A program made the position numbers and the translations under genes. The notes under the pieces were generated by a model. The model saw only the letters and a program-made list of their open reading frames with translations, did no database searches and was not told the DNA's origin. Shown in pieces: positions 1-64,000 of a stretch of 64,000 nucleotides of DNA. How positions within the stretch are numbered: position 1 is the stretch's first letter; each line of letters starts with the position of its first letter. This DNA is from Alphaproteobacteria bacterium (lineage in GTDB: Bacteria; Pseudomonadota; Alphaproteobacteria; Rhizobiales; Rhizobiaceae): assembly GCA_024742485.1 (NCBI GenBank), contig JANSYK010000001.1, forward strand, positions 1,922,001 to 1,986,000, read 5' to 3'.

Positions 1-573
1 GGTTGTTTCCATTCCCGCCTGAACCCGCCTTCCGACGGTGCCGGGTAGTGATCGGCCATTGACCAGAATCTGTGCGGATCTTGCCGGGATCAGCAAGGTC
101 GACATCGTATGCTCACCGGTTCCCACTTGCTCGGGTGTCAGTTCCAGTGCCCGTGGTGCTTCCAGATCCTCCCAGACCAGTTCGACCGCCAGTCCCTCGC
201 CGGCTATTCGCTCCGTATAGCGGTGTCCGTGCGGATCACCCGATGAATGGACAGACTGCGCCAGAACATGCGGCAGATGGGCGAATGCCGGAGCATTGGC
301 AAAAGCCGCCAATTTGCCGATGAAGTTCTTCATCAGGAAGTCTGCAAGATCGCGATTGTCGCTCATCAGCAGATTCGGCGCGTCCGACGTTCCTTCGACG
401 TCTTCCGGCCGGCCGTATAGAAGCAGGACCTGACCCTGGCCGACCGGCGACCACGCCACCCGGAAGAACAGCGCCATGGCGGCAAAGCCATCATCGGCGT
501 TCTTCAGCAAAATGCCCGGATTTTCGCCGGTCCAGTCGACAACGCCCGGTGTGATCGGTTCAGGCAATGGCAT
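1..573 (-). CDS. Uncharacterised protein, paralogue of the next gene (partial, 3' end outside window)
   Basis: The reading frame is open for 191 codons from ATG 573 to the window edge, with a GGAG-type ribosome site just upstream; its C-terminus is missing. The protein is clearly homologous to the neighbouring 206-aa protein: both begin with a P-G-x-V-D-W-[ST]-G-E-N-P-G-I segment, followed by an A-L-F-F-R-V strand, an N-[FL]-L-M-[ST]-D-N segment and an I-[IL]-V-N-G strand near the C-terminus. No catalytic motif, signal peptide or membrane segment is visible. It starts 12 bases after the stop of its paralogue and is the fifth gene of an operon with a hydrolase, an aldehyde dehydrogenase and a Rieske oxygenase. 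An accessory or substrate-handling role for that oxygenase is inferred from position only. Confidence 0.75.
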   Translation of the reverse strand, partial: MPLPEPITPGVVDWTGENPGILLKNADDGFAAMALFFRVAWSPVGQGQVLLLYGRPEDVEGTSDAPNLLMSDNRDLADFLMKNFIGKLAAFANAPAFAHLPHVLAQSVHSSGDPHGHRYTERIAGEGLAVELVWEDLEAPRALELTPEQVGTGEHTMSTLLIPARSAQILVNGRSLPGTVGRRVQAGMETT

Positions 574-585
574 TGGTGTGCTCCA

Positions 586-1206
586 TCAGCTTTGCGGCGT
601 TACCCAGGTTTCCGAAAAGGCCAGGAAGGCCGTTCGCATGGTTCGTCCGAAGAACTGGCGATCTTGTACGGCACCCGACAGCCGCGTTCCGTTGACAATG
701 ATTTCAGCCTCGCGGGCCTCGAGGAAAACCGAGTACATCTCGTGTTGTTTGGTGGCCGAGTTTTCTGGCGTCACTTCCACGGGGAGCGGCGCACCCATGT
801 CCCGCCAGACCATTTCAAGCGTGACGCCGGATCCACGCAGGATTTCACTGTAGCGGCTTTTCAGGTCGCCGGGATGCTTTTCAACAGTTTCGAGATTCAG
901 CCAGCGCATGGCATTCAGCCCCTTGCGCCCGACAAATGTCGGCATCTTGCTGACCCAGCCATCGACGATCCAGCGCATCATGCGTTGATTGTCGGTCATC
1001 AGGAAATTGGGGCAATCGGGCCAGCCACTCTGTTTATCGGGAGCACCCAGTACGATCGCCGCATGGCCGCGCCCATAGGGCGAATAGACAACACGAAAAA
1101 ACAGCGCCAGTGCGACATAGTCACCATCCGGATCGTCCTTCAGATAGATTCCCGGATTTTCGCCGGACCAATCGACACGGCCTGGATTGATGCTGACACG
1201 CTTCAT
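586..1206 (-). CDS. Uncharacterised protein, first of a tandem paralogous pair behind a Rieske oxygenase
   Basis: This 206-aa protein has no family I can name. ATG 1206 overlaps the stop of the Rieske oxygenase gene (ATGA), so translation is probably coupled; a TTG at 1212 is possible but less likely. It is rich in strands and aromatic residues, with motifs at its ends shared with the next gene (V-D-W-S-G-E-N-P-G and I-I-V-N-G). It has no signal sequence, membrane helix or cysteine-rich metal site. Because it is duplicated in tandem behind an oxygenase it may form a heteromer or act on the oxygenase substrate or product; this is inference. Confidence 0.8.
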   Translation of the reverse strand: MKRVSINPGRVDWSGENPGIYLKDDPDGDYVALALFFRVVYSPYGRGHAAIVLGAPDKQSGWPDCPNFLMTDNQRMMRWIVDGWVSKMPTFVGRKGLNAMRWLNLETVEKHPGDLKSRYSEILRGSGVTLEMVWRDMGAPLPVEVTPENSATKQHEMYSVFLEAREAEIIVNGTRLSGAVQDRQFFGRTMRTAFLAFSETWVTPQS

Positions 1207-2558
1207 GCCCAACTCGCTTCGTAGGTTTTCAGATCGTCACGGATGCGGTCGACCCGCACCTGCCCCTTCAGATCATCGGCCGCCATGTAGATTTCCGCAA
1301 CCTTGTGGGCCACTTCCTTGAGAATCGCGCCGTCATCTCGTCCTGGCTGTGGCGGAATGCGCAGCATGGTGTCCCCACCATAGGTCGGAATGATGCCTTC
1401 ATAGGTGAGTGCTGGCTGGGGTGCATCCTGCCCATCCCCGACAGCGCGGATGGCAGCGCGGAGCTTGCGGCGCACTTTGGCGACACCGCGATCGGTGAAA
1501 CACAGATTTTCCCGCGCGTGCACATTCTTTGGACCCTGGGATACCCAGGCATCATAATCACCCGGATCACGCTGGCGCTGCTCATAGCTGCGATCAGGCC
1601 CCTGACCGTAGAAATCGGTGGTGCCGTAACCGACCAGGCTCTTGTCCGTCAGGCCGCGCGGATCGTCGCCCTCGCGAAAATGCCGCCAGGCTATCACCAT
1701 CGTGTGGGTATCATCGATGGGCGTGACCCACCGCGACAATCCGCATCGTCCGAAATAGCGTGATGTTTCCGGCAATGGAAAATGGCCGCCATTCTGCGTG
1801 AAGCTCGGCAGCAGCTTGTCATGGATTCGCAACCAGATGATGTCGCCGACCCGACGCGTATTGGTGTAGAAATCGCCGAAGGGCCGCTCGAAAAACTCGA
1901 TCATCGGCAACTCCGCGAAAGCGTCAATGAACTGGCTGCGAACCGCCAGCGTATGCAGATAGACCACGTGGAACGGATCCCAGGCATTTTCCATGACCTG
2001 AAGCCAGTTGCAGGGTGACTTGATGAGATAGGGGATCATCTCGTCACCCTCCTCGTCGAACGTGTCGAAAACCGGAAAGGGCGGCATCGTGTCTTTCGGA
2101 CCGAGATAGGCAAAGGCCAGTCCCTTGTATTCGATCACCGGATAGGCGCCCAGGCAGGCCTTGGCCTTGACCTGGCTCGCCGGCGGCTCGCAGGGCGTCT
2201 CCATCACCGTGCCGTCTGTTGCATATTTCCAGCCATGGTAGCTGCAGCGAATGCCACCTTCCTCGATGATGCCGAATTCCAGCGACATGTTGCGATGGGC
2301 GCAATGCAGGTGCACAAGTCCCAGCGTGCCGCCCTTCTCGCGAAACAGGACCAGATCCTCCCCCAGCACCCGGATACGGTATGGCAGATCTCCAACCTGA
2401 TCGGTCATGGCAACCGGCATCCAGTAACGGCGCAGATATTCACCACAAGGAGTACCGGGGCCGACTTCTGTCAGTTCCGGATCGGGTTCGGCCTGCCAGA
2501 CATGTTGTTGATCGTGCCCCCGGAAATTCCCTTCCGGTATCTGAAATGCTTCCGACAT
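1203..2558 (-). CDS. Rieske non-haem iron oxygenase, alpha subunit type
   Basis: A 451-aa aromatic-ring-hydroxylating-type oxygenase (phthalate 4,5-dioxygenase / O- or N-demethylase branch). The Rieske [2Fe-2S] ligands are Cys86, His88, Cys105 and His108 (C-A-H-R and C-S-Y-H-G-W). The mononuclear iron site is the D-P-F-H-V-V-Y-L-H segment, with His197 and His202. Such enzymes use electrons from a separate reductase for mono- or di-oxygenation or oxidative demethylation; no reductase gene lies in this operon. ATG 2558 was chosen because GGAGAAGG precedes it and because the family N-terminus begins here, although the frame stays open to 3005. It lies 19 bases behind the aldehyde dehydrogenase. 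The substrate is unknown. Confidence 0.92.
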   Translation of the reverse strand: MSEAFQIPEGNFRGHDQQHVWQAEPDPELTEVGPGTPCGEYLRRYWMPVAMTDQVGDLPYRIRVLGEDLVLFREKGGTLGLVHLHCAHRNMSLEFGIIEEGGIRCSYHGWKYATDGTVMETPCEPPASQVKAKACLGAYPVIEYKGLAFAYLGPKDTMPPFPVFDTFDEEGDEMIPYLIKSPCNWLQVMENAWDPFHVVYLHTLAVRSQFIDAFAELPMIEFFERPFGDFYTNTRRVGDIIWLRIHDKLLPSFTQNGGHFPLPETSRYFGRCGLSRWVTPIDDTHTMVIAWRHFREGDDPRGLTDKSLVGYGTTDFYGQGPDRSYEQRQRDPGDYDAWVSQGPKNVHARENLCFTDRGVAKVRRKLRAAIRAVGDGQDAPQPALTYEGIIPTYGGDTMLRIPPQPGRDDGAILKEVAHKVAEIYMAADDLKGQVRVDRIRDDLKTYEASWA

Positions 2559-2577
2559 ACCAACCTTCTCCAATCCA

Positions 2578-4059
2578 CTAACCTGCTTGGGGCGGAAACG
2601 GGTCGGCGCAAGGCAACGTTCCGTTCCACACGGATTTGATCTGCATGAAGTCCCTGACGGCATCGGGTCCGAGTTCCCGGCCATACCCGGATCGTTTGAA
2701 ACCGCCGATCGGTGAGCCTGGGCTGACGCTGCGGTAATGATTGATGTAGATCGTCCCGGCTTCGATCTCGCGGGCCAACCTTTGCGCACGACCCTGATCA
2801 CTCGTCCATACACCCGCCGCAAGGCCGAATGGACTGTCATTGGCAAGGCTGATCGCCTCATCCTCGCTGTCGAAAGCCGTGACCGCCAGCACCGGTCCGA
2901 AAACTTCTTCGTTCCACAGGGACATCGATGGCGTGACATCCGCGAAAATGGTTGGCGCCACAAAAAATCCCTCAGGCGAACCGTCCGGATAGATCCGCTC
3001 ACCACCGCAAAGGCACCGGGCTCCTTCGCGCCGGGCCTTGGCGATCATCGACAAAACTTTTTCAAGATGCGGTTCATTGGCAAGCGGTGCGACCTGGGTG
3101 TCGTCATCCATCGGATCGCCGGCCTTCAGATCGGCCACTCGGTTTACCAATCGCGCGACCAGAGCATCGTGGACCGAACGCTGCACGATCAGGCGGGATC
3201 CAGCGACACAGGTCTGGCCATTGGACAGAAATATACCTGACAGGACGCCGTTAACGGCATTGTCCAGGTCCGCATCGGCAAAAACGACCTGTGGCGATTT
3301 ACCGCCGAGCTCCAGGGTTACGGGCTTGACACCTCCCGCCGCCGCTTGCGCGACCTTGCCGCCGCCGGAATCCGATCCGGTGAAGGTGATCAGTCGTGAT
3401 TTCTCATTCCGCACCAGTGCGGATCCGATTTCAGCGCCAAGCCCGGTCACCACATTGATGACCCCGGCGGGCAGATTGGACCGGGAAACCAGCCGGGCGA
3501 ATTCCAGGGTCGAGGCCGACGCAAGTTCCGATGGCTTGATCACCACCGTATTGCCGGCCGCCAGAGCCGGCGCCAGTTTCCATGCGGCGATCATTAGCGG
3601 TGAATTCCAGGGTGTGATGGCAACGACAACGCCGAATGGCACGTAATGGGCCTTGTTTGATACGCCGGGCACCTCATTTTCGAGGTCTGCGGGCTCGATC
3701 GCCAGCATCTGGTCGGCAAAATATCGGTACCAGACATGCAGGCCGGAGAATTGTGCCCGGACCTCGACGATCCGCTTGCCGTTGTCGCGCACTTCCGGCT
3801 CAACCAGTGTCTCCCATTCGGCCTCAAGCAGATCAGCGAGCCCATGCAGAAGCTCGGCACGTTTGCGGGCCGATGCGGACGCCCACGGTCCCCGGCGAAA
3901 CGCAATGTCCGCCGCGGCGACGGCTGCGTCAGCATCGGACTGCGTTCCTTGGGCAATCCGGCACCAGGCCTTGCCCGATGCCGGATTGACGCTGTCGATC
4001 CAATTGCCGGAAGCCGGCTCAACCCATTCACCCGCAATGTGGTGATGATAGGTTTTCAC
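2578..4059 (-). CDS. NAD(P)-dependent aldehyde dehydrogenase
   Basis: A 493-aa soluble aldehyde dehydrogenase, the usual family length. The T-P-W-N segment (Asn152), the L-E-L-G-G-K motif with general base Glu250 and the G-Q-T-C motif with nucleophile Cys284 are all present, followed by E-E-V-F-G-P near the C-terminus. It oxidises an aldehyde to the acid, or to a thioester in some relatives. The start is GTG 4059, which overlaps the stop of the upstream hydrolase by four bases (GTGA). In this context the substrate could be an aldehyde made by the divergently encoded 2-oxo acid decarboxylase, or a product of the Rieske oxygenase; which one cannot be told from sequence. Confidence 0.93.
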   Translation of the reverse strand: MKTYHHHIAGEWVEPASGNWIDSVNPASGKAWCRIAQGTQSDADAAVAAADIAFRRGPWASASARKRAELLHGLADLLEAEWETLVEPEVRDNGKRIVEVRAQFSGLHVWYRYFADQMLAIEPADLENEVPGVSNKAHYVPFGVVVAITPWNSPLMIAAWKLAPALAAGNTVVIKPSELASASTLEFARLVSRSNLPAGVINVVTGLGAEIGSALVRNEKSRLITFTGSDSGGGKVAQAAAGGVKPVTLELGGKSPQVVFADADLDNAVNGVLSGIFLSNGQTCVAGSRLIVQRSVHDALVARLVNRVADLKAGDPMDDDTQVAPLANEPHLEKVLSMIAKARREGARCLCGGERIYPDGSPEGFFVAPTIFADVTPSMSLWNEEVFGPVLAVTAFDSEDEAISLANDSPFGLAAGVWTSDQGRAQRLAREIEAGTIYINHYRSVSPGSPIGGFKRSGYGRELGPDAVRDFMQIKSVWNGTLPCADPFPPQAG

Positions 4060-5084
4060 GCACCGCCTCCATCATCCGTATCCACGTCACCGGCAATCAG
4101 CGCCAGCAATTCGCCACGTTCGACCATGCCGCGATTACCGTGGGCCAGAACCAGCCCGCTCCCGGGAAAAGTCAGCGCCACGGATGGACGCTCAGGCTCT
4201 TCGATGAAATGCATCCAGCCGGCCGGTTGTCCGGCAACGGCCTCATCACCGGCCTTGAAACGCCGATCGAAAATTCCCCGGGCCGGAGCGTAGAGATTGT
4301 CATCGGCCGATGCGACCGACACGACACGCGGTGGCGGGTGCGTTTCGATCATCCCGCCCGTTATCCCGAGAAAGGCCAGGCATCGCCGGACCCCCTGCTC
4401 GGCAAGGTCTCGGTCCTGCGGCGTACATCCGCCGCCGCCGCCCAGCTCTGCAGCGATCATCGGAATCCCCTTGCGGGCCGCCGCCGCATTGACCGAACGG
4501 TTGTCATTGTAGCCACCGAGCTGCCAAATGACAGGCGCGCCGAACGCCCGTGCAAGCCCCATATTCTTCTCGTATAGCGATTGGTCGGAAACCCGCGTGG
4601 CCAGCGCGGACGGCACAAACACCGATGCTTTGCCACCGGCATGCAGATCGATGGCCGCATTACATTGCGGCAAGAGCACCTCCTCGATGTAATGTGCAAG
4701 CATGGCCGTTGGTCCGCCATTGGCATCGCCGGGAAAGGCCCGGTTCATGTTGACGCCATCCAGCGGTGATACGCGGCTCGAAGCCGAAATCGCCGGCAGG
4801 TTGAGTGCAGGAAGAATGATGATGCGTCCATTGATCTCATCAAGGGACAGGGACTGCGCCATATGCATGAGCGCCGCTGGCCCCTCGAATTCGTCACCGT
4901 GAACGCCGCCGATCAGCAAAACGGTCGGTCCTTTGCCACCCGCCATGACAATGACCGGCACCGGATAATGGCCCAATGGCTGCCGATTGTCCGAATGGGT
5001 CACCACAAGGCTGCCAACCTGTCGTCCCTGCAAAGAAAGGTCGACAGTTGCACGCACGCGGCTAGCGATGTTCGGACTCGACAT
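4056..5084 (-). CDS. Succinylglutamate desuccinylase/aspartoacylase-family zinc hydrolase
   Basis: A 342-aa M14-like zinc amidohydrolase. The H-G-D-E-F-E-G segment supplies the first zinc ligands (HxxE) and D-L-H-A-G-G a later histidine ligand. Relatives remove acyl groups from N-acyl amino acids (aspartoacylase, AstE) or from ectoine-derived N-acetyl-diaminobutyrate (DoeB). ATG 5084 is preferred because GGGAGT precedes it; the frame is open to 5267, but that stretch is AT-rich promoter DNA. It is the first gene of the leftward operon and diverges from the aminotransferase gene across about 135 bases. Releasing an amino acid that then feeds the aminotransferase is a plausible inference. Confidence 0.88.
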   Translation of the reverse strand: MSSPNIASRVRATVDLSLQGRQVGSLVVTHSDNRQPLGHYPVPVIVMAGGKGPTVLLIGGVHGDEFEGPAALMHMAQSLSLDEINGRIIILPALNLPAISASSRVSPLDGVNMNRAFPGDANGGPTAMLAHYIEEVLLPQCNAAIDLHAGGKASVFVPSALATRVSDQSLYEKNMGLARAFGAPVIWQLGGYNDNRSVNAAAARKGIPMIAAELGGGGGCTPQDRDLAEQGVRRCLAFLGITGGMIETHPPPRVVSVASADDNLYAPARGIFDRRFKAGDEAVAGQPAGWMHFIEEPERPSVALTFPGSGLVLAHGNRGMVERGELLALIAGDVDTDDGGGA

Positions 5085-5219
5085 GAAGGGACTCCCACGA
5101 CCGAGACGGGACCGGAGGGCCCCATGATACCTGGAACATACCATAATATTTTTGAAAGTGAATTGTAAAAAATAAAGCGCTATGTAATAAATCGACTGAC
5201 CGCAACCAAGAGGCGCCGG

Positions 5220-6314
5220 ATGCCAGCTGTTACTCCGAAGCAAGGGATCAGCCAGATCAAGTCCCATATGGTGTCTGGACAGGGCGAAGGATTGCCGCCT
5301 GTCTCGATTGCCCTGAACTCAAACGAGAGTGCCTTCGGTCCAAGCCCCCTGGCTGTTGCTGCGTTTCAGGCCGCCGCTTCGGGACTTGAGCGATACCTTG
5401 AAAACCCCGCCTCGCTCCTGGCACCGGCGCTGGCCGAAAGCTTTGGCCTGGATGCCGACCGGATAACCATCGGCCAGGGATCCGATGATCTGCTGGCACG
5501 CCTTGCCCGCGCCTATCTTGATCCGGATGCTGAATTGCTGCGCAGCGTCAATGGCTATCTGAAAATCCCGAATTACGCCCACGCGAACAACGCCCGTCCT
5601 GTTGCCGCCGCTGACAATAACCTGACCGCATCGGTGGACCATTTGCTTGCCGCCATCACGGAACGAACGCGCATTGTGTACCTTGCCAATCCGGAAAACC
5701 CCGCCGGAACCTATCTGAGTGGTTCGGAGATTCGTCGCCTGCATGCCGGATTGCCTGACAATGTGTTGCTGGTTCTGGATTGTGCCTACGAGGAATATGT
5801 CGACGCGCCGGACTATGAGCCTGGCCACCGACTTGCGGCGGAGGCCGATAATGTGGTCATGACGCGCACCTTTTCAAAGATTTTCGGCATGGCCGGTGCA
5901 CGTGTCGGCTGGATGATGGGACCGCCTGCGATCATCGACATTGTCAACCGCATCGGCCTGACATTTCCTGTGGCGACCGCCAGCGTTGCCGCAGCGCGGG
6001 CGGCTCTCGAGGACACATCCCATCTGCAATACGTTTTTGAAGAGAACCGGCGCCTTCGGCAAAAGATGACCCGGTCCCTGAGCAATCTCGGCCTGAAAGT
6101 CTATCCAAGCCAGACCAACTTCGTTCTGCTGCGCTTCGACAATCCTGACCGGACTGCTGCTAACGCCGCGCTGGCCCTGCGTCGTCAGGGAATTGCCGTG
6201 AGGCGTTTCGCCTCTCCGGCATACAATGATTGCATTCGCATGACGTTGGGCCACGAAAGCGAGTTGAACCAGGCCCAGCAGGCCATCGCCCGCTATCTCG
6301 AAGGAGGCGCATGA
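5220..6314 (+). CDS. Class I/II (HisC-like) PLP aminotransferase
   Basis: A 364-aa fold-type I aminotransferase close to histidinol-phosphate aminotransferase. Visible features are a G-Q-G-S-D-D phosphate-binding segment (85-90), N-P-E-N-P-A-G-T (158-165), Asp187 and Tyr190 for the cofactor, the Schiff-base lysine K220 in T-F-S-K, and R228 in A-R-V-G-W. No his genes are nearby. Its stop overlaps the start of a split TPP decarboxylase, so it probably supplies that enzyme's 2-oxo acid rather than histidinol phosphate. By analogy with the coenzyme M route (cysteate to sulfopyruvate), an acidic amino acid such as cysteate or a phosphonate analogue is possible but unproven. Confidence 0.85.
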   Translation: MPAVTPKQGISQIKSHMVSGQGEGLPPVSIALNSNESAFGPSPLAVAAFQAAASGLERYLENPASLLAPALAESFGLDADRITIGQGSDDLLARLARAYLDPDAELLRSVNGYLKIPNYAHANNARPVAAADNNLTASVDHLLAAITERTRIVYLANPENPAGTYLSGSEIRRLHAGLPDNVLLVLDCAYEEYVDAPDYEPGHRLAAEADNVVMTRTFSKIFGMAGARVGWMMGPPAIIDIVNRIGLTFPVATASVAAARAALEDTSHLQYVFEENRRLRQKMTRSLSNLGLKVYPSQTNFVLLRFDNPDRTAANAALALRRQGIAVRRFASPAYNDCIRMTLGHESELNQAQQAIARYLEGGA

Positions 6315-6862
6315 TGGGAAGCGCTTTGGACAGTGTCGCGGCAGATGCTCAATGCATCTATCCGTCGGGCGCGGCGATGATTGCACAAATCAAGCAAGCC
6401 GGCATCCGCCACATCATTTCCGTGCCCGATATCGTCACCAGCGACGGACTCCTGTGGCCGATCGCCCGCGACCCCGATTTCACTCTGGTCCGCGTCTGCA
6501 AGGAGGACGAGGGCGTTTCGATCTGTGCCGCCATGTCTTACAACAAGACGCGAGCACTGTTGCTCATGCAGCAGACCGGCCTGATGGACTCCCTCAACGC
6601 CATCCGCGCCATCGGCATGGATTACCGCCTGCCGGTCTGCATGATGGTCGGCCTTCAGGGCAAGGAACCGCATTTGCCGCCCGATCAATCACAAAGCTAC
6701 GGGGTCCGTATCGTCGAGCCAGTGCTTGCCGCCATGGCTCTCTCCCACAATCTGATCGAAAGCCCGGAGGATGTTTCTTCCATCGCCGGACATATCGATA
6801 CGGCCTATCGCGACTCGGTCCCCCATTGTTTCCTGGTTGGCCGGTCACCGGAGTCGCCATGA
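6311..6862 (+). CDS. TPP-dependent 2-oxo acid decarboxylase, alpha subunit (sulfopyruvate/phosphonopyruvate decarboxylase type)
   Basis: A 183-aa PYR-domain subunit resembling ComD of sulfopyruvate decarboxylase and the N-terminal half of phosphonopyruvate decarboxylase. The segment C-K-E-D-E-G-V contains the glutamate expected to activate the thiamine diphosphate ring, followed by an A-A-M-S stretch and the Q-Q-T-G-L-M-D-S-L-N-A segment typical of this group. It starts at ATG 6311 (overlapping the aminotransferase stop as ATGA) or at the adjacent ATG 6314; AAGGAGG at 6301 serves either. It must pair with the next gene to form an active site. The substrate is a 2-oxo acid; sulfo- or phosphonopyruvate is suggested by family, not shown. 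Confidence 0.82.
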   Translation: MMGSALDSVAADAQCIYPSGAAMIAQIKQAGIRHIISVPDIVTSDGLLWPIARDPDFTLVRVCKEDEGVSICAAMSYNKTRALLLMQQTGLMDSLNAIRAIGMDYRLPVCMMVGLQGKEPHLPPDQSQSYGVRIVEPVLAAMALSHNLIESPEDVSSIAGHIDTAYRDSVPHCFLVGRSPESP

Positions 6863-7422
6863 GACGTGATCATGCACTGGAAATTCTCAAGCAACATATT
6901 ACTGACGAACTGGTGGTCGCCGTTTATCAGAGCTGCTTCGACTGGCTGGCGATCAATCCGCGTGATCTGAATTATGTCGGTGTCGGCGCGATGGGGCAGG
7001 CCTCCTCCCATGGGCTGGGTCTGGCACTGGCCAATCCGGATCGCTCCGTCATTGTCTTCGACGGAGACGGCAGCCTGCTGATGAATCTCGGATCGCTGGT
7101 GACCATCGGACAGGCGGCACCGAAAAACCTGCACCATTTCGTCTTCGTCAACGGTGTCTATGAGGTCAATGGATCCCATCCCATTCCAGGCAAGGACAAG
7201 GTCGATTTCGCCGCCATTGCACGAGGGGCCGGCTACCGGAACGCTGTGACATTCAACGATCTTGACGCTTTCCGCCGGGATTTAGGTGCCTTTCTCACCG
7301 AACCCGGACCAATGCTGGCGGCAATGCATATCGCACCCGGCGACCCCTATCCTCGCGACTATGATTTCATCCACAGCCGTGAGGCCCACAACCGGTTTCG
7401 CACTGCGCTCATGCGGAGCTGA
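6859..7422 (+). CDS. TPP-dependent 2-oxo acid decarboxylase, beta subunit (sulfopyruvate/phosphonopyruvate decarboxylase type)
   Basis: A 187-aa PP-domain subunit. The cofactor motif is seen as G-D-G-S-L-L-M-N-L-G (69-78) with Asn98 downstream in F-V-N-G-V-Y-E, which together bind the Mg-diphosphate of TPP. ATG 6859 overlaps the alpha-subunit stop by four bases (ATGA), which fits one-to-one coupled synthesis. The reaction expected is decarboxylation of a 2-oxo acid to an aldehyde, possibly the substrate of the aldehyde dehydrogenase encoded divergently. The 3' end overlaps the convergent LysR gene by 14 bases, leaving no room for a separate terminator. Confidence 0.85.
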   Translation: MRRDHALEILKQHITDELVVAVYQSCFDWLAINPRDLNYVGVGAMGQASSHGLGLALANPDRSVIVFDGDGSLLMNLGSLVTIGQAAPKNLHHFVFVNGVYEVNGSHPIPGKDKVDFAAIARGAGYRNAVTFNDLDAFRRDLGAFLTEPGPMLAAMHIAPGDPYPRDYDFIHSREAHNRFRTALMRS

Positions 7423-8299
7423 AATCCTCATCGATCATGGTCAGGAAATCTTCGGCGATGGCTGACATTGTCCTTTGCTGCGACCAGATCAGTGCCGCCT
7501 GAAATGGCACACGCGGCTTGAAGGGCAATACCGAACAACCGACCAATGACGCCCCCTCTCCTTCCACGGCGCCCACGACCGAAACACCCAGCCGTTCGGC
7601 AACAAGCCGGCAGATCGCATCCGTTGTGCGCGCTTCGTACCGCATTTGCCGCTCGACCTTCGCCTTCCTGAAAATCTCATCGACCTCGAATCGGAAACCG
7701 GAATCGGGGAGATAGGAAATGAAGCTCTCACCGGTCAGGTCCTCTGGCTCAATTGAGCCGCGTCCCTCCAGTTCGTGGCCTTCGGGCACGATGCAGACGG
7801 ACTGGCTGTCGAGCAGCGGCCGACTCAAGATGCTCGGATTTCGGGCACTGGGCGAGGCAATACCAAAATCATGATTTTGCGACACCATCCATTCGACCGT
7901 ATCCTCATTCGGCTGAATTTCCAGCGATATCATCGCCTCCGGCCAGCGTTTGGCGAAGGCTCCGATCAGCCGTGGCGTGATCATCGTTGAGAAAGTCGGT
8001 GTCGTGATCAATCGCAGCTGGGCCTGGCTGAAATTCCGGATAGCGGTTGCGGCTTCCTTGATCCGTTCGAGACCGCTGAGGGCACGCCGTACTTCCTCGA
8101 GCAGCTGACGCGCCTCCTGTGTTGGCTTCAGGTTTCGTCCGGAGCGCACAAACAGCTTGAATCCCACCTCTTCCTCCAGATCGGAAACCAGGCGGCTGAC
8201 GGCGGGCTGTGAGATGCCCAGCATCTTGGCGGACTCGGTGACAGTGCCGGTCGACACAACCGTGCGAAAAGCATCGATCTGACGAAAGGTGATCTTCAT
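7409..8299 (-). CDS. LysR-family transcriptional regulator
   Basis: A 296-aa LysR-type regulator with an N-terminal winged helix-turn-helix (residues 1-60; G-I-S-Q-P-A-V-S-R-L in the recognition helix) and a C-terminal co-inducer domain of the OccR/NocR-like branch. It closely resembles the second LysR protein of this window (10003-10902) in length and in conserved segments such as R-T-T-D-[AV]-[IV]-C. It lies tail to tail with the decarboxylase beta gene and head to head with the DUF1330 gene, so it could control either its own divergent promoter or the aminotransferase/decarboxylase operon. The effector is unknown. Confidence 0.92.
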   Translation of the reverse strand: MKITFRQIDAFRTVVSTGTVTESAKMLGISQPAVSRLVSDLEEEVGFKLFVRSGRNLKPTQEARQLLEEVRRALSGLERIKEAATAIRNFSQAQLRLITTPTFSTMITPRLIGAFAKRWPEAMISLEIQPNEDTVEWMVSQNHDFGIASPSARNPSILSRPLLDSQSVCIVPEGHELEGRGSIEPEDLTGESFISYLPDSGFRFEVDEIFRKAKVERQMRYEARTTDAICRLVAERLGVSVVGAVEGEGASLVGCSVLPFKPRVPFQAALIWSQQRTMSAIAEDFLTMIDEDFSSA

Positions 8300-8424
8300 G
8301 TCGCACAGTCCTGACGGATCGTCACTCGCATTCGATCGCCTCTTTATAAAGGCTTGTCATTTCAAATCCATCCATAAGATAACGCGGAACAACAACCGGG
8401 AATATCTGAAGATTCGTCAGCTCC

Positions 8425-8450
8425 ATTGTTCTCTCCCGGAGATCAACAAT
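8425..8450. promoter_or_regulatory. Inverted repeat in LysR/DUF1330 divergent region
   Basis: ATTGTT and AACAAT arms, six bases each and 14 bases apart, sit between the divergent LysR and DUF1330 genes. The position suits a LysR-type operator for one or both promoters. The arms are short, so this is a candidate only. Confidence 0.25.
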
Positions 8451-8520
8451 AGTCTGGTTTCTCCGTCCATTCGGGGGCAATATCGCAATCTGATGAACAA
8501 GCACAAGAAAGGAATCATCC

Positions 8521-8811
8521 ATGCCCAAAGGATACTGGGTCGTCCGCGTTTCAGTCAGGAATCCTGAAAACTACCCGGACTATCTCGCCGCCGCAAAACC
8601 GGCATTTGAGAAATTCAACGCAAAGTTTCTGGTTCGCGGAGGCCGTCATTCAGCCCTCGAAGGTCAAGCACGGGAACGCAATGTCGTGGTTGAGTTCAAG
8701 GACTATGACACGGCAATTGCCTGTTATCATTCCCCTGAATACCAGGCCGCGCAGAAAATCCGGGCCGCCAATGCGGATGCCGATTTCCTGATTGTCGAAG
8801 GATGCGACTGA
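8521..8811 (+). CDS. DUF1330 family protein
   Basis: A 96-aa protein matching the DUF1330 (dimeric alpha/beta-barrel, YciI/EthD-like) pattern: an N-terminal Y-W-V-V-R-V strand, P-x-x-Y-x-x-Y-L-A-A-A-K-P-A-F, R-G-G-R-H and a central V-V-V-E-F-K-D segment followed by C-Y-H-S-P-E-Y. Members are small, often catabolic-cluster-associated proteins without an agreed reaction. A GAAAGGA site precedes the ATG. It leads a three-gene operon with a DUF1993 protein and a P-loop ATPase. Confidence 0.88.
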   Translation: MPKGYWVVRVSVRNPENYPDYLAAAKPAFEKFNAKFLVRGGRHSALEGQARERNVVVEFKDYDTAIACYHSPEYQAAQKIRAANADADFLIVEGCD

Positions 8812-8850
8812 CACGCACGCGGCCCACTACAAGAAAGGCGTAACCCGAAA

Positions 8851-9384
8851 ATGTCGGCCATGACCAATGACGCGCTCTTTCAGTCGACGGTGCCGGTTTT
8901 CCGGCACTACATCGAGAGGATCAATGCCATCATTGTCAGCCTCGGTGACAAGACTGTTCTGGCCGCGCAATTGGTACCGGACACCTTTACGGCGGGAGAG
9001 CATTTTGCATCGGCGCAGGGATATTCGTTGCGCACCGTTTTTCCGTTGATGGATCGCGAAGTCCCCGACCTCTCGACGGAAGACACCGACATGTCCAGCC
9101 TGCTCCAGAGAGGCCGCGAGATTCAGGAGATCCTGTCAGCGCTCGCGCCGTCCAATTTCTGCCTGAAACCCGATCAGCCAATTCATCACCGGGCCGGCCA
9201 GGCGGATTTGGTCCAGGATGCCACCCTATTCGTCACCCTTTACGCCCTGCCCAACTTCTTCTTCCACGTGACCATGGGATACGCCACGCTGCGCGCAGCC
9301 GGTGTCCCCGTGGGCAAGGCCGACTTCGATGGCCAGCATTTCTATCCGGACGGATTCCGTTTCGATGTCCCGGAGCCATCTTGA
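8851..9384 (+). CDS. DUF1993 family protein
   Basis: A 177-aa protein of the DUF1993 family, a DinB-like four-helix bundle. Recognisable points are F-x-x-T-V-P-V-F-R-H-Y near the start, D-T-F-T-A-G-E-H-F, and the C-terminal F-F-F-H-V-T-M-G-Y-A-T-L-R segment that ends with G-K-A-D-F-D-G. The histidines could bind a metal as in DinB-fold enzymes, but the function is unknown. Its stop overlaps the start of the following ATPase gene. Confidence 0.85.
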   Translation: MSAMTNDALFQSTVPVFRHYIERINAIIVSLGDKTVLAAQLVPDTFTAGEHFASAQGYSLRTVFPLMDREVPDLSTEDTDMSSLLQRGREIQEILSALAPSNFCLKPDQPIHHRAGQADLVQDATLFVTLYALPNFFFHVTMGYATLRAAGVPVGKADFDGQHFYPDGFRFDVPEPS

Positions 9385-9920
9385 AACCCTTCGTTCTGAC
9401 AGGCGCCTCGGGAGGTGGAAAATCGACGCTGCTGGCAGCACTTGCCGCGCGAGGCTTTCAGACGCAGCCGGAAATCGGCCGCACACTTGTTGAGGAGCAA
9501 AAAACGTCCGGTGGCACGGCCCTGCCATGGGCGGATGCCGTGGCCTTCCGGGACATTTTGTTTCAGCGCTCGCTTGAGGCCTATGATCGCCATCGACAAT
9601 CCGATCATGTGGTGATCTTTGACCGCAGCTTTCTCGAGGCCATCGCCTATTGTCACGTGATCGGCGAAGCAGTGCCCACACAAATGGCAAAGGACGCCGC
9701 CACGCGCCGCTTCCGCGATCCGATCTTCGTCTGCCCGCTATGGAAGGAAATCTTCACACAGGACGCCGAGCGGCAGCATGACTTTGACTTTGCCCGCCGG
9801 GACCACGACGCCAATGTCGCAACCTATCGGCAATATGGCTATCGCCTGGTCGATCTGCCGAAAGCCTCGGTCCCGGACCGTGTAGAGATCGTGGAACGAA
9901 GGATTGCCGAGGCACTCTGA
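9381..9920 (+). CDS. AAA_28-type P-loop ATPase/kinase-like protein
   Basis: A 179-aa nucleotide-binding protein with a Walker A motif at its very N-terminus (G-A-S-G-G-G-K-S-T-L-L, residues 8-18), an F-D-R-S-F-L-E Walker B-like segment, and a C-terminal Y-x-L-V-D-L-P-K segment. This is the layout of small NadR-like/AAA_28 ATPases. The start is TTG 9381, which overlaps the DUF1993 stop (TTGA) and places the P-loop at the usual distance from the N-terminus. Its substrate is unknown. Confidence 0.82.
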   Translation: MKPFVLTGASGGGKSTLLAALAARGFQTQPEIGRTLVEEQKTSGGTALPWADAVAFRDILFQRSLEAYDRHRQSDHVVIFDRSFLEAIAYCHVIGEAVPTQMAKDAATRRFRDPIFVCPLWKEIFTQDAERQHDFDFARRDHDANVATYRQYGYRLVDLPKASVPDRVEIVERRIAEAL

Positions 9921-10002
9921 CAGACGATCAGGGTTTCTGTGTGAACGGACGCTCTGCGTTTGGGGATCTGCTTCCACCCGAGGGACAACATGTCCGTCGC
10001 CA

Positions 10003-10902
10003 TCAATTCCCGTAGGCCTCACGCATGATCGTCAGGAACTCTCTTGCAACCGCCGAGATGGGTCGGTGGGTGGCCCAGATAACCGAAAGCGTGACGGTCG
10101 GGGCGCCGTCAATCGGCCGAACCACCAGATCTTTTGGCCGGGTCCAGCGCGCTTTGGTCGTGGCTTCGGAAATGCCGATGATCGACACACCAAAACCGGC
10201 CGACACGAGACTGCAGACAACATCTGTGGTCCGGCCTTCATGCAGCAATTGCCGTTTCACACCGGCGCGCTTGAAGGCCGTGTCCACCTCGTGGCGAAAC
10301 GCCGAGTCCCGGCAATAGGACACGAACCGCTCGCCCTCCAGCATGTCCAGTGAAAGCCGTTGTTCACCGGCCAGCCGGTGGCCGGCCGGCAACACACAGA
10401 CGGCTGCCCCGCTCTGCACCGCTTCACTGTCGATGGCCGGACTTTCCATATGCGATGAGGCGATGCCCAGATCGCATTGCTGCGAAACCACCCATTCGAG
10501 CGCGGAATCGGAGGATTTGACGTCGACCGTGACACTTGTGCCCGGAAACTTTTCCGAGAACTTCTCGATCATATCGACGACGATCGTCGAAGACGCCGAC
10601 GGTACGGAAACAAGCCGCAGGCGCCCGTAACGGGCCATGCCGATTTCACGCGCCGCTTCGCGAACCTGTTCCAGACCGGTAAAGGCCCGGCGCACCTCTT
10701 CGATCAGCAATCCGGCCTCGGGGGTCGGTGAAACCCGTCGCCCCACCCGCTCGAACAGATTGTACCCGATCTCGGTCTCGAGATCGGAAATCAGTCGGCT
10801 GACGCCGGGTTGCGACACGCCGAGCATCCGCGCTGCCTCGGTGGTCGTACCGGTCAGCATGACGGCGCGAAAGGCTTCGAATTGGCGAAATGTTATGGAC
10901 AT
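10003..10902 (-). CDS. LysR-family transcriptional regulator, divergent from soxB
   Basis: A 299-aa LysR-type regulator with an N-terminal helix-turn-helix (G-V-S-Q-P-G-V-S-R-L) and a substrate-binding C-terminal domain, paralogous to the LysR protein at 7409-8299. It diverges from the sarcosine oxidase operon across about 106 AT-rich bases, the arrangement expected of a LysR activator of soxBDAG and the genes after it. Its effector would then be sarcosine, glycine betaine-derived metabolites or an upstream guanidino compound; this is inference from position. Confidence 0.92.
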   Translation of the reverse strand: MSITFRQFEAFRAVMLTGTTTEAARMLGVSQPGVSRLISDLETEIGYNLFERVGRRVSPTPEAGLLIEEVRRAFTGLEQVREAAREIGMARYGRLRLVSVPSASSTIVVDMIEKFSEKFPGTSVTVDVKSSDSALEWVVSQQCDLGIASSHMESPAIDSEAVQSGAAVCVLPAGHRLAGEQRLSLDMLEGERFVSYCRDSAFRHEVDTAFKRAGVKRQLLHEGRTTDVVCSLVSAGFGVSIIGISEATTKARWTRPKDLVVRPIDGAPTVTLSVIWATHRPISAVAREFLTIMREAYGN

Positions 10903-10962
10903 GGCACCGCCTGTTCTGCGTCGATCTGGTTCGGAATAATATATAACAAAACTTCATAATTT

Positions 10963-10977
10963 GCATATTCAAAATGC
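10963..10977. promoter_or_regulatory. Short dyad (GCAT-N7-ATGC) between LysR gene and soxB
   Basis: A perfect four-base-arm dyad of 15 bases with the size and A/T core of a LysR box, in the AT-rich divergent region 32 bases upstream of the soxB start. The arms are too short for more than a tentative call. Confidence 0.25.
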
Positions 10978-11008
10978 TGCCGTAATATATTTCGTGAAAG
11001 CGAGACCG

Positions 11009-12259
11009 ATGCAGCATTATTCATTTCTCAGCCTGGCCCGGAATGCCCTGACCAACCATCAGAACTGGCAGGCTGCCTGGCGCAGCCCGCCATTGAAGGA
11101 CCGGTATGATGTCATCATCATCGGCGCCGGTGGCCACGGTTTGGCGACGGCCTATTACCTGGCGAAAAATCACGGCGTAACCAATGTCGCCGTGCTGGAG
11201 AAGGGTTGGCTCGGCGGAGGCAATGTCGCCCGCAACACGGTCACCATCCGCTCCAATTACATGCGTGACGAGAGCATTCCGTTCTACGTCAAGACCGTGT
11301 CCCTGTATGACGGTCTGACAAAGGATCTGAACTACAATCTGATGTATTCCAAGCGCAGCATGATCGATGTGGTTCAGACCTATCCGAAGCTGCGCGAAAT
11401 CCGTCGGCGCATGCTTCACATGGATTTGTATGGCGCAACCTATGAACCGATCGATGTTGCTGAATTGCGGCGACGCATCCCCAGCCTCACCGGCGGCGGC
11501 CCGGGCTCTCGCCTGCCGGTCATCGCCGGCATGGTTCACACCGATGCCGCAGTGTGTCGACACGACGCGGTTGCCTGGGGCTATGCCAGAGCCGCCGACG
11601 ACCACGGTGTCGAGATGCATCAGAACACGGAAGTCCGGGAGTTGCTGCGCGACGCCAATGGCGCGATCTGCGGCGTGGAGACCAATCGCGGCACCGTGCG
11701 GGCCGACAAGGTCGCGGTCGTTGTTTCAGGCCACACCACCACACTGACGGAAACCGTCGGCCTGCGTCTGCCCCTCAAGACGTTCAATCTGACGGCCTTT
11801 GTCTCCGAGCCGGTCAAGCCGCTGATCGATGTCGTGGTCAATTGTCCTGACATCGGTGTTTATCTGAGCCAGTCCGACAAGGGCGAATTGGTGATCGGCG
11901 GCGCACCGGACCCCGGTCAGTCCTTTCGCCGGGATATCAAGCAGAATGTGTTTGAGGACGCGGTCTGCGCCATGCTCGAACTCTTCCCGGCGTTCAGGCG
12001 CCTCAAGCTGATGCGTCAATGGGGCGGATCACTGGATATGGCGCACGACGCTTCCCCCATCGTCAGCACGACGGACATTCCCGGATTGTTCGTCTCTGCC
12101 GGGTGGTGGGGCGGGTTCAAGGCCATTCCGGCTGGCGGCTTCACGCTGGCCCATCTCATTGCCAATGACGAACCCCATCCGCTGATCGCGCCCTTTGGCC
12201 TCGATCGCTTCAATCACCTCGACTTCATTCTTGAATCCGGCACAACGATAGCGCGTTAG
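11009..12259 (+). CDS. soxB: Sarcosine oxidase, beta subunit
   Basis: A 416-aa FAD-dependent amine oxidase subunit that demethylates sarcosine to glycine. The dinucleotide-binding G-A-G-G-H-G-L motif lies near residue 35 in Y-D-V-I-I-I-G-A-G-G-H-G, and R-N-T-V-T-I-R-S-N-Y, the family stretch around the covalent flavin region, follows G-G-G-N-V-A. Length and the S-A-G-W-W-G-G-F-K-A-I-P segment near the C-terminus fit SoxB. ATG 11009 gives the normal SoxB N-terminus; the longer open frame from 10961 is promoter DNA. It is the first gene of soxBDAG. Confidence 0.95.
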   Translation: MQHYSFLSLARNALTNHQNWQAAWRSPPLKDRYDVIIIGAGGHGLATAYYLAKNHGVTNVAVLEKGWLGGGNVARNTVTIRSNYMRDESIPFYVKTVSLYDGLTKDLNYNLMYSKRSMIDVVQTYPKLREIRRRMLHMDLYGATYEPIDVAELRRRIPSLTGGGPGSRLPVIAGMVHTDAAVCRHDAVAWGYARAADDHGVEMHQNTEVRELLRDANGAICGVETNRGTVRADKVAVVVSGHTTTLTETVGLRLPLKTFNLTAFVSEPVKPLIDVVVNCPDIGVYLSQSDKGELVIGGAPDPGQSFRRDIKQNVFEDAVCAMLELFPAFRRLKLMRQWGGSLDMAHDASPIVSTTDIPGLFVSAGWWGGFKAIPAGGFTLAHLIANDEPHPLIAPFGLDRFNHLDFILESGTTIAR

Positions 12260-12268
12260 GGAACCGAT

Positions 12269-12532
12269 ATGCTGCTGCTCACATGCCCGTTTTGCGGCCC
12301 GCGCGACGAAAGTGAATTCGCCCATGGCGGATATGCCAGAAAGCAGCGTCCGGACAATCCGCAGATGATGAGCGATGACGCCTGGGTAGACTATCTGACC
12401 GTGCCGGACAATCCCATGGGTCCGGTACGGGAGAAATGGTGGCATGTGCGCGGCTGCGGCACATATTTCACGGTGGAACGGGACACGCGCACCCATGACA
12501 TAACTGACGAGGGCGAATCCCATGCCAGCTAG
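12269..12532 (+). CDS. soxD: Sarcosine oxidase, delta subunit
   Basis: An 87-aa SoxD with the zinc-binding C-P-F-C-G-P-R motif at residues 6-12 and the family segment G-C-G-x-[YW]-F preceded by W-W-H-V-R. It is the small zinc subunit of the heterotetramer. It starts nine bases after soxB and its 3' end overlaps soxA by 11 bases. Confidence 0.95.
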   Translation: MLLLTCPFCGPRDESEFAHGGYARKQRPDNPQMMSDDAWVDYLTVPDNPMGPVREKWWHVRGCGTYFTVERDTRTHDITDEGESHAS

Positions 12533-15467
12533 TGCTCGGCGTTTGCCAACGGGCGGCATCATCGACCGGTCGAAATCCATTGGTTTTCGCTTCAATGGCA
12601 AATCCTACAGCGGCTTTGCCGGAGACACTCTGGCTTCAGCACTCATCGCCAATGGTGTTTCCCTGACAGCCCGCAGTTTCAAGTATCATCGCCCACGCGG
12701 TATTGTCGGCGCGGGTCATGAGGAACCCGGCTCGCTGGTCGAACTGGTTGGCGACGAACAATCGGCGAACCAGCCGATCACCACTGTCCGGCTCCGCGAC
12801 GGGCTCGACGCCCGGTCCGTAAATTGCTGGCCATCGCCGCACTTCGATCTGATGGGCATCAACCAGCTATTTTCCCGTTTCATTCCAGCGGCCTTCTACT
12901 ACAAGACCTTCATGTGGCCGAACTGGCATCTGTTTGAACCACATATTCGAAGGGCTGCCGGCCTTGCATCGGCACCCGATGCGCTCCTTCACCAGGGCCT
13001 GTACGAGACCCGCCACGGACATTGCGACATACTGGTTGTCGGCGCCGGACCGGCTGGTCTGACAGCCGCCCTGGCCGCTGCAAGGGCCGGCGCAAGGGTG
13101 ATGCTGGTCGACGACCAGATGCAGGCCGGAGGATCACTGAGCGGCCTTGCTGAAAATCTCGACGGACGTCACGCCCTGCAATGGGTCGACGACGTCGTTG
13201 CGGAACTTGATGCTCTTGCCAATGTGGTTCGTCTGCGGAGCGCGACCGCATGGGCCTACCGGGAACACAATCTGATCATGGTCACCGAACGCGCACCGGA
13301 TGAAGACCATGTGTTTCAGCGCACCTGGCGCGTGCGTGCGCGCCAGGTCATCATCGCCACCGGCGCCATCGAACGGGCCATGGTGTTTGCCGACAATGAC
13401 AGGCCCGGCATCATGATGGCCTCCGCCGCACAGATCTATGTCAACCGCTATGCGGTTGCGCCAGGCCAGCGGGCTGTTGTTTTCACCAACAACAACAGTG
13501 CCTACAGGGTTGCCGCCGAAATGAAGGCGGCCGGTATTGAAGTGGCGGCAATCATCGACAGCCGGACGGATATCGACGATGCCGCGCGGTCGCTCGCAGC
13601 CGGCATCGAGATTTGCCAGGGACAGGTGGTCTCGCGTAGCGAGGGCCGCAGAAGGGTCAAAGCCGCTGTGATCCGATCCGCAGCTGGTGGATCCGAACGC
13701 CGCATTGCCTGTGACCTGCTGGTCATGTCAGGTGGCTGGAATCCCGCCGTGCATCTGTTCTCCCAATCACGCGGATCGCTTCGATACGACACCGGGATCG
13801 AAGCCTTTGTTCCCGACAGGGCCGTCCAGGCCTGCCTATGCGCCGGATCTGCATCCGGTCTGTTCACACTGTCAGGCGCGATCGAGGATGGCGCGGAGAA
13901 AGCCCGGCTGGCATTGCGGGCCTGCGGGTTGGATTCCCCTAATGCCAAGTTGCCGACGACCGTTTCTGAACTGCCCTACACCATCGAGGCGCTGTGGCAT
14001 GTCGAACAGGACAATCCGGCCGCCAAGAGCTTTGTCGACATCCAGAATGACGTGACCCTCAACGATGTTCATCTTGCCATGCGCGAGGGGTTCGGCGCCG
14101 TCGAGCACGTCAAGCGCTACACGACGGCCGGGATGGGAATCGACCAGGGCAAGACCGGCAATATCAACGTCATCGGGGCCATCGCCAACCGGGCCGGGCA
14201 GGATTTGCAGGACATTGGCACCACGACATTTCGCTCACCCTATGTGCCGATCGAGTTCGGCGCAATTGGCGGACAGCGCGAAGGCCCCGTCGTTCTTCCC
14301 TATCGCCACACGCCCATTACCGATTGGCACAGGCAAGCCGGCGCAGAAATGTATGAGGCCGGGGCACGTTGGCGGCGGCCAGGCTACTATCCTCTGAAGG
14401 GAGAAAGTTTCCAGCAGACGGTCGACCGTGAATCCCTTGCTGTACGCGAAGGTGTCGGGGTCTATGACGGTGCGCCTCTTGGCAAATTCGAAATCAAGGG
14501 ACCTGACGCAGGGAAGTTTCTTGACCTGCTTTATACCAACGTCTTTTCGACCCTGAAAACCGGCATGGGGCGCTATGGTCTGATGCTGACCGATGACGGG
14601 ATCATTCTCGACGATGGCGTTTCATTCAAACTTGGTGACAACCACTTTCTGATGTCCACCTCGACAGGTCACGCCGATGAGGTGAACCGCCACATGGAAC
14701 ACGTCCTGCAGATCGAGCGACCGCAATGGCAGGTGATGATCACAACGGTGACCACTCAATGGGCCAATGCCACTGTCTGCGGCCCAAAGGCCCGCCAGCT
14801 TGTCGAAAAGCTATGCACCGATATTGATCTGTCCGCGGAAGCATTTCCGTTCATGGCGATGCGCGAGGGCACCGTGGCCGGTATTGCCGCGCGCATCTGC
14901 CGGGTCAGCTTCACCGGTGAACTCAGTTTCGAGATCAATGTCGCGGCCAGGCATTTTGCCAAACTCTGGGACAAGATTATGGAAGCCGGCGGACCAATGG
15001 GCATTGTGCCGGTCGGCTCGGAAGCCAACCACGTCCTGCGAGTCGAAAAGGGTTTCCTGTCGCTCGGACATGAGGCCGATGGAACCACCGACGCATACGA
15101 CCTTGGCATGGGATGGATCATGTCGAAGAAGAAACCCGACTATATCGGCAAACGGTCCGTCGAGATCCGGCGTGCGAAGGACAGGCCAAGGCGTGAACTT
15201 GTCGGCCTGCTGATTGACGATCCGGCAAGACTGGTCACCGAAGGCGCTCCGGTCACACCGGAAGGTCGGCGGCAAGCCTCCGAAGGACTGGTCACGGCCT
15301 GCGTCCACAGTGTCGCGCTGAAAAGATCCGTCGCCCTGGCTCTGCTTGAAGATGGCCGGGCCCGCATCGGCCAGAAAGCACATATCCGCATGAAGGACGA
15401 CGTTGTGAGTGCCGAAATCACCGCACCATGCTTCTATGATCCTGACGGCGAGCGTCTGAGGAGCTGA
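12522..15467 (+). CDS. soxA: Sarcosine oxidase, alpha subunit
   Basis: A 981-aa SoxA of normal length. The N-terminal part carries a [2Fe-2S]-fold-like segment (G-K-S-Y-S-G-F-A-G-D-T-L-A-S-A-L) and an NAD-binding domain with V-V-G-A-G-P-A-G-L-T. The C-terminal third is a GcvT-like tetrahydrofolate-binding domain (G-V-G-V-Y-D-G-A-P-L-G-K and the terminal G-x-V-T-x-[AS] region). The complex transfers the methyl carbon of sarcosine to tetrahydrofolate as 5,10-methylene-THF, or releases formaldehyde, and makes hydrogen peroxide. Confidence 0.95.
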   Translation: MPASARRLPTGGIIDRSKSIGFRFNGKSYSGFAGDTLASALIANGVSLTARSFKYHRPRGIVGAGHEEPGSLVELVGDEQSANQPITTVRLRDGLDARSVNCWPSPHFDLMGINQLFSRFIPAAFYYKTFMWPNWHLFEPHIRRAAGLASAPDALLHQGLYETRHGHCDILVVGAGPAGLTAALAAARAGARVMLVDDQMQAGGSLSGLAENLDGRHALQWVDDVVAELDALANVVRLRSATAWAYREHNLIMVTERAPDEDHVFQRTWRVRARQVIIATGAIERAMVFADNDRPGIMMASAAQIYVNRYAVAPGQRAVVFTNNNSAYRVAAEMKAAGIEVAAIIDSRTDIDDAARSLAAGIEICQGQVVSRSEGRRRVKAAVIRSAAGGSERRIACDLLVMSGGWNPAVHLFSQSRGSLRYDTGIEAFVPDRAVQACLCAGSASGLFTLSGAIEDGAEKARLALRACGLDSPNAKLPTTVSELPYTIEALWHVEQDNPAAKSFVDIQNDVTLNDVHLAMREGFGAVEHVKRYTTAGMGIDQGKTGNINVIGAIANRAGQDLQDIGTTTFRSPYVPIEFGAIGGQREGPVVLPYRHTPITDWHRQAGAEMYEAGARWRRPGYYPLKGESFQQTVDRESLAVREGVGVYDGAPLGKFEIKGPDAGKFLDLLYTNVFSTLKTGMGRYGLMLTDDGIILDDGVSFKLGDNHFLMSTSTGHADEVNRHMEHVLQIERPQWQVMITTVTTQWANATVCGPKARQLVEKLCTDIDLSAEAFPFMAMREGTVAGIAARICRVSFTGELSFEINVAARHFAKLWDKIMEAGGPMGIVPVGSEANHVLRVEKGFLSLGHEADGTTDAYDLGMGWIMSKKKPDYIGKRSVEIRRAKDRPRRELVGLLIDDPARLVTEGAPVTPEGRRQASEGLVTACVHSVALKRSVALALLEDGRARIGQKAHIRMKDDVVSAEITAPCFYDPDGERLRS

Positions 15468-15468
15468 T

Positions 15469-15966
15469 ATGGGGTATCATGCGCATATCGAGCGGCTGGA
15501 CACGTCTGCGATCATCGACCTGAAAGGCAGGAAAGATGCTCTGGTCGATTGGAAAGGGTCCGACCTTCCCGCGATTCCAGAGCGGCCGAACACGGCCACT
15601 GACGCGAATGGGCTCGAACTCTATTGGATCGGCAATGACCATTGGCTGCTTCGGGCACCGCTGGACCGGGAGGAGGATATTCTTCGGACCTTCGATCCTG
15701 GATCAGCGCCACACGATGTCAGCGCGGTTCTTGTCTCGGACACTTTGGTGTTTTTCTCGATTACGGGGCCGGATGCCGGGCAGATCCTGTCGATCGTCAG
15801 CCCGTTGGACATCGCCTTGGAGGCGTTCACGCAAAACGGCGTATCCTATAGCGAAGCGTTCGGACTGAAGGCTCTGATCATCCGCCGAACGGAGGGATAT
15901 GAACTGGCGGTGGAGCGCAGTTATGCCGACATGGCGCAGAGCTATTTCACCCGGATCAAGGGCTGA
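15469..15966 (+). CDS. soxG: Sarcosine oxidase, gamma subunit
   Basis: A 165-aa SoxG, immediately downstream of soxA with its AGGAG site inside the soxA end. It shows the family's central D-x-W-L-L-R-A-P and the I-T-G-P-D-A-G-Q-I-L segment, and a C-terminal E-R-S-Y-A-D. It completes the four-subunit sarcosine oxidase operon. Confidence 0.93.
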   Translation: MGYHAHIERLDTSAIIDLKGRKDALVDWKGSDLPAIPERPNTATDANGLELYWIGNDHWLLRAPLDREEDILRTFDPGSAPHDVSAVLVSDTLVFFSITGPDAGQILSIVSPLDIALEAFTQNGVSYSEAFGLKALIIRRTEGYELAVERSYADMAQSYFTRIKG

Positions 15967-15985
15967 TCGACAAACGGAGTGAAGC

Positions 15986-16984
15986 ATGGGCGGTCAAGCC
16001 GACATTGGGAAGATCAGCAACCCATCCCATGACGCTTCGGATTGGACCGTGCCGCCGCAACGGGATCACCAGACCTTCATGAATTTCGACCTGGTGCAGG
16101 ATCTGGACCGGTTGAATGCGGACATTGCCATCCTCGGACTGCCCCATGGCGATCCCTACAGGATGAGCGAGGTCAGCAATGATCAAAGCACGGCTCCAAC
16201 GGCCATTCGCAAGGCGTCCAGCCGCATCAGCGGTGGACTGGAACGATGGGATTTCGACCTCGGTGGCACCCTGCTTGATGGCAAATCCATCCGCATGGTC
16301 GATTGCGGCGATGTTGCTGCCGATGTCCGTAACCTTGACATCCATTTGATCCATGCGGAACACGCGGTCCGGTCGATCCTGAAGGCCGGTGCCCTGCCCA
16401 TCATGCTGGGCGGCGATCACGGGATCCCGATCCCGGCCCTGCGTGCCTATGAGGGGCATGGCCCGATCACCGTGATCCAGGTCGATGCGCATCTCGATTG
16501 GATCGACAGCAAAATGGGTGTTTCGGCGGGGTATTCCAGCCCCATGCGTCGCGCTTCGCAGATGGACCACGTTGACCAGATCTTCCAGATCGGCCTGCGC
16601 TGTCAGGGCAGCGCGCGCCGGGAAGAATTCGAGGCGGCGAAGGCCTATGGCGCCCATCTGGTGAGCGATATGGAGCTGCAGCAGCGGGGCATGGACGCGG
16701 TGCTTTCTGAAATCCCCGATGGCGCAAACTACTATCTGACGCTCGATGCGGATGGTTTTGATCCATCCGTCATGCCAGCCGTGGCAGGCCCCGCACCCGG
16801 TGGTGTTACTTATCTTCAGGCTGTCCAGCTTATCCATGGGCTGGTCGACAAGGGGCGCGTGGTCGGCATGGATATCTGCGAAATCACGCCGCAGCGCGAC
16901 ATCAATGACATCACGTCCATCACGGCCGGCCGGCTGATATTGAACTTGATCGGCAAGGCCGTGCGGGCTGATTATTTCGATTGA
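15986..16984 (+). CDS. Arginase/agmatinase-family ureohydrolase
   Basis: A 332-aa binuclear-manganese amidinohydrolase. All metal ligands of the family are present: H in G-G-D-H-G, D-A-H-L-D, and D-A-D-G-F-D; the glutamate equivalent to the arginase substrate glutamate is in D-I-C-E-I. It would hydrolyse a guanidino compound to urea (or a substituted urea) and an amine. It follows soxG by 19 bases and is probably co-transcribed. The segment after the DxD motif lacks the P-E-x-G-G glutamate of classical agmatinases, so agmatine is not assured. Placement with sarcosine oxidase suggests an N-methylguanidino or guanidinoacetate-like substrate that yields sarcosine or glycine; this is inference. 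Confidence 0.88.
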   Translation: MGGQADIGKISNPSHDASDWTVPPQRDHQTFMNFDLVQDLDRLNADIAILGLPHGDPYRMSEVSNDQSTAPTAIRKASSRISGGLERWDFDLGGTLLDGKSIRMVDCGDVAADVRNLDIHLIHAEHAVRSILKAGALPIMLGGDHGIPIPALRAYEGHGPITVIQVDAHLDWIDSKMGVSAGYSSPMRRASQMDHVDQIFQIGLRCQGSARREEFEAAKAYGAHLVSDMELQQRGMDAVLSEIPDGANYYLTLDADGFDPSVMPAVAGPAPGGVTYLQAVQLIHGLVDKGRVVGMDICEITPQRDINDITSITAGRLILNLIGKAVRADYFD

Positions 16985-17095
16985 TCCATTCGCTGTTCCA
17001 TCTTCTGAAACCCCCGGTCCACCCGTCTGGACATCGGGCAAAGCAAGGAATAGGACGAAGCTCACCAACTGAATTGTCCCGTTGGATCAGAGCCC

Positions 17096-17941
17096 ATGAG
17101 CCATCATCTGAATTGCCGCGTATCAGACAGCCTGTGGCAGGCACTGCGAGCCGAAGCAGAACGGACGGGTCACAGCATTTCCCACATCGTGCAGGAGGCG
17201 CTTTCCTCCGCGCTTGATCTTGAGCATCACTCGATCTTCCAGGTGTCGACCACCGGTGCGATTGTAAAGGGCGTGTTCGGCGGTTGCGCAACGGTTGCCG
17301 ATTTGAAATCCCATGGTGATTTCGGCCTTGGTACCTTCGAGAATCTCGACGGCGAAATGATGATGCTTGACGGCCATTGCTACCAGGCGGTCGCAGATGG
17401 CGTTACCACGGAGGCCGGCGACACCTGGCAGGTTCCCTTCGCCACAGTGACCCGTTTTCGGGCCGACCAGTCGAAAGTGATCGAAGAAATTTCCGATCTC
17501 GACACGCTTCAGATCAGGTTGGACGAACTGCGCCCCTCACAGAATGTTTTTGTTGGCCTCAGACTGGATGGTCTCTTCGAACGGATCGACATGCGTGCAG
17601 CCTGCAGGGCACAACCCGGCGAAGGTCTTGTCGAAGCCACAAGCCATCAAAGTGAGTTCAGCTTTGAAAACATCCAGGGCACGATCATCGGATTCTGGAC
17701 ACCAACCTTCGCCAAGGCGCTGAACGTCGCCGGATACCATCTTCACTTTCTCAGCGCCGACCGGACGGTGGGCGGGCACGTGCTGGGCGTGAAAGCCAAA
17801 AAACTGACTGCGGCTCTGCATCTGGAGACCGATTTTCACGTGGGTATCCCGGAGACGGAAGCCTTCTTGAAGGCAGATCTGCAAGAGGATCCGACAGCGG
17901 CGCTGGATGTCGCCGAGAAAGGCTTCGTGCGCGACCGATGA
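17096..17941 (+). CDS. Acetolactate decarboxylase with N-terminal ribbon-helix-helix domain
   Basis: This 281-aa protein has two parts. Residues 5-42 form a CopG/ribbon-helix-helix pattern (a short strand, then D-S-L-W-Q-A-L-R-A-E-A-E-R-T-G and S-x-S-H-I-V-Q-E-A-L). Residues 46-270 are an alpha-acetolactate decarboxylase: G-D-F-G-L-G-T-F-E-N-L-D-G-E-M, the zinc histidines H215, H217 and H228 in H-L-H-F-L-S-A-D-R-x-x-G-G-H, and P-E-T-E-A-F near the end. The enzyme converts 2-acetolactate to acetoin; it has no signal peptide, so it is cytoplasmic. Its stop overlaps the next gene by four bases. The fused domain could tether a dimer, bind DNA or mark a different substrate; no role is known to me. 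Confidence 0.88.
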   Translation: MSHHLNCRVSDSLWQALRAEAERTGHSISHIVQEALSSALDLEHHSIFQVSTTGAIVKGVFGGCATVADLKSHGDFGLGTFENLDGEMMMLDGHCYQAVADGVTTEAGDTWQVPFATVTRFRADQSKVIEEISDLDTLQIRLDELRPSQNVFVGLRLDGLFERIDMRAACRAQPGEGLVEATSHQSEFSFENIQGTIIGFWTPTFAKALNVAGYHLHFLSADRTVGGHVLGVKAKKLTAALHLETDFHVGIPETEAFLKADLQEDPTAALDVAEKGFVRDR

Positions 17942-19950
17942 CACACACATGCTGGGGAATAATCGGGCCGGGCGCGATTGCCCACAACTTTGCTGATGGT
18001 CTCAAGGAGGCTCCGTCGGGCACACTTCTGGCCATAGCGGGGCGCGACGAGAACAGGCGTAACCGGTTCGGCGAATCCTATGGGATCGATCCGTCGAAGC
18101 GGTATACCGATCATCAACAATTGTGCTCGGACCCGGATGTCGACGCCGTCTACATATCGACACCGCACCCGTTTCACGCTGAGCTGGCCATCGCCGCGAT
18201 GCGTGCCGGCAAGCCGGTGCTTTGCGAAAAGCCCGCGGGCGTGACGGCTGAACAGGTCAGAGCCATCACAGAGATAGCTGGTCAGCAGGGCGTCTTCTTC
18301 ATGGAAGCCCTGATGTACCGGTGTCATCCCCAGATTGCGCGTGTCATCGACATCATTCGATCTGGGGAAATCGGCGAGGTTCGTCACATCAGCTCGGCCT
18401 TCGGGTTTGCGGCACCCTTCGATCCGGCTTCGCGCCTCTATGATCGGACACTCGCTGGCGGCGCGATATTGGATGTCGGCACGTATCCGATGTCCTTTGC
18501 CCGCCTGGTCGCAGGCGCAGCCATGGGTGAACGGTTCGCCAATCCGGACCGTCTCAAGGCCGTTGGCCATTTGGGCGCCAGCAATGTTGATGAATCCGCC
18601 CATGCCCTGTTGCATTTTGAAGGCGGGATCACCGCCGAATGTGCGACCGCGATCAATCGCGCGATGCACAATACGGCACGGATCATCGGCAGCAACGGGC
18701 AGATCCTGTTGCCAGATCCCTGGATGCCGGGACGCGACGCCGGTCCCTCCGATGCGCGATTGGACATCACGGTGGGCGGGCAAACGCGCATCGAACAGAT
18801 TGAACGCCCGGAACATCTGTTCGCCTTCGAAGCCGAAATCGCAAGCGAGGCCGTCGCTGCCGGACTTGCCGAAGCGCCCGCCCCTGCCGCAAACTGGCAA
18901 GACAGTCTCGGAAATGCCGAGGCGCTGGACCTTTGGCGCCACGAAATCGGGTATGATTTTACCGCTGCGGACCGGGCCGTCAGCCGGGTGATCCGAGGTG
19001 TCCTGCCCGCTGATCATCCAGCAATACCAACGCGCAACGTGTCGGCAATCGGTCGCCCCGTTTCGTCACTGATCATGGGGTGCGACAACAAGAACAGCTT
19101 TGCCGATGGCGCCATCCTCTGGGACGCCTTCATGGAGGCTGGCGGCAACGCCTTCGACACGGCTTTCGTCTATGGCGCGGGTCGGCATGAAAAGGCCCTT
19201 GGAGAATGGATCGCGGCCCGCGGTGTCGCAGCGGACGTTGTGGTCACCGCCAAGGGTGCTCACTCGCCCTATTGCACACCGCGCACCATCGGCTCCGAAC
19301 TCGCCATGTCACTGGACCGGCTCGGCCTGGAAACCGTCCCGATCTACATCATGCACCGCGACAATCTCGACGTGCCCGTCGGTGAATTCGTCGACGCGCT
19401 GAACCGGCTCCGCGATGCGGGACGCATCGGCATGTTCGGTGGCTCGAACTGGAGCGTCGAACGTTTCGAAGAGGCCAATGCCTATGCGGCGAAACACAGT
19501 CTCGAACCGATGCGCATTCTCAACAACAACCTGTCATTGGCGGTCATGGAGCGGCCGGTTTGGGATGGCTGTGTGACGTCCAATTCGCCCGCAACACTGG
19601 CCTATCTTCGCAGCAGAGAGATCATGCATCTGTCCTGGTCTTCACAGGCGCGCGGCTATTTTCTGCCGGCACATCTGCGCGATCGCCTGCCGGCCGAAAC
19701 CGGCCCCGAACAGTGTTTCGGCAGCGAAGCCAACGCCGAACGCCGTCGGCGGGCGGAAACGATCGCACAGGAATGCGGTGTCTCGACGCACAATGTGGCG
19801 ACCGCCTGGGTGCTCGCTCAGTCCTTTCCGTCCTTTGCCCTGATCGGACCGAGATCGGCGGGTGAACTGGCATCGACCTTGCCGGCTTTCAATTTCGAAC
19901 TGACCCAGGCCGATGTGACGTGGCTCAACCTGGAAAGTGATGAGCGCTAA
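17938..19950 (+). CDS. Gfo/Idh/MocA oxidoreductase-aldo/keto reductase fusion
   Basis: A 670-aa two-enzyme fusion. Residues 1-345 are a Gfo/Idh/MocA dehydrogenase with an N-terminal G-x-G-x-I-A nucleotide motif and C-E-K-P (96-99). From about residue 361 an aldo/keto reductase follows, with the tetrad D407 and Y in F-D-T-A-F-V-Y-G, K near 438 (T-A-K-G-A-H) and H near 471 (I-M-H-R-D). The frame is continuous with no stop or shift between domains, so the fusion is real in this sequence. ATG 17938 overlaps the decarboxylase stop (ATGA). Both domains act on sugars or polyols with NAD(P); the joint substrate is unknown. Confidence 0.9.
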   Translation: MTHTCWGIIGPGAIAHNFADGLKEAPSGTLLAIAGRDENRRNRFGESYGIDPSKRYTDHQQLCSDPDVDAVYISTPHPFHAELAIAAMRAGKPVLCEKPAGVTAEQVRAITEIAGQQGVFFMEALMYRCHPQIARVIDIIRSGEIGEVRHISSAFGFAAPFDPASRLYDRTLAGGAILDVGTYPMSFARLVAGAAMGERFANPDRLKAVGHLGASNVDESAHALLHFEGGITAECATAINRAMHNTARIIGSNGQILLPDPWMPGRDAGPSDARLDITVGGQTRIEQIERPEHLFAFEAEIASEAVAAGLAEAPAPAANWQDSLGNAEALDLWRHEIGYDFTAADRAVSRVIRGVLPADHPAIPTRNVSAIGRPVSSLIMGCDNKNSFADGAILWDAFMEAGGNAFDTAFVYGAGRHEKALGEWIAARGVAADVVVTAKGAHSPYCTPRTIGSELAMSLDRLGLETVPIYIMHRDNLDVPVGEFVDALNRLRDAGRIGMFGGSNWSVERFEEANAYAAKHSLEPMRILNNNLSLAVMERPVWDGCVTSNSPATLAYLRSREIMHLSWSSQARGYFLPAHLRDRLPAETGPEQCFGSEANAERRRRAETIAQECGVSTHNVATAWVLAQSFPSFALIGPRSAGELASTLPAFNFELTQADVTWLNLESDER

Positions 19951-19952
19951 TC

Positions 19953-19980
19953 GATCTCCGGCCCGTTACCGGTAGAGATC
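19953..19980. terminator. Hairpin between convergent genes
   Basis: GATCT and AGATC arms with an inner CCGG/CCGG pairing lie across the 3' ends of the MocA-AKR fusion gene and the convergent cfa gene. There is no T-run on either side, so a bidirectional terminator is only suggested. Confidence 0.35.
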
Positions 19981-21285
19981 CGCGCGCGTGGGCGGCAATC
20001 CGCTCGGGCCACGGACGCGCTTGCTGGCCAATGTCTGGTTGATCTGCATCGTGCCGCGTTCAAAGGCCAGAGAGCAGCCAGTCAGATAGAGCAGCCAGAG
20101 CCGAGCCTTGGGTGCACCGACTTCCTTGACGGCTTCATCGAACCGGGATTCCAGGCGCTCCGCCCAAAGGCGACACGTTCGACCATAGTGCTCGCGCAGG
20201 TTCTCAACGTCATGAACCTCGAATCCGTGCCCCTCCAGGTTTTCGATGCTCATGCCCAGATGATCCAGTTCGCCTCCCGGGAAGATATATTTGACAATCG
20301 CCCTGTTCTCGGCGGTTTTGCGCCGCCAGGCCTTTTTCCCACGCTTGGCCCGGCGGGAAATGGCGTGATGCATGTAGAGCCCGCCCGGCTTCAGTAATCG
20401 GCCGACGGATGAAAAATAGGTCTCGTAATTGGCGCTTCCGACATGTTCGAACATGCCGATCGAGGCAATCTTGTCGAATGTGCCTTCCAGGACCTCGTAG
20501 GACTTGATCTCGATGGTGATCCGGTCTTCCAGCCCTTCGGCTCTGATCCGTTCGCGCGCCAGGGCCGTTTGCGCCTCCGAAAGTGAGACGCCATGGCCGG
20601 TGACGCCATAGTTCTTGGCTGCATGAATGAGCAGCGAGCCCCATCCACAGCCAATATCCAGAAGTGTTTCGCCGGGCTTGAGACGCAGCTTCTTGCAGAT
20701 ATGATCAAGCTTGTCGGTTTGCGCCTGATCGATGCCGTTGGACCAATCCGTAAAGTATCCGCAGGTATAAACCATGTTCTCATCGAGAAAGAGCGCATAG
20801 TATTCGTTCGAGATATCGTAGTGGTGGCTGATCGCCTCCTTGCTGGAGCCGGCATCAAAGGGATTGTTGCCGGACAGGCCGGAATCTTTGGATGGCTTGC
20901 CGAAAAGAACGGACGGCATATCCGCTAGAAGTTGCAGTTTAGGCAGATCTTTCAGCCGGTGTTTGAGTTTGGCTCTGGTTCCAAGAGCGGCGATGTCGAA
21001 GAGATTGCCACCTTGCACGTCAATCTGGCCCGAGACCCACATTTCGACAATGGAGTCGAGCTTCGGCCGCATCACGATCCGGCGAATGGCCTGCGGATCA
21101 TTGATCACCAGCTCCGGACCGTCGTCCGGACCGATCCGCTCACCCGACCATAGCCGGACAGCAAATTGCGGCTCCAGAACCTGCACGACGGTTCTGATCA
21201 TCTTCGCGGCTTTGTCTTCCAAACCCATCGGCGCTTTCCGGATTTCTTTGAGGCGTTGATCGCTCAATTTGCCCGGCCTGTCCAT
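19966..21285 (-). CDS. cfa: Cyclopropane-fatty-acyl-phospholipid synthase
   Basis: A 439-aa SAM-dependent methyltransferase that methylenates unsaturated acyl chains of membrane phospholipids. Visible features are a variable N-terminal domain, H-H-Y-D-I-S-N-E-Y-Y-A-L-F-L (153-167), C175 in M-V-Y-T-C-G-Y-F, and the SAM-binding motif L-D-I-G-C-G-W-G-S (209-217). It lies 16 bases behind the Tas-type reductase gene on the same strand. Alphaproteobacteria often carry several cfa copies used under acid or stationary-phase stress. Confidence 0.93.
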   Translation of the reverse strand: MDRPGKLSDQRLKEIRKAPMGLEDKAAKMIRTVVQVLEPQFAVRLWSGERIGPDDGPELVINDPQAIRRIVMRPKLDSIVEMWVSGQIDVQGGNLFDIAALGTRAKLKHRLKDLPKLQLLADMPSVLFGKPSKDSGLSGNNPFDAGSSKEAISHHYDISNEYYALFLDENMVYTCGYFTDWSNGIDQAQTDKLDHICKKLRLKPGETLLDIGCGWGSLLIHAAKNYGVTGHGVSLSEAQTALARERIRAEGLEDRITIEIKSYEVLEGTFDKIASIGMFEHVGSANYETYFSSVGRLLKPGGLYMHHAISRRAKRGKKAWRRKTAENRAIVKYIFPGGELDHLGMSIENLEGHGFEVHDVENLREHYGRTCRLWAERLESRFDEAVKEVGAPKARLWLLYLTGCSLAFERGTMQINQTLASKRVRGPSGLPPTRADLYR

Positions 21286-21301
21286 ACCGGACAGGCAAGT
21301 T

Positions 21302-22345
21302 TCACATCGGTATCGGATGATCCCGATAGATGGCCTGAATATCGTCCAGAACGTCCTCGTTCAAAACCACATCCTTGGATCCAACATTGGTTTTGAGCTG
21401 TTCCATTGACGTCGCCCCGATGATGACGGATGTCATGAAGGGTCTGGTCAAGCAAAAAGCCAGCGCCATCTGGGCCATATCCAACCCGTGCCTGGCCGCG
21501 ACCTCTGCATAGCGGGCGATCACCTGTTCCGACTGGGGAACATAACGCCCGTTCAGGCTCGGCTGCATCGACCGGCGCGACCCTTCCGGGATATTGCCAT
21601 CGAGATATTTGCCGGAGAGAGCGCCGGCCGCCAACGGTGAAAAGGCCAACAGTCCGACACCCTCATGCACCGACATCTCGCCCATATCGAGGTCGTAGAT
21701 CCGGCAGATCAGGCTGTATTCATTTTGAACGGACACAATCCTTGGAAGATCATGGAGCCGGCTGACCTCCAGAAACTTCATGGTGCCCCAGGCACTTTCA
21801 TTGGACAGTCCAAACGCACCGAGCTTGCCCTCGGTTTGCAGGCGCCCCACCTCGCCCAAAAGGTCGGCGATCTCCTGGTCCATGTCACCGGGGGTTTGTT
21901 TGGTCGCGTCGAAGGTCCAGTATTTTCTGAAATGATAGCTGCCGCGGTTCGGCCAGTGAAGCTGGTAGAGATCCACCCGATCCGTTTTCAACCGCAGCAG
22001 GCTGTCTTCCAGCGCCTGGCGAACAAGGGTGCCGTCAATGCGCCTGCCGTCCCGGACGTCCCGGTTGCCTTCGCCGGTGATTTTCGTGGCAATAACCAGC
22101 TCATCGCGGTCGGTCCTGTCCTTGAGCCAAGCCCCGATCAGTTCTTCGGTCAGTCCGGTCGTTTCGGCAAGACGCGGTGTGGTCGGATACATTTCCGCGG
22201 TGTCGATGAAATTGACACCTTCCGCGACCGCATAATCAAGCTGCGCATGGGCTTCGGCCATGGTGTTCTGTGACCCCCAGGTCATCGACCCGAGGCAGAT
22301 TTCGCTGACCATGACGTCACTACGGCCCAGACGGTTGAATTTCAT
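21302..22345 (-). CDS. tas: Tas-type NADP(H)-dependent aldo/keto reductase
   Basis: A 347-aa aldo/keto reductase that matches E. coli Tas throughout: an N-terminal L-G-R-S with G-S-M-T-W-G-S-Q-N, the A-H-A-Q-L-D-Y-A-V-A segment, I-D-T-A-E-M-Y-P with catalytic D and Y, A-T-K-I, Y-Q-L-H-W-P and G-L-S-N-E-S-A-W-G. ATG 22345 gives the standard N-terminus; the frame is open to 22459 without support. The natural substrate of this group is unsettled. It lies downstream of the agl operon but is separated from it by about 200 bases that contain a strong hairpin. Confidence 0.9.
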   Translation of the reverse strand: MKFNRLGRSDVMVSEICLGSMTWGSQNTMAEAHAQLDYAVAEGVNFIDTAEMYPTTPRLAETTGLTEELIGAWLKDRTDRDELVIATKITGEGNRDVRDGRRIDGTLVRQALEDSLLRLKTDRVDLYQLHWPNRGSYHFRKYWTFDATKQTPGDMDQEIADLLGEVGRLQTEGKLGAFGLSNESAWGTMKFLEVSRLHDLPRIVSVQNEYSLICRIYDLDMGEMSVHEGVGLLAFSPLAAGALSGKYLDGNIPEGSRRSMQPSLNGRYVPQSEQVIARYAEVAARHGLDMAQMALAFCLTRPFMTSVIIGATSMEQLKTNVGSKDVVLNEDVLDDIQAIYRDHPIPM

Positions 22346-22420
22346 CGATTGCCTCCAATTGTCAGACTGGCATGAGGCAATTCGGTGACCGGCCTGGCAG
22401 ACCGAAACGCGGATGCCCCG

Positions 22421-22447
22421 CTCCGCGCCCTTGTGTACCGCGCGGAG
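22421..22447 (-). terminator. Stem-loop after the aglEFGAK operon
   Basis: CTCCGCGC and GCGCGGAG, perfect eight-base arms around an 11-base loop, lie about 100 bases downstream of the aglK stop in the direction of transcription and ahead of tas. No U-run follows, so it may be an attenuating or mRNA-end-protecting structure rather than a classical terminator. Confidence 0.45.
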
Positions 22448-22547
22448 TGAGCATGGCAAGTGCGGATCGCCGAATGGAGCCCGGAGAACCGGTCAGGCAA
22501 TCGGTTTCATCAATGGGTGTTGCAATGGCGCACCGCGCAGGCGCGCT

Positions 22548-23639
22548 TTACCGGTACAGCAGCGATTTTCCTTCGTGAAAGACATGAACCTTCTCAGGAG
22601 CTGCCTTCATCTTGACCATGTTGCCGCGCAAATCCGCATGGATTCCGGGCAATTTGCCGATGACCGCCTGCTCACCGTCATTGGGGTGGAAGTAGAGCAA
22701 GGTCACTTCTCCAAGGGCTTCGATGATATTGACCCGCCCTTCATAGATATAGTCATCCTCGCCCGCCGGTACGAAGTCCTCCGGGCGCACGCCGATATTC
22801 ACGCGCAGGCCCTTGTCGGCATCGTTTGTCGAAACACTGCTGATTGCCTTGCCGCCGCCATCGACCTTGACCGTCGTCCGTTCTCCGGTTTCGACAATCT
22901 CACCGGCAAGAAGGTTCATGGCCGGTGAGCCGATGAACTGGGCGACGAATTCGTTTTCCGGCCGCTCATATAGGTCCAGTGGTGTTCCCACCTGAGCAAT
23001 TCCCTTATTGGCCAGAACCACAATGCGCGATGCCAGCGTCATCGCCTCCACCTGGTCATGGGTCACGTAGATCATGGTCGATTCAGGCATTGATTCCTTG
23101 AGCTGGGCGATCTCGATCCGTGTGGCAACACGCAATGCCGCATCCAGGTTCGAGAGTGGCTCGTCGAAGAGATAGACCTTCGGGTCGCGGACAATGGAAC
23201 GGCCAATGGCCACCCGTTGCCGCTGCCCGCCGGAAAGCGCCTTGGGAAGACGATCGAGATATTCGTCGAGCTGCAGAACCTTCGCGGCGCGATTGACGGC
23301 TTCGTCGATCTCGCCTTGCGGTTTCTTTGCCAATTTCAACGCAAAGGCCATATTGTCGCGAACGGTCATATGCGGATAAAGCGCGTAACTCTGGAACACC
23401 ATGGCGATGCCACGTTGTGCCGGCGGAACGTCATTGACCACCATGCCGTCGATTTCCAACGTGCCGCCGCTGATTTTCTCAAGCCCGGCAATCATCCGCA
23501 GCAGCGTACTCTTGCCGCACCCGGAGGGGCCGACAAACACAATGAGTTCACCGGTCTTGATATCGAGATTGATGTTTTTGAGGACATCAATGCTGCCTGA
23601 ATAGGTTTTGGCGACATCCGTAAGTTTCAGATTGGCCAT
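22548..23639 (-). CDS. aglK: Alpha-glucoside ABC transporter ATP-binding protein
   Basis: A 363-aa MalK/UgpC-type ATPase. Walker A is G-P-S-G-C-G-K-S (37-44), the signature is L-S-G-G-Q-R-Q-R, Walker B is Y-L-F-D-E-P, and a C-terminal TOBE/OB regulatory domain follows. GGGAGGG precedes ATG 23639; the frame extends further but that region overlaps the end of aglA. It energises AglEFG, taking up sucrose, maltose, trehalose and related alpha-glucosides, and is the last gene of the operon, as in Sinorhizobium. Confidence 0.93.
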   Translation of the reverse strand: MANLKLTDVAKTYSGSIDVLKNINLDIKTGELIVFVGPSGCGKSTLLRMIAGLEKISGGTLEIDGMVVNDVPPAQRGIAMVFQSYALYPHMTVRDNMAFALKLAKKPQGEIDEAVNRAAKVLQLDEYLDRLPKALSGGQRQRVAIGRSIVRDPKVYLFDEPLSNLDAALRVATRIEIAQLKESMPESTMIYVTHDQVEAMTLASRIVVLANKGIAQVGTPLDLYERPENEFVAQFIGSPAMNLLAGEIVETGERTTVKVDGGGKAISSVSTNDADKGLRVNIGVRPEDFVPAGEDDYIYEGRVNIIEALGEVTLLYFHPNDGEQAVIGKLPGIHADLRGNMVKMKAAPEKVHVFHEGKSLLYR

Positions 23640-23652
23640 GAATCCCTCCCAA

Positions 23653-25308
23653 TTATTGACGCAGCGCGAGGCAGCACTGCCACGGGCCCAGAGTAAGATG
23701 GTCGTCGGTCGCGACGCCGGCGTATCCAAGTTCGGTTCCGATCGGCGCCCAGGCGCCCGGTGGCATCGCCAACCCGGAAGGCTCGCCACTCAGATTGAAA
23801 GCGCAAAAGATTGTCTGGTCGCCCTTCGCACGGATGAACTGCAGTATGTTTCCCACCGCCCGGATTTCCTCATGGGTGCCGTCGACAAGAGCCGGGTGGC
23901 TATGCCGGAAAGCGATCGCCCGGCGGTAATGGTGCAGCATGGAGGACGAATCCTTCTCCTGCAGGTCAACCGCCAGGGGCCGATGATTGTCACTGATCGG
24001 CAACCAGGTATGAGTATCGGAAAAGCCACCATGCGGTTGGTCGTGTTCCCACACCATTGGCGTTCGGCAGCCGTCGCGGCCCTTGAATTTGGGCCAGAAC
24101 TGAATCCCGTACGGGTCGCGCAGATGTTCATATTCGATATCGGCTTCCATCAGACCCAGTTCTTCGCCCTGGTAGAGGCAAACCGACCCGCGCAGACACA
24201 TCAACAGCGTTGAAAATAGTCTTTGAGCCTCCGGGGTCAGGTCCCAACGCGAGGCGTGACGCATGACATCGTGGTTGGAAAATGCCCAGCAGGCCCAGCC
24301 GGTTTCGGCCACCAGGTCGAGGCGCTGGAGCACCTCGGCCACCCGCTTGGCCGTCAACTGATCCTTGGCCAGAAACTCGAATGCGTAGCACATGTGCACG
24401 AATTCATCGCCGGCGGTATACTGGCCGAGAATTTCGAGGCCCTTCTGTGCATCACCGATTTCACCCAGTGACATCGAACCGGGATAGGTGTCGAGCAGTG
24501 ACCGGAACCGCCGCAGGAAATCCAGATTTTCCGGCCTGTTTTTCGAATAGATATGCTCCTGGTGATTATACGGGTTCACCGAGGGGGCGATATTGGCGTT
24601 CCGCAAATGCGGCGCCAGGGGAGGATTGTCCCGAAGATCCTTGTCGGCAAAGTAGAAATTGATGGTATCCAGCCGGAAACCGTCAACCCCACGTTCCAGC
24701 CAGAACCGGGCAACATCCAGAAGCGCATCCTGAACGGCTGGCGTATGGAAATTGAGGTCCGGCTGCTCCGCTAGGAAATTGTGAAGATAATACTGCTCCC
24801 GGTGGGAATCCCATTGCCAGGCGGACCCGCCAAAGATCGACAGCCAATTGTTGGGTGGCGTGCCATCCGGTTTCGGATCCGACCAGACATACCAGTCCGA
24901 TTTTTCATTGTCGCGATCGACACGGCTTTCTTGAAACCAGCTGTGCTTGTTCGATGTGTGCGACAGCACCAGATCGATGATCACCTTCAAACCAAGCTGG
25001 TGTGCCGCCGCCGTCAGCGCTTCGAAATCCGCCAGCGTTCCGAACATCGGATCGACATCGCAATAGTCGGTGACGTCATATCCGAAGTCCTTCATCGGCG
25101 ACGGAAAGAAGGGCGAAATCCAGATGCCATCAACGCCGAGCGACGCGATATAGGGCAGGCGCTGAGCGATGCCCGCGAGATCTCCGATCCCGTCGCCACT
25201 GCTGTCCTGATAGCTGCGTGGGTAGACCTGATAGATCACCGCGCCCCGCCACCAGTCATTGTCGACGGCGGGACCAACGGACACTATGGACTGATCCATC
25301 ATCATCAT
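23653..25308 (-). CDS. aglA: Alpha-glucosidase, GH13 family
   Basis: A 551-aa glycoside hydrolase family 13 enzyme with the (beta/alpha)8 regions: R-L-D-T-I-N with the nucleophile Asp, S-L-G-E-I-G-D with the acid/base Glu, and F-S-N-H-D with the third carboxylate. It begins at a run of four ATG codons (first at 25308); any of them is possible. No signal peptide is present, so it acts in the cytoplasm on imported alpha-glucosides such as sucrose or maltose. It lies between permease gene aglG and ATPase gene aglK. Confidence 0.92.
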   Translation of the reverse strand: MMMMDQSIVSVGPAVDNDWWRGAVIYQVYPRSYQDSSGDGIGDLAGIAQRLPYIASLGVDGIWISPFFPSPMKDFGYDVTDYCDVDPMFGTLADFEALTAAAHQLGLKVIIDLVLSHTSNKHSWFQESRVDRDNEKSDWYVWSDPKPDGTPPNNWLSIFGGSAWQWDSHREQYYLHNFLAEQPDLNFHTPAVQDALLDVARFWLERGVDGFRLDTINFYFADKDLRDNPPLAPHLRNANIAPSVNPYNHQEHIYSKNRPENLDFLRRFRSLLDTYPGSMSLGEIGDAQKGLEILGQYTAGDEFVHMCYAFEFLAKDQLTAKRVAEVLQRLDLVAETGWACWAFSNHDVMRHASRWDLTPEAQRLFSTLLMCLRGSVCLYQGEELGLMEADIEYEHLRDPYGIQFWPKFKGRDGCRTPMVWEHDQPHGGFSDTHTWLPISDNHRPLAVDLQEKDSSSMLHHYRRAIAFRHSHPALVDGTHEEIRAVGNILQFIRAKGDQTIFCAFNLSGEPSGLAMPPGAWAPIGTELGYAGVATDDHLTLGPWQCCLALRQ

Positions 25309-25324
25309 GGCTAGCGCTTTTCCG

Positions 25325-26479
25325 CTACTTGACCGAGCCGGCAAGCAGCCCGCGGACGAGATATCGCTGCATGGTGAAGAACACCACAAGCGGCACGGCA
25401 ATGGACACGAAGGCAGCTGTTGCCAGAATTCCCCAGTCGCCACCGCGCGAACCAAGCAGGTCGTCGGCAATCTTCACCGTCATCACCTTGCTCTCATCGG
25501 CGGATGGCAGGAACACCTTGGCCACCAGAAGATCGTTCCAGGTCCACAGGAACTGGAAGATCGCAAAACTGGCCAGCGCCGGAAAGGACAGCGGCAGAAC
25601 GATCTTCACGAAGACCTGGAAATCGGTCGCGCCATCGACCTTTGCGCTCTCGATGATGTCGCGCGGCAGACCGACCATGTAATTGCGTAAGAGATAGATC
25701 GCCAATGGCATGCCGAACGCCGTATGCGCCAGCCATATCCCCATGAAGCTTTGACCAATCCCTATTCGGTTGTGCAGATTGAGCAGTGGTACAAGCGCAA
25801 GTTGTAGAGGCACCACCAGTAGCCCCACCACTGCCGCAATCAGCAAGCCGCGCGCCGGAAAATCCATCCATGCCAGCGCATAGGCGGCAAAGGCGGCAAT
25901 CAGGATTGGAATGATGGTCGCCGGGATCGTCACCGTCAGCGTGTTGATGAATGCACGGTCCATATTATCGGCGGTCAGAACGGTTCGATAATTGTCGAGT
26001 GTGAAATCGGGAGGCGTATTGGCCTGAAAATACACTCTTGGTCCTCGCCGGGTGATTTCCTCCGGCGACGTCATTACGTAATCACCGTTCGCCGCCACCG
26101 TCAGTGTACGGCCGTTCTGGATGGTGGCCGTTGTACCGACGGGAAATTCACCCGGGTCGCGGCCCCTGCTCCCGAATGCTGTGACCGAGCTGTTGCCCGA
26201 CTTGAAACGGTCCGCGACATCCTCATCCTGAAAGATGTTGCCTTTCATGACCCAGACACCGTTTTCCTCTTTCTGCGTGTCGAGCTGCGCCCGGCCGGCA
26301 TCGGCCAGCACCACGGAGAAAGGAGCCTGCCACCAGCCGGAAGCAGAGATCTGATCCCGGTCTCGAAATGACGATACGAACAGCCCGACGGTCGGGATGA
26401 GCCAGATCAACACGATCGCGATCACTGAAACATAGGTGGCAATCGTGAGACCAGATTTTTGGCCGGCAATATTATCCAT
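25325..26479 (-). CDS. aglG: Alpha-glucoside ABC transporter permease AglG
   Basis: A 384-aa MalG-type inner-membrane permease. An N-terminal membrane helix (about 13-35) is followed by an unusually large periplasmic stretch (about 36-170), characteristic of AglG, and then five hydrophobic helices. The EAA loop that meets the ATPase is seen as E-S-A-K-V-D-G-A-T-D-F-Q-V-F. It follows aglF by 12 bases. Confidence 0.92.
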   Translation of the reverse strand: MDNIAGQKSGLTIATYVSVIAIVLIWLIPTVGLFVSSFRDRDQISASGWWQAPFSVVLADAGRAQLDTQKEENGVWVMKGNIFQDEDVADRFKSGNSSVTAFGSRGRDPGEFPVGTTATIQNGRTLTVAANGDYVMTSPEEITRRGPRVYFQANTPPDFTLDNYRTVLTADNMDRAFINTLTVTIPATIIPILIAAFAAYALAWMDFPARGLLIAAVVGLLVVPLQLALVPLLNLHNRIGIGQSFMGIWLAHTAFGMPLAIYLLRNYMVGLPRDIIESAKVDGATDFQVFVKIVLPLSFPALASFAIFQFLWTWNDLLVAKVFLPSADESKVMTVKIADDLLGSRGGDWGILATAAFVSIAVPLVVFFTMQRYLVRGLLAGSVK

Positions 26480-26491
26480 GTCCCCGCCTCC

Positions 26492-27472
26492 CTAGCGAAA
26501 TTCTCTGCGTGCCTGAACAATGTTCCAGATCATCACCGGCAAGACGATGATCATGATGATGAAGGCCACGGCAGTAGCCCGGCCATCGTCACGGAACATG
26601 TAGGACATCATGTAACTCGGCAGGATTTCCGTGCCGAAATTGCCGCCTGTCATCGTGTAGACGATGTCAAAGACCTTGAGCACGAGAATGGTGGTCGTCG
26701 TCCAGACGACCACGATCGTGCCCATGATCTGCGGCACCTTGATCTTGAAGAAGATCTGAAACGGATTGGCGCCATCGATGATGGCCGCCTCGATGGTTTC
26801 TTCCGGCACGCCGCGTAGCGCGCCGGACAGAATGACCATGGCAAATCCGGTTTGCGTCCAGATCAGGATCGCCATCAGGAAGAAATTGTTCCAGAACGGC
26901 ACCTGCAGCATGTCCACCGAACCCTCGGCGCCAAAGAGCGAACGGATCGCATTGATCAGTCCGATATCGGCGTCATTGGCGTAGACGAACTTCCAGATCA
27001 GCGACGCGCCGACAAAGCTGATGGCCATCGGCATGAAGATCATCGATTTCGCCAGATTGCCGCCCTTCATCCGGTCAGTGAGCTGAGCGGCCAGAAGCCC
27101 GGCGAAGGTTGCAGCAGCTGGTACCACCAGAACCCAAAGCATGTTGTTGAGGAAGCTTTGCCGGAACTCGGGCTCGCCAAACATCGTGATGTAATTGCCA
27201 AGGCCGATGAACTCGTCGCCACCCCGGTTGAAAAGAGAGCGGTAGAATGATGCCACCACCGGATAGGCCAGGTAAATGCCGAGGGCCAGGATGGCCGGCA
27301 AAAGAAACAGCCACGGGCGAACCATATTCGCGCGATTGATATTGCGGCCGATATTCTCGCCCCGTGCGGGGAATATGACTTTGTCGAGAACCAGATTGGA
27401 AAAGTAGAAATAGGCGACACAACCGCCGACTCCGGCCAATATGGTTGCGATCCCTTGCAACAGCGGGTTCAT
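26492..27472 (-). CDS. aglF: Alpha-glucoside ABC transporter permease AglF
   Basis: A 326-aa MalF-type permease with several membrane helices, beginning with one at about 5-35, and an EAA loop E-A-A-I-I-D-G-A-N-P-F-Q-I-F. It follows aglE, from which it is separated by 112 bases with a strong stem-loop that may lower permease expression relative to the binding protein. Confidence 0.92.
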   Translation of the reverse strand: MNPLLQGIATILAGVGGCVAYFYFSNLVLDKVIFPARGENIGRNINRANMVRPWLFLLPAILALGIYLAYPVVASFYRSLFNRGGDEFIGLGNYITMFGEPEFRQSFLNNMLWVLVVPAAATFAGLLAAQLTDRMKGGNLAKSMIFMPMAISFVGASLIWKFVYANDADIGLINAIRSLFGAEGSVDMLQVPFWNNFFLMAILIWTQTGFAMVILSGALRGVPEETIEAAIIDGANPFQIFFKIKVPQIMGTIVVVWTTTTILVLKVFDIVYTMTGGNFGTEILPSYMMSYMFRDDGRATAVAFIIMIIVLPVMIWNIVQARREFR

Positions 27473-27539
27473 GGCGACCTCCCTTCACCCAAGGCAGCCC
27501 GGATCGGATCCGGTGACCTTGCTGGCATCCCTTTTTGAG

Positions 27540-27567
27540 CGCCCGCGGCGTGAAATCGCCGCGGGCG
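27540..27567 (-). other. Intercistronic stem-loop between aglE and aglF
   Basis: An 11-base-pair perfect stem (core GCCCGCGGCG / CGCCGCGGGC) around a six-base loop, just after the aglE stop. The transcript continues with an A-run, not a U-run, so it is not a normal terminator. Such structures after binding-protein genes commonly protect the upstream mRNA and reduce read-through. Confidence 0.6.
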
Positions 27568-27584
27568 TTCGCATGACGCTTTGC

Positions 27585-28940
27585 TTACTTGATCGACTGC
27601 CAGCGATCCTGGATCGTCTTGGCAACATCGGCGGCCTCCGCACCCGATGTGTAATCGACCATGCCGGTCCAGAACGCACCGGCGCCGATTTCGCCCGGCA
27701 TCAGGTCAGACCCGTCGAATCGGAAGGTCGTCGCATTCAGCAGGATGTCACCAAGCGCCCGGGACGTATCGTTGTTGTAGGCAGCCTTGTTCACACCGAC
27801 ATGCGGCGTCAGGAAGCCACCCTGGGCCATCCAGACTTCGTGCGCGATCGGTGTTTTGAGAAACTCGACAAAGGCCCGTGCGACAGGCGAGTCATCGAGG
27901 ATGGCGAACAGTGTTCCGGCACCCAGAACCGGCTTGCCGAGATCCTTGTCGCCATAGGCGGGGAAATAGAAGAAGTCGACATCTTCCCCAACTTCCGTGC
28001 CTTCGGGAAAGAAGGTCGGAATGAAGGTTGCCTGATGGTGCATGTAGCATTTCGGCGGAAGCTCGAAGAGCCCGCCCGGGCTGTCGCGGAAGTCCGTGTT
28101 CGGAACCGATGCAGCTCCGCCGGCGACATAGTCGTCATTCTTGGCGAAGTGGCCGTATTCTTCGATCGCGGCAACGATCCGCGGATCATCGAACGGAATT
28201 TCGTTGGTGACCCACTGATCATAGACATCCGGAGACTGCGTGCGCAGCATCATGTCCTCAACCCAGTCGGTGGCAGGCCAGCCGGTTGCCGCGCCCGATC
28301 CGAGCCCGATGCACCACGGTGTACCGCCATCGGCAACGATCTGATCAGTCAGCGCCCTGAGGTCTTCCATCGTTTCGGGAATGTCATAACCGGCTTCCTC
28401 GAACTGCTCGGGAACGTACCAGACCAGCGACTTCACATCGATTTTGTAGAAAAAGCCGAAAAGATCGTCTTTTCCATTGGCATCGGCATAGGTGCCCAGA
28501 TCAACCCAGGACTGCCCGGCAGCGTAGTTGTCCTTGACCCAGTCACCGGTTTCGGAACCGAGAGGCGACAGGAATCCGCGCGATGCCATGTCTGCGGCCA
28601 GCCCGGGCTGCGGGAATACGGCGATGTTCGGAGCGGAATTGGCTTGCGCCGAAATCACGATGTCCTGCTCGAAGCTGTCGGAACCGGAATAAGCAACCGT
28701 GGCCCCGGTGGCTTCTTCGAAATAGGCCAGCATATTGTTGACGATTTTGCCGTCTTCACCCGTCCAGGGGCCGGTCATCGTCAACTCCTGACCGGAAAGG
28801 TCATTGGCTGCGGCGAACTCTTCAAAGCTGGCCCAGTTGAAGGGGCCTTCGCCCGGCGCATAGAGCAGGTGATTGTCGGCATGAGCCATACCGGCGGTCA
28901 GGGCGATAGCTGCCACGCCGGAATAAATTAGCGTTCTCAT
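27585..28940 (-). CDS. aglE: Alpha-glucoside ABC transporter substrate-binding protein
   Basis: A 451-aa periplasmic solute-binding protein with a Sec signal peptide (residues 1-21, ending A-M-A-H-A). The mature part has the family-1 extracellular binding protein fold and S-G-S-D-S-F-E-Q-D-I near residue 85. ATG 28940 is preceded by GGGAGGA. It is the first gene of aglEFGAK and is transcribed from a promoter that overlaps a LacI-type operator. Confidence 0.93.
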   Translation of the reverse strand: MRTLIYSGVAAIALTAGMAHADNHLLYAPGEGPFNWASFEEFAAANDLSGQELTMTGPWTGEDGKIVNNMLAYFEEATGATVAYSGSDSFEQDIVISAQANSAPNIAVFPQPGLAADMASRGFLSPLGSETGDWVKDNYAAGQSWVDLGTYADANGKDDLFGFFYKIDVKSLVWYVPEQFEEAGYDIPETMEDLRALTDQIVADGGTPWCIGLGSGAATGWPATDWVEDMMLRTQSPDVYDQWVTNEIPFDDPRIVAAIEEYGHFAKNDDYVAGGAASVPNTDFRDSPGGLFELPPKCYMHHQATFIPTFFPEGTEVGEDVDFFYFPAYGDKDLGKPVLGAGTLFAILDDSPVARAFVEFLKTPIAHEVWMAQGGFLTPHVGVNKAAYNNDTSRALGDILLNATTFRFDGSDLMPGEIGAGAFWTGMVDYTSGAEAADVAKTIQDRWQSIK

Positions 28941-29005
28941 TGAAGTCCTCCCGGATTGCACGCTTACCGTGCGAATGATCATAAACCAGTGCGCAGAGTC
29001 AAAAT

Positions 29006-29017
29006 CAAAGCGCTTTG
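29006..29017. promoter_or_regulatory. AglR/LacI-type operator at the aglE promoter
   Basis: CAAAGCGCTTTG is a perfect 12-base palindrome of the LacI/GalR operator form (centre CG). It lies 66 bases upstream of the aglE start and directly downstream of a candidate -10 element, where bound repressor would block transcription. Confidence 0.75.
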
Positions 29018-29027
29018 GAAGAAGCCA

Positions 29028-29056
29028 ACAATTGCTCACATATTGGTGATTGTCAA
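29028..29056 (-). promoter_or_regulatory. Candidate aglE promoter
   Basis: Reading leftward, a consensus TTGACA (29056-29051) is followed after 17 bases by AATTGT (29033-29028), a weak -10. The palindromic operator begins 10 bases beyond, over the expected transcription start. Confidence 0.4.
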
Positions 29057-29170
29057 TGAGAAACCGAAGAAAACCGTGAATCAAGGCCTGTGTTGTTGAA
29101 CCACCAATCGAATATTTCGTGCTTTCTTCCTTTGACGGACGCCGTTTGCGGCACTATTGTAACCAATTAC

Positions 29171-29184
29171 TCAAATCGCTTTGA
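29171..29184. promoter_or_regulatory. Second AglR/LacI-type operator, at the aglR start
   Basis: TCAAATCGCTTTGA differs at one base from the palindrome TCAAAGCGCTTTGA and matches the operator at 29006-29017. It lies 15 bases upstream of the aglR ATG, which suggests autorepression and possible looping between the two sites (centres about 166 bases apart). Confidence 0.65.
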
Positions 29185-29198
29185 AAGTCATCTACCCC

Positions 29199-30230
29199 AT
29201 GAATCTCAAGGAATTGTCAAAGCATCTCGGCCTGTCTCAAACCACGGTGAGCAGGGCTTTGAACGGATTCCCGGAGGTCAAGGAAGCGACACGGCTGCGC
29301 GTGCTGGCGGCCGCCAAGAAACACAACTACTCCCCCAACATCCGCGCCAAGAACCTGGCGACCGGCCGGGCCATGGCCACCGGCCATGTCATTCCGCTCT
29401 CGTCAAAACACGAAATGGTCAACCCGATCTTTGGCGACTTCGTTGCCGGTGCCGGTGAAGTCTACGCTCGCAGCGGCTACGAGATGGTCCTGTCGATCGT
29501 CAACGACCGGGATGAAGCGGCGGTGTACAAGGATCTGCGGGCAAAGGGGACCGTGGACGGCCTCATTGTCCATGGCCCGAAAATCAACGACACAAGGATC
29601 GATCTCCTGCGCCAGATCGGCATTCCGTTTGTAGTGCATGGACGCGCATCCGGCATCGCGTCATCCTATTCCTGGCTCGATGTCAACAATCGCAGCGCGT
29701 TCAGCCGTGCAACGGACTTTCTTCTTGATCTCGGTCATCGGCGCATCGCGCTCATCAATGGGCTTGAAGCGATGGATTTCGCCTACCGCCGCCGGGATGG
29801 TTATGAGCGTTCCCTTCAGGCACGGGACATCAAGCCTGACCCCGAACTGATGCGGTCTGATGAAATGACCGAAGTCTATGGCTACCGGTCCGCGCGGGAC
29901 ATGATGGCACACAGCAATCCACCCACCGCCTATCTTGTCTCATCGATCATCTGTGCGTTCGGTGTTCGGCGCGCCGTGGAGGAAGCCGGAATGCGGATCG
30001 GGCGCGACATCTCGATTATCACGTTCGACGATGAGCTTTCCTACCTGAAAAACGGCGAGGATGTTCCAATCTTCACAGCCGCGCGGTCATCGGTTCGCGA
30101 TGCCGGACGCCAGGCCGGCGAAATGTTGTTGCAACTGATCGAAAATCCGGAGAAAATGCCCATCAACGTTTTACTGGAGGCCGAATTGATGGTGGGCACA
30201 TCGACCGGCCCTGCTCCAAAATCCGGGTAA
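29199..30230 (+). CDS. aglR: LacI-family repressor of the alpha-glucoside operon
   Basis: A 343-aa LacI-family regulator. The N-terminal helix-turn-helix has the signature L-G-L-S-Q-T-T-V-S-R-A-L-N-G, followed by a hinge and a periplasmic-binding-protein-like sugar domain. ATG 29199 (M-N-L-K-E-L) gives the family N-terminus; the frame extends to a TTG at 29181, but that codon lies within the operator. It diverges from aglE, and the two palindromes between them are its likely targets. Confidence 0.92.
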   Translation: MNLKELSKHLGLSQTTVSRALNGFPEVKEATRLRVLAAAKKHNYSPNIRAKNLATGRAMATGHVIPLSSKHEMVNPIFGDFVAGAGEVYARSGYEMVLSIVNDRDEAAVYKDLRAKGTVDGLIVHGPKINDTRIDLLRQIGIPFVVHGRASGIASSYSWLDVNNRSAFSRATDFLLDLGHRRIALINGLEAMDFAYRRRDGYERSLQARDIKPDPELMRSDEMTEVYGYRSARDMMAHSNPPTAYLVSSIICAFGVRRAVEEAGMRIGRDISIITFDDELSYLKNGEDVPIFTAARSSVRDAGRQAGEMLLQLIENPEKMPINVLLEAELMVGTSTGPAPKSG

Positions 30231-30360
30231 TCACCCCTAAGACGATCGCAACGCCGGCTTTGTAAAGTTGATCGGTTGAATGATTGTGGCGGTCGCAATT
30301 TGTTGATGCTATCGCTATATCAGGGCGGTAAAGCAAAAACTGAGACAGTTCGCAGCGGGT

Positions 30361-30376
30361 GCGGCCATTGGGCCGC
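30361..30376 (+). other. Small stem-loop in the leader of the RND adaptor gene
   Basis: GCGGCC and GGCCGC arms around a four-base loop lie 18 bases upstream of the adaptor start, close to its ribosome site. It could be a weak aglR terminator or a leader structure. Confidence 0.3.
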
Positions 30377-30394
30377 TCCAAGAGACGAGACAAC

Positions 30395-31543
30395 ATGGCA
30401 AGATTTCGGTTCCACAAATTCGCGGCGATTGCCGTGCTGGCCGTTTCGGCGGGCTGGATCCTGACCGGCGAGTTTTCGTCCGTCAACAGCGCGGCCGGTG
30501 ACGGGCAGGCAACCGCGGAACCGGATCAGGCCGATGCGCCGGCTGAATTGCCGGTCACATTGCGAACCGTTGCCTTCGTTGAACCTTATTTCGTCGATCA
30601 CAACCGCGCCATAAGGCTGTCGGGCCTCACGGAAGCCGACAAGCGGGCCACGCTTGCGACACGCGCCGCCGGAATCATCGAGCAATTGCCATTCGAGCAG
30701 GGTGACAGCGTTGAGGAAGGCGACGTGATCCTGTCCCTGGAAGTCGAAGAACAGACCGCGATGATCGAAACGGCGCGGGCCCTACTCGCTCAGCGGGAAA
30801 AGGAGTTCGAAGCGACTGAACGGCTTGTGACCGCCGGCACCCTGCCCAAGCTCCGGGCCGATGAATCGCGTTCCGCGCTGAGTTCGGCCCGCTCGCAGCT
30901 CGAACAGGCGGAAGCCGAACATGCGCGACTGGAGGTCCGGGCACCTTTTTCCGGTGTCATCGACCGGCTGAACGTCGAAAATGGCAGCTATGTTCAGGCC
31001 GGTGCGCAGGTTGCCGTGCTCCTCAAGCTTGATCCCGTGATTGCACGCGGTGAGGTCAGCGAGAGCGATCTGCATTATATCAAGCCGGGCAATGCGGCGG
31101 AAATCGACCTGGTCAACGGCCGCAAGGTGCAAGGGGAGGTCAGCTATATCAGCCGCGATGCCTCGCCGCAGACAAGAACCTTCCCGGTCGAAATCGCCAT
31201 TCCCAACCAGGACCTGTCGATCCCCGCGGGGATGACAGCTGAAATCACGCTGTGGGCGGACACCGTGCGCGCAGTGGTGCTGCCACGGTCCGTTGTCACG
31301 CTCTCCATCAATGGCGATCTGGGTGTACGCATCCTCAAGCCGGACGATACAGCTTCTTTCATACCCATCGATTTGATCGACGACATGCCGCAGGGCCTGG
31401 TTCTGGGCGGCGTACCGGAGGATGCCCGCATCATCGTCGCAGGCCAGGATCTTGTGGTCGATGGCGAGAAGGTCAATCCGGTCGAGGCGGATCAGGAAAT
31501 GGTTCAGCGATTCATTGCCGGAGCAACCGGAGCTTCGAACTGA
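30395..31543 (+). CDS. RND efflux periplasmic adaptor (membrane fusion protein)
   Basis: A 382-aa HlyD/AcrA-type adaptor. It has an N-terminal membrane anchor (about 7-27), a lipoyl-like half (E-Q-G-D-S-V-E-E-G-D), a central alpha-hairpin of about 60 residues, the second lipoyl half (R-A-P-F-S-G-V-I-D) and beta-barrel domains. ATG 30395 follows an AGAGACGAG site. It links the inner-membrane pump encoded next to an outer-membrane channel, for which no gene is seen here. There is no regulator gene adjacent other than aglR. Confidence 0.9.
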   Translation: MARFRFHKFAAIAVLAVSAGWILTGEFSSVNSAAGDGQATAEPDQADAPAELPVTLRTVAFVEPYFVDHNRAIRLSGLTEADKRATLATRAAGIIEQLPFEQGDSVEEGDVILSLEVEEQTAMIETARALLAQREKEFEATERLVTAGTLPKLRADESRSALSSARSQLEQAEAEHARLEVRAPFSGVIDRLNVENGSYVQAGAQVAVLLKLDPVIARGEVSESDLHYIKPGNAAEIDLVNGRKVQGEVSYISRDASPQTRTFPVEIAIPNQDLSIPAGMTAEITLWADTVRAVVLPRSVVTLSINGDLGVRILKPDDTASFIPIDLIDDMPQGLVLGGVPEDARIIVAGQDLVVDGEKVNPVEADQEMVQRFIAGATGASN

Positions 31544-34500
31544 TGTCCTTCGTCGATTATGCCATACGCAACGCACGATTGACGATTTCGATTCTGGTAT
31601 TTTTTCTCATTGCTGGAGCCCTGGCCTATCAGTCCATTCCCAAGGAAGCCGAGCCGGATATCCAGATTCCGATCATCTATGTCAGCCTGGGATATCAGGG
31701 CATCTCGCCGGAGGATTCCGAACGGCTGCTGCTGCGGCCGATTGAATCGAAACTGAAATCCATCGCCGGCATCAAGGAGATGCGCTCGACCTCCTATCAG
31801 GGAGGCGGCAATGTCGTGGTCGAATTCCAGGCCGGCGCCAATCTCGAAAAGGCCCTCGACGACGTCCGCAACAAGGTCGATGAAGCCAAGCCGGACCTGC
31901 CGCAAGGGGCCGATGAACCGACCGTCAACGAGGTCAATATCTCCGAGTTTCCAGTCTTGGTGGTGACCCTGTCGGGCAACGTGCCCGAACGCGCGCTGAC
32001 CGTCGCGGCGCGCGAGTTGCGCGACCGCATCGAGGAAATCACCGGCGTGCTGGACGCCAATCTTCAGGGCGCCCGCGACGAACTGGTCGAAGTGATAATC
32101 GACCCGATGAAGCTCTCCTCCTATGGGCTGCGGCTCGATCAACTGATTGCCGGCGTCGGCGCCAACAATTCGCTGGTCGCCGCCGGCCAGATGGAAGGAT
32201 CTGAAGGACGCTATGCCGTCAAGGTGCCGTCCCTGATCGAGACGGTGGAAGATGTTGCCAATCTGCCGATCGTCGCCGGTCCCAACGCCGTGGTGCGTGC
32301 CCGCGATCTGGCGACAATCCGCTCGACCTTCAAGGACGCCGAAACCATCACCCGTTTCAATGGCCAGCCAGCCATTGCCATCGAAGTATCGAAGCGAACC
32401 GGTGCCAATCTCATCGAGACGGTCGATCGGGTCAAGGTCGTCGCCACGGAATTCGAATCCCTGCTGCCCGAGGGCGCATCCGTCACGTTCAGCCAGGACA
32501 AGTCGACCAATATCAGGCAATTGCTCGGCGATCTGGAAAACAGCGTTCTGACAGCTGTCATCCTGGTATTTGTCGTCATCCTCTATGCCTTGTCCGGACG
32601 GGCGTCGATGCTTATCGGCCTGGCCATTCCCGCCTCGTTCCTGATGGGCATTCTTGCCCTTTCGCTGGCCGGCTACACCGTCAACATCGTCGTGCTCTTC
32701 AGCCTGATCCTGGCGGTCGGCATGCTCGTGGATGATGCCATTATCGTGACGGAATTCGCCGAACGGCGAATGACGGAGGGGATGCCGAAGAAGGAGGCTT
32801 TTTCGCTTGCCGCCCGCCGCATGGCCGGACCGGTGACTGCCGCAACGGCAACGCGTGTCGCCGCCTTTTCACCACTGCTGTTCTGGCCGGGCATCGTCGG
32901 CGAATTCATGAAATACATGCCGATCACGCTGATCGCCACCCTGTCGGCTTCGCTGGTCTATGCGCTGATTTTCGTGCCGGCGCTGGGCGCCCTCGTTGCC
33001 AAGCCGGTTGTCGAAGAGGGACCGCATCGCGATGGCTGGTACATGGCGATTGCCAAACGGGCGGTCCGCCATCCCTTTATCGTCATGATCCTGGCGGTCG
33101 GGCTGCTCGTCGCCGTGCCGGTCGGATACGGAAAATACGGTTCGGGTCTGGAATTCTTCCCCAATGTCGAGCCTGAATATGGGCTGCTTTATGTCAAAGC
33201 ACGCGGCAATCTCTCGCTGGAAGAACAGGATGCTTTTGTCCGCCGCGCCGAAGAGCGCATTCTAGGGTGGCCGGGGGTCAAAACCGTGTACACCCGCACC
33301 GGCGTCACCAGCGGCGGCGGGGTCCAGTTGGACGCGGATGTCGTCGGTGTCATCCAGTATGAATTCATTGACTGGCGCGAGCGCAAGGCCGCCAACGATA
33401 TTCTCGACGATTTGCGGGAGGTGATGACCGGCATTCCAGGAGCGGAGATCGAGGTTCAGGTTCCCGATGCCGGCCCACCGACAGGCAAGGCCATTCAGCT
33501 TCGGCTGTCAGCGGCCGATCCGGAAGGCTTGAACCAGGTTGCCCGCGACGTGGCATCCATGCTGGAGACCGTCGATGACGTGATCGACATCTCCGACGGA
33601 CTGCCGCCACCGGGCATCGACTGGGAAATCGAGGTTGATCAAACCAAGGCGGCCCAATACGGCATTGCGCCGGCAACAGTCGGGACAGTGGTGCAACTCG
33701 TGACCACAGGTCTGAAACTGTCGGAATACCGGCCGGCAGGCATTGACGACGATGTCGATATCCGCCTGCGGCTACCGCAGGACCGGCGGACCCTGTCGAC
33801 CCTCGACCAATTGCGGGTGGAAACCTCACAGGGTTCCGTACCCATCTCAAATTTTGTTTCTCGCGAAGCCGCACAACGCACCGGAACGCTCAGCCGAATC
33901 GACGGCGTACGGACCATTGTCGTGCAGGCCGGCATTCGTGAAGGCGTGCAGGCTGACAACGTGCGCAAGACCGTCATCGCCAATATGGAGACGATGGGGC
34001 TGGATGAGTCCAATATCCGCTGGAAACTCGCCGGTGAGGACGAGGAACAGGCCGCCGCCAGTGAATTCCTCAGCAAGGCTTTTGGCGCCGCAATTTTCCT
34101 TATTTTTGTGGTCCTGCTTGCCCAGTTCAACAATTTCACATCCGTCGCACTGGTCCTGTCGGCCGTGGTCATGTCGACCATCGGTGTGCTCCTCGGCCTG
34201 ATGATCATGGGCCAGCCTTTCAGTGTCGTCATGACCGGCATTGGAATTATCGCCCTGGCCGGAGTCGTGGTGAACAACAATATCGTGCTGATCGACACCT
34301 ATGACCGGCTGCGCAAGGAAGGATGGGACAAGCTCGAAGCCGTGCTGCAGACCTGTCGCGAACGCGCACGTCCCGTGGTTCTCACCGCCGTGACGGCCAT
34401 TCTTGGTGTGCTTCCAATCGCCTTCGGCCTGAATCTCGAGATTCTCAATCACGAAACCACCGTTGGTGCGCCTTCGACGCAATGGTGGATCGCCCTGTCG

Positions 34501-34728
34501 AGCGCCATCGTTTTCGGACTGGCCTTCTCGACCGTGCTCACGCTCATCGTCACGCCTTCGGCCCTGATGATCGTGACCCGCTCGAATGACAGCAAACTGC
34601 GCCGTTTCTTTGGGCGTTTCAGATGGTCGCGACGCGGTGACGCTGCTGAAGAAGACACCAAGCCGGCTGACCCGAAAGAGAAAGAACCACCGGCGCCGGA
34701 TGGCGGCAAACCACAGCCGGCCGAATAA
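31543..34728 (+). CDS. RND efflux transporter permease
   Basis: A 1061-aa proton-driven RND pump with two homologous halves, each of six hydrophobic helices and a large periplasmic loop. Helix 4 carries the proton-relay pair in G-M-L-V-D-D-A-I-I. In helix 10 the position of the AcrB lysine reads V-V-N-N-N-I-V-L, so the relay is of the variant type seen in many non-AcrB pumps. ATG 31543 overlaps the adaptor stop by one base (TGATG). The last 40 residues are charged and proline-rich. Substrates are unknown. Confidence 0.93.
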   Translation: MSFVDYAIRNARLTISILVFFLIAGALAYQSIPKEAEPDIQIPIIYVSLGYQGISPEDSERLLLRPIESKLKSIAGIKEMRSTSYQGGGNVVVEFQAGANLEKALDDVRNKVDEAKPDLPQGADEPTVNEVNISEFPVLVVTLSGNVPERALTVAARELRDRIEEITGVLDANLQGARDELVEVIIDPMKLSSYGLRLDQLIAGVGANNSLVAAGQMEGSEGRYAVKVPSLIETVEDVANLPIVAGPNAVVRARDLATIRSTFKDAETITRFNGQPAIAIEVSKRTGANLIETVDRVKVVATEFESLLPEGASVTFSQDKSTNIRQLLGDLENSVLTAVILVFVVILYALSGRASMLIGLAIPASFLMGILALSLAGYTVNIVVLFSLILAVGMLVDDAIIVTEFAERRMTEGMPKKEAFSLAARRMAGPVTAATATRVAAFSPLLFWPGIVGEFMKYMPITLIATLSASLVYALIFVPALGALVAKPVVEEGPHRDGWYMAIAKRAVRHPFIVMILAVGLLVAVPVGYGKYGSGLEFFPNVEPEYGLLYVKARGNLSLEEQDAFVRRAEERILGWPGVKTVYTRTGVTSGGGVQLDADVVGVIQYEFIDWRERKAANDILDDLREVMTGIPGAEIEVQVPDAGPPTGKAIQLRLSAADPEGLNQVARDVASMLETVDDVIDISDGLPPPGIDWEIEVDQTKAAQYGIAPATVGTVVQLVTTGLKLSEYRPAGIDDDVDIRLRLPQDRRTLSTLDQLRVETSQGSVPISNFVSREAAQRTGTLSRIDGVRTIVVQAGIREGVQADNVRKTVIANMETMGLDESNIRWKLAGEDEEQAAASEFLSKAFGAAIFLIFVVLLAQFNNFTSVALVLSAVVMSTIGVLLGLMIMGQPFSVVMTGIGIIALAGVVVNNNIVLIDTYDRLRKEGWDKLEAVLQTCRERARPVVLTAVTAILGVLPIAFGLNLEILNHETTVGAPSTQWWIALSSAIVFGLAFSTVLTLIVTPSALMIVTRSNDSKLRRFFGRFRWSRRGDAAEEDTKPADPKEKEPPAPDGGKPQPAE

Positions 34729-34755
34729 CACGCACTCGTCCTCGTAAGGGGCACC

Positions 34756-36339
34756 ATGGAAGCCACAGCGACGCAAGAACCGGCCAACTCAGATGAACAG
34801 AAAGCCGTCATGGCTCTGGAACATCTGACCGGTCCGTGCCGCGGCACCATGACATGGCTCTGGCAACCGGCCATCAATCTGTGGCTCAACCCCGAAGGTT
34901 ATGTTCATCTCTTCACCGCTGAAACCGGCCAAACGGACGGCATTCCCATTGCCCGCCTGCACCGAGCCGAAGACTCCTATGTGATCGAAGCGGCTGAAGG
35001 CCAGCGGATTTGGGTCAATGGACAACGGGTCAGCACCCGTCTGCTTAAAGACCTCGATACCATCGAATTCGGTGAAAACGGGCCGATCTCCCGTTGCAAT
35101 CTTTATGATGACCGGCATCGGGCTCCGGAGAGCGTCGGAGGTATCCTGAGCGATACGGTGGCGTATTTCAGAAGCAGCCGCCAACCGCTGGCAAGGCGGC
35201 TCCTCAAATCGCTCGGTCAGGCACTTGGCCGTCTGACAAGGGAGACCACCATCCTTTTCCGGCTGGGCGTTGTTCTTGCTCTTCTCGTTCTGGCCGGGCT
35301 TGCCTACCAGCAGAACCGGATGGACGCTATGCTCCAGCAGCAGATTGCAAGCGGTGTCGCCGAGCTGGAAGGATTTTCCAGAGTTTTGGCGCGATCACGG
35401 GAAGACGCACTGACACCACGGGACCTGGAGGCGCTCAGCCAGGAACTGCAGGGTCAACTGGCAACCGCCTCCGAGCGCGTGACGCAACTGGAACGCCGCT
35501 CCGAAGCCAGTACAAATGTCATCGCGCAGGCGACGCCATTCGTGCTGTTTCTGCAGGGTGCCTACGGTTTCCGTGAAACCGCCAGTGGCCGTATGCTGCG
35601 CCGTGTGCTCGATGCAAACGGCCGACCTGTAACAATGGCCAATGGTCTGCCCATGCTGTCGCTGGACGGTGAGGGTCCGGTGGCCGAGCGTCAATTGACC
35701 GGCACGGGATTTGTCGCCGGACCGGACAGCATTCTGGTCACCAACAGACATGTCGGGATGCCCTGGGAGCAGGACGCCAATATCACGACGCTGGTTGCCC
35801 AGGGGCTGGAACCGGTCATGACGCGATTCATCGGATTTATGCCGGGACGTACCGAAGCCGTGAATGTCGAACTGGTGGCCGCGAGCGAGGTTGCCGATGT
35901 TGCCATTCTGCGCCCGGTGGACCCCGAAACACCATTGACCGGCCTGCGCCTTGCGTCTCAACCGCCGGATCCCGGAGATGAAGTGATCGTCATGGGGTAC
36001 CCGACCGGATTGCGTTCAATGCTTGCCCAGGCGGGAGAAGCCTTCGTGGAGAAATTGCGGGCTTCGGAAGACACCGACTTCTGGAACGTCGCAAATCGGC
36101 TGGCGGCGGCCGGTCGCATCGTGCCGCTTGCAAGCCGCGGCATTGTCGGCAGGGCGTCAGACGAATCCATCGTTTACGATGCCGAGACGACCCGTGGCGG
36201 CAGTGGCGGACCGGTGCTGGACATCAATGGTGAGGTCGTGGCCGTCAATGCAGCGATCCTGCCCGAATATGGCGGCTCAAATCTCGGCGTCCCGATCGAC
36301 GAAGTCCGAAAACTGCTCGAAGCGGCCGCCGTGAATTAG
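34756..36339 (+). CDS. FHA-like/transmembrane/trypsin-like serine protease
   Basis: A 527-aa single-pass membrane protein. Residues about 20-118 look like a cytoplasmic forkhead-associated domain (I-A-R-L-H-R, I-W-V-N-G-Q, D-T-I-E-F-G). A membrane helix lies at 166-185, followed by a coiled-coil segment (about 186-255). The periplasmic C-terminal part is a trypsin-fold protease with His332 (T-N-R-H-V-G), Asp381 (A-D-V-A-I-L) and Ser483 (G-G-S-G-G-P-V). It starts 27 bases after the RND gene and may respond to cell-envelope or phosphorylation state; its targets are unknown. Confidence 0.83.
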   Translation: MEATATQEPANSDEQKAVMALEHLTGPCRGTMTWLWQPAINLWLNPEGYVHLFTAETGQTDGIPIARLHRAEDSYVIEAAEGQRIWVNGQRVSTRLLKDLDTIEFGENGPISRCNLYDDRHRAPESVGGILSDTVAYFRSSRQPLARRLLKSLGQALGRLTRETTILFRLGVVLALLVLAGLAYQQNRMDAMLQQQIASGVAELEGFSRVLARSREDALTPRDLEALSQELQGQLATASERVTQLERRSEASTNVIAQATPFVLFLQGAYGFRETASGRMLRRVLDANGRPVTMANGLPMLSLDGEGPVAERQLTGTGFVAGPDSILVTNRHVGMPWEQDANITTLVAQGLEPVMTRFIGFMPGRTEAVNVELVAASEVADVAILRPVDPETPLTGLRLASQPPDPGDEVIVMGYPTGLRSMLAQAGEAFVEKLRASEDTDFWNVANRLAAAGRIVPLASRGIVGRASDESIVYDAETTRGGSGGPVLDINGEVVAVNAAILPEYGGSNLGVPIDEVRKLLEAAAVN

Positions 36340-36466
36340 ACCGGATGGAGGCGACTTCACCGATACTGTCGCTTTTGTGGTGATTAGGACCTGTTTCCAT
36401 TTGCGAATGGTGAACGGCTTGGTTAGGTTTCGACTCTCATCAAGCACCAAGGGGAGACATTGGATC

Positions 36467-36799
36467 GTGGCAGGCAAATTCGAACTCTACAAGGACAAGG
36501 CCGGCGAGTTCCGGTTCCGTCTCAAGGCAGGCAATGGCCAGATCATTCTCGCGAGTGAAGGTTACAAGCAGCGCGGCAGTGCCGACAACGGCATCGAATC
36601 GGTTCGGAAGAATTCCGCCGATGACGCACGGTTTGAACGGACCGAAACCAAGAACGGCAAACACCGGTTCAACCTGAAAGCCTCCAACGGACAGGTAATC
36701 GGCACAAGCGAAAGCTACGAGAGCACGTCGTCACGCGAAAATGGCATCGAGTCCGTCAAGAAAAATGCGCCCTCGGCGAAGGTCGAAGACCTCACCTGA
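36467..36799 (+). CDS. YegP-like DUF1508 protein (two repeats)
   Basis: A 110-aa protein of two tandem DUF1508 repeats. Each has F-x-x-x-K-x-x-x-x-x-[FH]-R-F-x-L-K-A-x-N-G-Q and ends in N-G-I-E-S-V-[RK]-K-N. The start is taken as GTG 36467, after an AAGGGGA site, because the fold begins here; the frame stays open to 36377. The function of the family is unknown and it is often linked with stress. Confidence 0.85.
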   Translation: MAGKFELYKDKAGEFRFRLKAGNGQIILASEGYKQRGSADNGIESVRKNSADDARFERTETKNGKHRFNLKASNGQVIGTSESYESTSSRENGIESVKKNAPSAKVEDLT

Positions 36800-36810
36800 C
36801 GACACAGTCG

Positions 36811-36839
36811 ATCAGCCGCAGCGATGGCGGGCGGCTGAT
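36811..36839 (+). terminator. Terminator-like stem-loop after the DUF1508 gene
   Basis: ATCAGCCGC and GCGGCTGAT, perfect nine-base arms around an 11-base loop, start 11 bases after the stop codon. No T-run follows. The remaining 235 bases to the next gene hold no convincing ORF. Confidence 0.5.
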
Positions 36840-36984
36840 GACGCCTGAAGACCGGATGAGTGTAAACTCGGTGGTTCTCCAGGAGCCATCAAAGACGTGC
36901 CGTGTTGTATTTTGCGCTGGAGCAATTCAGATTTTGACGGAATCGGAAAAGTCTGAACACATCAGCAAGAATCAAGGGCCGACT

Positions 36985-37010
36985 ACGTTTTCCCGTTTCT
37001 GACAAAACGT
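36985..37010 (-). terminator. Stem-loop after the leftward nucleoside-type operon
   Basis: ACGTTTT and AAAACGT arms (seven bases, 12-base loop) lie 65 bases downstream of the SnoaL-like gene on its strand. This is a weak terminator candidate. Confidence 0.35.
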
Positions 37011-37074
37011 GACCCGGTCCGGAGCCAGGGCGTTTTTGCGGTGACCAATCTGCGGCGACAATGGTTCCGCGTTT

Positions 37075-38070
37075 TCACTCCACTTGAGCAGCCCCATCAA
37101 GCGGTGCAAGCAAATCCACCCCGCATTGGTGGGCAAAGTCGACCAGGTCAATCAGCACCCAGTTTTCCCACAATTTGTCGCCGCGCCGGATGTAGAAATC
37201 CATGATGGTTTGCGAGATCGCGCTGCCCGTGGCCGGGATGCCGCGAAACGGGGCGCCGGTGAACTCCCCGACGAGTGAGGGCCAACCGGCAAACCCGGAG
37301 ACGCAGCCCTCGGCAATGAAAACATCCTTTGGCCAGGTTCCACGCCTGTTGGGAAAACTCGACACGCTTGGTCCCTGTGCAAAGCGCTGAAATTCGTCGA
37401 AACCGTAGGCCGAGCCAATGCCCCATGGGCCGTGCCAGACCATGTCGTCATGCCAGTAAGTCTCCATGCCCATGCTCTTCAGGTCGCTGCCGTCAAGAAC
37501 GTTGCAGCCGCCGATCAGGCGTGTGACCAGATCACGGGTGATTGCACTTTCCAGGCCTGATTGGGGTTCTCGGTTGATGCCGTTGCCCGACTGCGGACCG
37601 GGGACCGGACCCGGGTGCCCGGCAAAAGGTGGCAGCAGATGGATACCCGCCTGAGCGGCAAGACCGGGGATATCAAACAGGCAGCGGATTTCTCGAATCG
37701 CGCCGTCTTCAACCTTGTAGAATTCTCCGAAGCGCAAACGGCGCGGTGCCGGGCCGGGCATGATGCCGAGAAACGGCCGAACCATGCGCCCCACCCAATC
37801 ACCGGTGGTTCCGACCCAGGTCGTGTCTTCGTAACGATCGGCGAAAAACAGATAGGGCATGCGGCGAATGGTCGAAAAACTCTCGGCAAGCGGGCCGTAT
37901 AGATGCTCACGCAGCGCGTCGTAACCGTTAAGTCGCCCGATCGGCGCAGGACCATGGAAGACCACATCGGTATGAAACAAGTCCGGACGCCGCTCGGTAA
38001 ACGGGACCGATTGCTCGATCTGATCGGCCCAAAGTGACCAGATGATTTCCTTGGCCTGATCAGACATCAT
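37075..38070 (-). CDS. Double SnoaL-like (NTF2-fold) protein
   Basis: A 331-aa protein with two NTF2-like/SnoaL repeats. Each begins with a helical segment, then W-H-x-D-[VM]-V-[FW]-H-G-P and a G-x-x-G-F/Y-D stretch, and continues with curved-sheet strands (about 1-150 and 175-325). SnoaL-like proteins act as cyclases, isomerases or small-molecule binders. It is the last gene of the leftward operon with the BMP-type transporter and nucleoside hydrolase, 30 bases behind the latter. The start is one of two adjacent ATGs. Its reaction is unknown. Confidence 0.8.
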   Translation of the reverse strand: MMSDQAKEIIWSLWADQIEQSVPFTERRPDLFHTDVVFHGPAPIGRLNGYDALREHLYGPLAESFSTIRRMPYLFFADRYEDTTWVGTTGDWVGRMVRPFLGIMPGPAPRRLRFGEFYKVEDGAIREIRCLFDIPGLAAQAGIHLLPPFAGHPGPVPGPQSGNGINREPQSGLESAITRDLVTRLIGGCNVLDGSDLKSMGMETYWHDDMVWHGPWGIGSAYGFDEFQRFAQGPSVSSFPNRRGTWPKDVFIAEGCVSGFAGWPSLVGEFTGAPFRGIPATGSAISQTIMDFYIRRGDKLWENWVLIDLVDFAHQCGVDLLAPLDGAAQVE

Positions 38071-38100
38071 CGATCCACCGACAGGCGCATCCGGGCCGGC

Positions 38101-39042
38101 TTACGGCAATGTCGACAGACACTCCAGCAACAAGGTGTAGTAAGCTTCTGGCGCTCCATCGCGCACATAAAACACATTCTTCTCTCTGTCGGTTATGCAC
38201 CACCAGTCTGCAACGGTCATCCCGTAGGTCAACCCCTTGTCCAGCGCTACCGAGACATTGATATGCCGTCCTTCAAAAATCTCCGGACGCAACATGAAGG
38301 CGGGCACGCACGGTCCGTGCAACGGCGCACCCTCCCAGCCGTATTTTTTCAAGTCAAAGGATTCCGAAAACTCCAGCATCTCGGCCATTGCGATCCCGCA
38401 GCGACTGCCGAGCGCCCGCATGGCGCCGAGCCTGTCAGGTGTCGACAGCATGCGATGTGTCACATCAAGCGGCAATATCGTCAACGCGATCCCGGACCGA
38501 AACACGATGTCCGCAGCCACAGGATCCACATAGACATTGAACTCAGCGGTCGGTGTGATGTTGCCCACTTCGAAATAGGCGCCGGCCATGGCGACGACTT
38601 CCTTGATCCGGGAGCCGATCTCCGGAGCCTCGACCAGCGCCATGGCAAGATTGGTCAAAGGTGACAGCGAGCAGATGGTGATGTCTCCAGGAGGCGCTTC
38701 GCGCAAGGTGCGAATAATGAACTGGACACCATGTTCCTCCTCGATCCGGGTGACCGGATCGGGAAGATCGGGGCCATCCAGCCCTGTTGGGCCGTGAACA
38801 TGTTCCGCCGTAACAAGCGTACCGGACATTGGCCGCGGGCATCCGGCAAATACCGGGATGTCGGTGCGTTCCGCCAGTTCCAGCAATTTGAGGCAATTGT
38901 CGGTGGTGTAGGACAGATCGATGTTTCCGGCCGTCGCCACAATACCGAGGACATCAAAGGCCTGTGGTGCTCCAAGGATCATGTAGAGCGCAGCGGCCTG
39001 ATCCTGCCCCGGATCCGTGAGGATGATCAGTTTGCGTGTCAT
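38101..39042 (-). CDS. Inosine-uridine-type nucleoside hydrolase
   Basis: A 313-aa nucleoside N-ribohydrolase-fold protein. The N-terminal calcium/ribose motif reads T-D-P-G-Q-D-Q rather than D-x-D-P-G-x-D-D; A-G-N-I near residue 38 and E-F-N-V-Y-V-D-P (about 170) are conserved. It would release ribose and a base from a nucleoside or analogue. The replacement of the last Asp, a calcium ligand in characterised enzymes, by Gln may alter metal binding. It belongs with a nucleoside-type ABC importer encoded upstream. Confidence 0.88.
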   Translation of the reverse strand: MTRKLIILTDPGQDQAAALYMILGAPQAFDVLGIVATAGNIDLSYTTDNCLKLLELAERTDIPVFAGCPRPMSGTLVTAEHVHGPTGLDGPDLPDPVTRIEEEHGVQFIIRTLREAPPGDITICSLSPLTNLAMALVEAPEIGSRIKEVVAMAGAYFEVGNITPTAEFNVYVDPVAADIVFRSGIALTILPLDVTHRMLSTPDRLGAMRALGSRCGIAMAEMLEFSESFDLKKYGWEGAPLHGPCVPAFMLRPEIFEGRHINVSVALDKGLTYGMTVADWWCITDREKNVFYVRDGAPEAYYTLLLECLSTLP

Positions 39043-39060
39043 TTCCAGCCTCCCCGCCGT

Positions 39061-39954
39061 TCACGAGTCGCGCAGTTCGCCAAAATTCGAAATCGCCCTT
39101 GTTCCGCCGCGCAGTTTGGCACTCAACCAAATCCCGAACACCGTTGCGATATAGGGCAGTCCGAGGAGCAGATCGTGGGGAACCCGGTCCCCGAACAGCA
39201 ATTGCGCACGGATACCAAGCGCCCCGACAATGGCGAAGAACAATGCCGCGAAGGTTGCGCCAATCGGGTGCCCGGCCCCGAAAATCACCGCCGTGAAGGC
39301 CATGAAACCGCGGCCGGCAGTCATGTTGGTGGAGAAAATCTGCAGACTGCCGGCCGCCAGCTCGGCGCCACCAATGGCACACAAGACACCGCCGATCATC
39401 AAGGCGGAAAGCCGTATCAGATCGGTGCGAACACCCACACTGCGGGCCGCGAAGGGATGTTCACCGGTGGCCGCAAGCCGCAGGCCAAACCGGGTTCGGC
39501 GCAACAACAGCCACATGCCGAAAACAAAGAGCGGCATGAGCAGAACGAGGATCGACAACGAGCCGAACGAGCCGAACCATGGCCCCAGCCTCGGCAGTCC
39601 AAACGGTGCGCTGACCGCAGCCTGGCTTCCGAAAATCGCTTCCACCGCGAATGTCGTGCCACCGAGCCCGAGCCCGGTCAGACCCAGGCCGGCAATGATC
39701 TGATTGGCCTTGAGCTTCTCGACAACAAACCAGAACAGGATCGATGTCAGGACGCACAGCAAGATGGCCACCGACAGCGCTATGGCGACCGAGCCTGTCG
39801 CCGTGATCACCAGGATCGTCGCACAGGCACCGATGATCATCAGGCCCTCCAGCCCCAGATGCCAGATGCCGGCCCGCTGTGCGATGACACCCGCAAGCGT
39901 GACGTAGATCAGGGGCGTACCGGAACGCAGAATGGCGATTATCGTGTCGTCCAT
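39061..39954 (-). CDS. ABC transporter permease, nucleoside (BMP/NupQ) type
   Basis: A 297-aa inner-membrane permease with eight or more hydrophobic helices, of the branched-chain/ribose type paired with BMP-family binding proteins. It has the family segment G-x-W-H-L-G-L-E-G-L near the N-terminus. It overlaps the preceding permease gene by 16 bases. Confidence 0.88.
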   Translation of the reverse strand: MDDTIIAILRSGTPLIYVTLAGVIAQRAGIWHLGLEGLMIIGACATILVITATGSVAIALSVAILLCVLTSILFWFVVEKLKANQIIAGLGLTGLGLGGTTFAVEAIFGSQAAVSAPFGLPRLGPWFGSFGSLSILVLLMPLFVFGMWLLLRRTRFGLRLAATGEHPFAARSVGVRTDLIRLSALMIGGVLCAIGGAELAAGSLQIFSTNMTAGRGFMAFTAVIFGAGHPIGATFAALFFAIVGALGIRAQLLFGDRVPHDLLLGLPYIATVFGIWLSAKLRGGTRAISNFGELRDS

Positions 39955-40988
39955 GTGCCCCTCCTGCCCAGACGCAACACGCGGTCGACAAACCCGGATT
40001 TTGCGGTGATGAACAGCGCAATGGCCGCATTGATGATTTCAATCGCCGACGAAGGCAGACCCGCAATGATCGGCAGATAGAGTGCCGCAGACGACAGGCC
40101 GCCGAAGAAAAACGCCACGATGGCCGTCCCCGTGATCGACATGTTCGCGACAAGCGCGATCAGGATGGCCGTGAAGCCGTGAGTCGGCAGGAATCCGGAC
40201 GCCAGGCGGCCATTGGGGCCCATGAGTTCAATGGTGCCGGCAAGACCGGCAAGTGCGCCACTGACCACAAAACTCGCCAGTCCGATGTTCATCAGTCGTG
40301 CACCCTGCCAGGTCACCATCGTGGGATTGCGACCGGCCAGCCCCGAAAGGACGCCGAAGGCACTTCGATTGACCAGCAGCCACATGCTGACAAAAACCAG
40401 CAGCGCTATCGTGATGATGGTGGGAGAAAGACCATAGGATGTGCTGATACGGTAGGCCGCATCAAGCGGTCGGCTCGATGCCTGCTGGCCAGATCCTGAA
40501 GGGTCCTTCAGCGGTCCCGAGGTCACATAGATCAGAACCAGGCTGGCGAGGAAATTCCCCATCAACGTGGTGATGACTTCATCAGCCCCGGATCTGAGCC
40601 GCAAGATTCCCGGCCAGAGCGACCACAATGCTCCACCGGTCATGCCCGCGAGAAAACAAATGGGAATGACAATGAGAGGCGGCAGACCGTTGAGCCATTC
40701 AGCAGCGAAGGCAGCGCAGATCGCGCCCATGTAGAACTGTCCCTGCGCGCCGATATTGAAGTATCCGGCCCGGAACGAAATCGCCACGCCGACAGCCGTA
40801 ATGAACAGCGGCAGGCCCCATCGCAACGATTGGGTCAAGGCGCCGTTGCGCAGGAAGGCACCTTCGATAATGGCCTCGAACATCTGTGTCGCCGAATAGC
40901 CGGCAATCGAGAAGATGATACCGCAAAGCGCAAGCGCGATGACGATAAAGACCAGTGCGCGAACAATTGCGACGATCCGCTCGCTCAT
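39939..40988 (-). CDS. ABC transporter permease, nucleoside (BMP/NupP) type
   Basis: A 349-aa permease with about nine hydrophobic helices. F-R-A-G-Y-F-N-I-G-A-Q-G-Q is the typical NupP/YufP segment, and G-A-D-E-V-I-T-T-L-M follows in the cytoplasmic loop. ATG 40988 overlaps the ATPase stop by four bases. Confidence 0.88.
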   Translation of the reverse strand: MSERIVAIVRALVFIVIALALCGIIFSIAGYSATQMFEAIIEGAFLRNGALTQSLRWGLPLFITAVGVAISFRAGYFNIGAQGQFYMGAICAAFAAEWLNGLPPLIVIPICFLAGMTGGALWSLWPGILRLRSGADEVITTLMGNFLASLVLIYVTSGPLKDPSGSGQQASSRPLDAAYRISTSYGLSPTIITIALLVFVSMWLLVNRSAFGVLSGLAGRNPTMVTWQGARLMNIGLASFVVSGALAGLAGTIELMGPNGRLASGFLPTHGFTAILIALVANMSITGTAIVAFFFGGLSSAALYLPIIAGLPSSAIEIINAAIALFITAKSGFVDRVLRLGRRGTWTTR

Positions 40989-42544
40989 TGACCGACCCCC
41001 GTCATGGCCGCGCCGATCTCCGTCAGGTCGTATGGCGGCTCGAATGTGCCCGCAACATGCCCGGAGAGCATGACGACGATACGATCGCAGACATCCATGA
41101 TTTCATCGAGATCCGACGATATGAAGAGGATGCCGCATCCACGGGATTTGGCACGGCGCAGCGAATCCCAGACAAAGGCCGTGGCACCGATATCGAGGCC
41201 ACGGGTCGGTTGTGCGGCCAGAATCAAGCGCGCACCCTCATCCATCTCCCGTGACAGAATGACTTTCTGGGCGTTTCCGCCGGACAATGAACCGGCATGT
41301 TGCGCAACATTGTCGTAGTGCACATCCCAGGAATCCAGCGCCGTGGCACAGTCACGGCGAAGCTGGGTCGGCTGGATGGCCGACACCAATGATTTTTGCA
41401 GCAGTGAGCGAATGGACCAGTTCTGCCAAAGCGCGCTGGAAAGACTCAGCCCTTCCACATTGCGCTCAAAGGGAATGACACGAAGGCCCGACAAGCGACG
41501 CATTTTCATCGGCGCGGTGGTGACATCCTTTCCGTCGATCTGGATGTCGCCACTGGAAACATCAGCAAGCGCGGAAATCGCACGGACGAGTGTTCGTTGA
41601 CCATTTCCTTCGACACCCGCGACACCGACAATTTCTCCCTGATGAATCGTCAGGTCGATGGCATTCAGGGGTGGCCCCTCCGGGTCGCTGCGGGTGCTGA
41701 CCGCATTCATTTTCAAAACCGGTGATTGCGCATCCGTGGCGGTCGCTTGTGTATGGTGGACAGGAATGGCCGCCCCCGTCAGCGCAGCCCTGTCGTCTTC
41801 ATCCAGCGCGCGCGTCGCCGGGCCGATGATCAACTCGGCGAGTTTTGCCGCGTCGATCCCGTCGCTTTCGATAGGCCCCTCGACCAGCCTTCCGCCGCGC
41901 AGCACCGTCACGGTGTCGGCAACCGAAAGAACCTCGCGGATCTTGTGCAGAATAAGGATGACCGTAACGCCGATATCCTTCAGGTGTCGGACCCGTTCGA
42001 AGAGCTTCTGGGCACCTTCCGGCGACAGGACCGCCGTCGGTTCATCAAGGATGAGCAGCCGCGCTTCGGTGACGAGTGCCCGGGCAATCTCCACACTCTG
42101 CTGGGTCTCAACCGGCAGATCGCGAATTCGCTGTCCCGCCGAAACTTTGATATCCAGCGCATCGAGATGCTTCTGCCATCGCGTTTCGAGCTGCTTGCGC
42201 GAATAGACCCCGCCGTCGGTCGCACCGAACTGCATGGCCTCGGCCACGGTGAAGGATGGCGGGAGAGCAAAGCTCTGGTGAACAAGTTCGACACCGGCGC
42301 GCCGTGCCTCATTGACATTTCCGGTCGGGACAGCCCTGCCCTCGATTTCCACACGCCCCGAGGCCGGTTTCACCAGGCCGGCAATGACACGGGCAAATGT
42401 TGTCTTGCCCGCACCATTTTGACCGACAACCGCGTGTATTCTGCCCCGGATGAAGGAAACGCTGACATCCGACAGGGCCACGACGTCGCCATAGGTGACG
42501 CCGACATCATGGCATTCCAGTACGGTATGGGCGTCGTCCTTCAT
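40985..42544 (-). CDS. ABC transporter ATP-binding protein, two-domain (NupO type)
   Basis: A 519-aa double ATPase. The first domain has Walker A G-Q-N-G-A-G-K-T-T. The second has a degenerate P-loop (G-V-E-G-N-G-Q-R-T) and the signature L-S-G-G-N-A-Q-K. This asymmetry is normal for ribose/nucleoside-type importers. It follows the binding-protein gene by 15 bases. Confidence 0.92.
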   Translation of the reverse strand: MKDDAHTVLECHDVGVTYGDVVALSDVSVSFIRGRIHAVVGQNGAGKTTFARVIAGLVKPASGRVEIEGRAVPTGNVNEARRAGVELVHQSFALPPSFTVAEAMQFGATDGGVYSRKQLETRWQKHLDALDIKVSAGQRIRDLPVETQQSVEIARALVTEARLLILDEPTAVLSPEGAQKLFERVRHLKDIGVTVILILHKIREVLSVADTVTVLRGGRLVEGPIESDGIDAAKLAELIIGPATRALDEDDRAALTGAAIPVHHTQATATDAQSPVLKMNAVSTRSDPEGPPLNAIDLTIHQGEIVGVAGVEGNGQRTLVRAISALADVSSGDIQIDGKDVTTAPMKMRRLSGLRVIPFERNVEGLSLSSALWQNWSIRSLLQKSLVSAIQPTQLRRDCATALDSWDVHYDNVAQHAGSLSGGNAQKVILSREMDEGARLILAAQPTRGLDIGATAFVWDSLRRAKSRGCGILFISSDLDEIMDVCDRIVVMLSGHVAGTFEPPYDLTEIGAAMTGVGQ

Positions 42545-42559
42545 TCCGGGACCGGCCGT

Positions 42560-43642
42560 CTAGAGCGCCGTGTTGAAGGGTACCTTAAGGGACCCGTCCA
42601 AAATGGCTGCTTTCGCCTTTTCCACATCCGGCCATGTTGCCTTGGCCTTGTCATTGATGGCGGCAGGCCCCTGTTCCTGGAACACCGGCGACAGTTTGAA
42701 GTCGATGACACCGGTCCCGAGCCCCGTCGAGACATGGGCACCGCCGGCCCAGTCACTACCAAGCGCCTTTACCACCTCGTTATAAAGGGATTCACCGAAA
42801 TCCAGGCCAACGATGGAAATCAGCGATTTGGGACCAAGCGTGAACTGCGCCGGATCCAACGCGCTGACCATGCGTCCTTCCATCTCATTGGCGGCCGCAA
42901 TGATGCCAGCATCGGTCGCCGCGGCATCGGTCTGGATATAGTCGATCCCGTCGGAGAACATCTGTGCGGCAATTTCCTGACCCTTTGCCGGATCCTGGAA
43001 TGAACCCGCAAAGGCCGCCGTGGCCGTGATGTCGGGATTGACCGATTGCGCGCCCGCCTTGAAGGCGTTGAAATCGGCATTGATGGGCGGAATCGAAATG
43101 CCGCCGATGAAACCGAGCTTGTTTGTCTTGCTCACGCCAGCGGCGAAAATCCCGGAAAGGTAACAGCCGAGATAATAATCATAGGATACGGTCACGACAT
43201 TGGGGATCGGCGGTTCGAACGCGTCACCAAACAGCTGAATCCACTTCGTGTTGGGATAATCAGGCGCGACGGCCTTGAACGGAACGGCCACCTCGTTGAA
43301 TGTCGAGACGACAACGGCGGCGCCGGCATCACCCAGCGTCCGGAAAATCGTCTCATAAGTGGCCGGATCCTGCGCGTAAATGGCGCGATAGGTAAGATCC
43401 TTTTCCGATGCCAGTTGCTTCAACTTGGCGATCATTGAATCCACGGGGCCGTTGTCACCAGCCGCCTGGGTGTGGACCAGCGCGACGAGATCGCCAGCTG
43501 CCAGAGCATTGGATGTGAGCACGCCGCTGGCCAGCCCGAGCACACCTGCCCCGGCGGTCAGTTTCAGCAGCGACCGGCGGTCGATCGCGGGCTGCAGGCC
43601 GTTTTCCTGGCCATTATCCTGAATGTGTTTTCTAGAGGTCAT
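42560..43642 (-). CDS. BMP-family ABC transporter substrate-binding protein (Tat signal)
   Basis: A 360-aa BMP/PnrA-like binding protein of a nucleoside-type importer. A twin-arginine signal, D-R-R-S-L-L-K-L at residues 21-28 followed by a hydrophobic stretch, indicates export by Tat with cleavage near residue 49 (N-A-L-A-A). The G-x-D-F-G-E-S-L-Y segment near the C-terminus fits. ATG 43642 has CAGGAAC upstream. Purine or pyrimidine nucleosides or analogues are the likely ligands, supported by the nucleoside hydrolase in the same operon. Confidence 0.9.
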   Translation of the reverse strand: MTSRKHIQDNGQENGLQPAIDRRSLLKLTAGAGVLGLASGVLTSNALAAGDLVALVHTQAAGDNGPVDSMIAKLKQLASEKDLTYRAIYAQDPATYETIFRTLGDAGAAVVVSTFNEVAVPFKAVAPDYPNTKWIQLFGDAFEPPIPNVVTVSYDYYLGCYLSGIFAAGVSKTNKLGFIGGISIPPINADFNAFKAGAQSVNPDITATAAFAGSFQDPAKGQEIAAQMFSDGIDYIQTDAAATDAGIIAAANEMEGRMVSALDPAQFTLGPKSLISIVGLDFGESLYNEVVKALGSDWAGGAHVSTGLGTGVIDFKLSPVFQEQGPAAINDKAKATWPDVEKAKAAILDGSLKVPFNTAL

Positions 43643-43664
43643 CGTTCCTGATCCTTCCTTGTCC

Positions 43665-43683
43665 GCCACCTTTCGACGGTGGC
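43665..43683 (-). other. Small stem-loop upstream of the BMP gene
   Basis: GCCACC and GGTGGC arms around a seven-base loop lie 22 bases upstream of the BMP start, in the 127-base gap after the NIPSNAP gene. It may be a leader or partial-termination structure. Confidence 0.3.
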
Positions 43684-43769
43684 TTCATTTGTTGCGCGGA
43701 CCATCCCTGGTTCGCCCTTTGCATATCTCCGATGAAACCGTCTTCCCGCGGTTCGATTGTCCTGTCCTA

Positions 43770-44093
43770 TCAAGCGCCCGGAGAAAATGGCGCGGGATTC
43801 ATGATCATGACGTCCTGGCTCTGGATCGCATTGAGCGACCAGACGCCGTTGATGAAACTTTGCCACTGCGGATCGGCATACATTGCCGCCCGTCTTGCCT
43901 CCCGGTCGGCAAGACTGTCATAGCCCCACATCAGCACGGTGGTGTGCAGCCGGCCGATTTCGCTGACATAAAGACCGAGAAACCGGTTGAGGTGCCGTTT
44001 CTGGATCGGCAGCCCTTCCGCTTCATATTTCTTCATCCAGCCATCAACGGTTCCGGGACGAAAAGTGTAGGTGCGGTGTTCGACGATCATCAT
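43770..44093 (-). CDS. NIPSNAP-family protein
   Basis: A 107-aa dimeric alpha/beta-barrel protein of the NIPSNAP family: E-x-R-T-Y-T-F-R-P-G near the N-terminus, G-x-Y-x-S-E-I-G-R-L, V-x-M-W-G-Y-D-S and R-R-A-A-M-Y-A-D-P-x-W. Members are small proteins often encoded in catabolic clusters, with no settled reaction. Its ATG overlaps the stop of the GMC oxidoreductase gene by four bases, suggesting the two act together. Confidence 0.87.
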   Translation of the reverse strand: MMIVEHRTYTFRPGTVDGWMKKYEAEGLPIQKRHLNRFLGLYVSEIGRLHTTVLMWGYDSLADREARRAAMYADPQWQSFINGVWSLNAIQSQDVMIMNPAPFSPGA

Positions 44094-45721
44094 GTGTCTC
44101 CCGTTTGGATGAACTGGGCGGCCTTTTCGCCAATCATGATGGCGGGTGCATTGGTATTGCCACTGGAAATTACCGGCATGATCGAAGCATCCGCGACCCG
44201 CAGCCCCTCAATTCCGTGGACCTTGAGCTGACCATCGACCACGGCGCGTGGATCCGTTCCCATCTTGCACGTGCCGACCGGATGAAATGTCGTCATGGCG
44301 CTCGCACGCAGCCATTTTGTCATGTCGGCTTCCGTTTCAACATCCGGTCCGGGTGCCAGTTCCTTTCCACGATAAGGGTCGAAGGCCTTTTGACCGATCA
44401 CGTCGCGGGTGATGCGAATGCCGTCGAACATCGTGCGAAGGTCGGATTCGCTTTGCAGGTAGTTGGCCTGGATCAGCGGGGCATCGGTCGGGTCACCGGA
44501 TCGAAGTGTAATTTCACCGCGACTTTCCGGATTGACAGGGCCGACCCGCAGGGTGAAGCCGTGATCAGCTTCAATGGCCCGGTTGCGTTTGAAGGGATTG
44601 GGAAAATGCAGATTGGCTGTCTTTTCCATCGCCGGCATGAAATGCAGTTGAATATCCGGCGCTTCCAGATCATCGCGGGAGCGGATGAAGGCACCGGCCT
44701 CATAGGGGAAAGTTGTCACAGTTCCCCGTCCAAACGCCATGCCCTCGACCAGCGACCAGGCCAGCTTGTCGGCGCGCAGATCGTTGAACAGCGTCACCGG
44801 CTGTGTGCACTCCCATGACATGACACAATCCACATGGTCCTGCAGGTTCTTGCCGACACCCGGCAGATCATGCACGACCTTGATGTCGTGCGTGGCCAGC
44901 TCATCTGCAGGGCCGATGCCCGACAGCAGCAGCAGTTGCGGCGAATTGACGGTTCCCGCCGACAGGATCACCTCGCTCGCCGCGTCGACACGCCGTGACC
45001 GGCCTTCCTGTGAAAATTCCACCCCGGTCGCACGGCCGTTTTCGACAATGATACGCTGCGTCAGGGCTCCGGTTTCAATCGTGAGATTGTCCCGGTCCAT
45101 AACCGGTTTCAGGAATGCCGAGGCGGTTGACCAGCGCTTGCCGTCCCGGATGTTGAAATCATAGCGGCCGAACCCTTCCTGTTCGCGCCCGTTGAAATCA
45201 TCATTTTGCGGATAACCGGCCTGTGATCCCGCTTCGATGAACACATCATAAAGAGCGTTTTTCCCCCGCGCCCGGCAGACGGTGAGTTCACCGGTCTGAT
45301 TGTGAAAATCATCATCCCGCTGGATATGAGCTTCTGACTTTTGAAAGTCCGGCAGAACATCATCATAGGACCACCCCGGAAGACCCATCTGTGCCCACCG
45401 GTCATAATCATGGCGATTGCCGCGAACATAGATCATCCCGTTGATGGTCGACGAGCCACCGAGAACCTTGCCCCGAGGCCAATAGAGCGAGCGGCCGTTC
45501 AGGCCGGGTTCGGCCTCGGTATGGTAATGCCAGTTATAGATACCGGACTGGAACAGCTTGCCCATCAGCATCGGCAACCGAAACAGGGGATTGCGGTCTT
45601 TGCCCCCGGCCTCCAGCAGCAGCACCTTGCAATCGGGATTGGCTGAAAGCCGGTTGGCGATCACGCATCCGGCCGACCCGGCGCCGATCACGATATAGTC
45701 GTATTGGTTCGTGTCGCTCAT
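44090..45721 (-). CDS. GMC-family FAD oxidoreductase (choline dehydrogenase-like)
   Basis: A 543-aa flavoenzyme with the N-terminal V-I-G-A-G-S-A-G-C motif, the GMC signature region G-R-S-L-Y-W-P-R-G-K-V-L-G-G-S-S, a second signature G-T-V-N-S-P-Q-L-L-L-L-S-G-I-G-P, and the catalytic histidine in F-H-P-V-G-T-C. It oxidises an alcohol to an aldehyde or ketone. ATG 45721 lies four bases after the stop of the uracil-DNA-glycosylase-like gene; a GGTGAG site supports it over the ATG at 45736. The substrate is not deducible. Confidence 0.92.
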   Translation of the reverse strand: MSDTNQYDYIVIGAGSAGCVIANRLSANPDCKVLLLEAGGKDRNPLFRLPMLMGKLFQSGIYNWHYHTEAEPGLNGRSLYWPRGKVLGGSSTINGMIYVRGNRHDYDRWAQMGLPGWSYDDVLPDFQKSEAHIQRDDDFHNQTGELTVCRARGKNALYDVFIEAGSQAGYPQNDDFNGREQEGFGRYDFNIRDGKRWSTASAFLKPVMDRDNLTIETGALTQRIIVENGRATGVEFSQEGRSRRVDAASEVILSAGTVNSPQLLLLSGIGPADELATHDIKVVHDLPGVGKNLQDHVDCVMSWECTQPVTLFNDLRADKLAWSLVEGMAFGRGTVTTFPYEAGAFIRSRDDLEAPDIQLHFMPAMEKTANLHFPNPFKRNRAIEADHGFTLRVGPVNPESRGEITLRSGDPTDAPLIQANYLQSESDLRTMFDGIRITRDVIGQKAFDPYRGKELAPGPDVETEADMTKWLRASAMTTFHPVGTCKMGTDPRAVVDGQLKVHGIEGLRVADASIMPVISSGNTNAPAIMIGEKAAQFIQTGDT

Positions 45722-45725
45722 CGAC

Positions 45726-46571
45726 TCACCATGCAATCGGCCTTTCGCCTGCCGCCTCGAACACGCGGTTGCAGGCTACAAATGGATTTTCAAGGGAAAG
45801 AATGCCTTCGGCATCGGCCGGATGCGGCCGGCAAATCACATTCGGCGCACCGGTTGTATCGAGACCGGCCTGGCGAAGGCGATCCGTCGCGACATCTCCA
45901 AATGCCATGAACACCACCGTCCGGCCGGCCTTCGCAAAATAGTCGATAATCCTGAGAATGAGCGGCTTCCACACCGGCATATGGCCGTGCGACTGATGGA
46001 TGTCGGTTTCGACCCGGAACCGTGACAGCGTCAACGATGAATTCAGCAGCAACACGCCTTCGGCCTCCCACCGGTCGGCAACACGCTCGGCCGGCTCCAG
46101 ATCGATCGCACCGCTTTCAATATCGGCCAGCAAGTGCGGCCAGTCATCGAACGAACGGGCATAGTTCGGCTGATCAGCTCGCGCCGCGCAGATAAGCTGC
46201 ATGAACGCGCGAACGCTCTTTGAAAACATCTTGTCGAGCTCACGCCATTGCGCGACATTGCCGGCCTCGAAGGCCCGGCCGGTTGAAAATCCAGGCTCCG
46301 GATAGGGATCCTGCCCCAGCAGGACACAGCGCACGCTGTCCGGGTCGATGCCATCGAAGGCGCGAAAAATATGGGCATCTTTCGGCGCGCCGGGAAAGAC
46401 ACACCCTTTGCGGGCCGGAAAGACCGGCTCCCAATACTCCAGCGTCAGGTCTGGATCGCTTCCGACGAAATCGAGATCGGTTCCGTTCAACAAGGCCCGC
46501 CATGCCGCCGGCAAGTCACCCTGCCAGCCCGACAGCATCTCCTGCAGCGCTACGTTCAGTCTGACTGGCAT
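45726..46571 (-). CDS. Uracil-DNA glycosylase family 1-like protein
   Basis: A 281-aa protein resembling family 1 uracil-DNA glycosylases. The water-activating loop reads G-Q-D-P-Y-P (Ung has G-Q-D-P-Y-H), followed by S-T-G-R-A-F. L-L-L-N-S-S-L-T-L corresponds to the uracil-recognition strand, and C-R-P-H-P-A-D to the leucine-loop region. Ung would remove uracil from DNA. It sits unusually, as first gene of a catabolic-looking operon and opposite a RutR-like regulator. ATG 46571 is 44 bases from the nearer RutR-type operator. Confidence 0.8.
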   Translation of the reverse strand: MPVRLNVALQEMLSGWQGDLPAAWRALLNGTDLDFVGSDPDLTLEYWEPVFPARKGCVFPGAPKDAHIFRAFDGIDPDSVRCVLLGQDPYPEPGFSTGRAFEAGNVAQWRELDKMFSKSVRAFMQLICAARADQPNYARSFDDWPHLLADIESGAIDLEPAERVADRWEAEGVLLLNSSLTLSRFRVETDIHQSHGHMPVWKPLILRIIDYFAKAGRTVVFMAFGDVATDRLRQAGLDTTGAPNVICRPHPADAEGILSLENPFVACNRVFEAAGERPIAW

Positions 46572-46614
46572 TCTCGGTACCCCTTGCCGGTGCAGTGGCT
46601 CAGACTTGCAAAAC

Positions 46615-46630
46615 CTGACCAAACCGTCAA
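46615..46630. promoter_or_regulatory. Second RutR-like operator (imperfect)
   Basis: CTGACCAAACCGTCAA matches TTGACCA-N2-TGGTCAA at 11 of 14 defined positions. Its centre is 34 bases (about three helical turns) from that of the better site. Confidence 0.5.
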
Positions 46631-46648
46631 GATATAGTGATGCATATC

Positions 46649-46664
46649 CTGACCAAATGGTCAA
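46649..46664. promoter_or_regulatory. RutR-like operator in the divergent promoter region
   Basis: CTGACCAAATGGTCAA matches the E. coli RutR consensus TTGACCA-N2-TGGTCAA at 13 of 14 defined positions. It lies between the TetR/RutR-like gene and the uracil-DNA-glycosylase-like gene. Confidence 0.72.
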
Positions 46665-46701
46665 GTTTCCACAGGCCGCCAATGCCGCTTGGATCGGAAC
46701 C

Positions 46702-46800
46702 ATGAAACGTGTATGTGAGCAAAAGGGAACAGATTCCGACGGTGATCCGGACAGGTTCAGGCACAATCGGCAGACGGTTTTGAGTTGGCAGGCGAAATGA
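46702..46800 (+). CDS. Possible 32-codon leader ORF coupled to the RutR-like gene
   Basis: An ORF of 32 residues begins at ATG 46702, after a GGATCGGAA stretch, and ends in TGA at 46798-46800, overlapping the regulator's ATG 46797 as ATGA. It is rich in charged residues with no recognisable motif. Coupled leader translation is possible; chance is not excluded. Confidence 0.25.
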   Translation: MKRVCEQKGTDSDGDPDRFRHNRQTVLSWQAK

Positions 46801-47444
46801 CAGGCAAAAAGACGAAACTGTCCAAATCGAACTCCGAACAGCGCATTCGCGCCCGCAACGAGGCGAAGATCCTCAAATCGGCTGTTGAACTGTTTTCCCG
46901 AAAGGGTTTTGACGGTACCCGCATTGCGGAAATAGCCGAAGCAAGCGGCCTGCCCAAGGCCAATGTCTACTACTATTTCGCCAACAAGGCGGCCATTTAC
47001 ACCAGGCTGATCGAAGGTGTTCTGACGGGCTGGGACCGGGCCCTCGAGCATATCACGCCCGATCGCGAGCCACGCGAGGCACTCAGTCTCTACATTGCAG
47101 CCAAACTCGACTATTCGCGCAAACATGCCTCCGAATCGCGCTTTTTCGCCAACGAGATGCTGCGCGGCGGAAAGTTTTTGTCGCGCCAGCAAAAACGGCA
47201 CATGAAAGAGATAACCCGCGAATATGCCCGCGTCATCGAAGGCTGGATGGAAGAGGGGAAAATCGTTCGCGTGGATCCGAACCACTTTCTGATCATGTTG
47301 TGGGCAACCACCCAGTTCTACGCAGATTTTTCCACTGTCGCGGCGGCGACCGTCGAAAAGAAGCATCTGACGGCGAGCGACTTTGAAACCGCCAGGTCCA
47401 CAATCGTCGACATCATCTTGAACAATTGCGTGCCGCCTCGCTAG
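46797..47444 (+). CDS. RutR-like TetR-family transcriptional regulator
   Basis: A 215-aa TetR-family protein that resembles RutR along its length. The N-terminal helix-turn-helix includes I-A-E-A-S-G-L-P-K-A-N-V-Y-Y-Y-F, and the ligand domain has F-x-x-E-M-L-R-G and a C-terminal W-A-T-T-Q-F-Y-A-D-F, as in RutR. RutR binds uracil or thymine and controls pyrimidine use. ATG 46797 is taken as start; a TTG at 46785 is possible. Two RutR-type operators lie upstream, which supports the assignment and suggests autoregulation plus control of the divergent operon. Confidence 0.85.
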   Translation: MTGKKTKLSKSNSEQRIRARNEAKILKSAVELFSRKGFDGTRIAEIAEASGLPKANVYYYFANKAAIYTRLIEGVLTGWDRALEHITPDREPREALSLYIAAKLDYSRKHASESRFFANEMLRGGKFLSRQQKRHMKEITREYARVIEGWMEEGKIVRVDPNHFLIMLWATTQFYADFSTVAAATVEKKHLTASDFETARSTIVDIILNNCVPPR

Positions 47445-47821
47445 CGGCTTCCTGACCGGATTTCGCGGTCAAAGAGATCTATCCCGAACCGGCGATTTCG
47501 CCAATCCAGCGGGATTGTATCTACCGAAAGCCACAACCAGAGGTCACCGCGGCGTCCTGATCGAAATTCGTTTTCACAACAGGCGACAGCGTGAGAAACT
47601 GGGTGCTTTGCTCACTGCATCGGCATGAGTCAAACAGCCAACGCATGCCGATTTAACTTTTCTATTCAGCGGGTTAGAGATGACAACAAAAGGAAAACGA
47701 ATGGAACACAACACCAACCTCATCCCGCTGTCCAACAAATTTTAGATGGCTCCATTGGCACAATGAATTTGAACCATTCTCATTTCGTCGCCCAACATTA
47801 GAACAATTACAAAAATGGGCC
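47445..47821. other. Intergenic region upstream of the Rieske ferredoxin operon
   Basis: About 377 bases without a supported gene. It holds two short hairpins just after the tetR-like stop (47432-47448 and 47453-47471), a nine-base inverted repeat (47619-47652) and an AT-rich second half that presumably carries the ferredoxin operon promoter. A 21-codon ORF at 47680-47745 has AT-rich codons and is not called as a gene. Confidence 0.6.
47619..47652. promoter_or_regulatory. Nine-base inverted repeat, operator or terminator
   Basis: ATCGGCATG and CATGCCGAT are perfect inverted copies 16 bases apart. TTTAACTTTTC follows, so it could terminate the tetR-like transcript; it could equally be the operator of the ferredoxin/ABC operon. 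Confidence 0.45.
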
Positions 47822-47827
47822 TTGGGG

Positions 47828-48166
47828 ATGAGCGAAGACAATCACGCCAGTGCTGGAACCTGGATAAAAGCCGTTTCCGCCGATGCGCTTGAGCCGGACG
47901 ATGCCGAGAAGTTTGACCATGATGGCCTTTGCATCGCCGTATTCAATCTCGACGGAGACTATTTTGCCACGGCTGGCATCTGCACTCACGAACATGCGTT
48001 CCTGTCCGAGGGATATGTCGACGGCGAAACCGTCGAGTGTCCGCTGCATCAGGGACTCTTCAACATACGTACGGGCAAGGCACTCTCGCCACCAGTGACC
48101 GAGAGTCTACGGACTTTCAGGACGAAGGTCGAGGACGGCGACGTCTACGTTTTCGTCGAAACCTAA
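47828..48166 (+). CDS. Rieske [2Fe-2S] ferredoxin
   Basis: A 112-aa soluble Rieske ferredoxin of the type that carries electrons to multicomponent oxygenases. The cluster ligands are in C-T-H-E-H and C-P-L-H, 16 residues between the two pairs. ATG 47828 is chosen (a TTG lies six bases upstream). No Rieske oxygenase large subunit is encoded in this operon. The likely electron acceptor is the di-iron membrane oxygenase and the likely donor the FAD reductase, both encoded 7-9 kb downstream. Confidence 0.9.
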   Translation: MSEDNHASAGTWIKAVSADALEPDDAEKFDHDGLCIAVFNLDGDYFATAGICTHEHAFLSEGYVDGETVECPLHQGLFNIRTGKALSPPVTESLRTFRTKVEDGDVYVFVET

Positions 48167-48189
48167 AACAGTGACTGCGGCAGGAATCA

Positions 48190-48225
48190 GGCGTCAAACG
48201 CCAACTCCGGATGCCACGAGGAGTT
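48190..48225 (+). other. Two adjacent small stem-loops before the binding-protein gene
   Basis: GGCGT-CAA-ACGCC (48190-48202) and AACTCC-N11-GGAGTT (48203-48225) occupy the gap between the ferredoxin and binding-protein genes. They may limit read-through or protect mRNA ends. Confidence 0.35.
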
Positions 48226-48258
48226 CATATCTAAACCAGTCAATTGGGAGGAAACACC

Positions 48259-49560
48259 ATGACACTATCGAAACACGCGGCCTCATTGCGAGGTATTTCG
48301 AGAATAGCGCTGATAGCGGGCGTTCTCATCACAGGCGCAACAACCGCTCACGCAGCCGATGAGCCGGTACACACGGTATTGAATGGTCTCATCGGAAATT
48401 ATGCGCAGGCAGCGCGTGACAGCATGACCAATGAAAGCGTCAAAGAGCTCTTCGACAAGGATGGATTTCGTGATTATCTCGATGCCTATCCCGTCGGTGA
48501 ATTGGCTGGTGGCTTTGTATGGGAACCGGGAATGGGTGCGACATTCACCGGCCCCTATAGCGACCTGGAAATCAAGGCCCCTTTCACAGACTATCTTCCG
48601 CTCAAGGAAGGTCCCGTACTCAATCCCGACAAGACCTATCGCATTGGTTTCGTGTTTCATGGATTCAATCATCCCTGGCTGATCAGTCTCGCCGATACAG
48701 CTGCGTGGGAGGCGGCACGCCATCCCAACATCGATATCGAGGTGATAGACGCGGAGTTCGATGACAACCGTATGGGCCAGGTCATCGACAACTGGGTTGC
48801 CCAGCAATATGACGGTATCGTTCTGTGGCCCGCCCGCGAAGCACCCATGGGTCCACCGGTTGACCGCGCCATTGATGCGGGCATCCCGGTTGTCAGCCTC
48901 GACCGGCGCACATCGTCCCAGAAAATCAGCTCCGAGGTGCTTGGAAACTTCTATGCAAACGGATTGCAGCAAGGCCTTTACTTGAAGGAGATTTCCGACG
49001 GCGGAAACGTGATTTTCAATCGCAAGGACCTTGGCTCCACGGCCGATTCCATTCGGACCGGTGCATTTCTTGAAGTCATCGGTAGTGAACCCGGCTACGA
49101 AGTGACCGGAAACTACCACACCAAAAGCCAACGAACCCTTGCATTTCAAGCCACCGCAGACGCCCTCCAGGCCTATGACGACATTTCCGTCGTCTACAAC
49201 ACCGGCGGCGAGGAGGCGATGGGATCACTTGATGCCATACGCGAGGCGAACCGGCTGAACAGTGCTCCGGGCGGCGGAAAAATCATCATCCTCGCCAATG
49301 ACGACTCCAAGGAAGTCCTCAAGGAAGTCGCTTCCGGCAATGTGGACATGGTTGCCCCCTACACGCCGCTCATTGGTGACGTCGGCATTCGCGCAGTCAT
49401 TCAGCACATCGGTGCAAAGGAAGGGCTGAACGAGGCGCCACCCAAATTGATCATGACTCCGAACCTGCCAATGATAACGGCCAAGCCGATGACGATTGAG
49501 GGGGTAAAGACAGTCACTCCGGACAATTGGCTGTATGCCTACGGCCCAGCCGCCAAGTAA
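48259..49560 (+). CDS. Sugar-type ABC transporter substrate-binding protein
   Basis: A 433-aa periplasmic binding protein (ribose/RbsB cluster B, a long member) with a Sec signal peptide ending near residue 34 (T-T-A-H-A). The mature part has F-V-F-H-G-F-N-H-P-W, N-W-V-A-Q-Q-Y-D-G-I-V-L-W-P-A and V-V-S-L-D-R-R, typical of type 1 sugar-binding folds. GGGAGGAA precedes ATG 48259. The ligand is unknown; the FGGY kinase and RbsA-type ATPase suggest a sugar, polyol or related compound. Confidence 0.9.
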   Translation: MTLSKHAASLRGISRIALIAGVLITGATTAHAADEPVHTVLNGLIGNYAQAARDSMTNESVKELFDKDGFRDYLDAYPVGELAGGFVWEPGMGATFTGPYSDLEIKAPFTDYLPLKEGPVLNPDKTYRIGFVFHGFNHPWLISLADTAAWEAARHPNIDIEVIDAEFDDNRMGQVIDNWVAQQYDGIVLWPAREAPMGPPVDRAIDAGIPVVSLDRRTSSQKISSEVLGNFYANGLQQGLYLKEISDGGNVIFNRKDLGSTADSIRTGAFLEVIGSEPGYEVTGNYHTKSQRTLAFQATADALQAYDDISVVYNTGGEEAMGSLDAIREANRLNSAPGGGKIIILANDDSKEVLKEVASGNVDMVAPYTPLIGDVGIRAVIQHIGAKEGLNEAPPKLIMTPNLPMITAKPMTIEGVKTVTPDNWLYAYGPAAK

Positions 49561-49594
49561 CTCGACCTGGCCCTTCAATTGGGTCAAGGTCAAC

Positions 49595-49629
49595 ACTCTC
49601 CATGGCATCACAGGTGCGCCATGGAGAGT
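49595..49629 (+). other. Intercistronic stem-loop after the binding-protein gene
   Basis: ACTCTCCATGGC and GCCATGGAGAGT form a perfect 12-base-pair stem with an 11-base loop, 35 bases after the stop codon. No T-run follows. Its placement parallels the aglE/aglF stem-loop. Confidence 0.6.
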
Positions 49630-49705
49630 TGAGCAGGCAAAAGGCCGAAGAAGAACCGGACAGCATCAACAGGTTGGACACGAAGCGCCGACGGAGTCGT
49701 GAATT

Positions 49706-50698
49706 GTGAGTGTTGCAAACGAAAATCTCGTAAGTCGTTCCGGTGGCCTCGGCAAGACGGCCGGTATCTGGCACCTGCATTCCAATACGATCAACCTGTT
49801 GGCCCTTCTGCTGCTGTTACTCATCGTCGGGCGAATACTGTCACCCACATTTCTCACAGCAGAAAATCTCAAGATCGTTCTTCTGGCCATTGTCGGAACC
49901 AGCATCATTGCATTTGGCATGACAATGGTTGTCATTTCCGGTGAAATTGATCTTTCTGTCGCCGGTATCGCCGTCCTGTCGAGTATCGCCGGGGCGATGT
50001 TCCTCGACACCGGATCGGCATTTCTGGTCATTTCCGTTACGCTGGCCGTTGGCGTCGTTCTTGGTTTTCTCAACGGGATTCTGGTTGTCGGGATCGGTAT
50101 ACCGTCTTTGATCGCAACCCTTGCCATGCTCGGCGTCGCACGCGCGCTCGCCAATATCACGTCAAGCGGCAAGGCATTCTACCCCGATGATGTCGCTGGC
50201 TACCTCTGGTTCGGCCGTGGCGACATCTTCAATATTCCCGTACCAATCGTCATTCTGATCGTGGCGGCTCTGCTGTCGATCATCCTGACAAAATTCACCG
50301 TATTCGGTCGCAAGCTCTATGCCACCGGTGGAAACGTTGCTGCAGCCAGGTTGTCCGGCATTCGAACCTGGCGGGTCAAAATCACCGTCTTCACCATTTG
50401 CGGACTGGCGGCGGCCATGGGTGGAATTCTGGAAAGTGCCCGTCTTTCCTACATCAACCCGGCTGCGTTTCCCGGGATGGAATTGCGTGTGCTTGCCGTC
50501 ACTGTTCTGGGCGGCGCTGCCCTGATTGGCGGACGCGGGACGATCATCGGCACCGTGCTGGCTTCGATGATCATCGGTGTCATCAACAGCCTTCTGAACC
50601 AGATGGGCATCAGCATCTATGTTCAGCAGGTCGTGACCGCATTCATCATTCTGGCAGTTGTCCTTCCAGGCCTCAAGAACAGACTGGTGGCAAAATGA
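49706..50698 (+). CDS. Ribose-type ABC transporter permease (first)
   Basis: A 330-aa RbsC-type permease with about nine hydrophobic helices. G-E-I-D-L-S-V-A-G-I (the family's second-helix segment) and Y-A-T-G-G-N-V-A-A-A-R-L-S-G-I are conserved. The start is GTG 49706. It is one of two non-identical permeases in the operon, so the channel is probably a heterodimer. Confidence 0.9.
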   Translation: MSVANENLVSRSGGLGKTAGIWHLHSNTINLLALLLLLLIVGRILSPTFLTAENLKIVLLAIVGTSIIAFGMTMVVISGEIDLSVAGIAVLSSIAGAMFLDTGSAFLVISVTLAVGVVLGFLNGILVVGIGIPSLIATLAMLGVARALANITSSGKAFYPDDVAGYLWFGRGDIFNIPVPIVILIVAALLSIILTKFTVFGRKLYATGGNVAAARLSGIRTWRVKITVFTICGLAAAMGGILESARLSYINPAAFPGMELRVLAVTVLGGAALIGGRGTIIGTVLASMIIGVINSLLNQMGISIYVQQVVTAFIILAVVLPGLKNRLVAK

Positions 50699-50708
50699 GC
50701 ATGCAGCC

Positions 50709-51725
50709 ATGACACAAATGGAATTGATGGGGCAAAAACCGCGCCGGATTCCAGCGCTATTGAAAGACCCGCTTGTCTGGTTGATTGTTGCGGTCATTGT
50801 TGTCGGTGCCCTGACCTCACCCTACTTTTTGACGCCACTTAACCTGGCAAACACAATGCGCAACACCGCCGCAATCGGATTGCTGTCTCTTGGAATGACA
50901 TCGGTCCTGCTCACGGGCCGCATCGATTTGTCTGTCGCCGCGACAATGGTTTTTTCGGTCATCCTGGGCGTTGTGGTCACAGTTGAAATCGGAGCACTTC
51001 TGGGCGAACGCTGGCTCGTTCGCGGCAACCAGTTCGCCGGCCCTCCACTTCTGGTGATCGCGGTGACCCTGGCCACAGGCATCATCGTCGGCATATTGAA
51101 CGGCATTGGTGTGGCCTATCTCAAGGTGGCATCATTCATCATGACATTGGTAACCCTCACGGCTTTGCGTGGGTGGAACTACATTCTCACCAATGGACAC
51201 CCCTATTACCTGCGCGGCCCGACATTCGACTGGATTGGTGACAGTGTCTATTTCGGATTTCCGACAGGTTTCCTGATCTTCATTCTGGTTCTTGTTGTTC
51301 TGCTGGTGTTTCTCAAGGGAACGGTTATGGGCAGCCGCTTCTACGCCATTGGCGGAAACGAAGTCGCCACCGTCTACACGGGAATCAAGACCAATCGTTA
51401 TGTTGTTCTCGCCTTTGCCATCAGCGGCGCCTGCTCGGCGCTCGCGGGCGTGGTTTTGACATCCCGTCTCAAATCTGTGGATGCACCCCTGGGCTCGGGC
51501 TACGAACTTACGGCCATCGCCATTGCGGTGATTGGCGGAGTGTCGCTGGCCGGCGGAATTGGATCCCCGGTGCGAACCGTGTTGGCTGCAATCCTTTTTG
51601 CGTCTGTTTTGAATCTGTTCGGTATCTGGGGCGTGAGCACCTGGTATCAGAATCTGACAATTGGTCTGGCGTTGATACTGGCAGTGGGAATTTCCAGTGT
51701 CCGACGGCGCATCCTGGAACGATAA
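50709..51725 (+). CDS. Ribose-type ABC transporter permease (second)
   Basis: A 338-aa RbsC-type permease, diverged from the preceding one. G-R-I-D-L-S-V-A-A-T and Y-A-I-G-G-N-E-V-A-T-V-Y-T-G-I are the equivalent family segments. ATG 50709 lies ten bases after the first permease stop. Confidence 0.9.
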   Translation: MTQMELMGQKPRRIPALLKDPLVWLIVAVIVVGALTSPYFLTPLNLANTMRNTAAIGLLSLGMTSVLLTGRIDLSVAATMVFSVILGVVVTVEIGALLGERWLVRGNQFAGPPLLVIAVTLATGIIVGILNGIGVAYLKVASFIMTLVTLTALRGWNYILTNGHPYYLRGPTFDWIGDSVYFGFPTGFLIFILVLVVLLVFLKGTVMGSRFYAIGGNEVATVYTGIKTNRYVVLAFAISGACSALAGVVLTSRLKSVDAPLGSGYELTAIAIAVIGGVSLAGGIGSPVRTVLAAILFASVLNLFGIWGVSTWYQNLTIGLALILAVGISSVRRRILER

Positions 51726-51743
51726 ATCCATTGGGAGGAAACA

Positions 51744-53297
51744 TTGGCGGGTCATCTAACAATTGGTGTTGATATCGGAACGACAAACGTCAAGGCGTCA
51801 ATTCTTGACACGACGACGGGCAAGATCGTTGCATTCGGATCAAAGGAACATCCTCTGTTCCATCCAAATCCCGGATGGGCTGAACAGGAAGCCGATAACT
51901 ACTGGAGCGCCGTCGTATCAGCCATCCGGCAATGTCTGGAACAGGGAAATTTTGCGGACGACATAGCCGGTATCGCGCTGTCCGGTCTCGTCGGAGTGAC
52001 GTTGCCGGTCAACGACAAGGGAAAGCCCTTGCGGCCTGCCATGATCTGGATGGATTCCCGAACCGAGCCGGAATGCGATGACATCCGCTCGACGGTTGGC
52101 GAAGACACCATCAACCACAACAATGGCAACCGGATCGCGCCCTGGTTCATTGACCCGAAAGCGCTCTGGATCAAGAAACACGAGCCACATATTTTCAATG
52201 CAACCCACAAATTCCTGTCGCCATCGGGATACTGCACTTACAGAATGTGCGGAAATTTCACCATGAACACCGGCGATGCGGGGCTCGCCTATGCCTATGA
52301 ATATCAAAAGGAATCGTGGAACGAGAAGGTCGCCAATGCGCTTGGCATTCCACTCGACAAATTTCCTCGCCTCTATCAGTCCCATGAACCGGTAGGTGAA
52401 GTCACTCCGCAGGCAGCCGAAGAAACCGGACTTCGTGTCGGCACAATTGTCGCAGCCGGCGGAACCGACATCAGTTCCGCAGCGCTCGGTGTGGGCGTCA
52501 CCAAGGCAGGGCAAGCCTTTTACTCAATGGGTACGGGTTCCAATATCGGCATCATGATTCCAACCGAGCAAACGGTTGACGAATACCGGATATTGAAATG
52601 GCCTCATGTCCTTCCCGGGCTGACCATGTTCGATGCGCCAATGGCTTTCACCGGAGCATCTTTGAAATGGTATCGGGATCATTTCGGACAATCGGAGAAC
52701 CGAGTGGCCGAGCGTATGGAGCAGAATGTTTTTGACCTCTTCACCGAGCAGGCCAAACATGTCCCCCCCTGCGCCAACGGGCTGATGTATCTGCCCTATC
52801 TCGGCAACTCACTGGCTCCGAACTGGAACAGCAATGCCACGGGCGTGTTCTTTGGCGTTCAGCCAACCACATCCCGCCAGACAATGATAAGGGCGCTGAT
52901 CGAAGGCGTCGCCTTCGACCTTTTGTCTAACTTCCGGATCGCAGAAAGCGCCGGCGCCAAGATCGACAATCTGGTCCTCAATGGCGGCCCGACAAAAAGC
53001 CGGCTCTGGAACCAGATCACCGCCAATGTGGTCAACCGGCCATTGAAGGTTCCCGACATCGGTGAAGCCGCCCCCATTGGTGACGCCATCCTCGCGGGGG
53101 TTGCCGCCGGAATATATTCCAATCCGATCGAGCCCCTCGATCAAATCGTCACGATCAAGGAAACGATCGATCCGGACCCAGAAACCCACAAGCGATATGC
53201 GGATTTTTTCGAACTCTGGTCCTCTGTCTATGCAAGCCTGAAAAGCGAAATGGATCAGCACAGGGCGCTGCTCAACAAGTACCAGGTCGGTAAATGA
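51744..53297 (+). CDS. FGGY-family carbohydrate kinase
   Basis: A 517-aa FGGY kinase (xylulokinase/gluconokinase-like). The N-terminal phosphate loop is G-V-D-I-G-T-T-N-V-K, the adenosine region has A-G-G-T-D and M-G-T-G-S-N, and a C-terminal N-G-G-P-T-K-S-R-L-W segment is present. It starts at TTG 51744, seven bases after GGGAGGA. It phosphorylates the imported sugar or polyol. Its stop overlaps the ATPase gene as ATGA, so transport and phosphorylation are made together. Confidence 0.9.
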   Translation: MAGHLTIGVDIGTTNVKASILDTTTGKIVAFGSKEHPLFHPNPGWAEQEADNYWSAVVSAIRQCLEQGNFADDIAGIALSGLVGVTLPVNDKGKPLRPAMIWMDSRTEPECDDIRSTVGEDTINHNNGNRIAPWFIDPKALWIKKHEPHIFNATHKFLSPSGYCTYRMCGNFTMNTGDAGLAYAYEYQKESWNEKVANALGIPLDKFPRLYQSHEPVGEVTPQAAEETGLRVGTIVAAGGTDISSAALGVGVTKAGQAFYSMGTGSNIGIMIPTEQTVDEYRILKWPHVLPGLTMFDAPMAFTGASLKWYRDHFGQSENRVAERMEQNVFDLFTEQAKHVPPCANGLMYLPYLGNSLAPNWNSNATGVFFGVQPTTSRQTMIRALIEGVAFDLLSNFRIAESAGAKIDNLVLNGGPTKSRLWNQITANVVNRPLKVPDIGEAAPIGDAILAGVAAGIYSNPIEPLDQIVTIKETIDPDPETHKRYADFFELWSSVYASLKSEMDQHRALLNKYQVGK

Positions 53298-54784
53298 CGC
53301 AGACGACACCGCTTCTCGAAGTTAGAGATCTGTCAAAGGCGTTTCCTGGCGTTCAGGCGCTTGATAACGTCTCCTTTGATCTCAACGCCGGGGAAGTGCA
53401 CAGCCTGATCGGAGAAAACGGCGCCGGCAAATCGACGCTGCTGTCATGCATCAATGGCTTGCAGAAGCCAACCAGCGGCAAGATTTACATCGATGGACGG
53501 CTTGCCGCCTTCAACAGCCCCGTCGACGCCATCGGTCAGCGCCTTTCCATGGTTCATCAGGAACTTGTGCTTTGTCCCAATCTGACGGTCGCGGAAAACA
53601 TTTTTCTTGGTCGAGAACCCAAGGGTCCTGGCGGCCTCAAGGATACAGCCCGTCTTGAAAGGGACGCTAGCGATCTTCTTGCTCAGCTGAGGGTGTCAAT
53701 CGATCCATCCGGCAAACTGGGACTTCTCAGTCTGAACGAGCAGCAAATCGTCGAGATCTGTCGCGCGCTCGCAGCGGACCCGAAAGTCATCGTCCTGGAT
53801 GAGCCGACCGCATCCTTGAATGACGACCAGGTCGAACATCTTTTGGGGATCATCCGCGATCTGAAGAAGCGAGGCCTCGGGATCGTTTATGTATCGCATC
53901 GTCTCAATGAGGTGCTGGACATTTCTGACCGGATTACGGTTCTGAGGGATGGCCAGGTCGTCGCCACGGAACGCGCCGAAGGCACCGATCGGGGACAGCT
54001 GGTTTCCCTTATGGTCGGGCGGGAACGCAAACCGGGAGAAAACGTCTATTCCAGGCGCGAACTCGGCGAAATCGTTCTGGATGCTCAAAAGATCGGCAAT
54101 TCGCATTTCCGCGATGTTTCCTTTTCACTGCGCAAAGGTGAGATACTCGGCATTGCAGGCCTGTTGGGGTGCCAGAGGGAGGCTGTTGTGCGTTCTCTCT
54201 TTGGTGCACAGAAGATCGACGACGGCAAACTGGTCGTGCATGGCAAAATTCAGAACTTCCGCTCGCCCCATGACGCAATCGACAATGGCATTGCCTTCAT
54301 GGCGGCCGATCGCAAGCAGGAGGGGCTTGTGCTGAATATGACCGTCGCCGACAACATCTCTCTGACCATTCTCGATCGACTGACCGCATTCGGCTTTTTA
54401 AAGCGGGGCTCCGTTCTTGAGATGACGCGGAAAATGATCGATCTGCTGGCCATAAAAGTCAGTGCCGTCACACAACACGTCTCGCAATTGTCAGGCGGCA
54501 ATCAGCAAAAGGTCGTCATAGGTAAGTGGATAGCGAGAAAATGCGACATAATCATCGCTGAAGATCCGACCCGTGGAGTGGATGTCGGTGCCAAATACGA
54601 GATTTGGCGCGCCATACAGAGCCTCGCGGAGGAAGGACGTGCCGTCATTCTGCTGACAACCGAACTCGAAGAAATGATGACCGCCTGCGACAGGATCATT
54701 GTCATGGGCCGGGGTCGGATAACGGGAACGTTTCGGCGTGACGAGTTTTCAGCAGAGACAATCGCTCATCGTTTCTTCGTTTAG
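53294..54784 (+). CDS. Ribose-type ABC transporter ATP-binding protein
   Basis: A 496-aa RbsA-type double ATPase. Domain 1 has Walker A G-E-N-G-A-G-K-S-T and L-D-E-P-T-A; domain 2 has a degenerate P-loop (G-L-L-G-C-Q-R-E) and signature L-S-G-G-N-Q-Q-K. It completes the importer of this operon. About 100 AT-rich bases, which may hold an internal promoter, separate it from the desaturase-like gene. Confidence 0.92.
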   Translation: MTQTTPLLEVRDLSKAFPGVQALDNVSFDLNAGEVHSLIGENGAGKSTLLSCINGLQKPTSGKIYIDGRLAAFNSPVDAIGQRLSMVHQELVLCPNLTVAENIFLGREPKGPGGLKDTARLERDASDLLAQLRVSIDPSGKLGLLSLNEQQIVEICRALAADPKVIVLDEPTASLNDDQVEHLLGIIRDLKKRGLGIVYVSHRLNEVLDISDRITVLRDGQVVATERAEGTDRGQLVSLMVGRERKPGENVYSRRELGEIVLDAQKIGNSHFRDVSFSLRKGEILGIAGLLGCQREAVVRSLFGAQKIDDGKLVVHGKIQNFRSPHDAIDNGIAFMAADRKQEGLVLNMTVADNISLTILDRLTAFGFLKRGSVLEMTRKMIDLLAIKVSAVTQHVSQLSGGNQQKVVIGKWIARKCDIIIAEDPTRGVDVGAKYEIWRAIQSLAEEGRAVILLTTELEEMMTACDRIIVMGRGRITGTFRRDEFSAETIAHRFFV

Positions 54785-54884
54785 CATCCATTTGTGAATT
54801 CGATAGTCCGATGGGAACAATGAATTTTCCGGCCTCATGGGAAAAAAATACTATTGGAATCAACACGTGAATCGGGAGTAGCGA

Positions 54885-55877
54885 ATGACTGGAAATGACG
54901 TAGCAAGTTTCGCTGGGATCGGAGGAATAGGAAGCAGAATCTGGCCTCTGACCGGCCCGGAAATTGTATCCCGCAAGGTTCTCAAGGAACTGCGGGTCCG
55001 CAGCAATGGACCTGGCCTTTTCAATCTGGCGATCCACATTCTTGCTCTTCTGGTAACCGGGTTCCTGGTTTATCTGAGCGCCGGGATACTGTGGTTGCAG
55101 ATACCCGCCATGATCCTATACGGAACGGTCATCGTCCTGAGCTTTGCGCCATTACACGAGTGTTCTCACGGCACGGCCTTCAAGACCCGATGGATGAACC
55201 ACGCCCTTGGATATGTCATCGCGACGATGACGTTTAGGCCATTTCTCTACTTTAAATACCGTCACGCCGCCCATCACACATACACCCAGCATGAGGATCG
55301 CGATCCCGACATCGTGCCGTTTCCCCATTCACTCCTGGACTATTTTGCCCAGATCATCGGCGCGGGTTTCTGGCCCAAACTTTTTGGCACTTTATGGCGC
55401 GGAACGACCGGGCGGTTCAATGAAGAAGAACTCGGATTCCTGCCCGAAAGCGTTCGCACGCAGGTATCGAATGAAATCCGTCTGCAGTGTCTGTTCTATC
55501 TCGTTTTGATCGCGGGGTCGGTCTATTTTCAAAGCACCGTTCTACTTGTCTATTGGCTTGTTCCCCGCATTATCGGGGAGCCCGTGCTGCGCTCTATCCG
55601 TATGGCCGAACATACCGGCGCAGAAGAAAGCCCAAACCTCCTTGCCAACACGCGCACAACAATCGCCAATCCGATCCTGCGGCAGCTCTACTGGAATATG
55701 CCTTACCATGCCGAGCATCATCTCGCTTCATCTGTTCCGTTTCATGCGCTCGGCAAACTGCATGCCCATGTCGAGCCACATCTTGAGTGCGTGACAAAGG
55801 GGTATTTTACCGTTCACCGCGAAATCATCCGGGATGTCATGTCATCACGCAAACACGACGTCATCAGTCCCAATTGA
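54885..55877 (+). CDS. Membrane di-iron fatty acid desaturase/hydroxylase-family protein
   Basis: A 330-aa integral membrane di-iron enzyme. The three histidine boxes are H-E-C-S-H, H-A-A-H-H and H-A-E-H-H, with two hydrophobic hairpins (about 48-95 and 205-235). The superfamily covers desaturases, alkane and xylene hydroxylases and other oxygenases that receive electrons from a reductase/ferredoxin chain. ATG 54885 follows GGGAG. A FAD reductase gene begins two bases after the stop, and a Rieske ferredoxin leads the cluster, so hydroxylation or oxidative dealkylation of the transported compound is plausible; fatty-acid desaturation is the alternative. Confidence 0.87.
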   Translation: MTGNDVASFAGIGGIGSRIWPLTGPEIVSRKVLKELRVRSNGPGLFNLAIHILALLVTGFLVYLSAGILWLQIPAMILYGTVIVLSFAPLHECSHGTAFKTRWMNHALGYVIATMTFRPFLYFKYRHAAHHTYTQHEDRDPDIVPFPHSLLDYFAQIIGAGFWPKLFGTLWRGTTGRFNEEELGFLPESVRTQVSNEIRLQCLFYLVLIAGSVYFQSTVLLVYWLVPRIIGEPVLRSIRMAEHTGAEESPNLLANTRTTIANPILRQLYWNMPYHAEHHLASSVPFHALGKLHAHVEPHLECVTKGYFTVHREIIRDVMSSRKHDVISPN

Positions 55878-55879
55878 CG

Positions 55880-57142
55880 ATGAAGAGTGAACAAGCGGAC
55901 ACACCCGGTGTTGTCATTGTCGGCGCGGGACACTCCGGTGGTCGTGCAGCTGAAAGGCTGCGTGCTTTTGGCTACGACAAGCCGATCACTGTTATCGGAC
56001 AGGAGAGCCATCGGCCTTATGAGCGTCCGCCATTGTCAAAGGCCGTTTTGACCGCCAAAGCCCCGGTTGAACCACCGTTCCTGCTTACCGATGACAAATG
56101 GACGGCATTGCAGGTCAAATTCCTCCCGAACACATCCTGCCTGTCCATCGACCGCGCCACGACAACAGTCACGTTGTCGACCGGAGTGAGGCTTGCCTAT
56201 GAAAAGCTGGTCCTGGCAACAGGATTGGCTCCAGGATCGATACCGCAACTCAGCCTGAACGATCGCGGCATATGCTGCGTAAATGCCTTTGACGATGCCG
56301 CACTGCTCCGGAGCCATCTGCACGAGGCGAACAATGTCGTCATTGTCGGAGCCGGATTCATCGGACTGGAGGTCGCCGCGAGCGCCAGGCAACTTGGTGC
56401 CGCGGTGACCATCATCGAAATTGCCGACCGACCGCTGCAGCGAATGCTGCCGATGCATCTGTCGAACTGGATTGCGGACTGGCATCGGGACCGCGGCGTC
56501 GATATCCGCTGTGGACGTCGGATTGCTTCGCACAAACCGGATGAGGAGTGCCACCTCGTTACGCTTGATGACGACAGCGAATTGAAAGCCGACCTGATCG
56601 TGATCGGAATCGGCGGCAAACCGCGCGTGGACTTGGCAGCACGGGCCGGCTTGTGCGTCAACAACGGTGTGACCGTCGATGCTCAGTGCAGAAGCTCCGA
56701 TCGGAACATCTACGCAATCGGCGATATTGCACATCACCATCCCGGGCACGGCAGGTATTCCAGGCGGCTGGAAAGCTGGAAAAACGCCGAGGACAGCGCC
56801 GCGATAGCGGCAAAGGATATTTGTGGCGAACCGGCGCGATATGACCAGATCCCGTGGTTCTGGACCGATCAGTTTGGAAACAACCTGCAAATGACGGGAG
56901 AGATTCCGGATCACGCCGACATTTATGAGCGCGGCCGGATCGGAGAGTCCGGGTACCTTGCCTTTTATACGCAGGAAGAACAGCTGATAGGGGCGTTTGG
57001 CATCGATTGTGGAGGCGATATCCGCAAAGCCCGTGGCCACATTGAAAAATCCAGGCCTGTTACACGGGCGATCCTGGACAAGGCAGGCCTTTCTTTGAAA
57101 ATCAGCCCGAATGTGTCTGCTGCGGAGGAGCTGTCAGCATGA
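55880..57142 (+). CDS. FAD/NAD(P)-dependent ferredoxin reductase
   Basis: A 420-aa BphA4/rubredoxin reductase-type protein. FAD binding is by V-I-V-G-A-G-H-S-G-G near the N-terminus, NAD binding by V-I-V-G-A-G-F-I-G-L, and the second FAD segment by I-Y-A-I-G-D-I-A; a C-terminal reductase domain follows. Such proteins pass electrons from NADH to a [2Fe-2S] ferredoxin. It starts two bases after the di-iron oxygenase gene. Confidence 0.92.
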   Translation: MKSEQADTPGVVIVGAGHSGGRAAERLRAFGYDKPITVIGQESHRPYERPPLSKAVLTAKAPVEPPFLLTDDKWTALQVKFLPNTSCLSIDRATTTVTLSTGVRLAYEKLVLATGLAPGSIPQLSLNDRGICCVNAFDDAALLRSHLHEANNVVIVGAGFIGLEVAASARQLGAAVTIIEIADRPLQRMLPMHLSNWIADWHRDRGVDIRCGRRIASHKPDEECHLVTLDDDSELKADLIVIGIGGKPRVDLAARAGLCVNNGVTVDAQCRSSDRNIYAIGDIAHHHPGHGRYSRRLESWKNAEDSAAIAAKDICGEPARYDQIPWFWTDQFGNNLQMTGEIPDHADIYERGRIGESGYLAFYTQEEQLIGAFGIDCGGDIRKARGHIEKSRPVTRAILDKAGLSLKISPNVSAAEELSA

Positions 57143-58248
57143 ACAACGCCTCCGCTGCAATCTGCGCCGGGCCAGATACTCCACTGGAGATCGCCGAAAT
57201 CGCCGTTGCTCCTCCGCAGGACGGTGAAGTACTGGTCGAGATCGTGGCCAGTGGCCTGTGCCACACGGACCTGACCGCACTCGATGGCGAGAACGCGTCA
57301 GCAGTGTATCCGCTGATTCCCGGGCACGAGGGTGCAGGTCGCGTCATTGAAACAGGCCCCGGCGTTAAATCACTCAGCGAAGGCGATCATGTCATACCCC
57401 TTTATGGTCCCGAATGCGGCAGCTGCTCAATGTGCCGGTCACAGCGCACAAATCTTTGCTGGACGATCAAGAAAACCCGGGACAAGGGCGTCATGCCAAA
57501 TGGAACATCCAGATTCTCTCGCGGCGGTCAAACCGTTCACCATTTCATGGGCACGTCGACACTTTCACGCTATACGGTCGTTCCCGAAATCGCCCTTGCA
57601 AAAATCCGGCGGGACGTGCCTCTGGATGAGATATGCCTGTTCGGATGCGGTGTCACAACCGGTGTGGGAGCAGCATTGCAACATATCAGGCCCGGAGACA
57701 AAGTTGCTGTTTTTGGCCTGGGCGGCATTGGCATCAACATTATCCAGGGCGCCAGAATTGCCGGTGCATCACAAATCATCGGGATCGACCTGACGGAAAC
57801 GAAGGAAGCACTGGCCACGCAATATGGGATGACCCATTTCGTCAGTGCTACGGCCGGTTCCGACAATCCGGTTGAAGTCATTCGCGAGTTGACATCCGGT
57901 GGTGTGGATGTGGCGTTTGAATGCACCGGGCTCATTTCCGTCATGAGACAGTCGTTTGACTGCTCCGTTGCCGGATGGGGCAAATCAATCCTCCTTGGTG
58001 TAGAACCACCGGCCGCGGAGATGGCTTTTCCACCGGTTGGTGTCCGGTATGGCAAATCGATCCACGGAAGTTATTTCGGCGGCATCAAGGGGCGCAGCGG
58101 CCTTGGCAAGCTCATTGATCTGTTTGTCGATGGTGAAATTGATCTATCGGGACAGATCTCACATCAGTTTCCACTTTCCGGCGTCAATGAGGGATTCCGC
58201 CTGATGCGCCAGGGAATGTCTGTTCGCAGCATCATACGGTTCGAGTAG
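57139..58248 (+). CDS. Zinc-dependent alcohol dehydrogenase (class III-like MDR)
   Basis: A 369-aa medium-chain dehydrogenase. Catalytic zinc ligands are in G-L-C-H-T-D and G-H-E-G; structural zinc cysteines in C-G-S-C-S-M-C-x7-C; the nucleotide motif is G-L-G-G-I-G. Class III-like members include formaldehyde/S-hydroxymethyl-glutathione dehydrogenase and aryl or alkyl alcohol dehydrogenases. ATG 57139 overlaps the reductase stop. It probably oxidises the alcohol, or formaldehyde adduct, made by the oxygenase. Confidence 0.92.
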   Translation: MNNASAAICAGPDTPLEIAEIAVAPPQDGEVLVEIVASGLCHTDLTALDGENASAVYPLIPGHEGAGRVIETGPGVKSLSEGDHVIPLYGPECGSCSMCRSQRTNLCWTIKKTRDKGVMPNGTSRFSRGGQTVHHFMGTSTLSRYTVVPEIALAKIRRDVPLDEICLFGCGVTTGVGAALQHIRPGDKVAVFGLGGIGINIIQGARIAGASQIIGIDLTETKEALATQYGMTHFVSATAGSDNPVEVIRELTSGGVDVAFECTGLISVMRQSFDCSVAGWGKSILLGVEPPAAEMAFPPVGVRYGKSIHGSYFGGIKGRSGLGKLIDLFVDGEIDLSGQISHQFPLSGVNEGFRLMRQGMSVRSIIRFE

Positions 58249-58251
58249 CAA

Positions 58252-59076
58252 TTGGTCTGGATCAACGAAGCGGACTTTGTCTTTCGCAATCATCATCACG
58301 AGCGGGACAAGATCTATGCGCGTCTTGAAGCCGAGAGTGAGGCGCTGAGACGTTCGCAAGATGCGCTGCTCGACATCCCATATGGTCCCCATCCCCGTTC
58401 GCGCTTCGACTTGTTTATTGCTCCGACATCAAAGAAAATTGTGGTCTTTATTCATGGCGGCTACTGGCAGGGCCATTCGAAGGACCGCTATAGCTGTGTC
58501 GCGGCACCCATGGTGGAACGTGGATACACGACTGCCATTGTCGGCTATCCACTTGCGCCGGAAGTCAGCATCAACACCATCAAATCATGTGTTCTGGACG
58601 CACTTGATGAGATATGCCTGACAATGGGCAGACACACGCACCGGCCGGATCGGGTGCTACTTGCAGGTCATTCGGCTGGAGGGCATTTGGCCACCTGGGC
58701 ATCACTGGCCTGGGATCAGAACAGGCTACCGGTTTCGGCCGTCATCCCGATCAGCGGTATTTTCAATCTCGTTCCGATCATAGAAACATCGATCAATGAA
58801 TCCCTGGGATTGATCCCGGCTTCAGCGATGGCATTGAGCCCCATCAGTTACGACCCACCTGCCATGCCGGTCGTCGCCATTGCTGGATGTTGCGAGACGG
58901 AAGGTTTCAAGACCCAATCACGTGACTATGTCGATCATTGCAATTCCTCCGATCACGGAAGTGCGGAACTCGTTTGGATCGACCGGGCCAATCACTACTC
59001 GATCCTTCTCGATTTTTTTCAAACAAATTCGAAAATTCTGGGTAAAATCGACGAGTACATGGACCGTTGCCGGTAG
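58252..59076 (+). CDS. Alpha/beta hydrolase, arylformamidase-like
   Basis: A 274-aa hydrolase of the kynurenine-formamidase/esterase type. The oxyanion motif is H-G-G-Y-W, the nucleophile elbow G-H-S-A-G-G with Ser near residue 143, and a late His lies in R-A-N-H-Y-S. It starts at TTG 58252, three bases after the dehydrogenase stop; the ribosome site is weak. No tryptophan-degradation gene is near, so a formyl ester, thioester or amide made by this pathway is a better guess than formylkynurenine. Confidence 0.85.
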   Translation: MVWINEADFVFRNHHHERDKIYARLEAESEALRRSQDALLDIPYGPHPRSRFDLFIAPTSKKIVVFIHGGYWQGHSKDRYSCVAAPMVERGYTTAIVGYPLAPEVSINTIKSCVLDALDEICLTMGRHTHRPDRVLLAGHSAGGHLATWASLAWDQNRLPVSAVIPISGIFNLVPIIETSINESLGLIPASAMALSPISYDPPAMPVVAIAGCCETEGFKTQSRDYVDHCNSSDHGSAELVWIDRANHYSILLDFFQTNSKILGKIDEYMDRCR

Positions 59077-59136
59077 GGGACGGAAAAAAGTGGAAAAAGA
59101 TCCGGTCGCGCCAATGCGTAATCGGAGGGAGAGAGC

Positions 59137-60033
59137 ATGGCCGGGCGTGATCGGCTGAGATATGTGAATTTCAATCAATTGCGATCATTTTATGCCGTCG
59201 CTCTTGAATTGAATTTCACCAAAGCGGCCGAATGGTTGAGTATCGGCCAGCCGACGGTGACGACACAGGTCAAGGATCTTGAAGAGGCCTATGACGTTCA
59301 ACTGTTTCATCGCTCACCACAAGGTTTGGAATTGACCGACACCGGGCACGCCCTTTTGTCTTTGGCGCGTCAGAAATTTGCCCTGGAAGATCAGGCACAC
59401 ACACTTTTGACATCGACCGGGAACTCCTTTGCGGGCCGGCTTCACATTGGCACGGTTGGGCCGTTTTTCGTGATGGATCTTCTATCGGAGTATTCGGAAC
59501 GATATCCGCTGATCAAAGTCTCGGTCGAAAGTGGCAATTCGGACGCAATCTATCAGCGGCTTTTGAACTTCGAAGTCGACGTCGCCATTCTGGGACAGGA
59601 TTATCAGGATCACAAACTTGAAGCCATCAATCTGGGTCATCACGAAATCACGATCATCGTGAACAGATCGCACGCGTGGTCTGGCCGCAACAATGTTGAC
59701 CTGGCCGAGTTGGACGGGCAACGGATGATCTATCGCGAGGAGGGATCAATGACGCGGCGGGCCCTCGAGGAAAAGCTTGAAGCAAAGAACATCCGCCCCA
59801 ATGTCGTCATGGAACTTGCAAGGGATTCCGTTGTCGAGGCGGTCTCCGCCGGATTGGGTGCGGGAATCATTGCACGCGATGAACTCCCGGAAACCAGTCA
59901 GCTGAAGCAACTGCAGATTCGCGACGAAACGCCGTTTACCCATTCCTACGCTGTCTGTCTGAAAGAGCGCCTGGCAATCACGCCCATTCAGGTTTTCATG
60001 AATCTGGCCAGGAACAACGGCAAAGTGCCATAA
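59137..60033 (+). CDS. LysR-family transcriptional regulator
   Basis: A 298-aa LysR regulator with N-terminal helix-turn-helix (L-N-F-T-K-A-A-E-W-L-S-I-G-Q-P-T-V-T-T-Q) and a substrate domain. It differs from the two other LysR proteins of the window and is of the CysB/phosphonate-cluster branch by general look. It is the last gene in the rightward cluster and may control it. The effector is unknown. Confidence 0.9.
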   Translation: MAGRDRLRYVNFNQLRSFYAVALELNFTKAAEWLSIGQPTVTTQVKDLEEAYDVQLFHRSPQGLELTDTGHALLSLARQKFALEDQAHTLLTSTGNSFAGRLHIGTVGPFFVMDLLSEYSERYPLIKVSVESGNSDAIYQRLLNFEVDVAILGQDYQDHKLEAINLGHHEITIIVNRSHAWSGRNNVDLAELDGQRMIYREEGSMTRRALEEKLEAKNIRPNVVMELARDSVVEAVSAGLGAGIIARDELPETSQLKQLQIRDETPFTHSYAVCLKERLAITPIQVFMNLARNNGKVP

Positions 60034-60111
60034 CCACTTCGGCCTGACATCAAGTTCCCGAAACCAGCCGGCACTGGCCAATTTCTCTTTCCGCTGCCCG
60101 CATGGATCGCC

Positions 60112-61002
60112 TCAACCACTGCGCGCCAATCGTCTTGCGATCAAAGGTGCAGCCAGCGTGCACAACACGAATATGCCTGTCAGGAGCCGCAAATCGGATG
60201 GCCTGAGACCCAGTGCCAGCGCGAGAGCCACAACCTGAAAATAGATCAGCGCCCCTACCACCGGCGCCGCAATCTGCCGCGCCAGGTTCTTGTTTCCGAC
60301 AATGGCCTCACCAAGGATCGTTGCCGCCAGACCGATGATCAGAACGCCAGCGCCCATGGTCACATCCGCATAGCTTTGATACTGGGCCATGACAGCCCCA
60401 CCAAAAGCACTTAAGGCGCCCGCCAGTCCGAGGCCGCCGACAATATACCAGCCAGTCGCCAGGCCCTGCGCCCGTGACATCATCTGATTGGCCCCGACCG
60501 AGCGCAGTGCCACTCCGATCTCCGTATGCAGGAACCAGAACAGCGCGCCACAAACCAGAAGGATAATGACCATCAGCAGGGCAAATTGCGACAGGGGCGC
60601 ACCCCCGTCGGCATTGAGCAATTGTGTGAAAATCGTATCGAAATCGAAGAGCGCAGTATTCGGTTTCCCCATGATGCGGATATTGATGCTGAACAGCATC
60701 GTCAGGACTATGATCCCTGCCAGCAGAGAGGGTATCTTCAACAACAGATGAATGATGGCCGTCGCTCCACCCGCCACGACACCCGCCAGGATCGCCACCA
60801 CCAGGCCCAAAACGGGATTGTACCCGGCCGCCAGAAGTGTCGCGAGAACAGCGCCACCGAGTGGGAATGTTCCCTCAGACGTCAAATCAGGCAGGGACAA
60901 CACTCTGAACGGGATCATCACACCGAGCGCCACGAAAGCATAGACCGCTCCTTGTGCCAGACTCACCGGAAAAAGGTTGAGATAGACCGAGATGAATTCC
61001 AT
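60112..61002 (-). CDS. ABC transporter permease, Trp/Tyr (TrpY-like) type
   Basis: A 296-aa inner-membrane permease with about eight hydrophobic helices. L-S-L-P-D-L-T-S-E-G-T-F-P-L-G-G near residue 40 and G-E-A-I-V-G near residue 230 mark the family that works with ABC_sub_bind-type binding proteins. It is the last gene of a four-gene leftward operon. Confidence 0.9.
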   Translation of the reverse strand: MEFISVYLNLFPVSLAQGAVYAFVALGVMIPFRVLSLPDLTSEGTFPLGGAVLATLLAAGYNPVLGLVVAILAGVVAGGATAIIHLLLKIPSLLAGIIVLTMLFSINIRIMGKPNTALFDFDTIFTQLLNADGGAPLSQFALLMVIILLVCGALFWFLHTEIGVALRSVGANQMMSRAQGLATGWYIVGGLGLAGALSAFGGAVMAQYQSYADVTMGAGVLIIGLAATILGEAIVGNKNLARQIAAPVVGALIYFQVVALALALGLRPSDLRLLTGIFVLCTLAAPLIARRLARSG

Positions 61003-61015
61003 GACACGCCTCGCT

Positions 61016-61816
61016 CTAATTCAGGACCATACGGTCGCTGACGGCATCATGAAACCGGTCCACAAGGCCGCTGGCGGTCAGTTTTGACTTTTCCTCCGCA
61101 CCGGCATTGAAGATGACGCGGCCCTCATGAATCATCAGCAGACGATTCCCGAAGGTGATGGCGTGGTTCATATTGTGGGTCACCATAAGCGTGGTCGTGT
61201 GATGTTCCTCCACTGTCTGCGTGGTCGCGTTCATCACCAACTCCGCAGCCCGCGGATCAAGTGCTGCGGTGTGCTCGTCAAGCAGCAGCAGTCGCGGCTG
61301 ATTGAGGGTCGCCATGATCAATGTCAGGGATTGACGCTGACCACCCGAAAGCAGATCAACCCTGTCCGTAAGACGGTTTTCGAGTCCCAATCCCAGCGGA
61401 GCAAGCCTTTCGCGGAACACCCTGCGATCGTCGTTGCGGATGCTAAGCCGAAGATTTCGGCGATGACCGCGTCGCCTGGCAATCGACAGGTTTTCTTCGA
61501 TGGTCAATGCCGCCGCGGTTCCCATCATCGGATCCTGGAATACCCGCGATACAAGCCTTGCCCGGCGGTGTGTCGGCCAGGACTGGATCTGAATGCCATC
61601 AACCGATATATGGCCGGAATCAACCGAGATTTCGCCGGCCAGCGCGTTCAGCAACGTGCTTTTTCCTGCGCCATTGCTGCCGATCACGACTGCAAAATCG
61701 CCCGGTTCCAATTCAAAGTCGATACCCCTGAGGGCTCGTTTCTCCTGGACTGTCCCCGGATGGAAAGTGCGTTGCACACCCTCCACCGCGACGGCCGTTC
61801 GATGATTGTTGGACAC
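61016..61816 (-). CDS. ABC transporter ATP-binding protein, Trp/Tyr (TrpZ-like) type
   Basis: A 266-aa single-domain ATPase with Walker A G-S-N-G-A-G-K-S-T, signature L-S-G-G-Q-R-Q-S and Walker B L-L-L-L-D-E-H, in which His replaces the usual Pro, as in this subfamily. It is 13 bases upstream of the permease gene. Confidence 0.92.
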   Translation of the reverse strand: MSNNHRTAVAVEGVQRTFHPGTVQEKRALRGIDFELEPGDFAVVIGSNGAGKSTLLNALAGEISVDSGHISVDGIQIQSWPTHRRARLVSRVFQDPMMGTAAALTIEENLSIARRRGHRRNLRLSIRNDDRRVFRERLAPLGLGLENRLTDRVDLLSGGQRQSLTLIMATLNQPRLLLLDEHTAALDPRAAELVMNATTQTVEEHHTTTLMVTHNMNHAITFGNRLLMIHEGRVIFNAGAEEKSKLTASGLVDRFHDAVSDRMVLN

Positions 61817-61838
61817 GTCAAGCCCTGCCGCGCCGGCG

Positions 61839-62825
61839 CTACTTTACACAGTCGCAATTGCTGAGCGCATCCGGCAGCGTCATACCCATCGCATCCATGC
61901 GCTTTGAGCTGATCAGCGCCTTGTGATCTTCCGGCTTGGGTCGAAAGACCGAGAGCTCAGATGGTTTGGACCCATCAAGTATTTTCGCAGCGCGCAGTCC
62001 GGCCTGACGGCCGACATCGAACCAGGAAACCGACATGGACGCCAGGATGTTGCCGTCCTCAACTCCAACTGGTGACGCATTGATCACCGGAATGTTGTCA
62101 CGATTGGCCGCCGCAGCCACGGCGGGCATTGACGGCTGCAGCATACTCGACGGGATCAGATAGATGAAATCAACACCCTTGAGCGCCGCCACTCGAACCG
62201 GAATATCATTGGGCGTGTCGACGCTGACGGCATTGAGCTTGATTCCCATTTCATCGGCAGCGGCCTGCGCATATTGAACATTGACGACATCATTCGCATC
62301 GCCGGGATTGTAGAGCAAGCCAACTGACTCAATCTCGCCCAGCAATCGTTTTCCGAATTCGAATACGGTTTGCATGGACTGCAGATTGGATGCCCCGACA
62401 AAACGTTCACTGCCCTTTTCCCAGGATGGTACGAGCCCCGCATCAATCGGATCGGTCACCGGCGCAAAGACAATCGGGGTGCTCTTGTCGCGAACCACGC
62501 GTTTGGAGGCCTGGGTGATCGGCGTCGTAACGGTCAGGAACAAATCCGGATTGGTTGCTTCAAGAGCGGTGATCATCTGCGCCACAACGGACGGATCGAA
62601 ATTGGCATCCTTGTATTCGAAGGTGACCTTGTCCCCCTCCTTGTAGCCTCCTGCCTCGAGGCCATTCTTGAATCCGGCCACCACGGCGTTAAGGGCGCCA
62701 TGCGGGCCAAGATTGGCAATCGCCACCTTCTTGCCATCCGCCATCACACCGCTGACGGACAAAGGGCCCATCAACAAAACCAAAAGCGCCAACAAGGCTG
62801 TTTTTCCAATTATTTTCATCTGCAT
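61839..62825 (-). CDS. ABC transporter substrate-binding protein, Trp/Tyr (TrpX-like) type
   Basis: A 328-aa ABC_sub_bind-family protein with a Sec signal peptide (residues 1-29, ending S-G-V-M-A). Family segments are P-H-G-A-L-N-A-V, F-E-Y-K-D-A-N and T-P-I-V-F-A-P-V-T-D-P. A second ATG lies six bases inside. Ligands of the group include aromatic amino acids and other small compounds; the neighbouring dehydrogenase suggests an amino-acid-like ligand. Confidence 0.9.
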   Translation of the reverse strand: MQMKIIGKTALLALLVLLMGPLSVSGVMADGKKVAIANLGPHGALNAVVAGFKNGLEAGGYKEGDKVTFEYKDANFDPSVVAQMITALEATNPDLFLTVTTPITQASKRVVRDKSTPIVFAPVTDPIDAGLVPSWEKGSERFVGASNLQSMQTVFEFGKRLLGEIESVGLLYNPGDANDVVNVQYAQAAADEMGIKLNAVSVDTPNDIPVRVAALKGVDFIYLIPSSMLQPSMPAVAAAANRDNIPVINASPVGVEDGNILASMSVSWFDVGRQAGLRAAKILDGSKPSELSVFRPKPEDHKALISSKRMDAMGMTLPDALSNCDCVK

Positions 62826-62880
62826 TTCTCCCGTGTGTGTTCCTCTGGTTTCATCGGCCGAATGGGCTTTTCAGACCGAT

Positions 62881-63672
62881 CTATCCATATTGAAGTCCGT
62901 GAACGGACAGACCCGCTGCGCGCATCAGCGAGTACCAGACCGAGTCAATCATTTCAGTGCCTGAGACTCCGACGACCGGCTGCCGCTTCTCGGTTTTGAA
63001 ATATCCACCTTCGCTGTCCCACGCTTCCAGTTCTGCCACGGCACATTCCAGATCGGGATCAGCGACGAGCACGGCCTGACAATCATCAAGCCCGGTGGAC
63101 AGCAAGGCACAGGTCACCATGGTGTTCACATTGCGTGGAAAGCGCGCAGCAACGTCGCGCACACATCCATCGAATATCGTAACGGGCCCGTCCGTATTGG
63201 GCTCAAGCGGCGTTGTGTTGTCGAAGTCGATATTGCTTGGATTTTTCCGGAACGTGATCCTGACGTGCTTCCAGGGCGCCCTGCGTTTGATCAGTTCATG
63301 TCCGCCGATCAGCGCGCCCGCCGGCAGGAAAAGCCGGTTGCCGTTTTGCTTGGCAACGTCAAAAAGCCGTTCGCGAAGCCTGTCGTCCAGGAGTGCGGTT
63401 GTGGAGACCGGCATATAATCGCAAGTGGCCAATATCGCCGCGCCATGATCCCTCGTGATGTTCGGATGAGACGCTTCGATAATGAGATCCGGTGAAAAGG
63501 ATTGAAATGAATCGATATTCAGCAATCTCAGGTCTGGATCGTAATTTGACAATTTGTCGGCAGTCCGGTTGTGGACAAATGCCAGCTCAAGCGCACCGTT
63601 GGATGACGCGATGCGGTTTGCGATCCCCGCCCCAATGAATCCACATCCGATGAGCCCTACTCGCATTGGCAT
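62881..63672 (-). CDS. Aspartate dehydrogenase-like (NadX-type) oxidoreductase
   Basis: A 263-aa NAD(P)-binding protein with an N-terminal G-L-I-G-C-G-F-I-G motif, L-P-A-G-A-L-I-G-G in the middle and F-P-R-N-V-N near residue 195, the pattern of L-aspartate dehydrogenase. NadX makes iminoaspartate for NAD synthesis, but no nad gene lies here; the operon with an importer suggests catabolic use on an amino acid. ATG 63672 or 63666 is possible. Confidence 0.83.
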   Translation of the reverse strand: MPMRVGLIGCGFIGAGIANRIASSNGALELAFVHNRTADKLSNYDPDLRLLNIDSFQSFSPDLIIEASHPNITRDHGAAILATCDYMPVSTTALLDDRLRERLFDVAKQNGNRLFLPAGALIGGHELIKRRAPWKHVRITFRKNPSNIDFDNTTPLEPNTDGPVTIFDGCVRDVAARFPRNVNTMVTCALLSTGLDDCQAVLVADPDLECAVAELEAWDSEGGYFKTEKRQPVVGVSGTEMIDSVWYSLMRAAGLSVHGLQYG

Positions 63673-63808
63673 TCCAGTCGTTCTCGAACTGCACTCGGCA
63701 TACACAATTGGATAATTGATCCGTATACGTACTAATTTGACATCCCCTTGTCAAACCCCTATCCCTCCAGCCAAATGGCGCGATAAGAGACTTGGACCTG
63801 AAAACGCG

Positions 63809-64000
63809 ATGGATGATGGCGTGGTTGATGACGACAAAGACGTGAAACACAAGGATGCGCAGCCGGTCGTTGTTGGCGACACCGCTGAATTCACGGATCT
63901 GCGCTACATGCTTTCGCATCTACTGCGGCGCGCGCATTTCAATGCGGAAGCACGTTTCGCCAAAATGATGAGCAGCAATGGTCTGACGTCAAGGCAATTG
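63809..64000 (+). CDS. MarR-family transcriptional regulator (partial, 3' end outside window)
   Basis: The first 64 codons of a gene divergent from the NadX-like operon. After a charged N-terminal extension of about 25 residues, L-R-Y-M-L-S-H-L-L-R-R-A-H and G-L-T-S-R-Q match the first helices of MarR-family regulators. It may regulate the divergent transporter operon. Confidence 0.65.
   Translation, partial: MDDGVVDDDKDVKHKDAQPVVVGDTAEFTDLRYMLSHLLRRAHFNAEARFAKMMSSNGLTSRQL

Follow-up and report, generated by a model that had tools for sequence, protein, structure and literature searches.

A cluster of eleven genes, all on the + strand, extends from position 47828 to position 60033 of the window, i.e. 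the whole 64,000-nt stretch of DNA that was analysed; these coordinates agree with those of an earlier note on this DNA, whose description of the gene content held for all eleven genes. The cluster begins with the gene for a MocE-like Rieske [2Fe-2S] ferredoxin (47828..48166; PF00355; TIGR02377, below the MocE family cut-off), upstream of which lies a LysR-type box of the form AT-N11-AT, putative operator 1 (47753..47770, +; CATTGGCACAATGAATTT). The genes that follow encode a periplasmic binding protein with an RbsB-type domain at ~129-387 (48259..49560; Peripla_BP_4, PF13407), two RbsC-type permeases, an FGGY carbohydrate kinase that belongs to a subgroup of its own (51744..53297; FGGY_N/FGGY_C, PF00370/PF02782) and an RbsA/AraG-type ABC transport ATPase (53294..54784; NF008442 and related models, below cut-off). 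The Pfam search covered permease 1 only (49706..50698; BPD_transp_2, PF02653), and RbsC/AraH-type NCBIfam models match both permeases; for permease 2 (50709..51725; NF008441/NF007067, below cut-off) the start codon is uncertain, the ORF running from 50658.

A second LysR-type box, putative operator 2 (54810..54827, +; GATGGGAACAATGAATTT), lies upstream of the oxygenase half of the cluster. This half starts with a membrane oxygenase of the FA_desaturase family, a putative di-iron hydroxylase (54885..55877; PF00487), followed by an FAD/NAD(P) ferredoxin reductase (55880..57142; Pyr_redox_2, PF07992, plus Reductase_C, PF14759), a class III-like zinc alcohol dehydrogenase (57139..58248; ADH_N/ADH_zinc_N; TIGR02818, below cut-off) and a formamidase-like alpha/beta hydrolase, related to hormone-sensitive lipase and kynurenine formamidase (58252..59076; Abhydrolase_3, PF07859). 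A LysR-family regulator (59137..60033; PF00126 and PF03466) closes the cluster. The earlier statement that no Rieske oxygenase is present is right for the cluster but not for the window, which carries a Rieske-oxygenase-like ORF at ~1203-3005 (-), read from its translation only.

Conservation of the cluster and its putative regulatory boxes

Gene content, gene order and strand are identical in 10/10 loci that could accommodate all eleven genes, the LysR gene being the last one in all ten. The 4.1 kb contig L023 is an eleventh locus; it has four cluster genes, the outer two of which are truncated at the contig ends. The carriers belong to Rhizobiaceae, Aestuariivirga and Caballeronia, that is, to both Alpha- and Betaproteobacteria; they are distantly related soil and plant-associated bacteria. 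These loci were retrieved via the oxygenase and the kinase was searched separately: the kinase-led searches revealed no cluster without the oxygenase, and of 297 family genomes, 6 contain the kinase and the same 6 contain the oxygenase. Among plasmids, the only records with kinase and binding-protein relatives at >60% identity are the two that carry the cluster. A DNA comparison of the flanks (E 1e-10) detected sharing only between L020 and L021, which are nearly identical, and in three short stretches where L022 and L025 match L027.

A LysR-type box precedes both the ferredoxin and the oxygenase gene in every copy, so that importer and oxygenase appear to form a single regulon. The ferredoxin-upstream box is kept in 11/11 copies (0 mismatches in 10, 1 in L026), and the oxygenase-upstream box was found in 12/12 copies with 0-2 mismatches, the one in the window differing at one position from the core derived from the ferredoxin-upstream set. 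No control piece matched the box with ≤1 mismatch (0/3600). Distances were measured from real in-frame start codons, and the box sites are the same as with tblastn-projected starts. A longer version of the pattern occurs at 16 places in the whole genome with ≤2 mismatches, versus 1 for the reversed-pattern control; the ferredoxin site is the only one of the 16 with 0 mismatches, whereas the oxygenase site differs from the longer pattern at 3 positions and falls outside them. Within the window, the longer pattern with ≤3 mismatches occurs twice, which is not above the shuffle mean of 2.9. The weight of the box evidence lies in position and conservation across loci. A sigma-70 promoter scan gave 6 promoter-like matches against a shuffle mean of 7.7, not above chance level, and a terminator scan gave 27 terminator-like matches against a shuffle mean of 12.8, but these were scattered within genes and were left out of account.

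Taken together, the conserved eleven-gene block, the common genome distribution of kinase and oxygenase and the boxes shared by both halves bear out the idea of the earlier note that importer and oxygenase chain belong together. Moreover, neither the ten loci nor the kinase-led searches yielded the orthologous clusters without oxygenase or reductase that would have spoken against it.

Features of the encoded proteins

The binding protein carries a conserved N-terminal extension of ~100 residues ahead of its RbsB-type domain; this extension lies outside the part covered by any of the 25 listed relatives of solved structure. The structure model of the binding protein (mean pLDDT 44) was discarded. 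The sugar-contact residues of the E. coli ribose-binding protein (N, DR, R) are apparently mostly retained in the alignment, supporting a sugar-like ligand and no more. Outside the cluster, its closest plasmid relatives are only ~28% identical; one (L049) adjoins oxidoreductase, hydrolase and isomerase genes and another (L050) has ATPase and permease genes as its sole companions, and no substrate follows from such distant relatives. The kinase gives no substrate either: it misses all 12 curated FGGY-type cut-offs listed, including that of XylB (343 bits, cut-off 380), and lacks the Met-His signature of XylB-I/GntK, a pair that occupies signature positions one and two in XylB-I (PMC3245297), so that no known specificity can be assigned. 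Having placed this signature at QMHG of the xylulose kinase 2itm, we find GLV-G aligned there, within an SGLVGVT motif present in 11/11 copies.

The motifs looked for in a three-component ferredoxin-dependent oxygenase are present: three conserved His boxes in the oxygenase, the CxH...CxxH ligands of a Rieske protein in the ferredoxin, and FAD/NAD motifs in the reductase. The His boxes (HECSH, HHTYTQH and HAEHH), already described in the earlier note, are real and occur in all 12 aligned oxygenases, together with an upstream EH; the ferredoxin keeps CTH...CPLH in 11/11 copies and the reductase two GxGxxG-type motifs in 12/12. Reductase, ferredoxin and oxygenase would form an electron chain, in that order. 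In the oxygenase tree the 12 cluster proteins make up a clade of their own (99/99), and another clade (99/100) contains the MocD-like proteins of R. lentis and R. leguminosarum plus those of L031, L053, L005 and L006. The ferredoxin reaches 108.5 bits against the MocE model TIGR02377 (cut-off 136.15), which the ferredoxins of L032 and L031 pass (178.1 and 173.0 bits). Against the GntB model the oxygenase scores 40.8 bits (cut-off 380), a model weakly matched by all 22 oxygenases compared.

A proposed function and its alternatives

We see an even chance that the cluster is an inducible operon for import, oxidative ether cleavage (probably O-demethylation) and phosphorylation. The sugar-type ABC importer would take up a sugar, polyol or cyclitol with an ether-linked small group, most likely O-methyl; ether and methyl group are both candidates that the sequence does not prove. 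Electrons from NAD(P)H would reach the membrane di-iron oxygenase via the FAD reductase and then the Rieske ferredoxin, and the oxygenase would hydroxylate the carbon adjoining the ether oxygen to give a hemiacetal. Zinc dehydrogenase and hydrolase would then handle the removed group, either by turning the hemiacetal into an ester that is hydrolysed or by acting on the released aldehyde, and the polyol or sugar thus set free would be phosphorylated by the FGGY kinase. The LysR protein would sense the substrate or an intermediate and act at the boxes ahead of both halves. In favour of this proposal, conservation is highest in the proteins expected to touch the substrate: invariant positions (L023 excluded) amount to 60% in the kinase, the most conserved of all (309/517, 11 copies), 55% in the binding protein (237/433, 11 copies), 47% in the dehydrogenase and 46% in the oxygenase, compared with 20% in the reductase. 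We count against it that the hydrolase is the least conserved protein (19%) although the proposal requires it, and that no folate C1 genes lie within the cluster.

The same genes could also serve hydroxylation of a C-methyl or methylene group without cleavage, for which XylM with benzyl alcohol dehydrogenase is the model: the oxygenase would make an alcohol, the dehydrogenase oxidise it, the hydrolase open a lactone or ester, and the kinase phosphorylate a sugar-derived acid or polyol. The zinc dehydrogenase and hydrolase genes directly after oxygenase and reductase fit this, as does a related Cupriavidus oxygenase (L055) located with a hydrolase, an alcohol dehydrogenase and a rubredoxin; furthermore, AlkB-AlkG, third among the PDB matches of the oxygenase model (pLDDT 82), is its best-matching characterised oxygenase structure, if a weak match (E 0.023, TMq 0.44). 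However, the cluster has no aldehyde dehydrogenase, and the importer-adjoining oxygenase/ferredoxin/reductase triads among the loci examined are MocDEF-like, so we regard hydroxylation without cleavage as credible but unlikely. If the imported compound were an amino sugar or amino-cyclitol, the reaction could be an oxidative N-dealkylation; in favour of this, rhizopines are O-methylated amino-cyclitols. Moreover, among related oxygenase-ferredoxin pairs, that of Ruegeria (L030) adjoins genes for amino-acid importers, a trimethylamine methyltransferase and sarcosine oxidase, and that of L014, in the genome to which the window belongs, adjoins SBP_bac_3-type binding proteins. Yet the importer in the window is of the RbsABC sugar type and no aminotransferase, deaminase or sarcosine-oxidase-like gene is found among the eleven, which makes N-dealkylation improbable. 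As for a lipid desaturase merely adjoining a sugar operon, the Pfam family (FA_desaturase) is in keeping with it, but linkage in 10/10 loci, a common box, dedicated redox partners and a score of 45 bits against the DesA/DesB fatty-acid desaturase models (cut-off 500) render it very improbable. The oxygenase is no curated lipid desaturase, a possibility that the earlier note had raised against its own proposal.

A further alternative concerns the dehydrogenase and hydrolase, which could be a second copy of glutathione-dependent formaldehyde oxidation. That pathway likewise pairs a class III-like dehydrogenase with an alpha/beta hydrolase, and the cluster dehydrogenase is 47% identical to the canonical enzyme encoded elsewhere in the same genome. 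Against TIGR02818 (cut-off 544), however, it scores 427 bits and the canonical enzyme 599, and the gene of the latter lies 0.6 kb from an Esterase-family gene, so that the genome already has such a pair. Of the glutathione-adduct contacts of class III dehydrogenase, Asp55, Glu57, Arg114 and Thr46 (PMC6409631), placed on our alignment by motif, the first three are replaced by N, S/T and K, respectively, in 12/12 copies, and Thr46 is retained. In addition, the cluster hydrolase falls in other Pfam families; its motifs HGGYW, GHSAGGH and HY are present in 11/11 copies and its PDB relatives are 9n8r, 2pbl and 4e11 (kynurenine formamidase). The replaced contact residues and the canonical pair elsewhere argue against ordinary glutathione-dependent formaldehyde detoxification: a second copy of the pathway is a poor candidate, and this dehydrogenase is unlikely to be an ordinary glutathione-dependent enzyme for formaldehyde. 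Within the proposal of import and ether cleavage, a formaldehyde-sparing O-demethylation can be envisaged, in which the oxygenase would produce sugar-O-CH2OH, the dehydrogenase would oxidise this hemiacetal to a sugar formate ester, and the hydrolase would split the ester into formate and a free sugar, the latter serving as kinase substrate. Such a route would parallel glutathione-dependent formaldehyde oxidation, the sugar taking over the role of glutathione; we hold it to be rather unlikely.

Comparison with known systems

Other membrane oxygenases offer distant parallels. The L-arginine gamma-hydroxylase GntB belongs to the same superfamily and has the same His boxes, but the GntB-like protein of L052 clusters with MocD in the tree, apart from the window clade. 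AlkB and XylM share the fold class of the window oxygenase, the AlkB-AlkG match being weak; AlkB works with rubredoxin and is not known to go with a sugar importer.

The statement of the earlier note that no described pathway has this gene set overlooked the rhizopine genes mocDEF, found with mocB, mocA, mocC and mocR in Sinorhizobium meliloti L5-30 and in Rhizobium leguminosarum. Both systems have a membrane desaturase-family oxygenase, a Rieske ferredoxin, an FAD reductase and an RbsB-type binding protein, and the window proteins are 35/43/37% identical to the MocD/E/F-like proteins of R. lentis. The statement stands insofar as the window oxygenase is outside the MocD clade, the ferredoxin is under the MocE cut-off and the downstream genes differ; no description of the window gene set was found in the open-licence PMC papers searched, nor any match for tert-butoxymethanol/tert-butyl formate or for pinitol demethylation. 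In the window the ferredoxin gene precedes the importer, and FGGY kinase, zinc dehydrogenase, hydrolase and LysR genes replace the inositol and folate genes, with no MocA/IolG, MocC, MocR, purU or panB-like gene among the eleven. A Gfo/Idh/MocA-like ORF lies ~28 kb away in the window (17938-19950), and there are further ones elsewhere in the genome. Since the oxygenase is outside the MocD clade, rhizopine chemistry is an analogy only; the cluster may resemble MocDEF in the way it works, yet it is not a member of that family. MocDEF-like triads adjoin sugar importers in L031, L032 and L053, which gives the proposed import and cleavage a precedent. The mocDEF promoter is described as rhizopine-inducible (PMC10107442). 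Besides their occurrence in rhizopine users, mocDEF genes have been reported from Pseudomonas syringae, where they lie next to a xylose isomerase gene and lack the remaining moc genes (PMC5132102). The comparisons show that the cluster is a second importer-linked ferredoxin oxygenase cassette, distinct from MocDEF, which is conserved as a unit across Alpha- and Betaproteobacteria and contains a kinase rather than inositol genes.

The P450 system for 6-O-methyl-D-galactose of marine Flavobacteriia is a closer analogue than the earlier note claimed, given that these loci co-encode not only oxygenase and redox partners but also a zinc dehydrogenase and an esterase (PMC10033563). There a P450 replaces the membrane di-iron oxygenase, the setting is polysaccharide utilisation, and the dehydrogenase is shorter (~326 residues). 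These loci, too, are a precedent for the proposed logic. Knock-out of its gene caused a strong growth defect on 6-O-methyl-D-galactose, although the enzyme had no formaldehyde activity with or without thiols and prefers aromatic aldehydes (PMC10033563); by analogy, these data would count against fixed roles for the cluster dehydrogenase and hydrolase. The pair in the window recalls the puzzle of the marine pathway, i.e. a dehydrogenase that is needed for normal growth and whose reaction is unexplained (PMC10033563), and a tractable soil strain with the cluster would let this puzzle be tested. If the formaldehyde-sparing route were true, the zinc dehydrogenase and esterase of the P450 system would act alike, a convergent solution in two phyla.

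Gene content and occurrence of the cluster

The eleven-gene set that the earlier note had described was recovered at 47828-60033, with all genes pointing rightward and with the families assigned there. The order is a Rieske ferredoxin, an RbsB-type binding protein and two RbsC-type permeases (genes 1-4), then an FGGY kinase, an RbsA-type ATPase, a FA_desaturase-family oxygenase and a FAD ferredoxin reductase (genes 5-8), and lastly a class III-like zinc dehydrogenase, an alpha/beta hydrolase and a LysR regulator (genes 9-11). Two junctions are 4-base overlaps and the other tight ones leave 2-18 bases (the start of the second permease being uncertain); larger gaps occur after the ferredoxin gene (92 bases) and ahead of the first permease (145 bases), the oxygenase (100 bases) and the LysR gene (60 bases). 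On the minus strand, an ABC_sub_bind-type importer (binding protein, ATPase, permease) adjoins an aspartate-dehydrogenase-like gene at 60112-63705, and a Rieske-oxygenase-like ORF, read from its translation only, lies at 1203-3005, about 45 kb off the cluster.

With the oxygenase as query and a strict threshold, matches were found in six of the 297 genomes searched within the family, in two of 397 genomes of an order sample (both already found) and in one of 385 genomes of a class sample, namely the window genome itself. In a genome-contig collection the oxygenase matched seven loci; by their coordinates, three of these (L019, L022 and L023) come from genomes already present in the family sample (G066, G275 and G089). 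Two Sinorhizobium plasmid records exceed 60% identity to the oxygenase, and 294 more plasmid records fall below 60%. All ten loci long enough for the whole cluster (L019-L022, L024-L029) hold the eleven genes in identical order and strand; on the 4.1 kb contig of L023 four cluster genes are present, the outermost two truncated by the contig ends. Among the hosts are Aestuariivirga and two species of Sinorhizobium, along with two Caballeronia; S. mexicanum ITTG R7 is a non-pathogenic carrier. Among the flanking stretches compared, DNA shared at E 1e-10 was limited to two cases: L020 and L021, which are nearly identical to each other, and L027, which has three short matches (54-285 bases) to L022 and L025. 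The cluster was not found in the four same-genus genomes searched. Taken together, the pattern is that of a block moving as a unit, by putative transfer.

The earlier note had named homologous clusters that consistently lack the oxygenase and reductase as a refutation of its reading. None appeared in searches with the kinase and the binding protein, and importer and oxygenase chain stand as one set. The kinase occurs in exactly the same six of 297 family genomes as the oxygenase (in G089 on a different contig) and in one of 299 genomes of a phylum sample, that of the window. Of the plasmid records with a kinase match, the two that bear the cluster give 83-84%, and the remaining 273 are all under 60%, the best among the matches listed reaching 34%; the binding protein gives 78% in two records, the next among the matches listed being 28%. 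Given these matching distributions, neither kinase nor importer was found without the oxygenase in the family, phylum and plasmid samples searched.

Invariant positions, counted over 11 copies (L023 left out), make up 60% of the kinase, 55% of the binding protein, 47% of the dehydrogenase and 46% of the oxygenase, then 38% of the ferredoxin, 37% of the LysR protein, 36% of the ATPase and 33 and 29% of the permeases, and least of the reductase (20%) and the hydrolase (19%). Conservation is thus highest in the proteins expected to contact the substrate, the hydrolase being the exception, which suggests that the cluster copies act on one constant substrate.

Putative LysR boxes

All 11 copies have one conserved element upstream of the ferredoxin gene, at a distance of 73-104 bases from the likely start (47753-47770 in the window). 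The core CATNNNNANAATGAATTT, derived from these elements and then searched for in a 200-base stretch ahead of the oxygenase, was present in all 12 copies, with no mismatch in one, one mismatch in nine and two in two. This second box (54810-54827) is located 75-81 bases before the start, or about 115 in the two Caballeronia loci. Control pieces of 200 bases, 3600 of them drawn at random from the same loci away from the real sites, never came within 1 mismatch of the core, and five had 2 mismatches. The usual LysR box is T-N11-A, or AT-N11-AT. T-N11-A is found in 23 of 23 sites, inside AT-N11-AT in 21 of them, the former count being circular for the ferredoxin set and partly so for the oxygenase set because the T and A belong to the searched core, and many of the loci behind the box counts being related to each other. 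Through these putative boxes the two cluster halves appear to share one regulator, for which the linked LysR protein would most simply be the candidate. Fifteen further box-like sites with 1-2 mismatches are present in the window genome (loci L057-L065 and six without a locus), giving 16 places including the cluster site versus one for a reversed-pattern control; a putative wider regulon is possible.

Oxygenase chain, kinase and ligand

The His boxes are intact in 12 of 12 oxygenases, the Rieske ligands are kept in 11 of 11 ferredoxins, and every one of the 12 reductases has the FAD and NAD motifs. The tree, built from 27 proteins, leaves seven inner branches unresolved and has several long-branched rows; in it the 12 cluster oxygenases form their own clade (support 99/99). 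A separate clade (99/100) takes in MocD-like proteins of two rhizopine-type loci and of two MocDEF-like sets next to iolG, plus two paralogues from the window genome; a GntB-like protein adjoins this MocD-like clade (95/99). The nearest proteins found outside the cluster clade are 37-40% identical (L002 and L003 of the window genome, Ruegeria L030 and Nostoc L051). The cluster oxygenase scores far under the cut-off of each curated desaturase or hydroxylase model that it matched, and the GntB model is matched weakly by every member of a wider set of 22 oxygenases. The predicted structure (13 sequences) has a mean pLDDT of 82; in the PDB its top two matches come from motor complexes (chains of Ycf2-FtsHi and of Orf2971-FtsHi), and AlkB-AlkG is third (E 0.023, TMq 0.44). 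The cluster ferredoxin scores 108.5 against the MocE cut-off of 136.15; the ferredoxins of the MocDEF-like triad loci L032 and L031 reach 178 and 173.

A second ferredoxin-oxygenase triad in the window genome (G000:C120:1014-7162; L017, same coordinates) comprises a LacI regulator, a MocD-clade oxygenase, a ferredoxin, a reductase and two Gfo/Idh/MocA oxidoreductases, and is perhaps for an O-methyl-inositol-like compound. Related oxygenase-ferredoxin pairs accompany SBP_bac_3-type importers at G000:C154:1897688-1898982 (L014, 7689-8983) and in Ruegeria (L030), the latter with sarcosine oxidase and trimethylamine methyltransferase genes nearby; both pairs would perhaps serve an N-methyl substrate.

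The nearest PDB relatives of the kinase are xylulokinase and autoinducer-2 kinase, yet it falls under all 12 curated cut-offs listed and is without the Met-His signature of XylB-I and GntK. The binding protein (48259-49560) joins an RbsB-type domain to an unusual conserved N-terminal extension, covered by none of the solved relatives listed; the extension is highly conserved and takes up about 100 residues (about 33-127 of the protein) ahead of that domain. The ligand is likely a sugar, polyol or cyclitol. Outside the cluster, the plasmid protein closest to the binding protein among the matches listed is on Cryobacterium arcticum plasmid pP27867_2 (L049, 5676-14634), where it neighbours a Gfo/Idh/MocA oxidoreductase and an alpha/beta hydrolase as well as an alcohol dehydrogenase and a TIM-barrel protein; this set partly parallels the cluster, without the oxygenase.

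Downstream enzymes and comparison with known systems

The cluster dehydrogenase is 47% identical to the canonical glutathione-dependent formaldehyde dehydrogenase of the same genome and scores under the family cut-off. The glutathione-adduct contacts named in PMC6409631 are Arg114, Asp55, Glu57 and Thr46; with the contacts located on the alignment by motif, K, N and S/T take the place of the first three in all 12 cluster dehydrogenases, whereas the canonical copy retains them. That copy (C154:224790) and an Esterase-family gene (C154:226489) are arranged as is usual for the formaldehyde pathway. The low score, the replaced contacts and this canonical pair elsewhere argue that the cluster enzyme probably acts on a substrate other than the glutathione adduct of formaldehyde. 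The closest PDB relatives of the hydrolase are lipase-like esterases and kynurenine formamidase, and the protein retains HGGYW, GHSAGGH and HY in 11 of 11 copies.

Like the cluster, the marine 6-O-methyl-galactose loci described in PMC10033563 combine a zinc dehydrogenase and an esterase with an oxygenase chain, there a P450 and its redox partners. According to the same paper, knock-out of the dehydrogenase gene strongly impaired growth on the methyl sugar, and the enzyme was inactive on formaldehyde with many thiols and on the sugar, and favoured aromatic aldehydes. By analogy from this gene set, growth defect and absent activity, both dehydrogenase/hydrolase pairs may oxidise a hemiacetal to a formate ester and then hydrolyse the ester. 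The word 'hemiacetal' is absent from the main text of PMC10033563, so that the idea was seemingly not considered there. The narrow active site of the P450-locus dehydrogenase, as given in that paper, speaks against a bulky sugar substrate.

We hold that the chances for and against import-linked oxidative ether cleavage as the role of the cluster are about balanced. The gene set observed in the earlier note stood, and its interpretation was borne out in part; its remark that it knew of no described pathway with this set held only in part, as mocDEF-type sets beside sugar importers were already known.

The mocDEF system removes an O-methyl group. Bahar et al. reportedly found in 1998 that these rhizopine genes encode a ferredoxin oxygenase complex. 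Their promoter is rhizopine-inducible, as is that of mocB (PMC10107442). An R. lentis plasmid carries a PLP-dependent aminotransferase-family gene (probably mocR, judged by its place), a binding protein, an oxygenase, a MocE-family ferredoxin, a reductase, a panB-like gene and purU, and in Rhizobium SL42 and Nitratireductor MocDEF-like triads occur with iolG, a sugar importer, a LacI regulator and purU. In view of these loci, importer-linked oxygenase/ferredoxin/reductase sets for methylated polyols represent a known kind, of which the window cluster is a variant. It has in common with mocDEF the oxygenase, ferredoxin and reductase linked to a sugar-type importer, but differs in that its oxygenase belongs to another clade, its ferredoxin falls under the MocE cut-off, inositol and folate genes are absent among the eleven, and the downstream enzymes are others.
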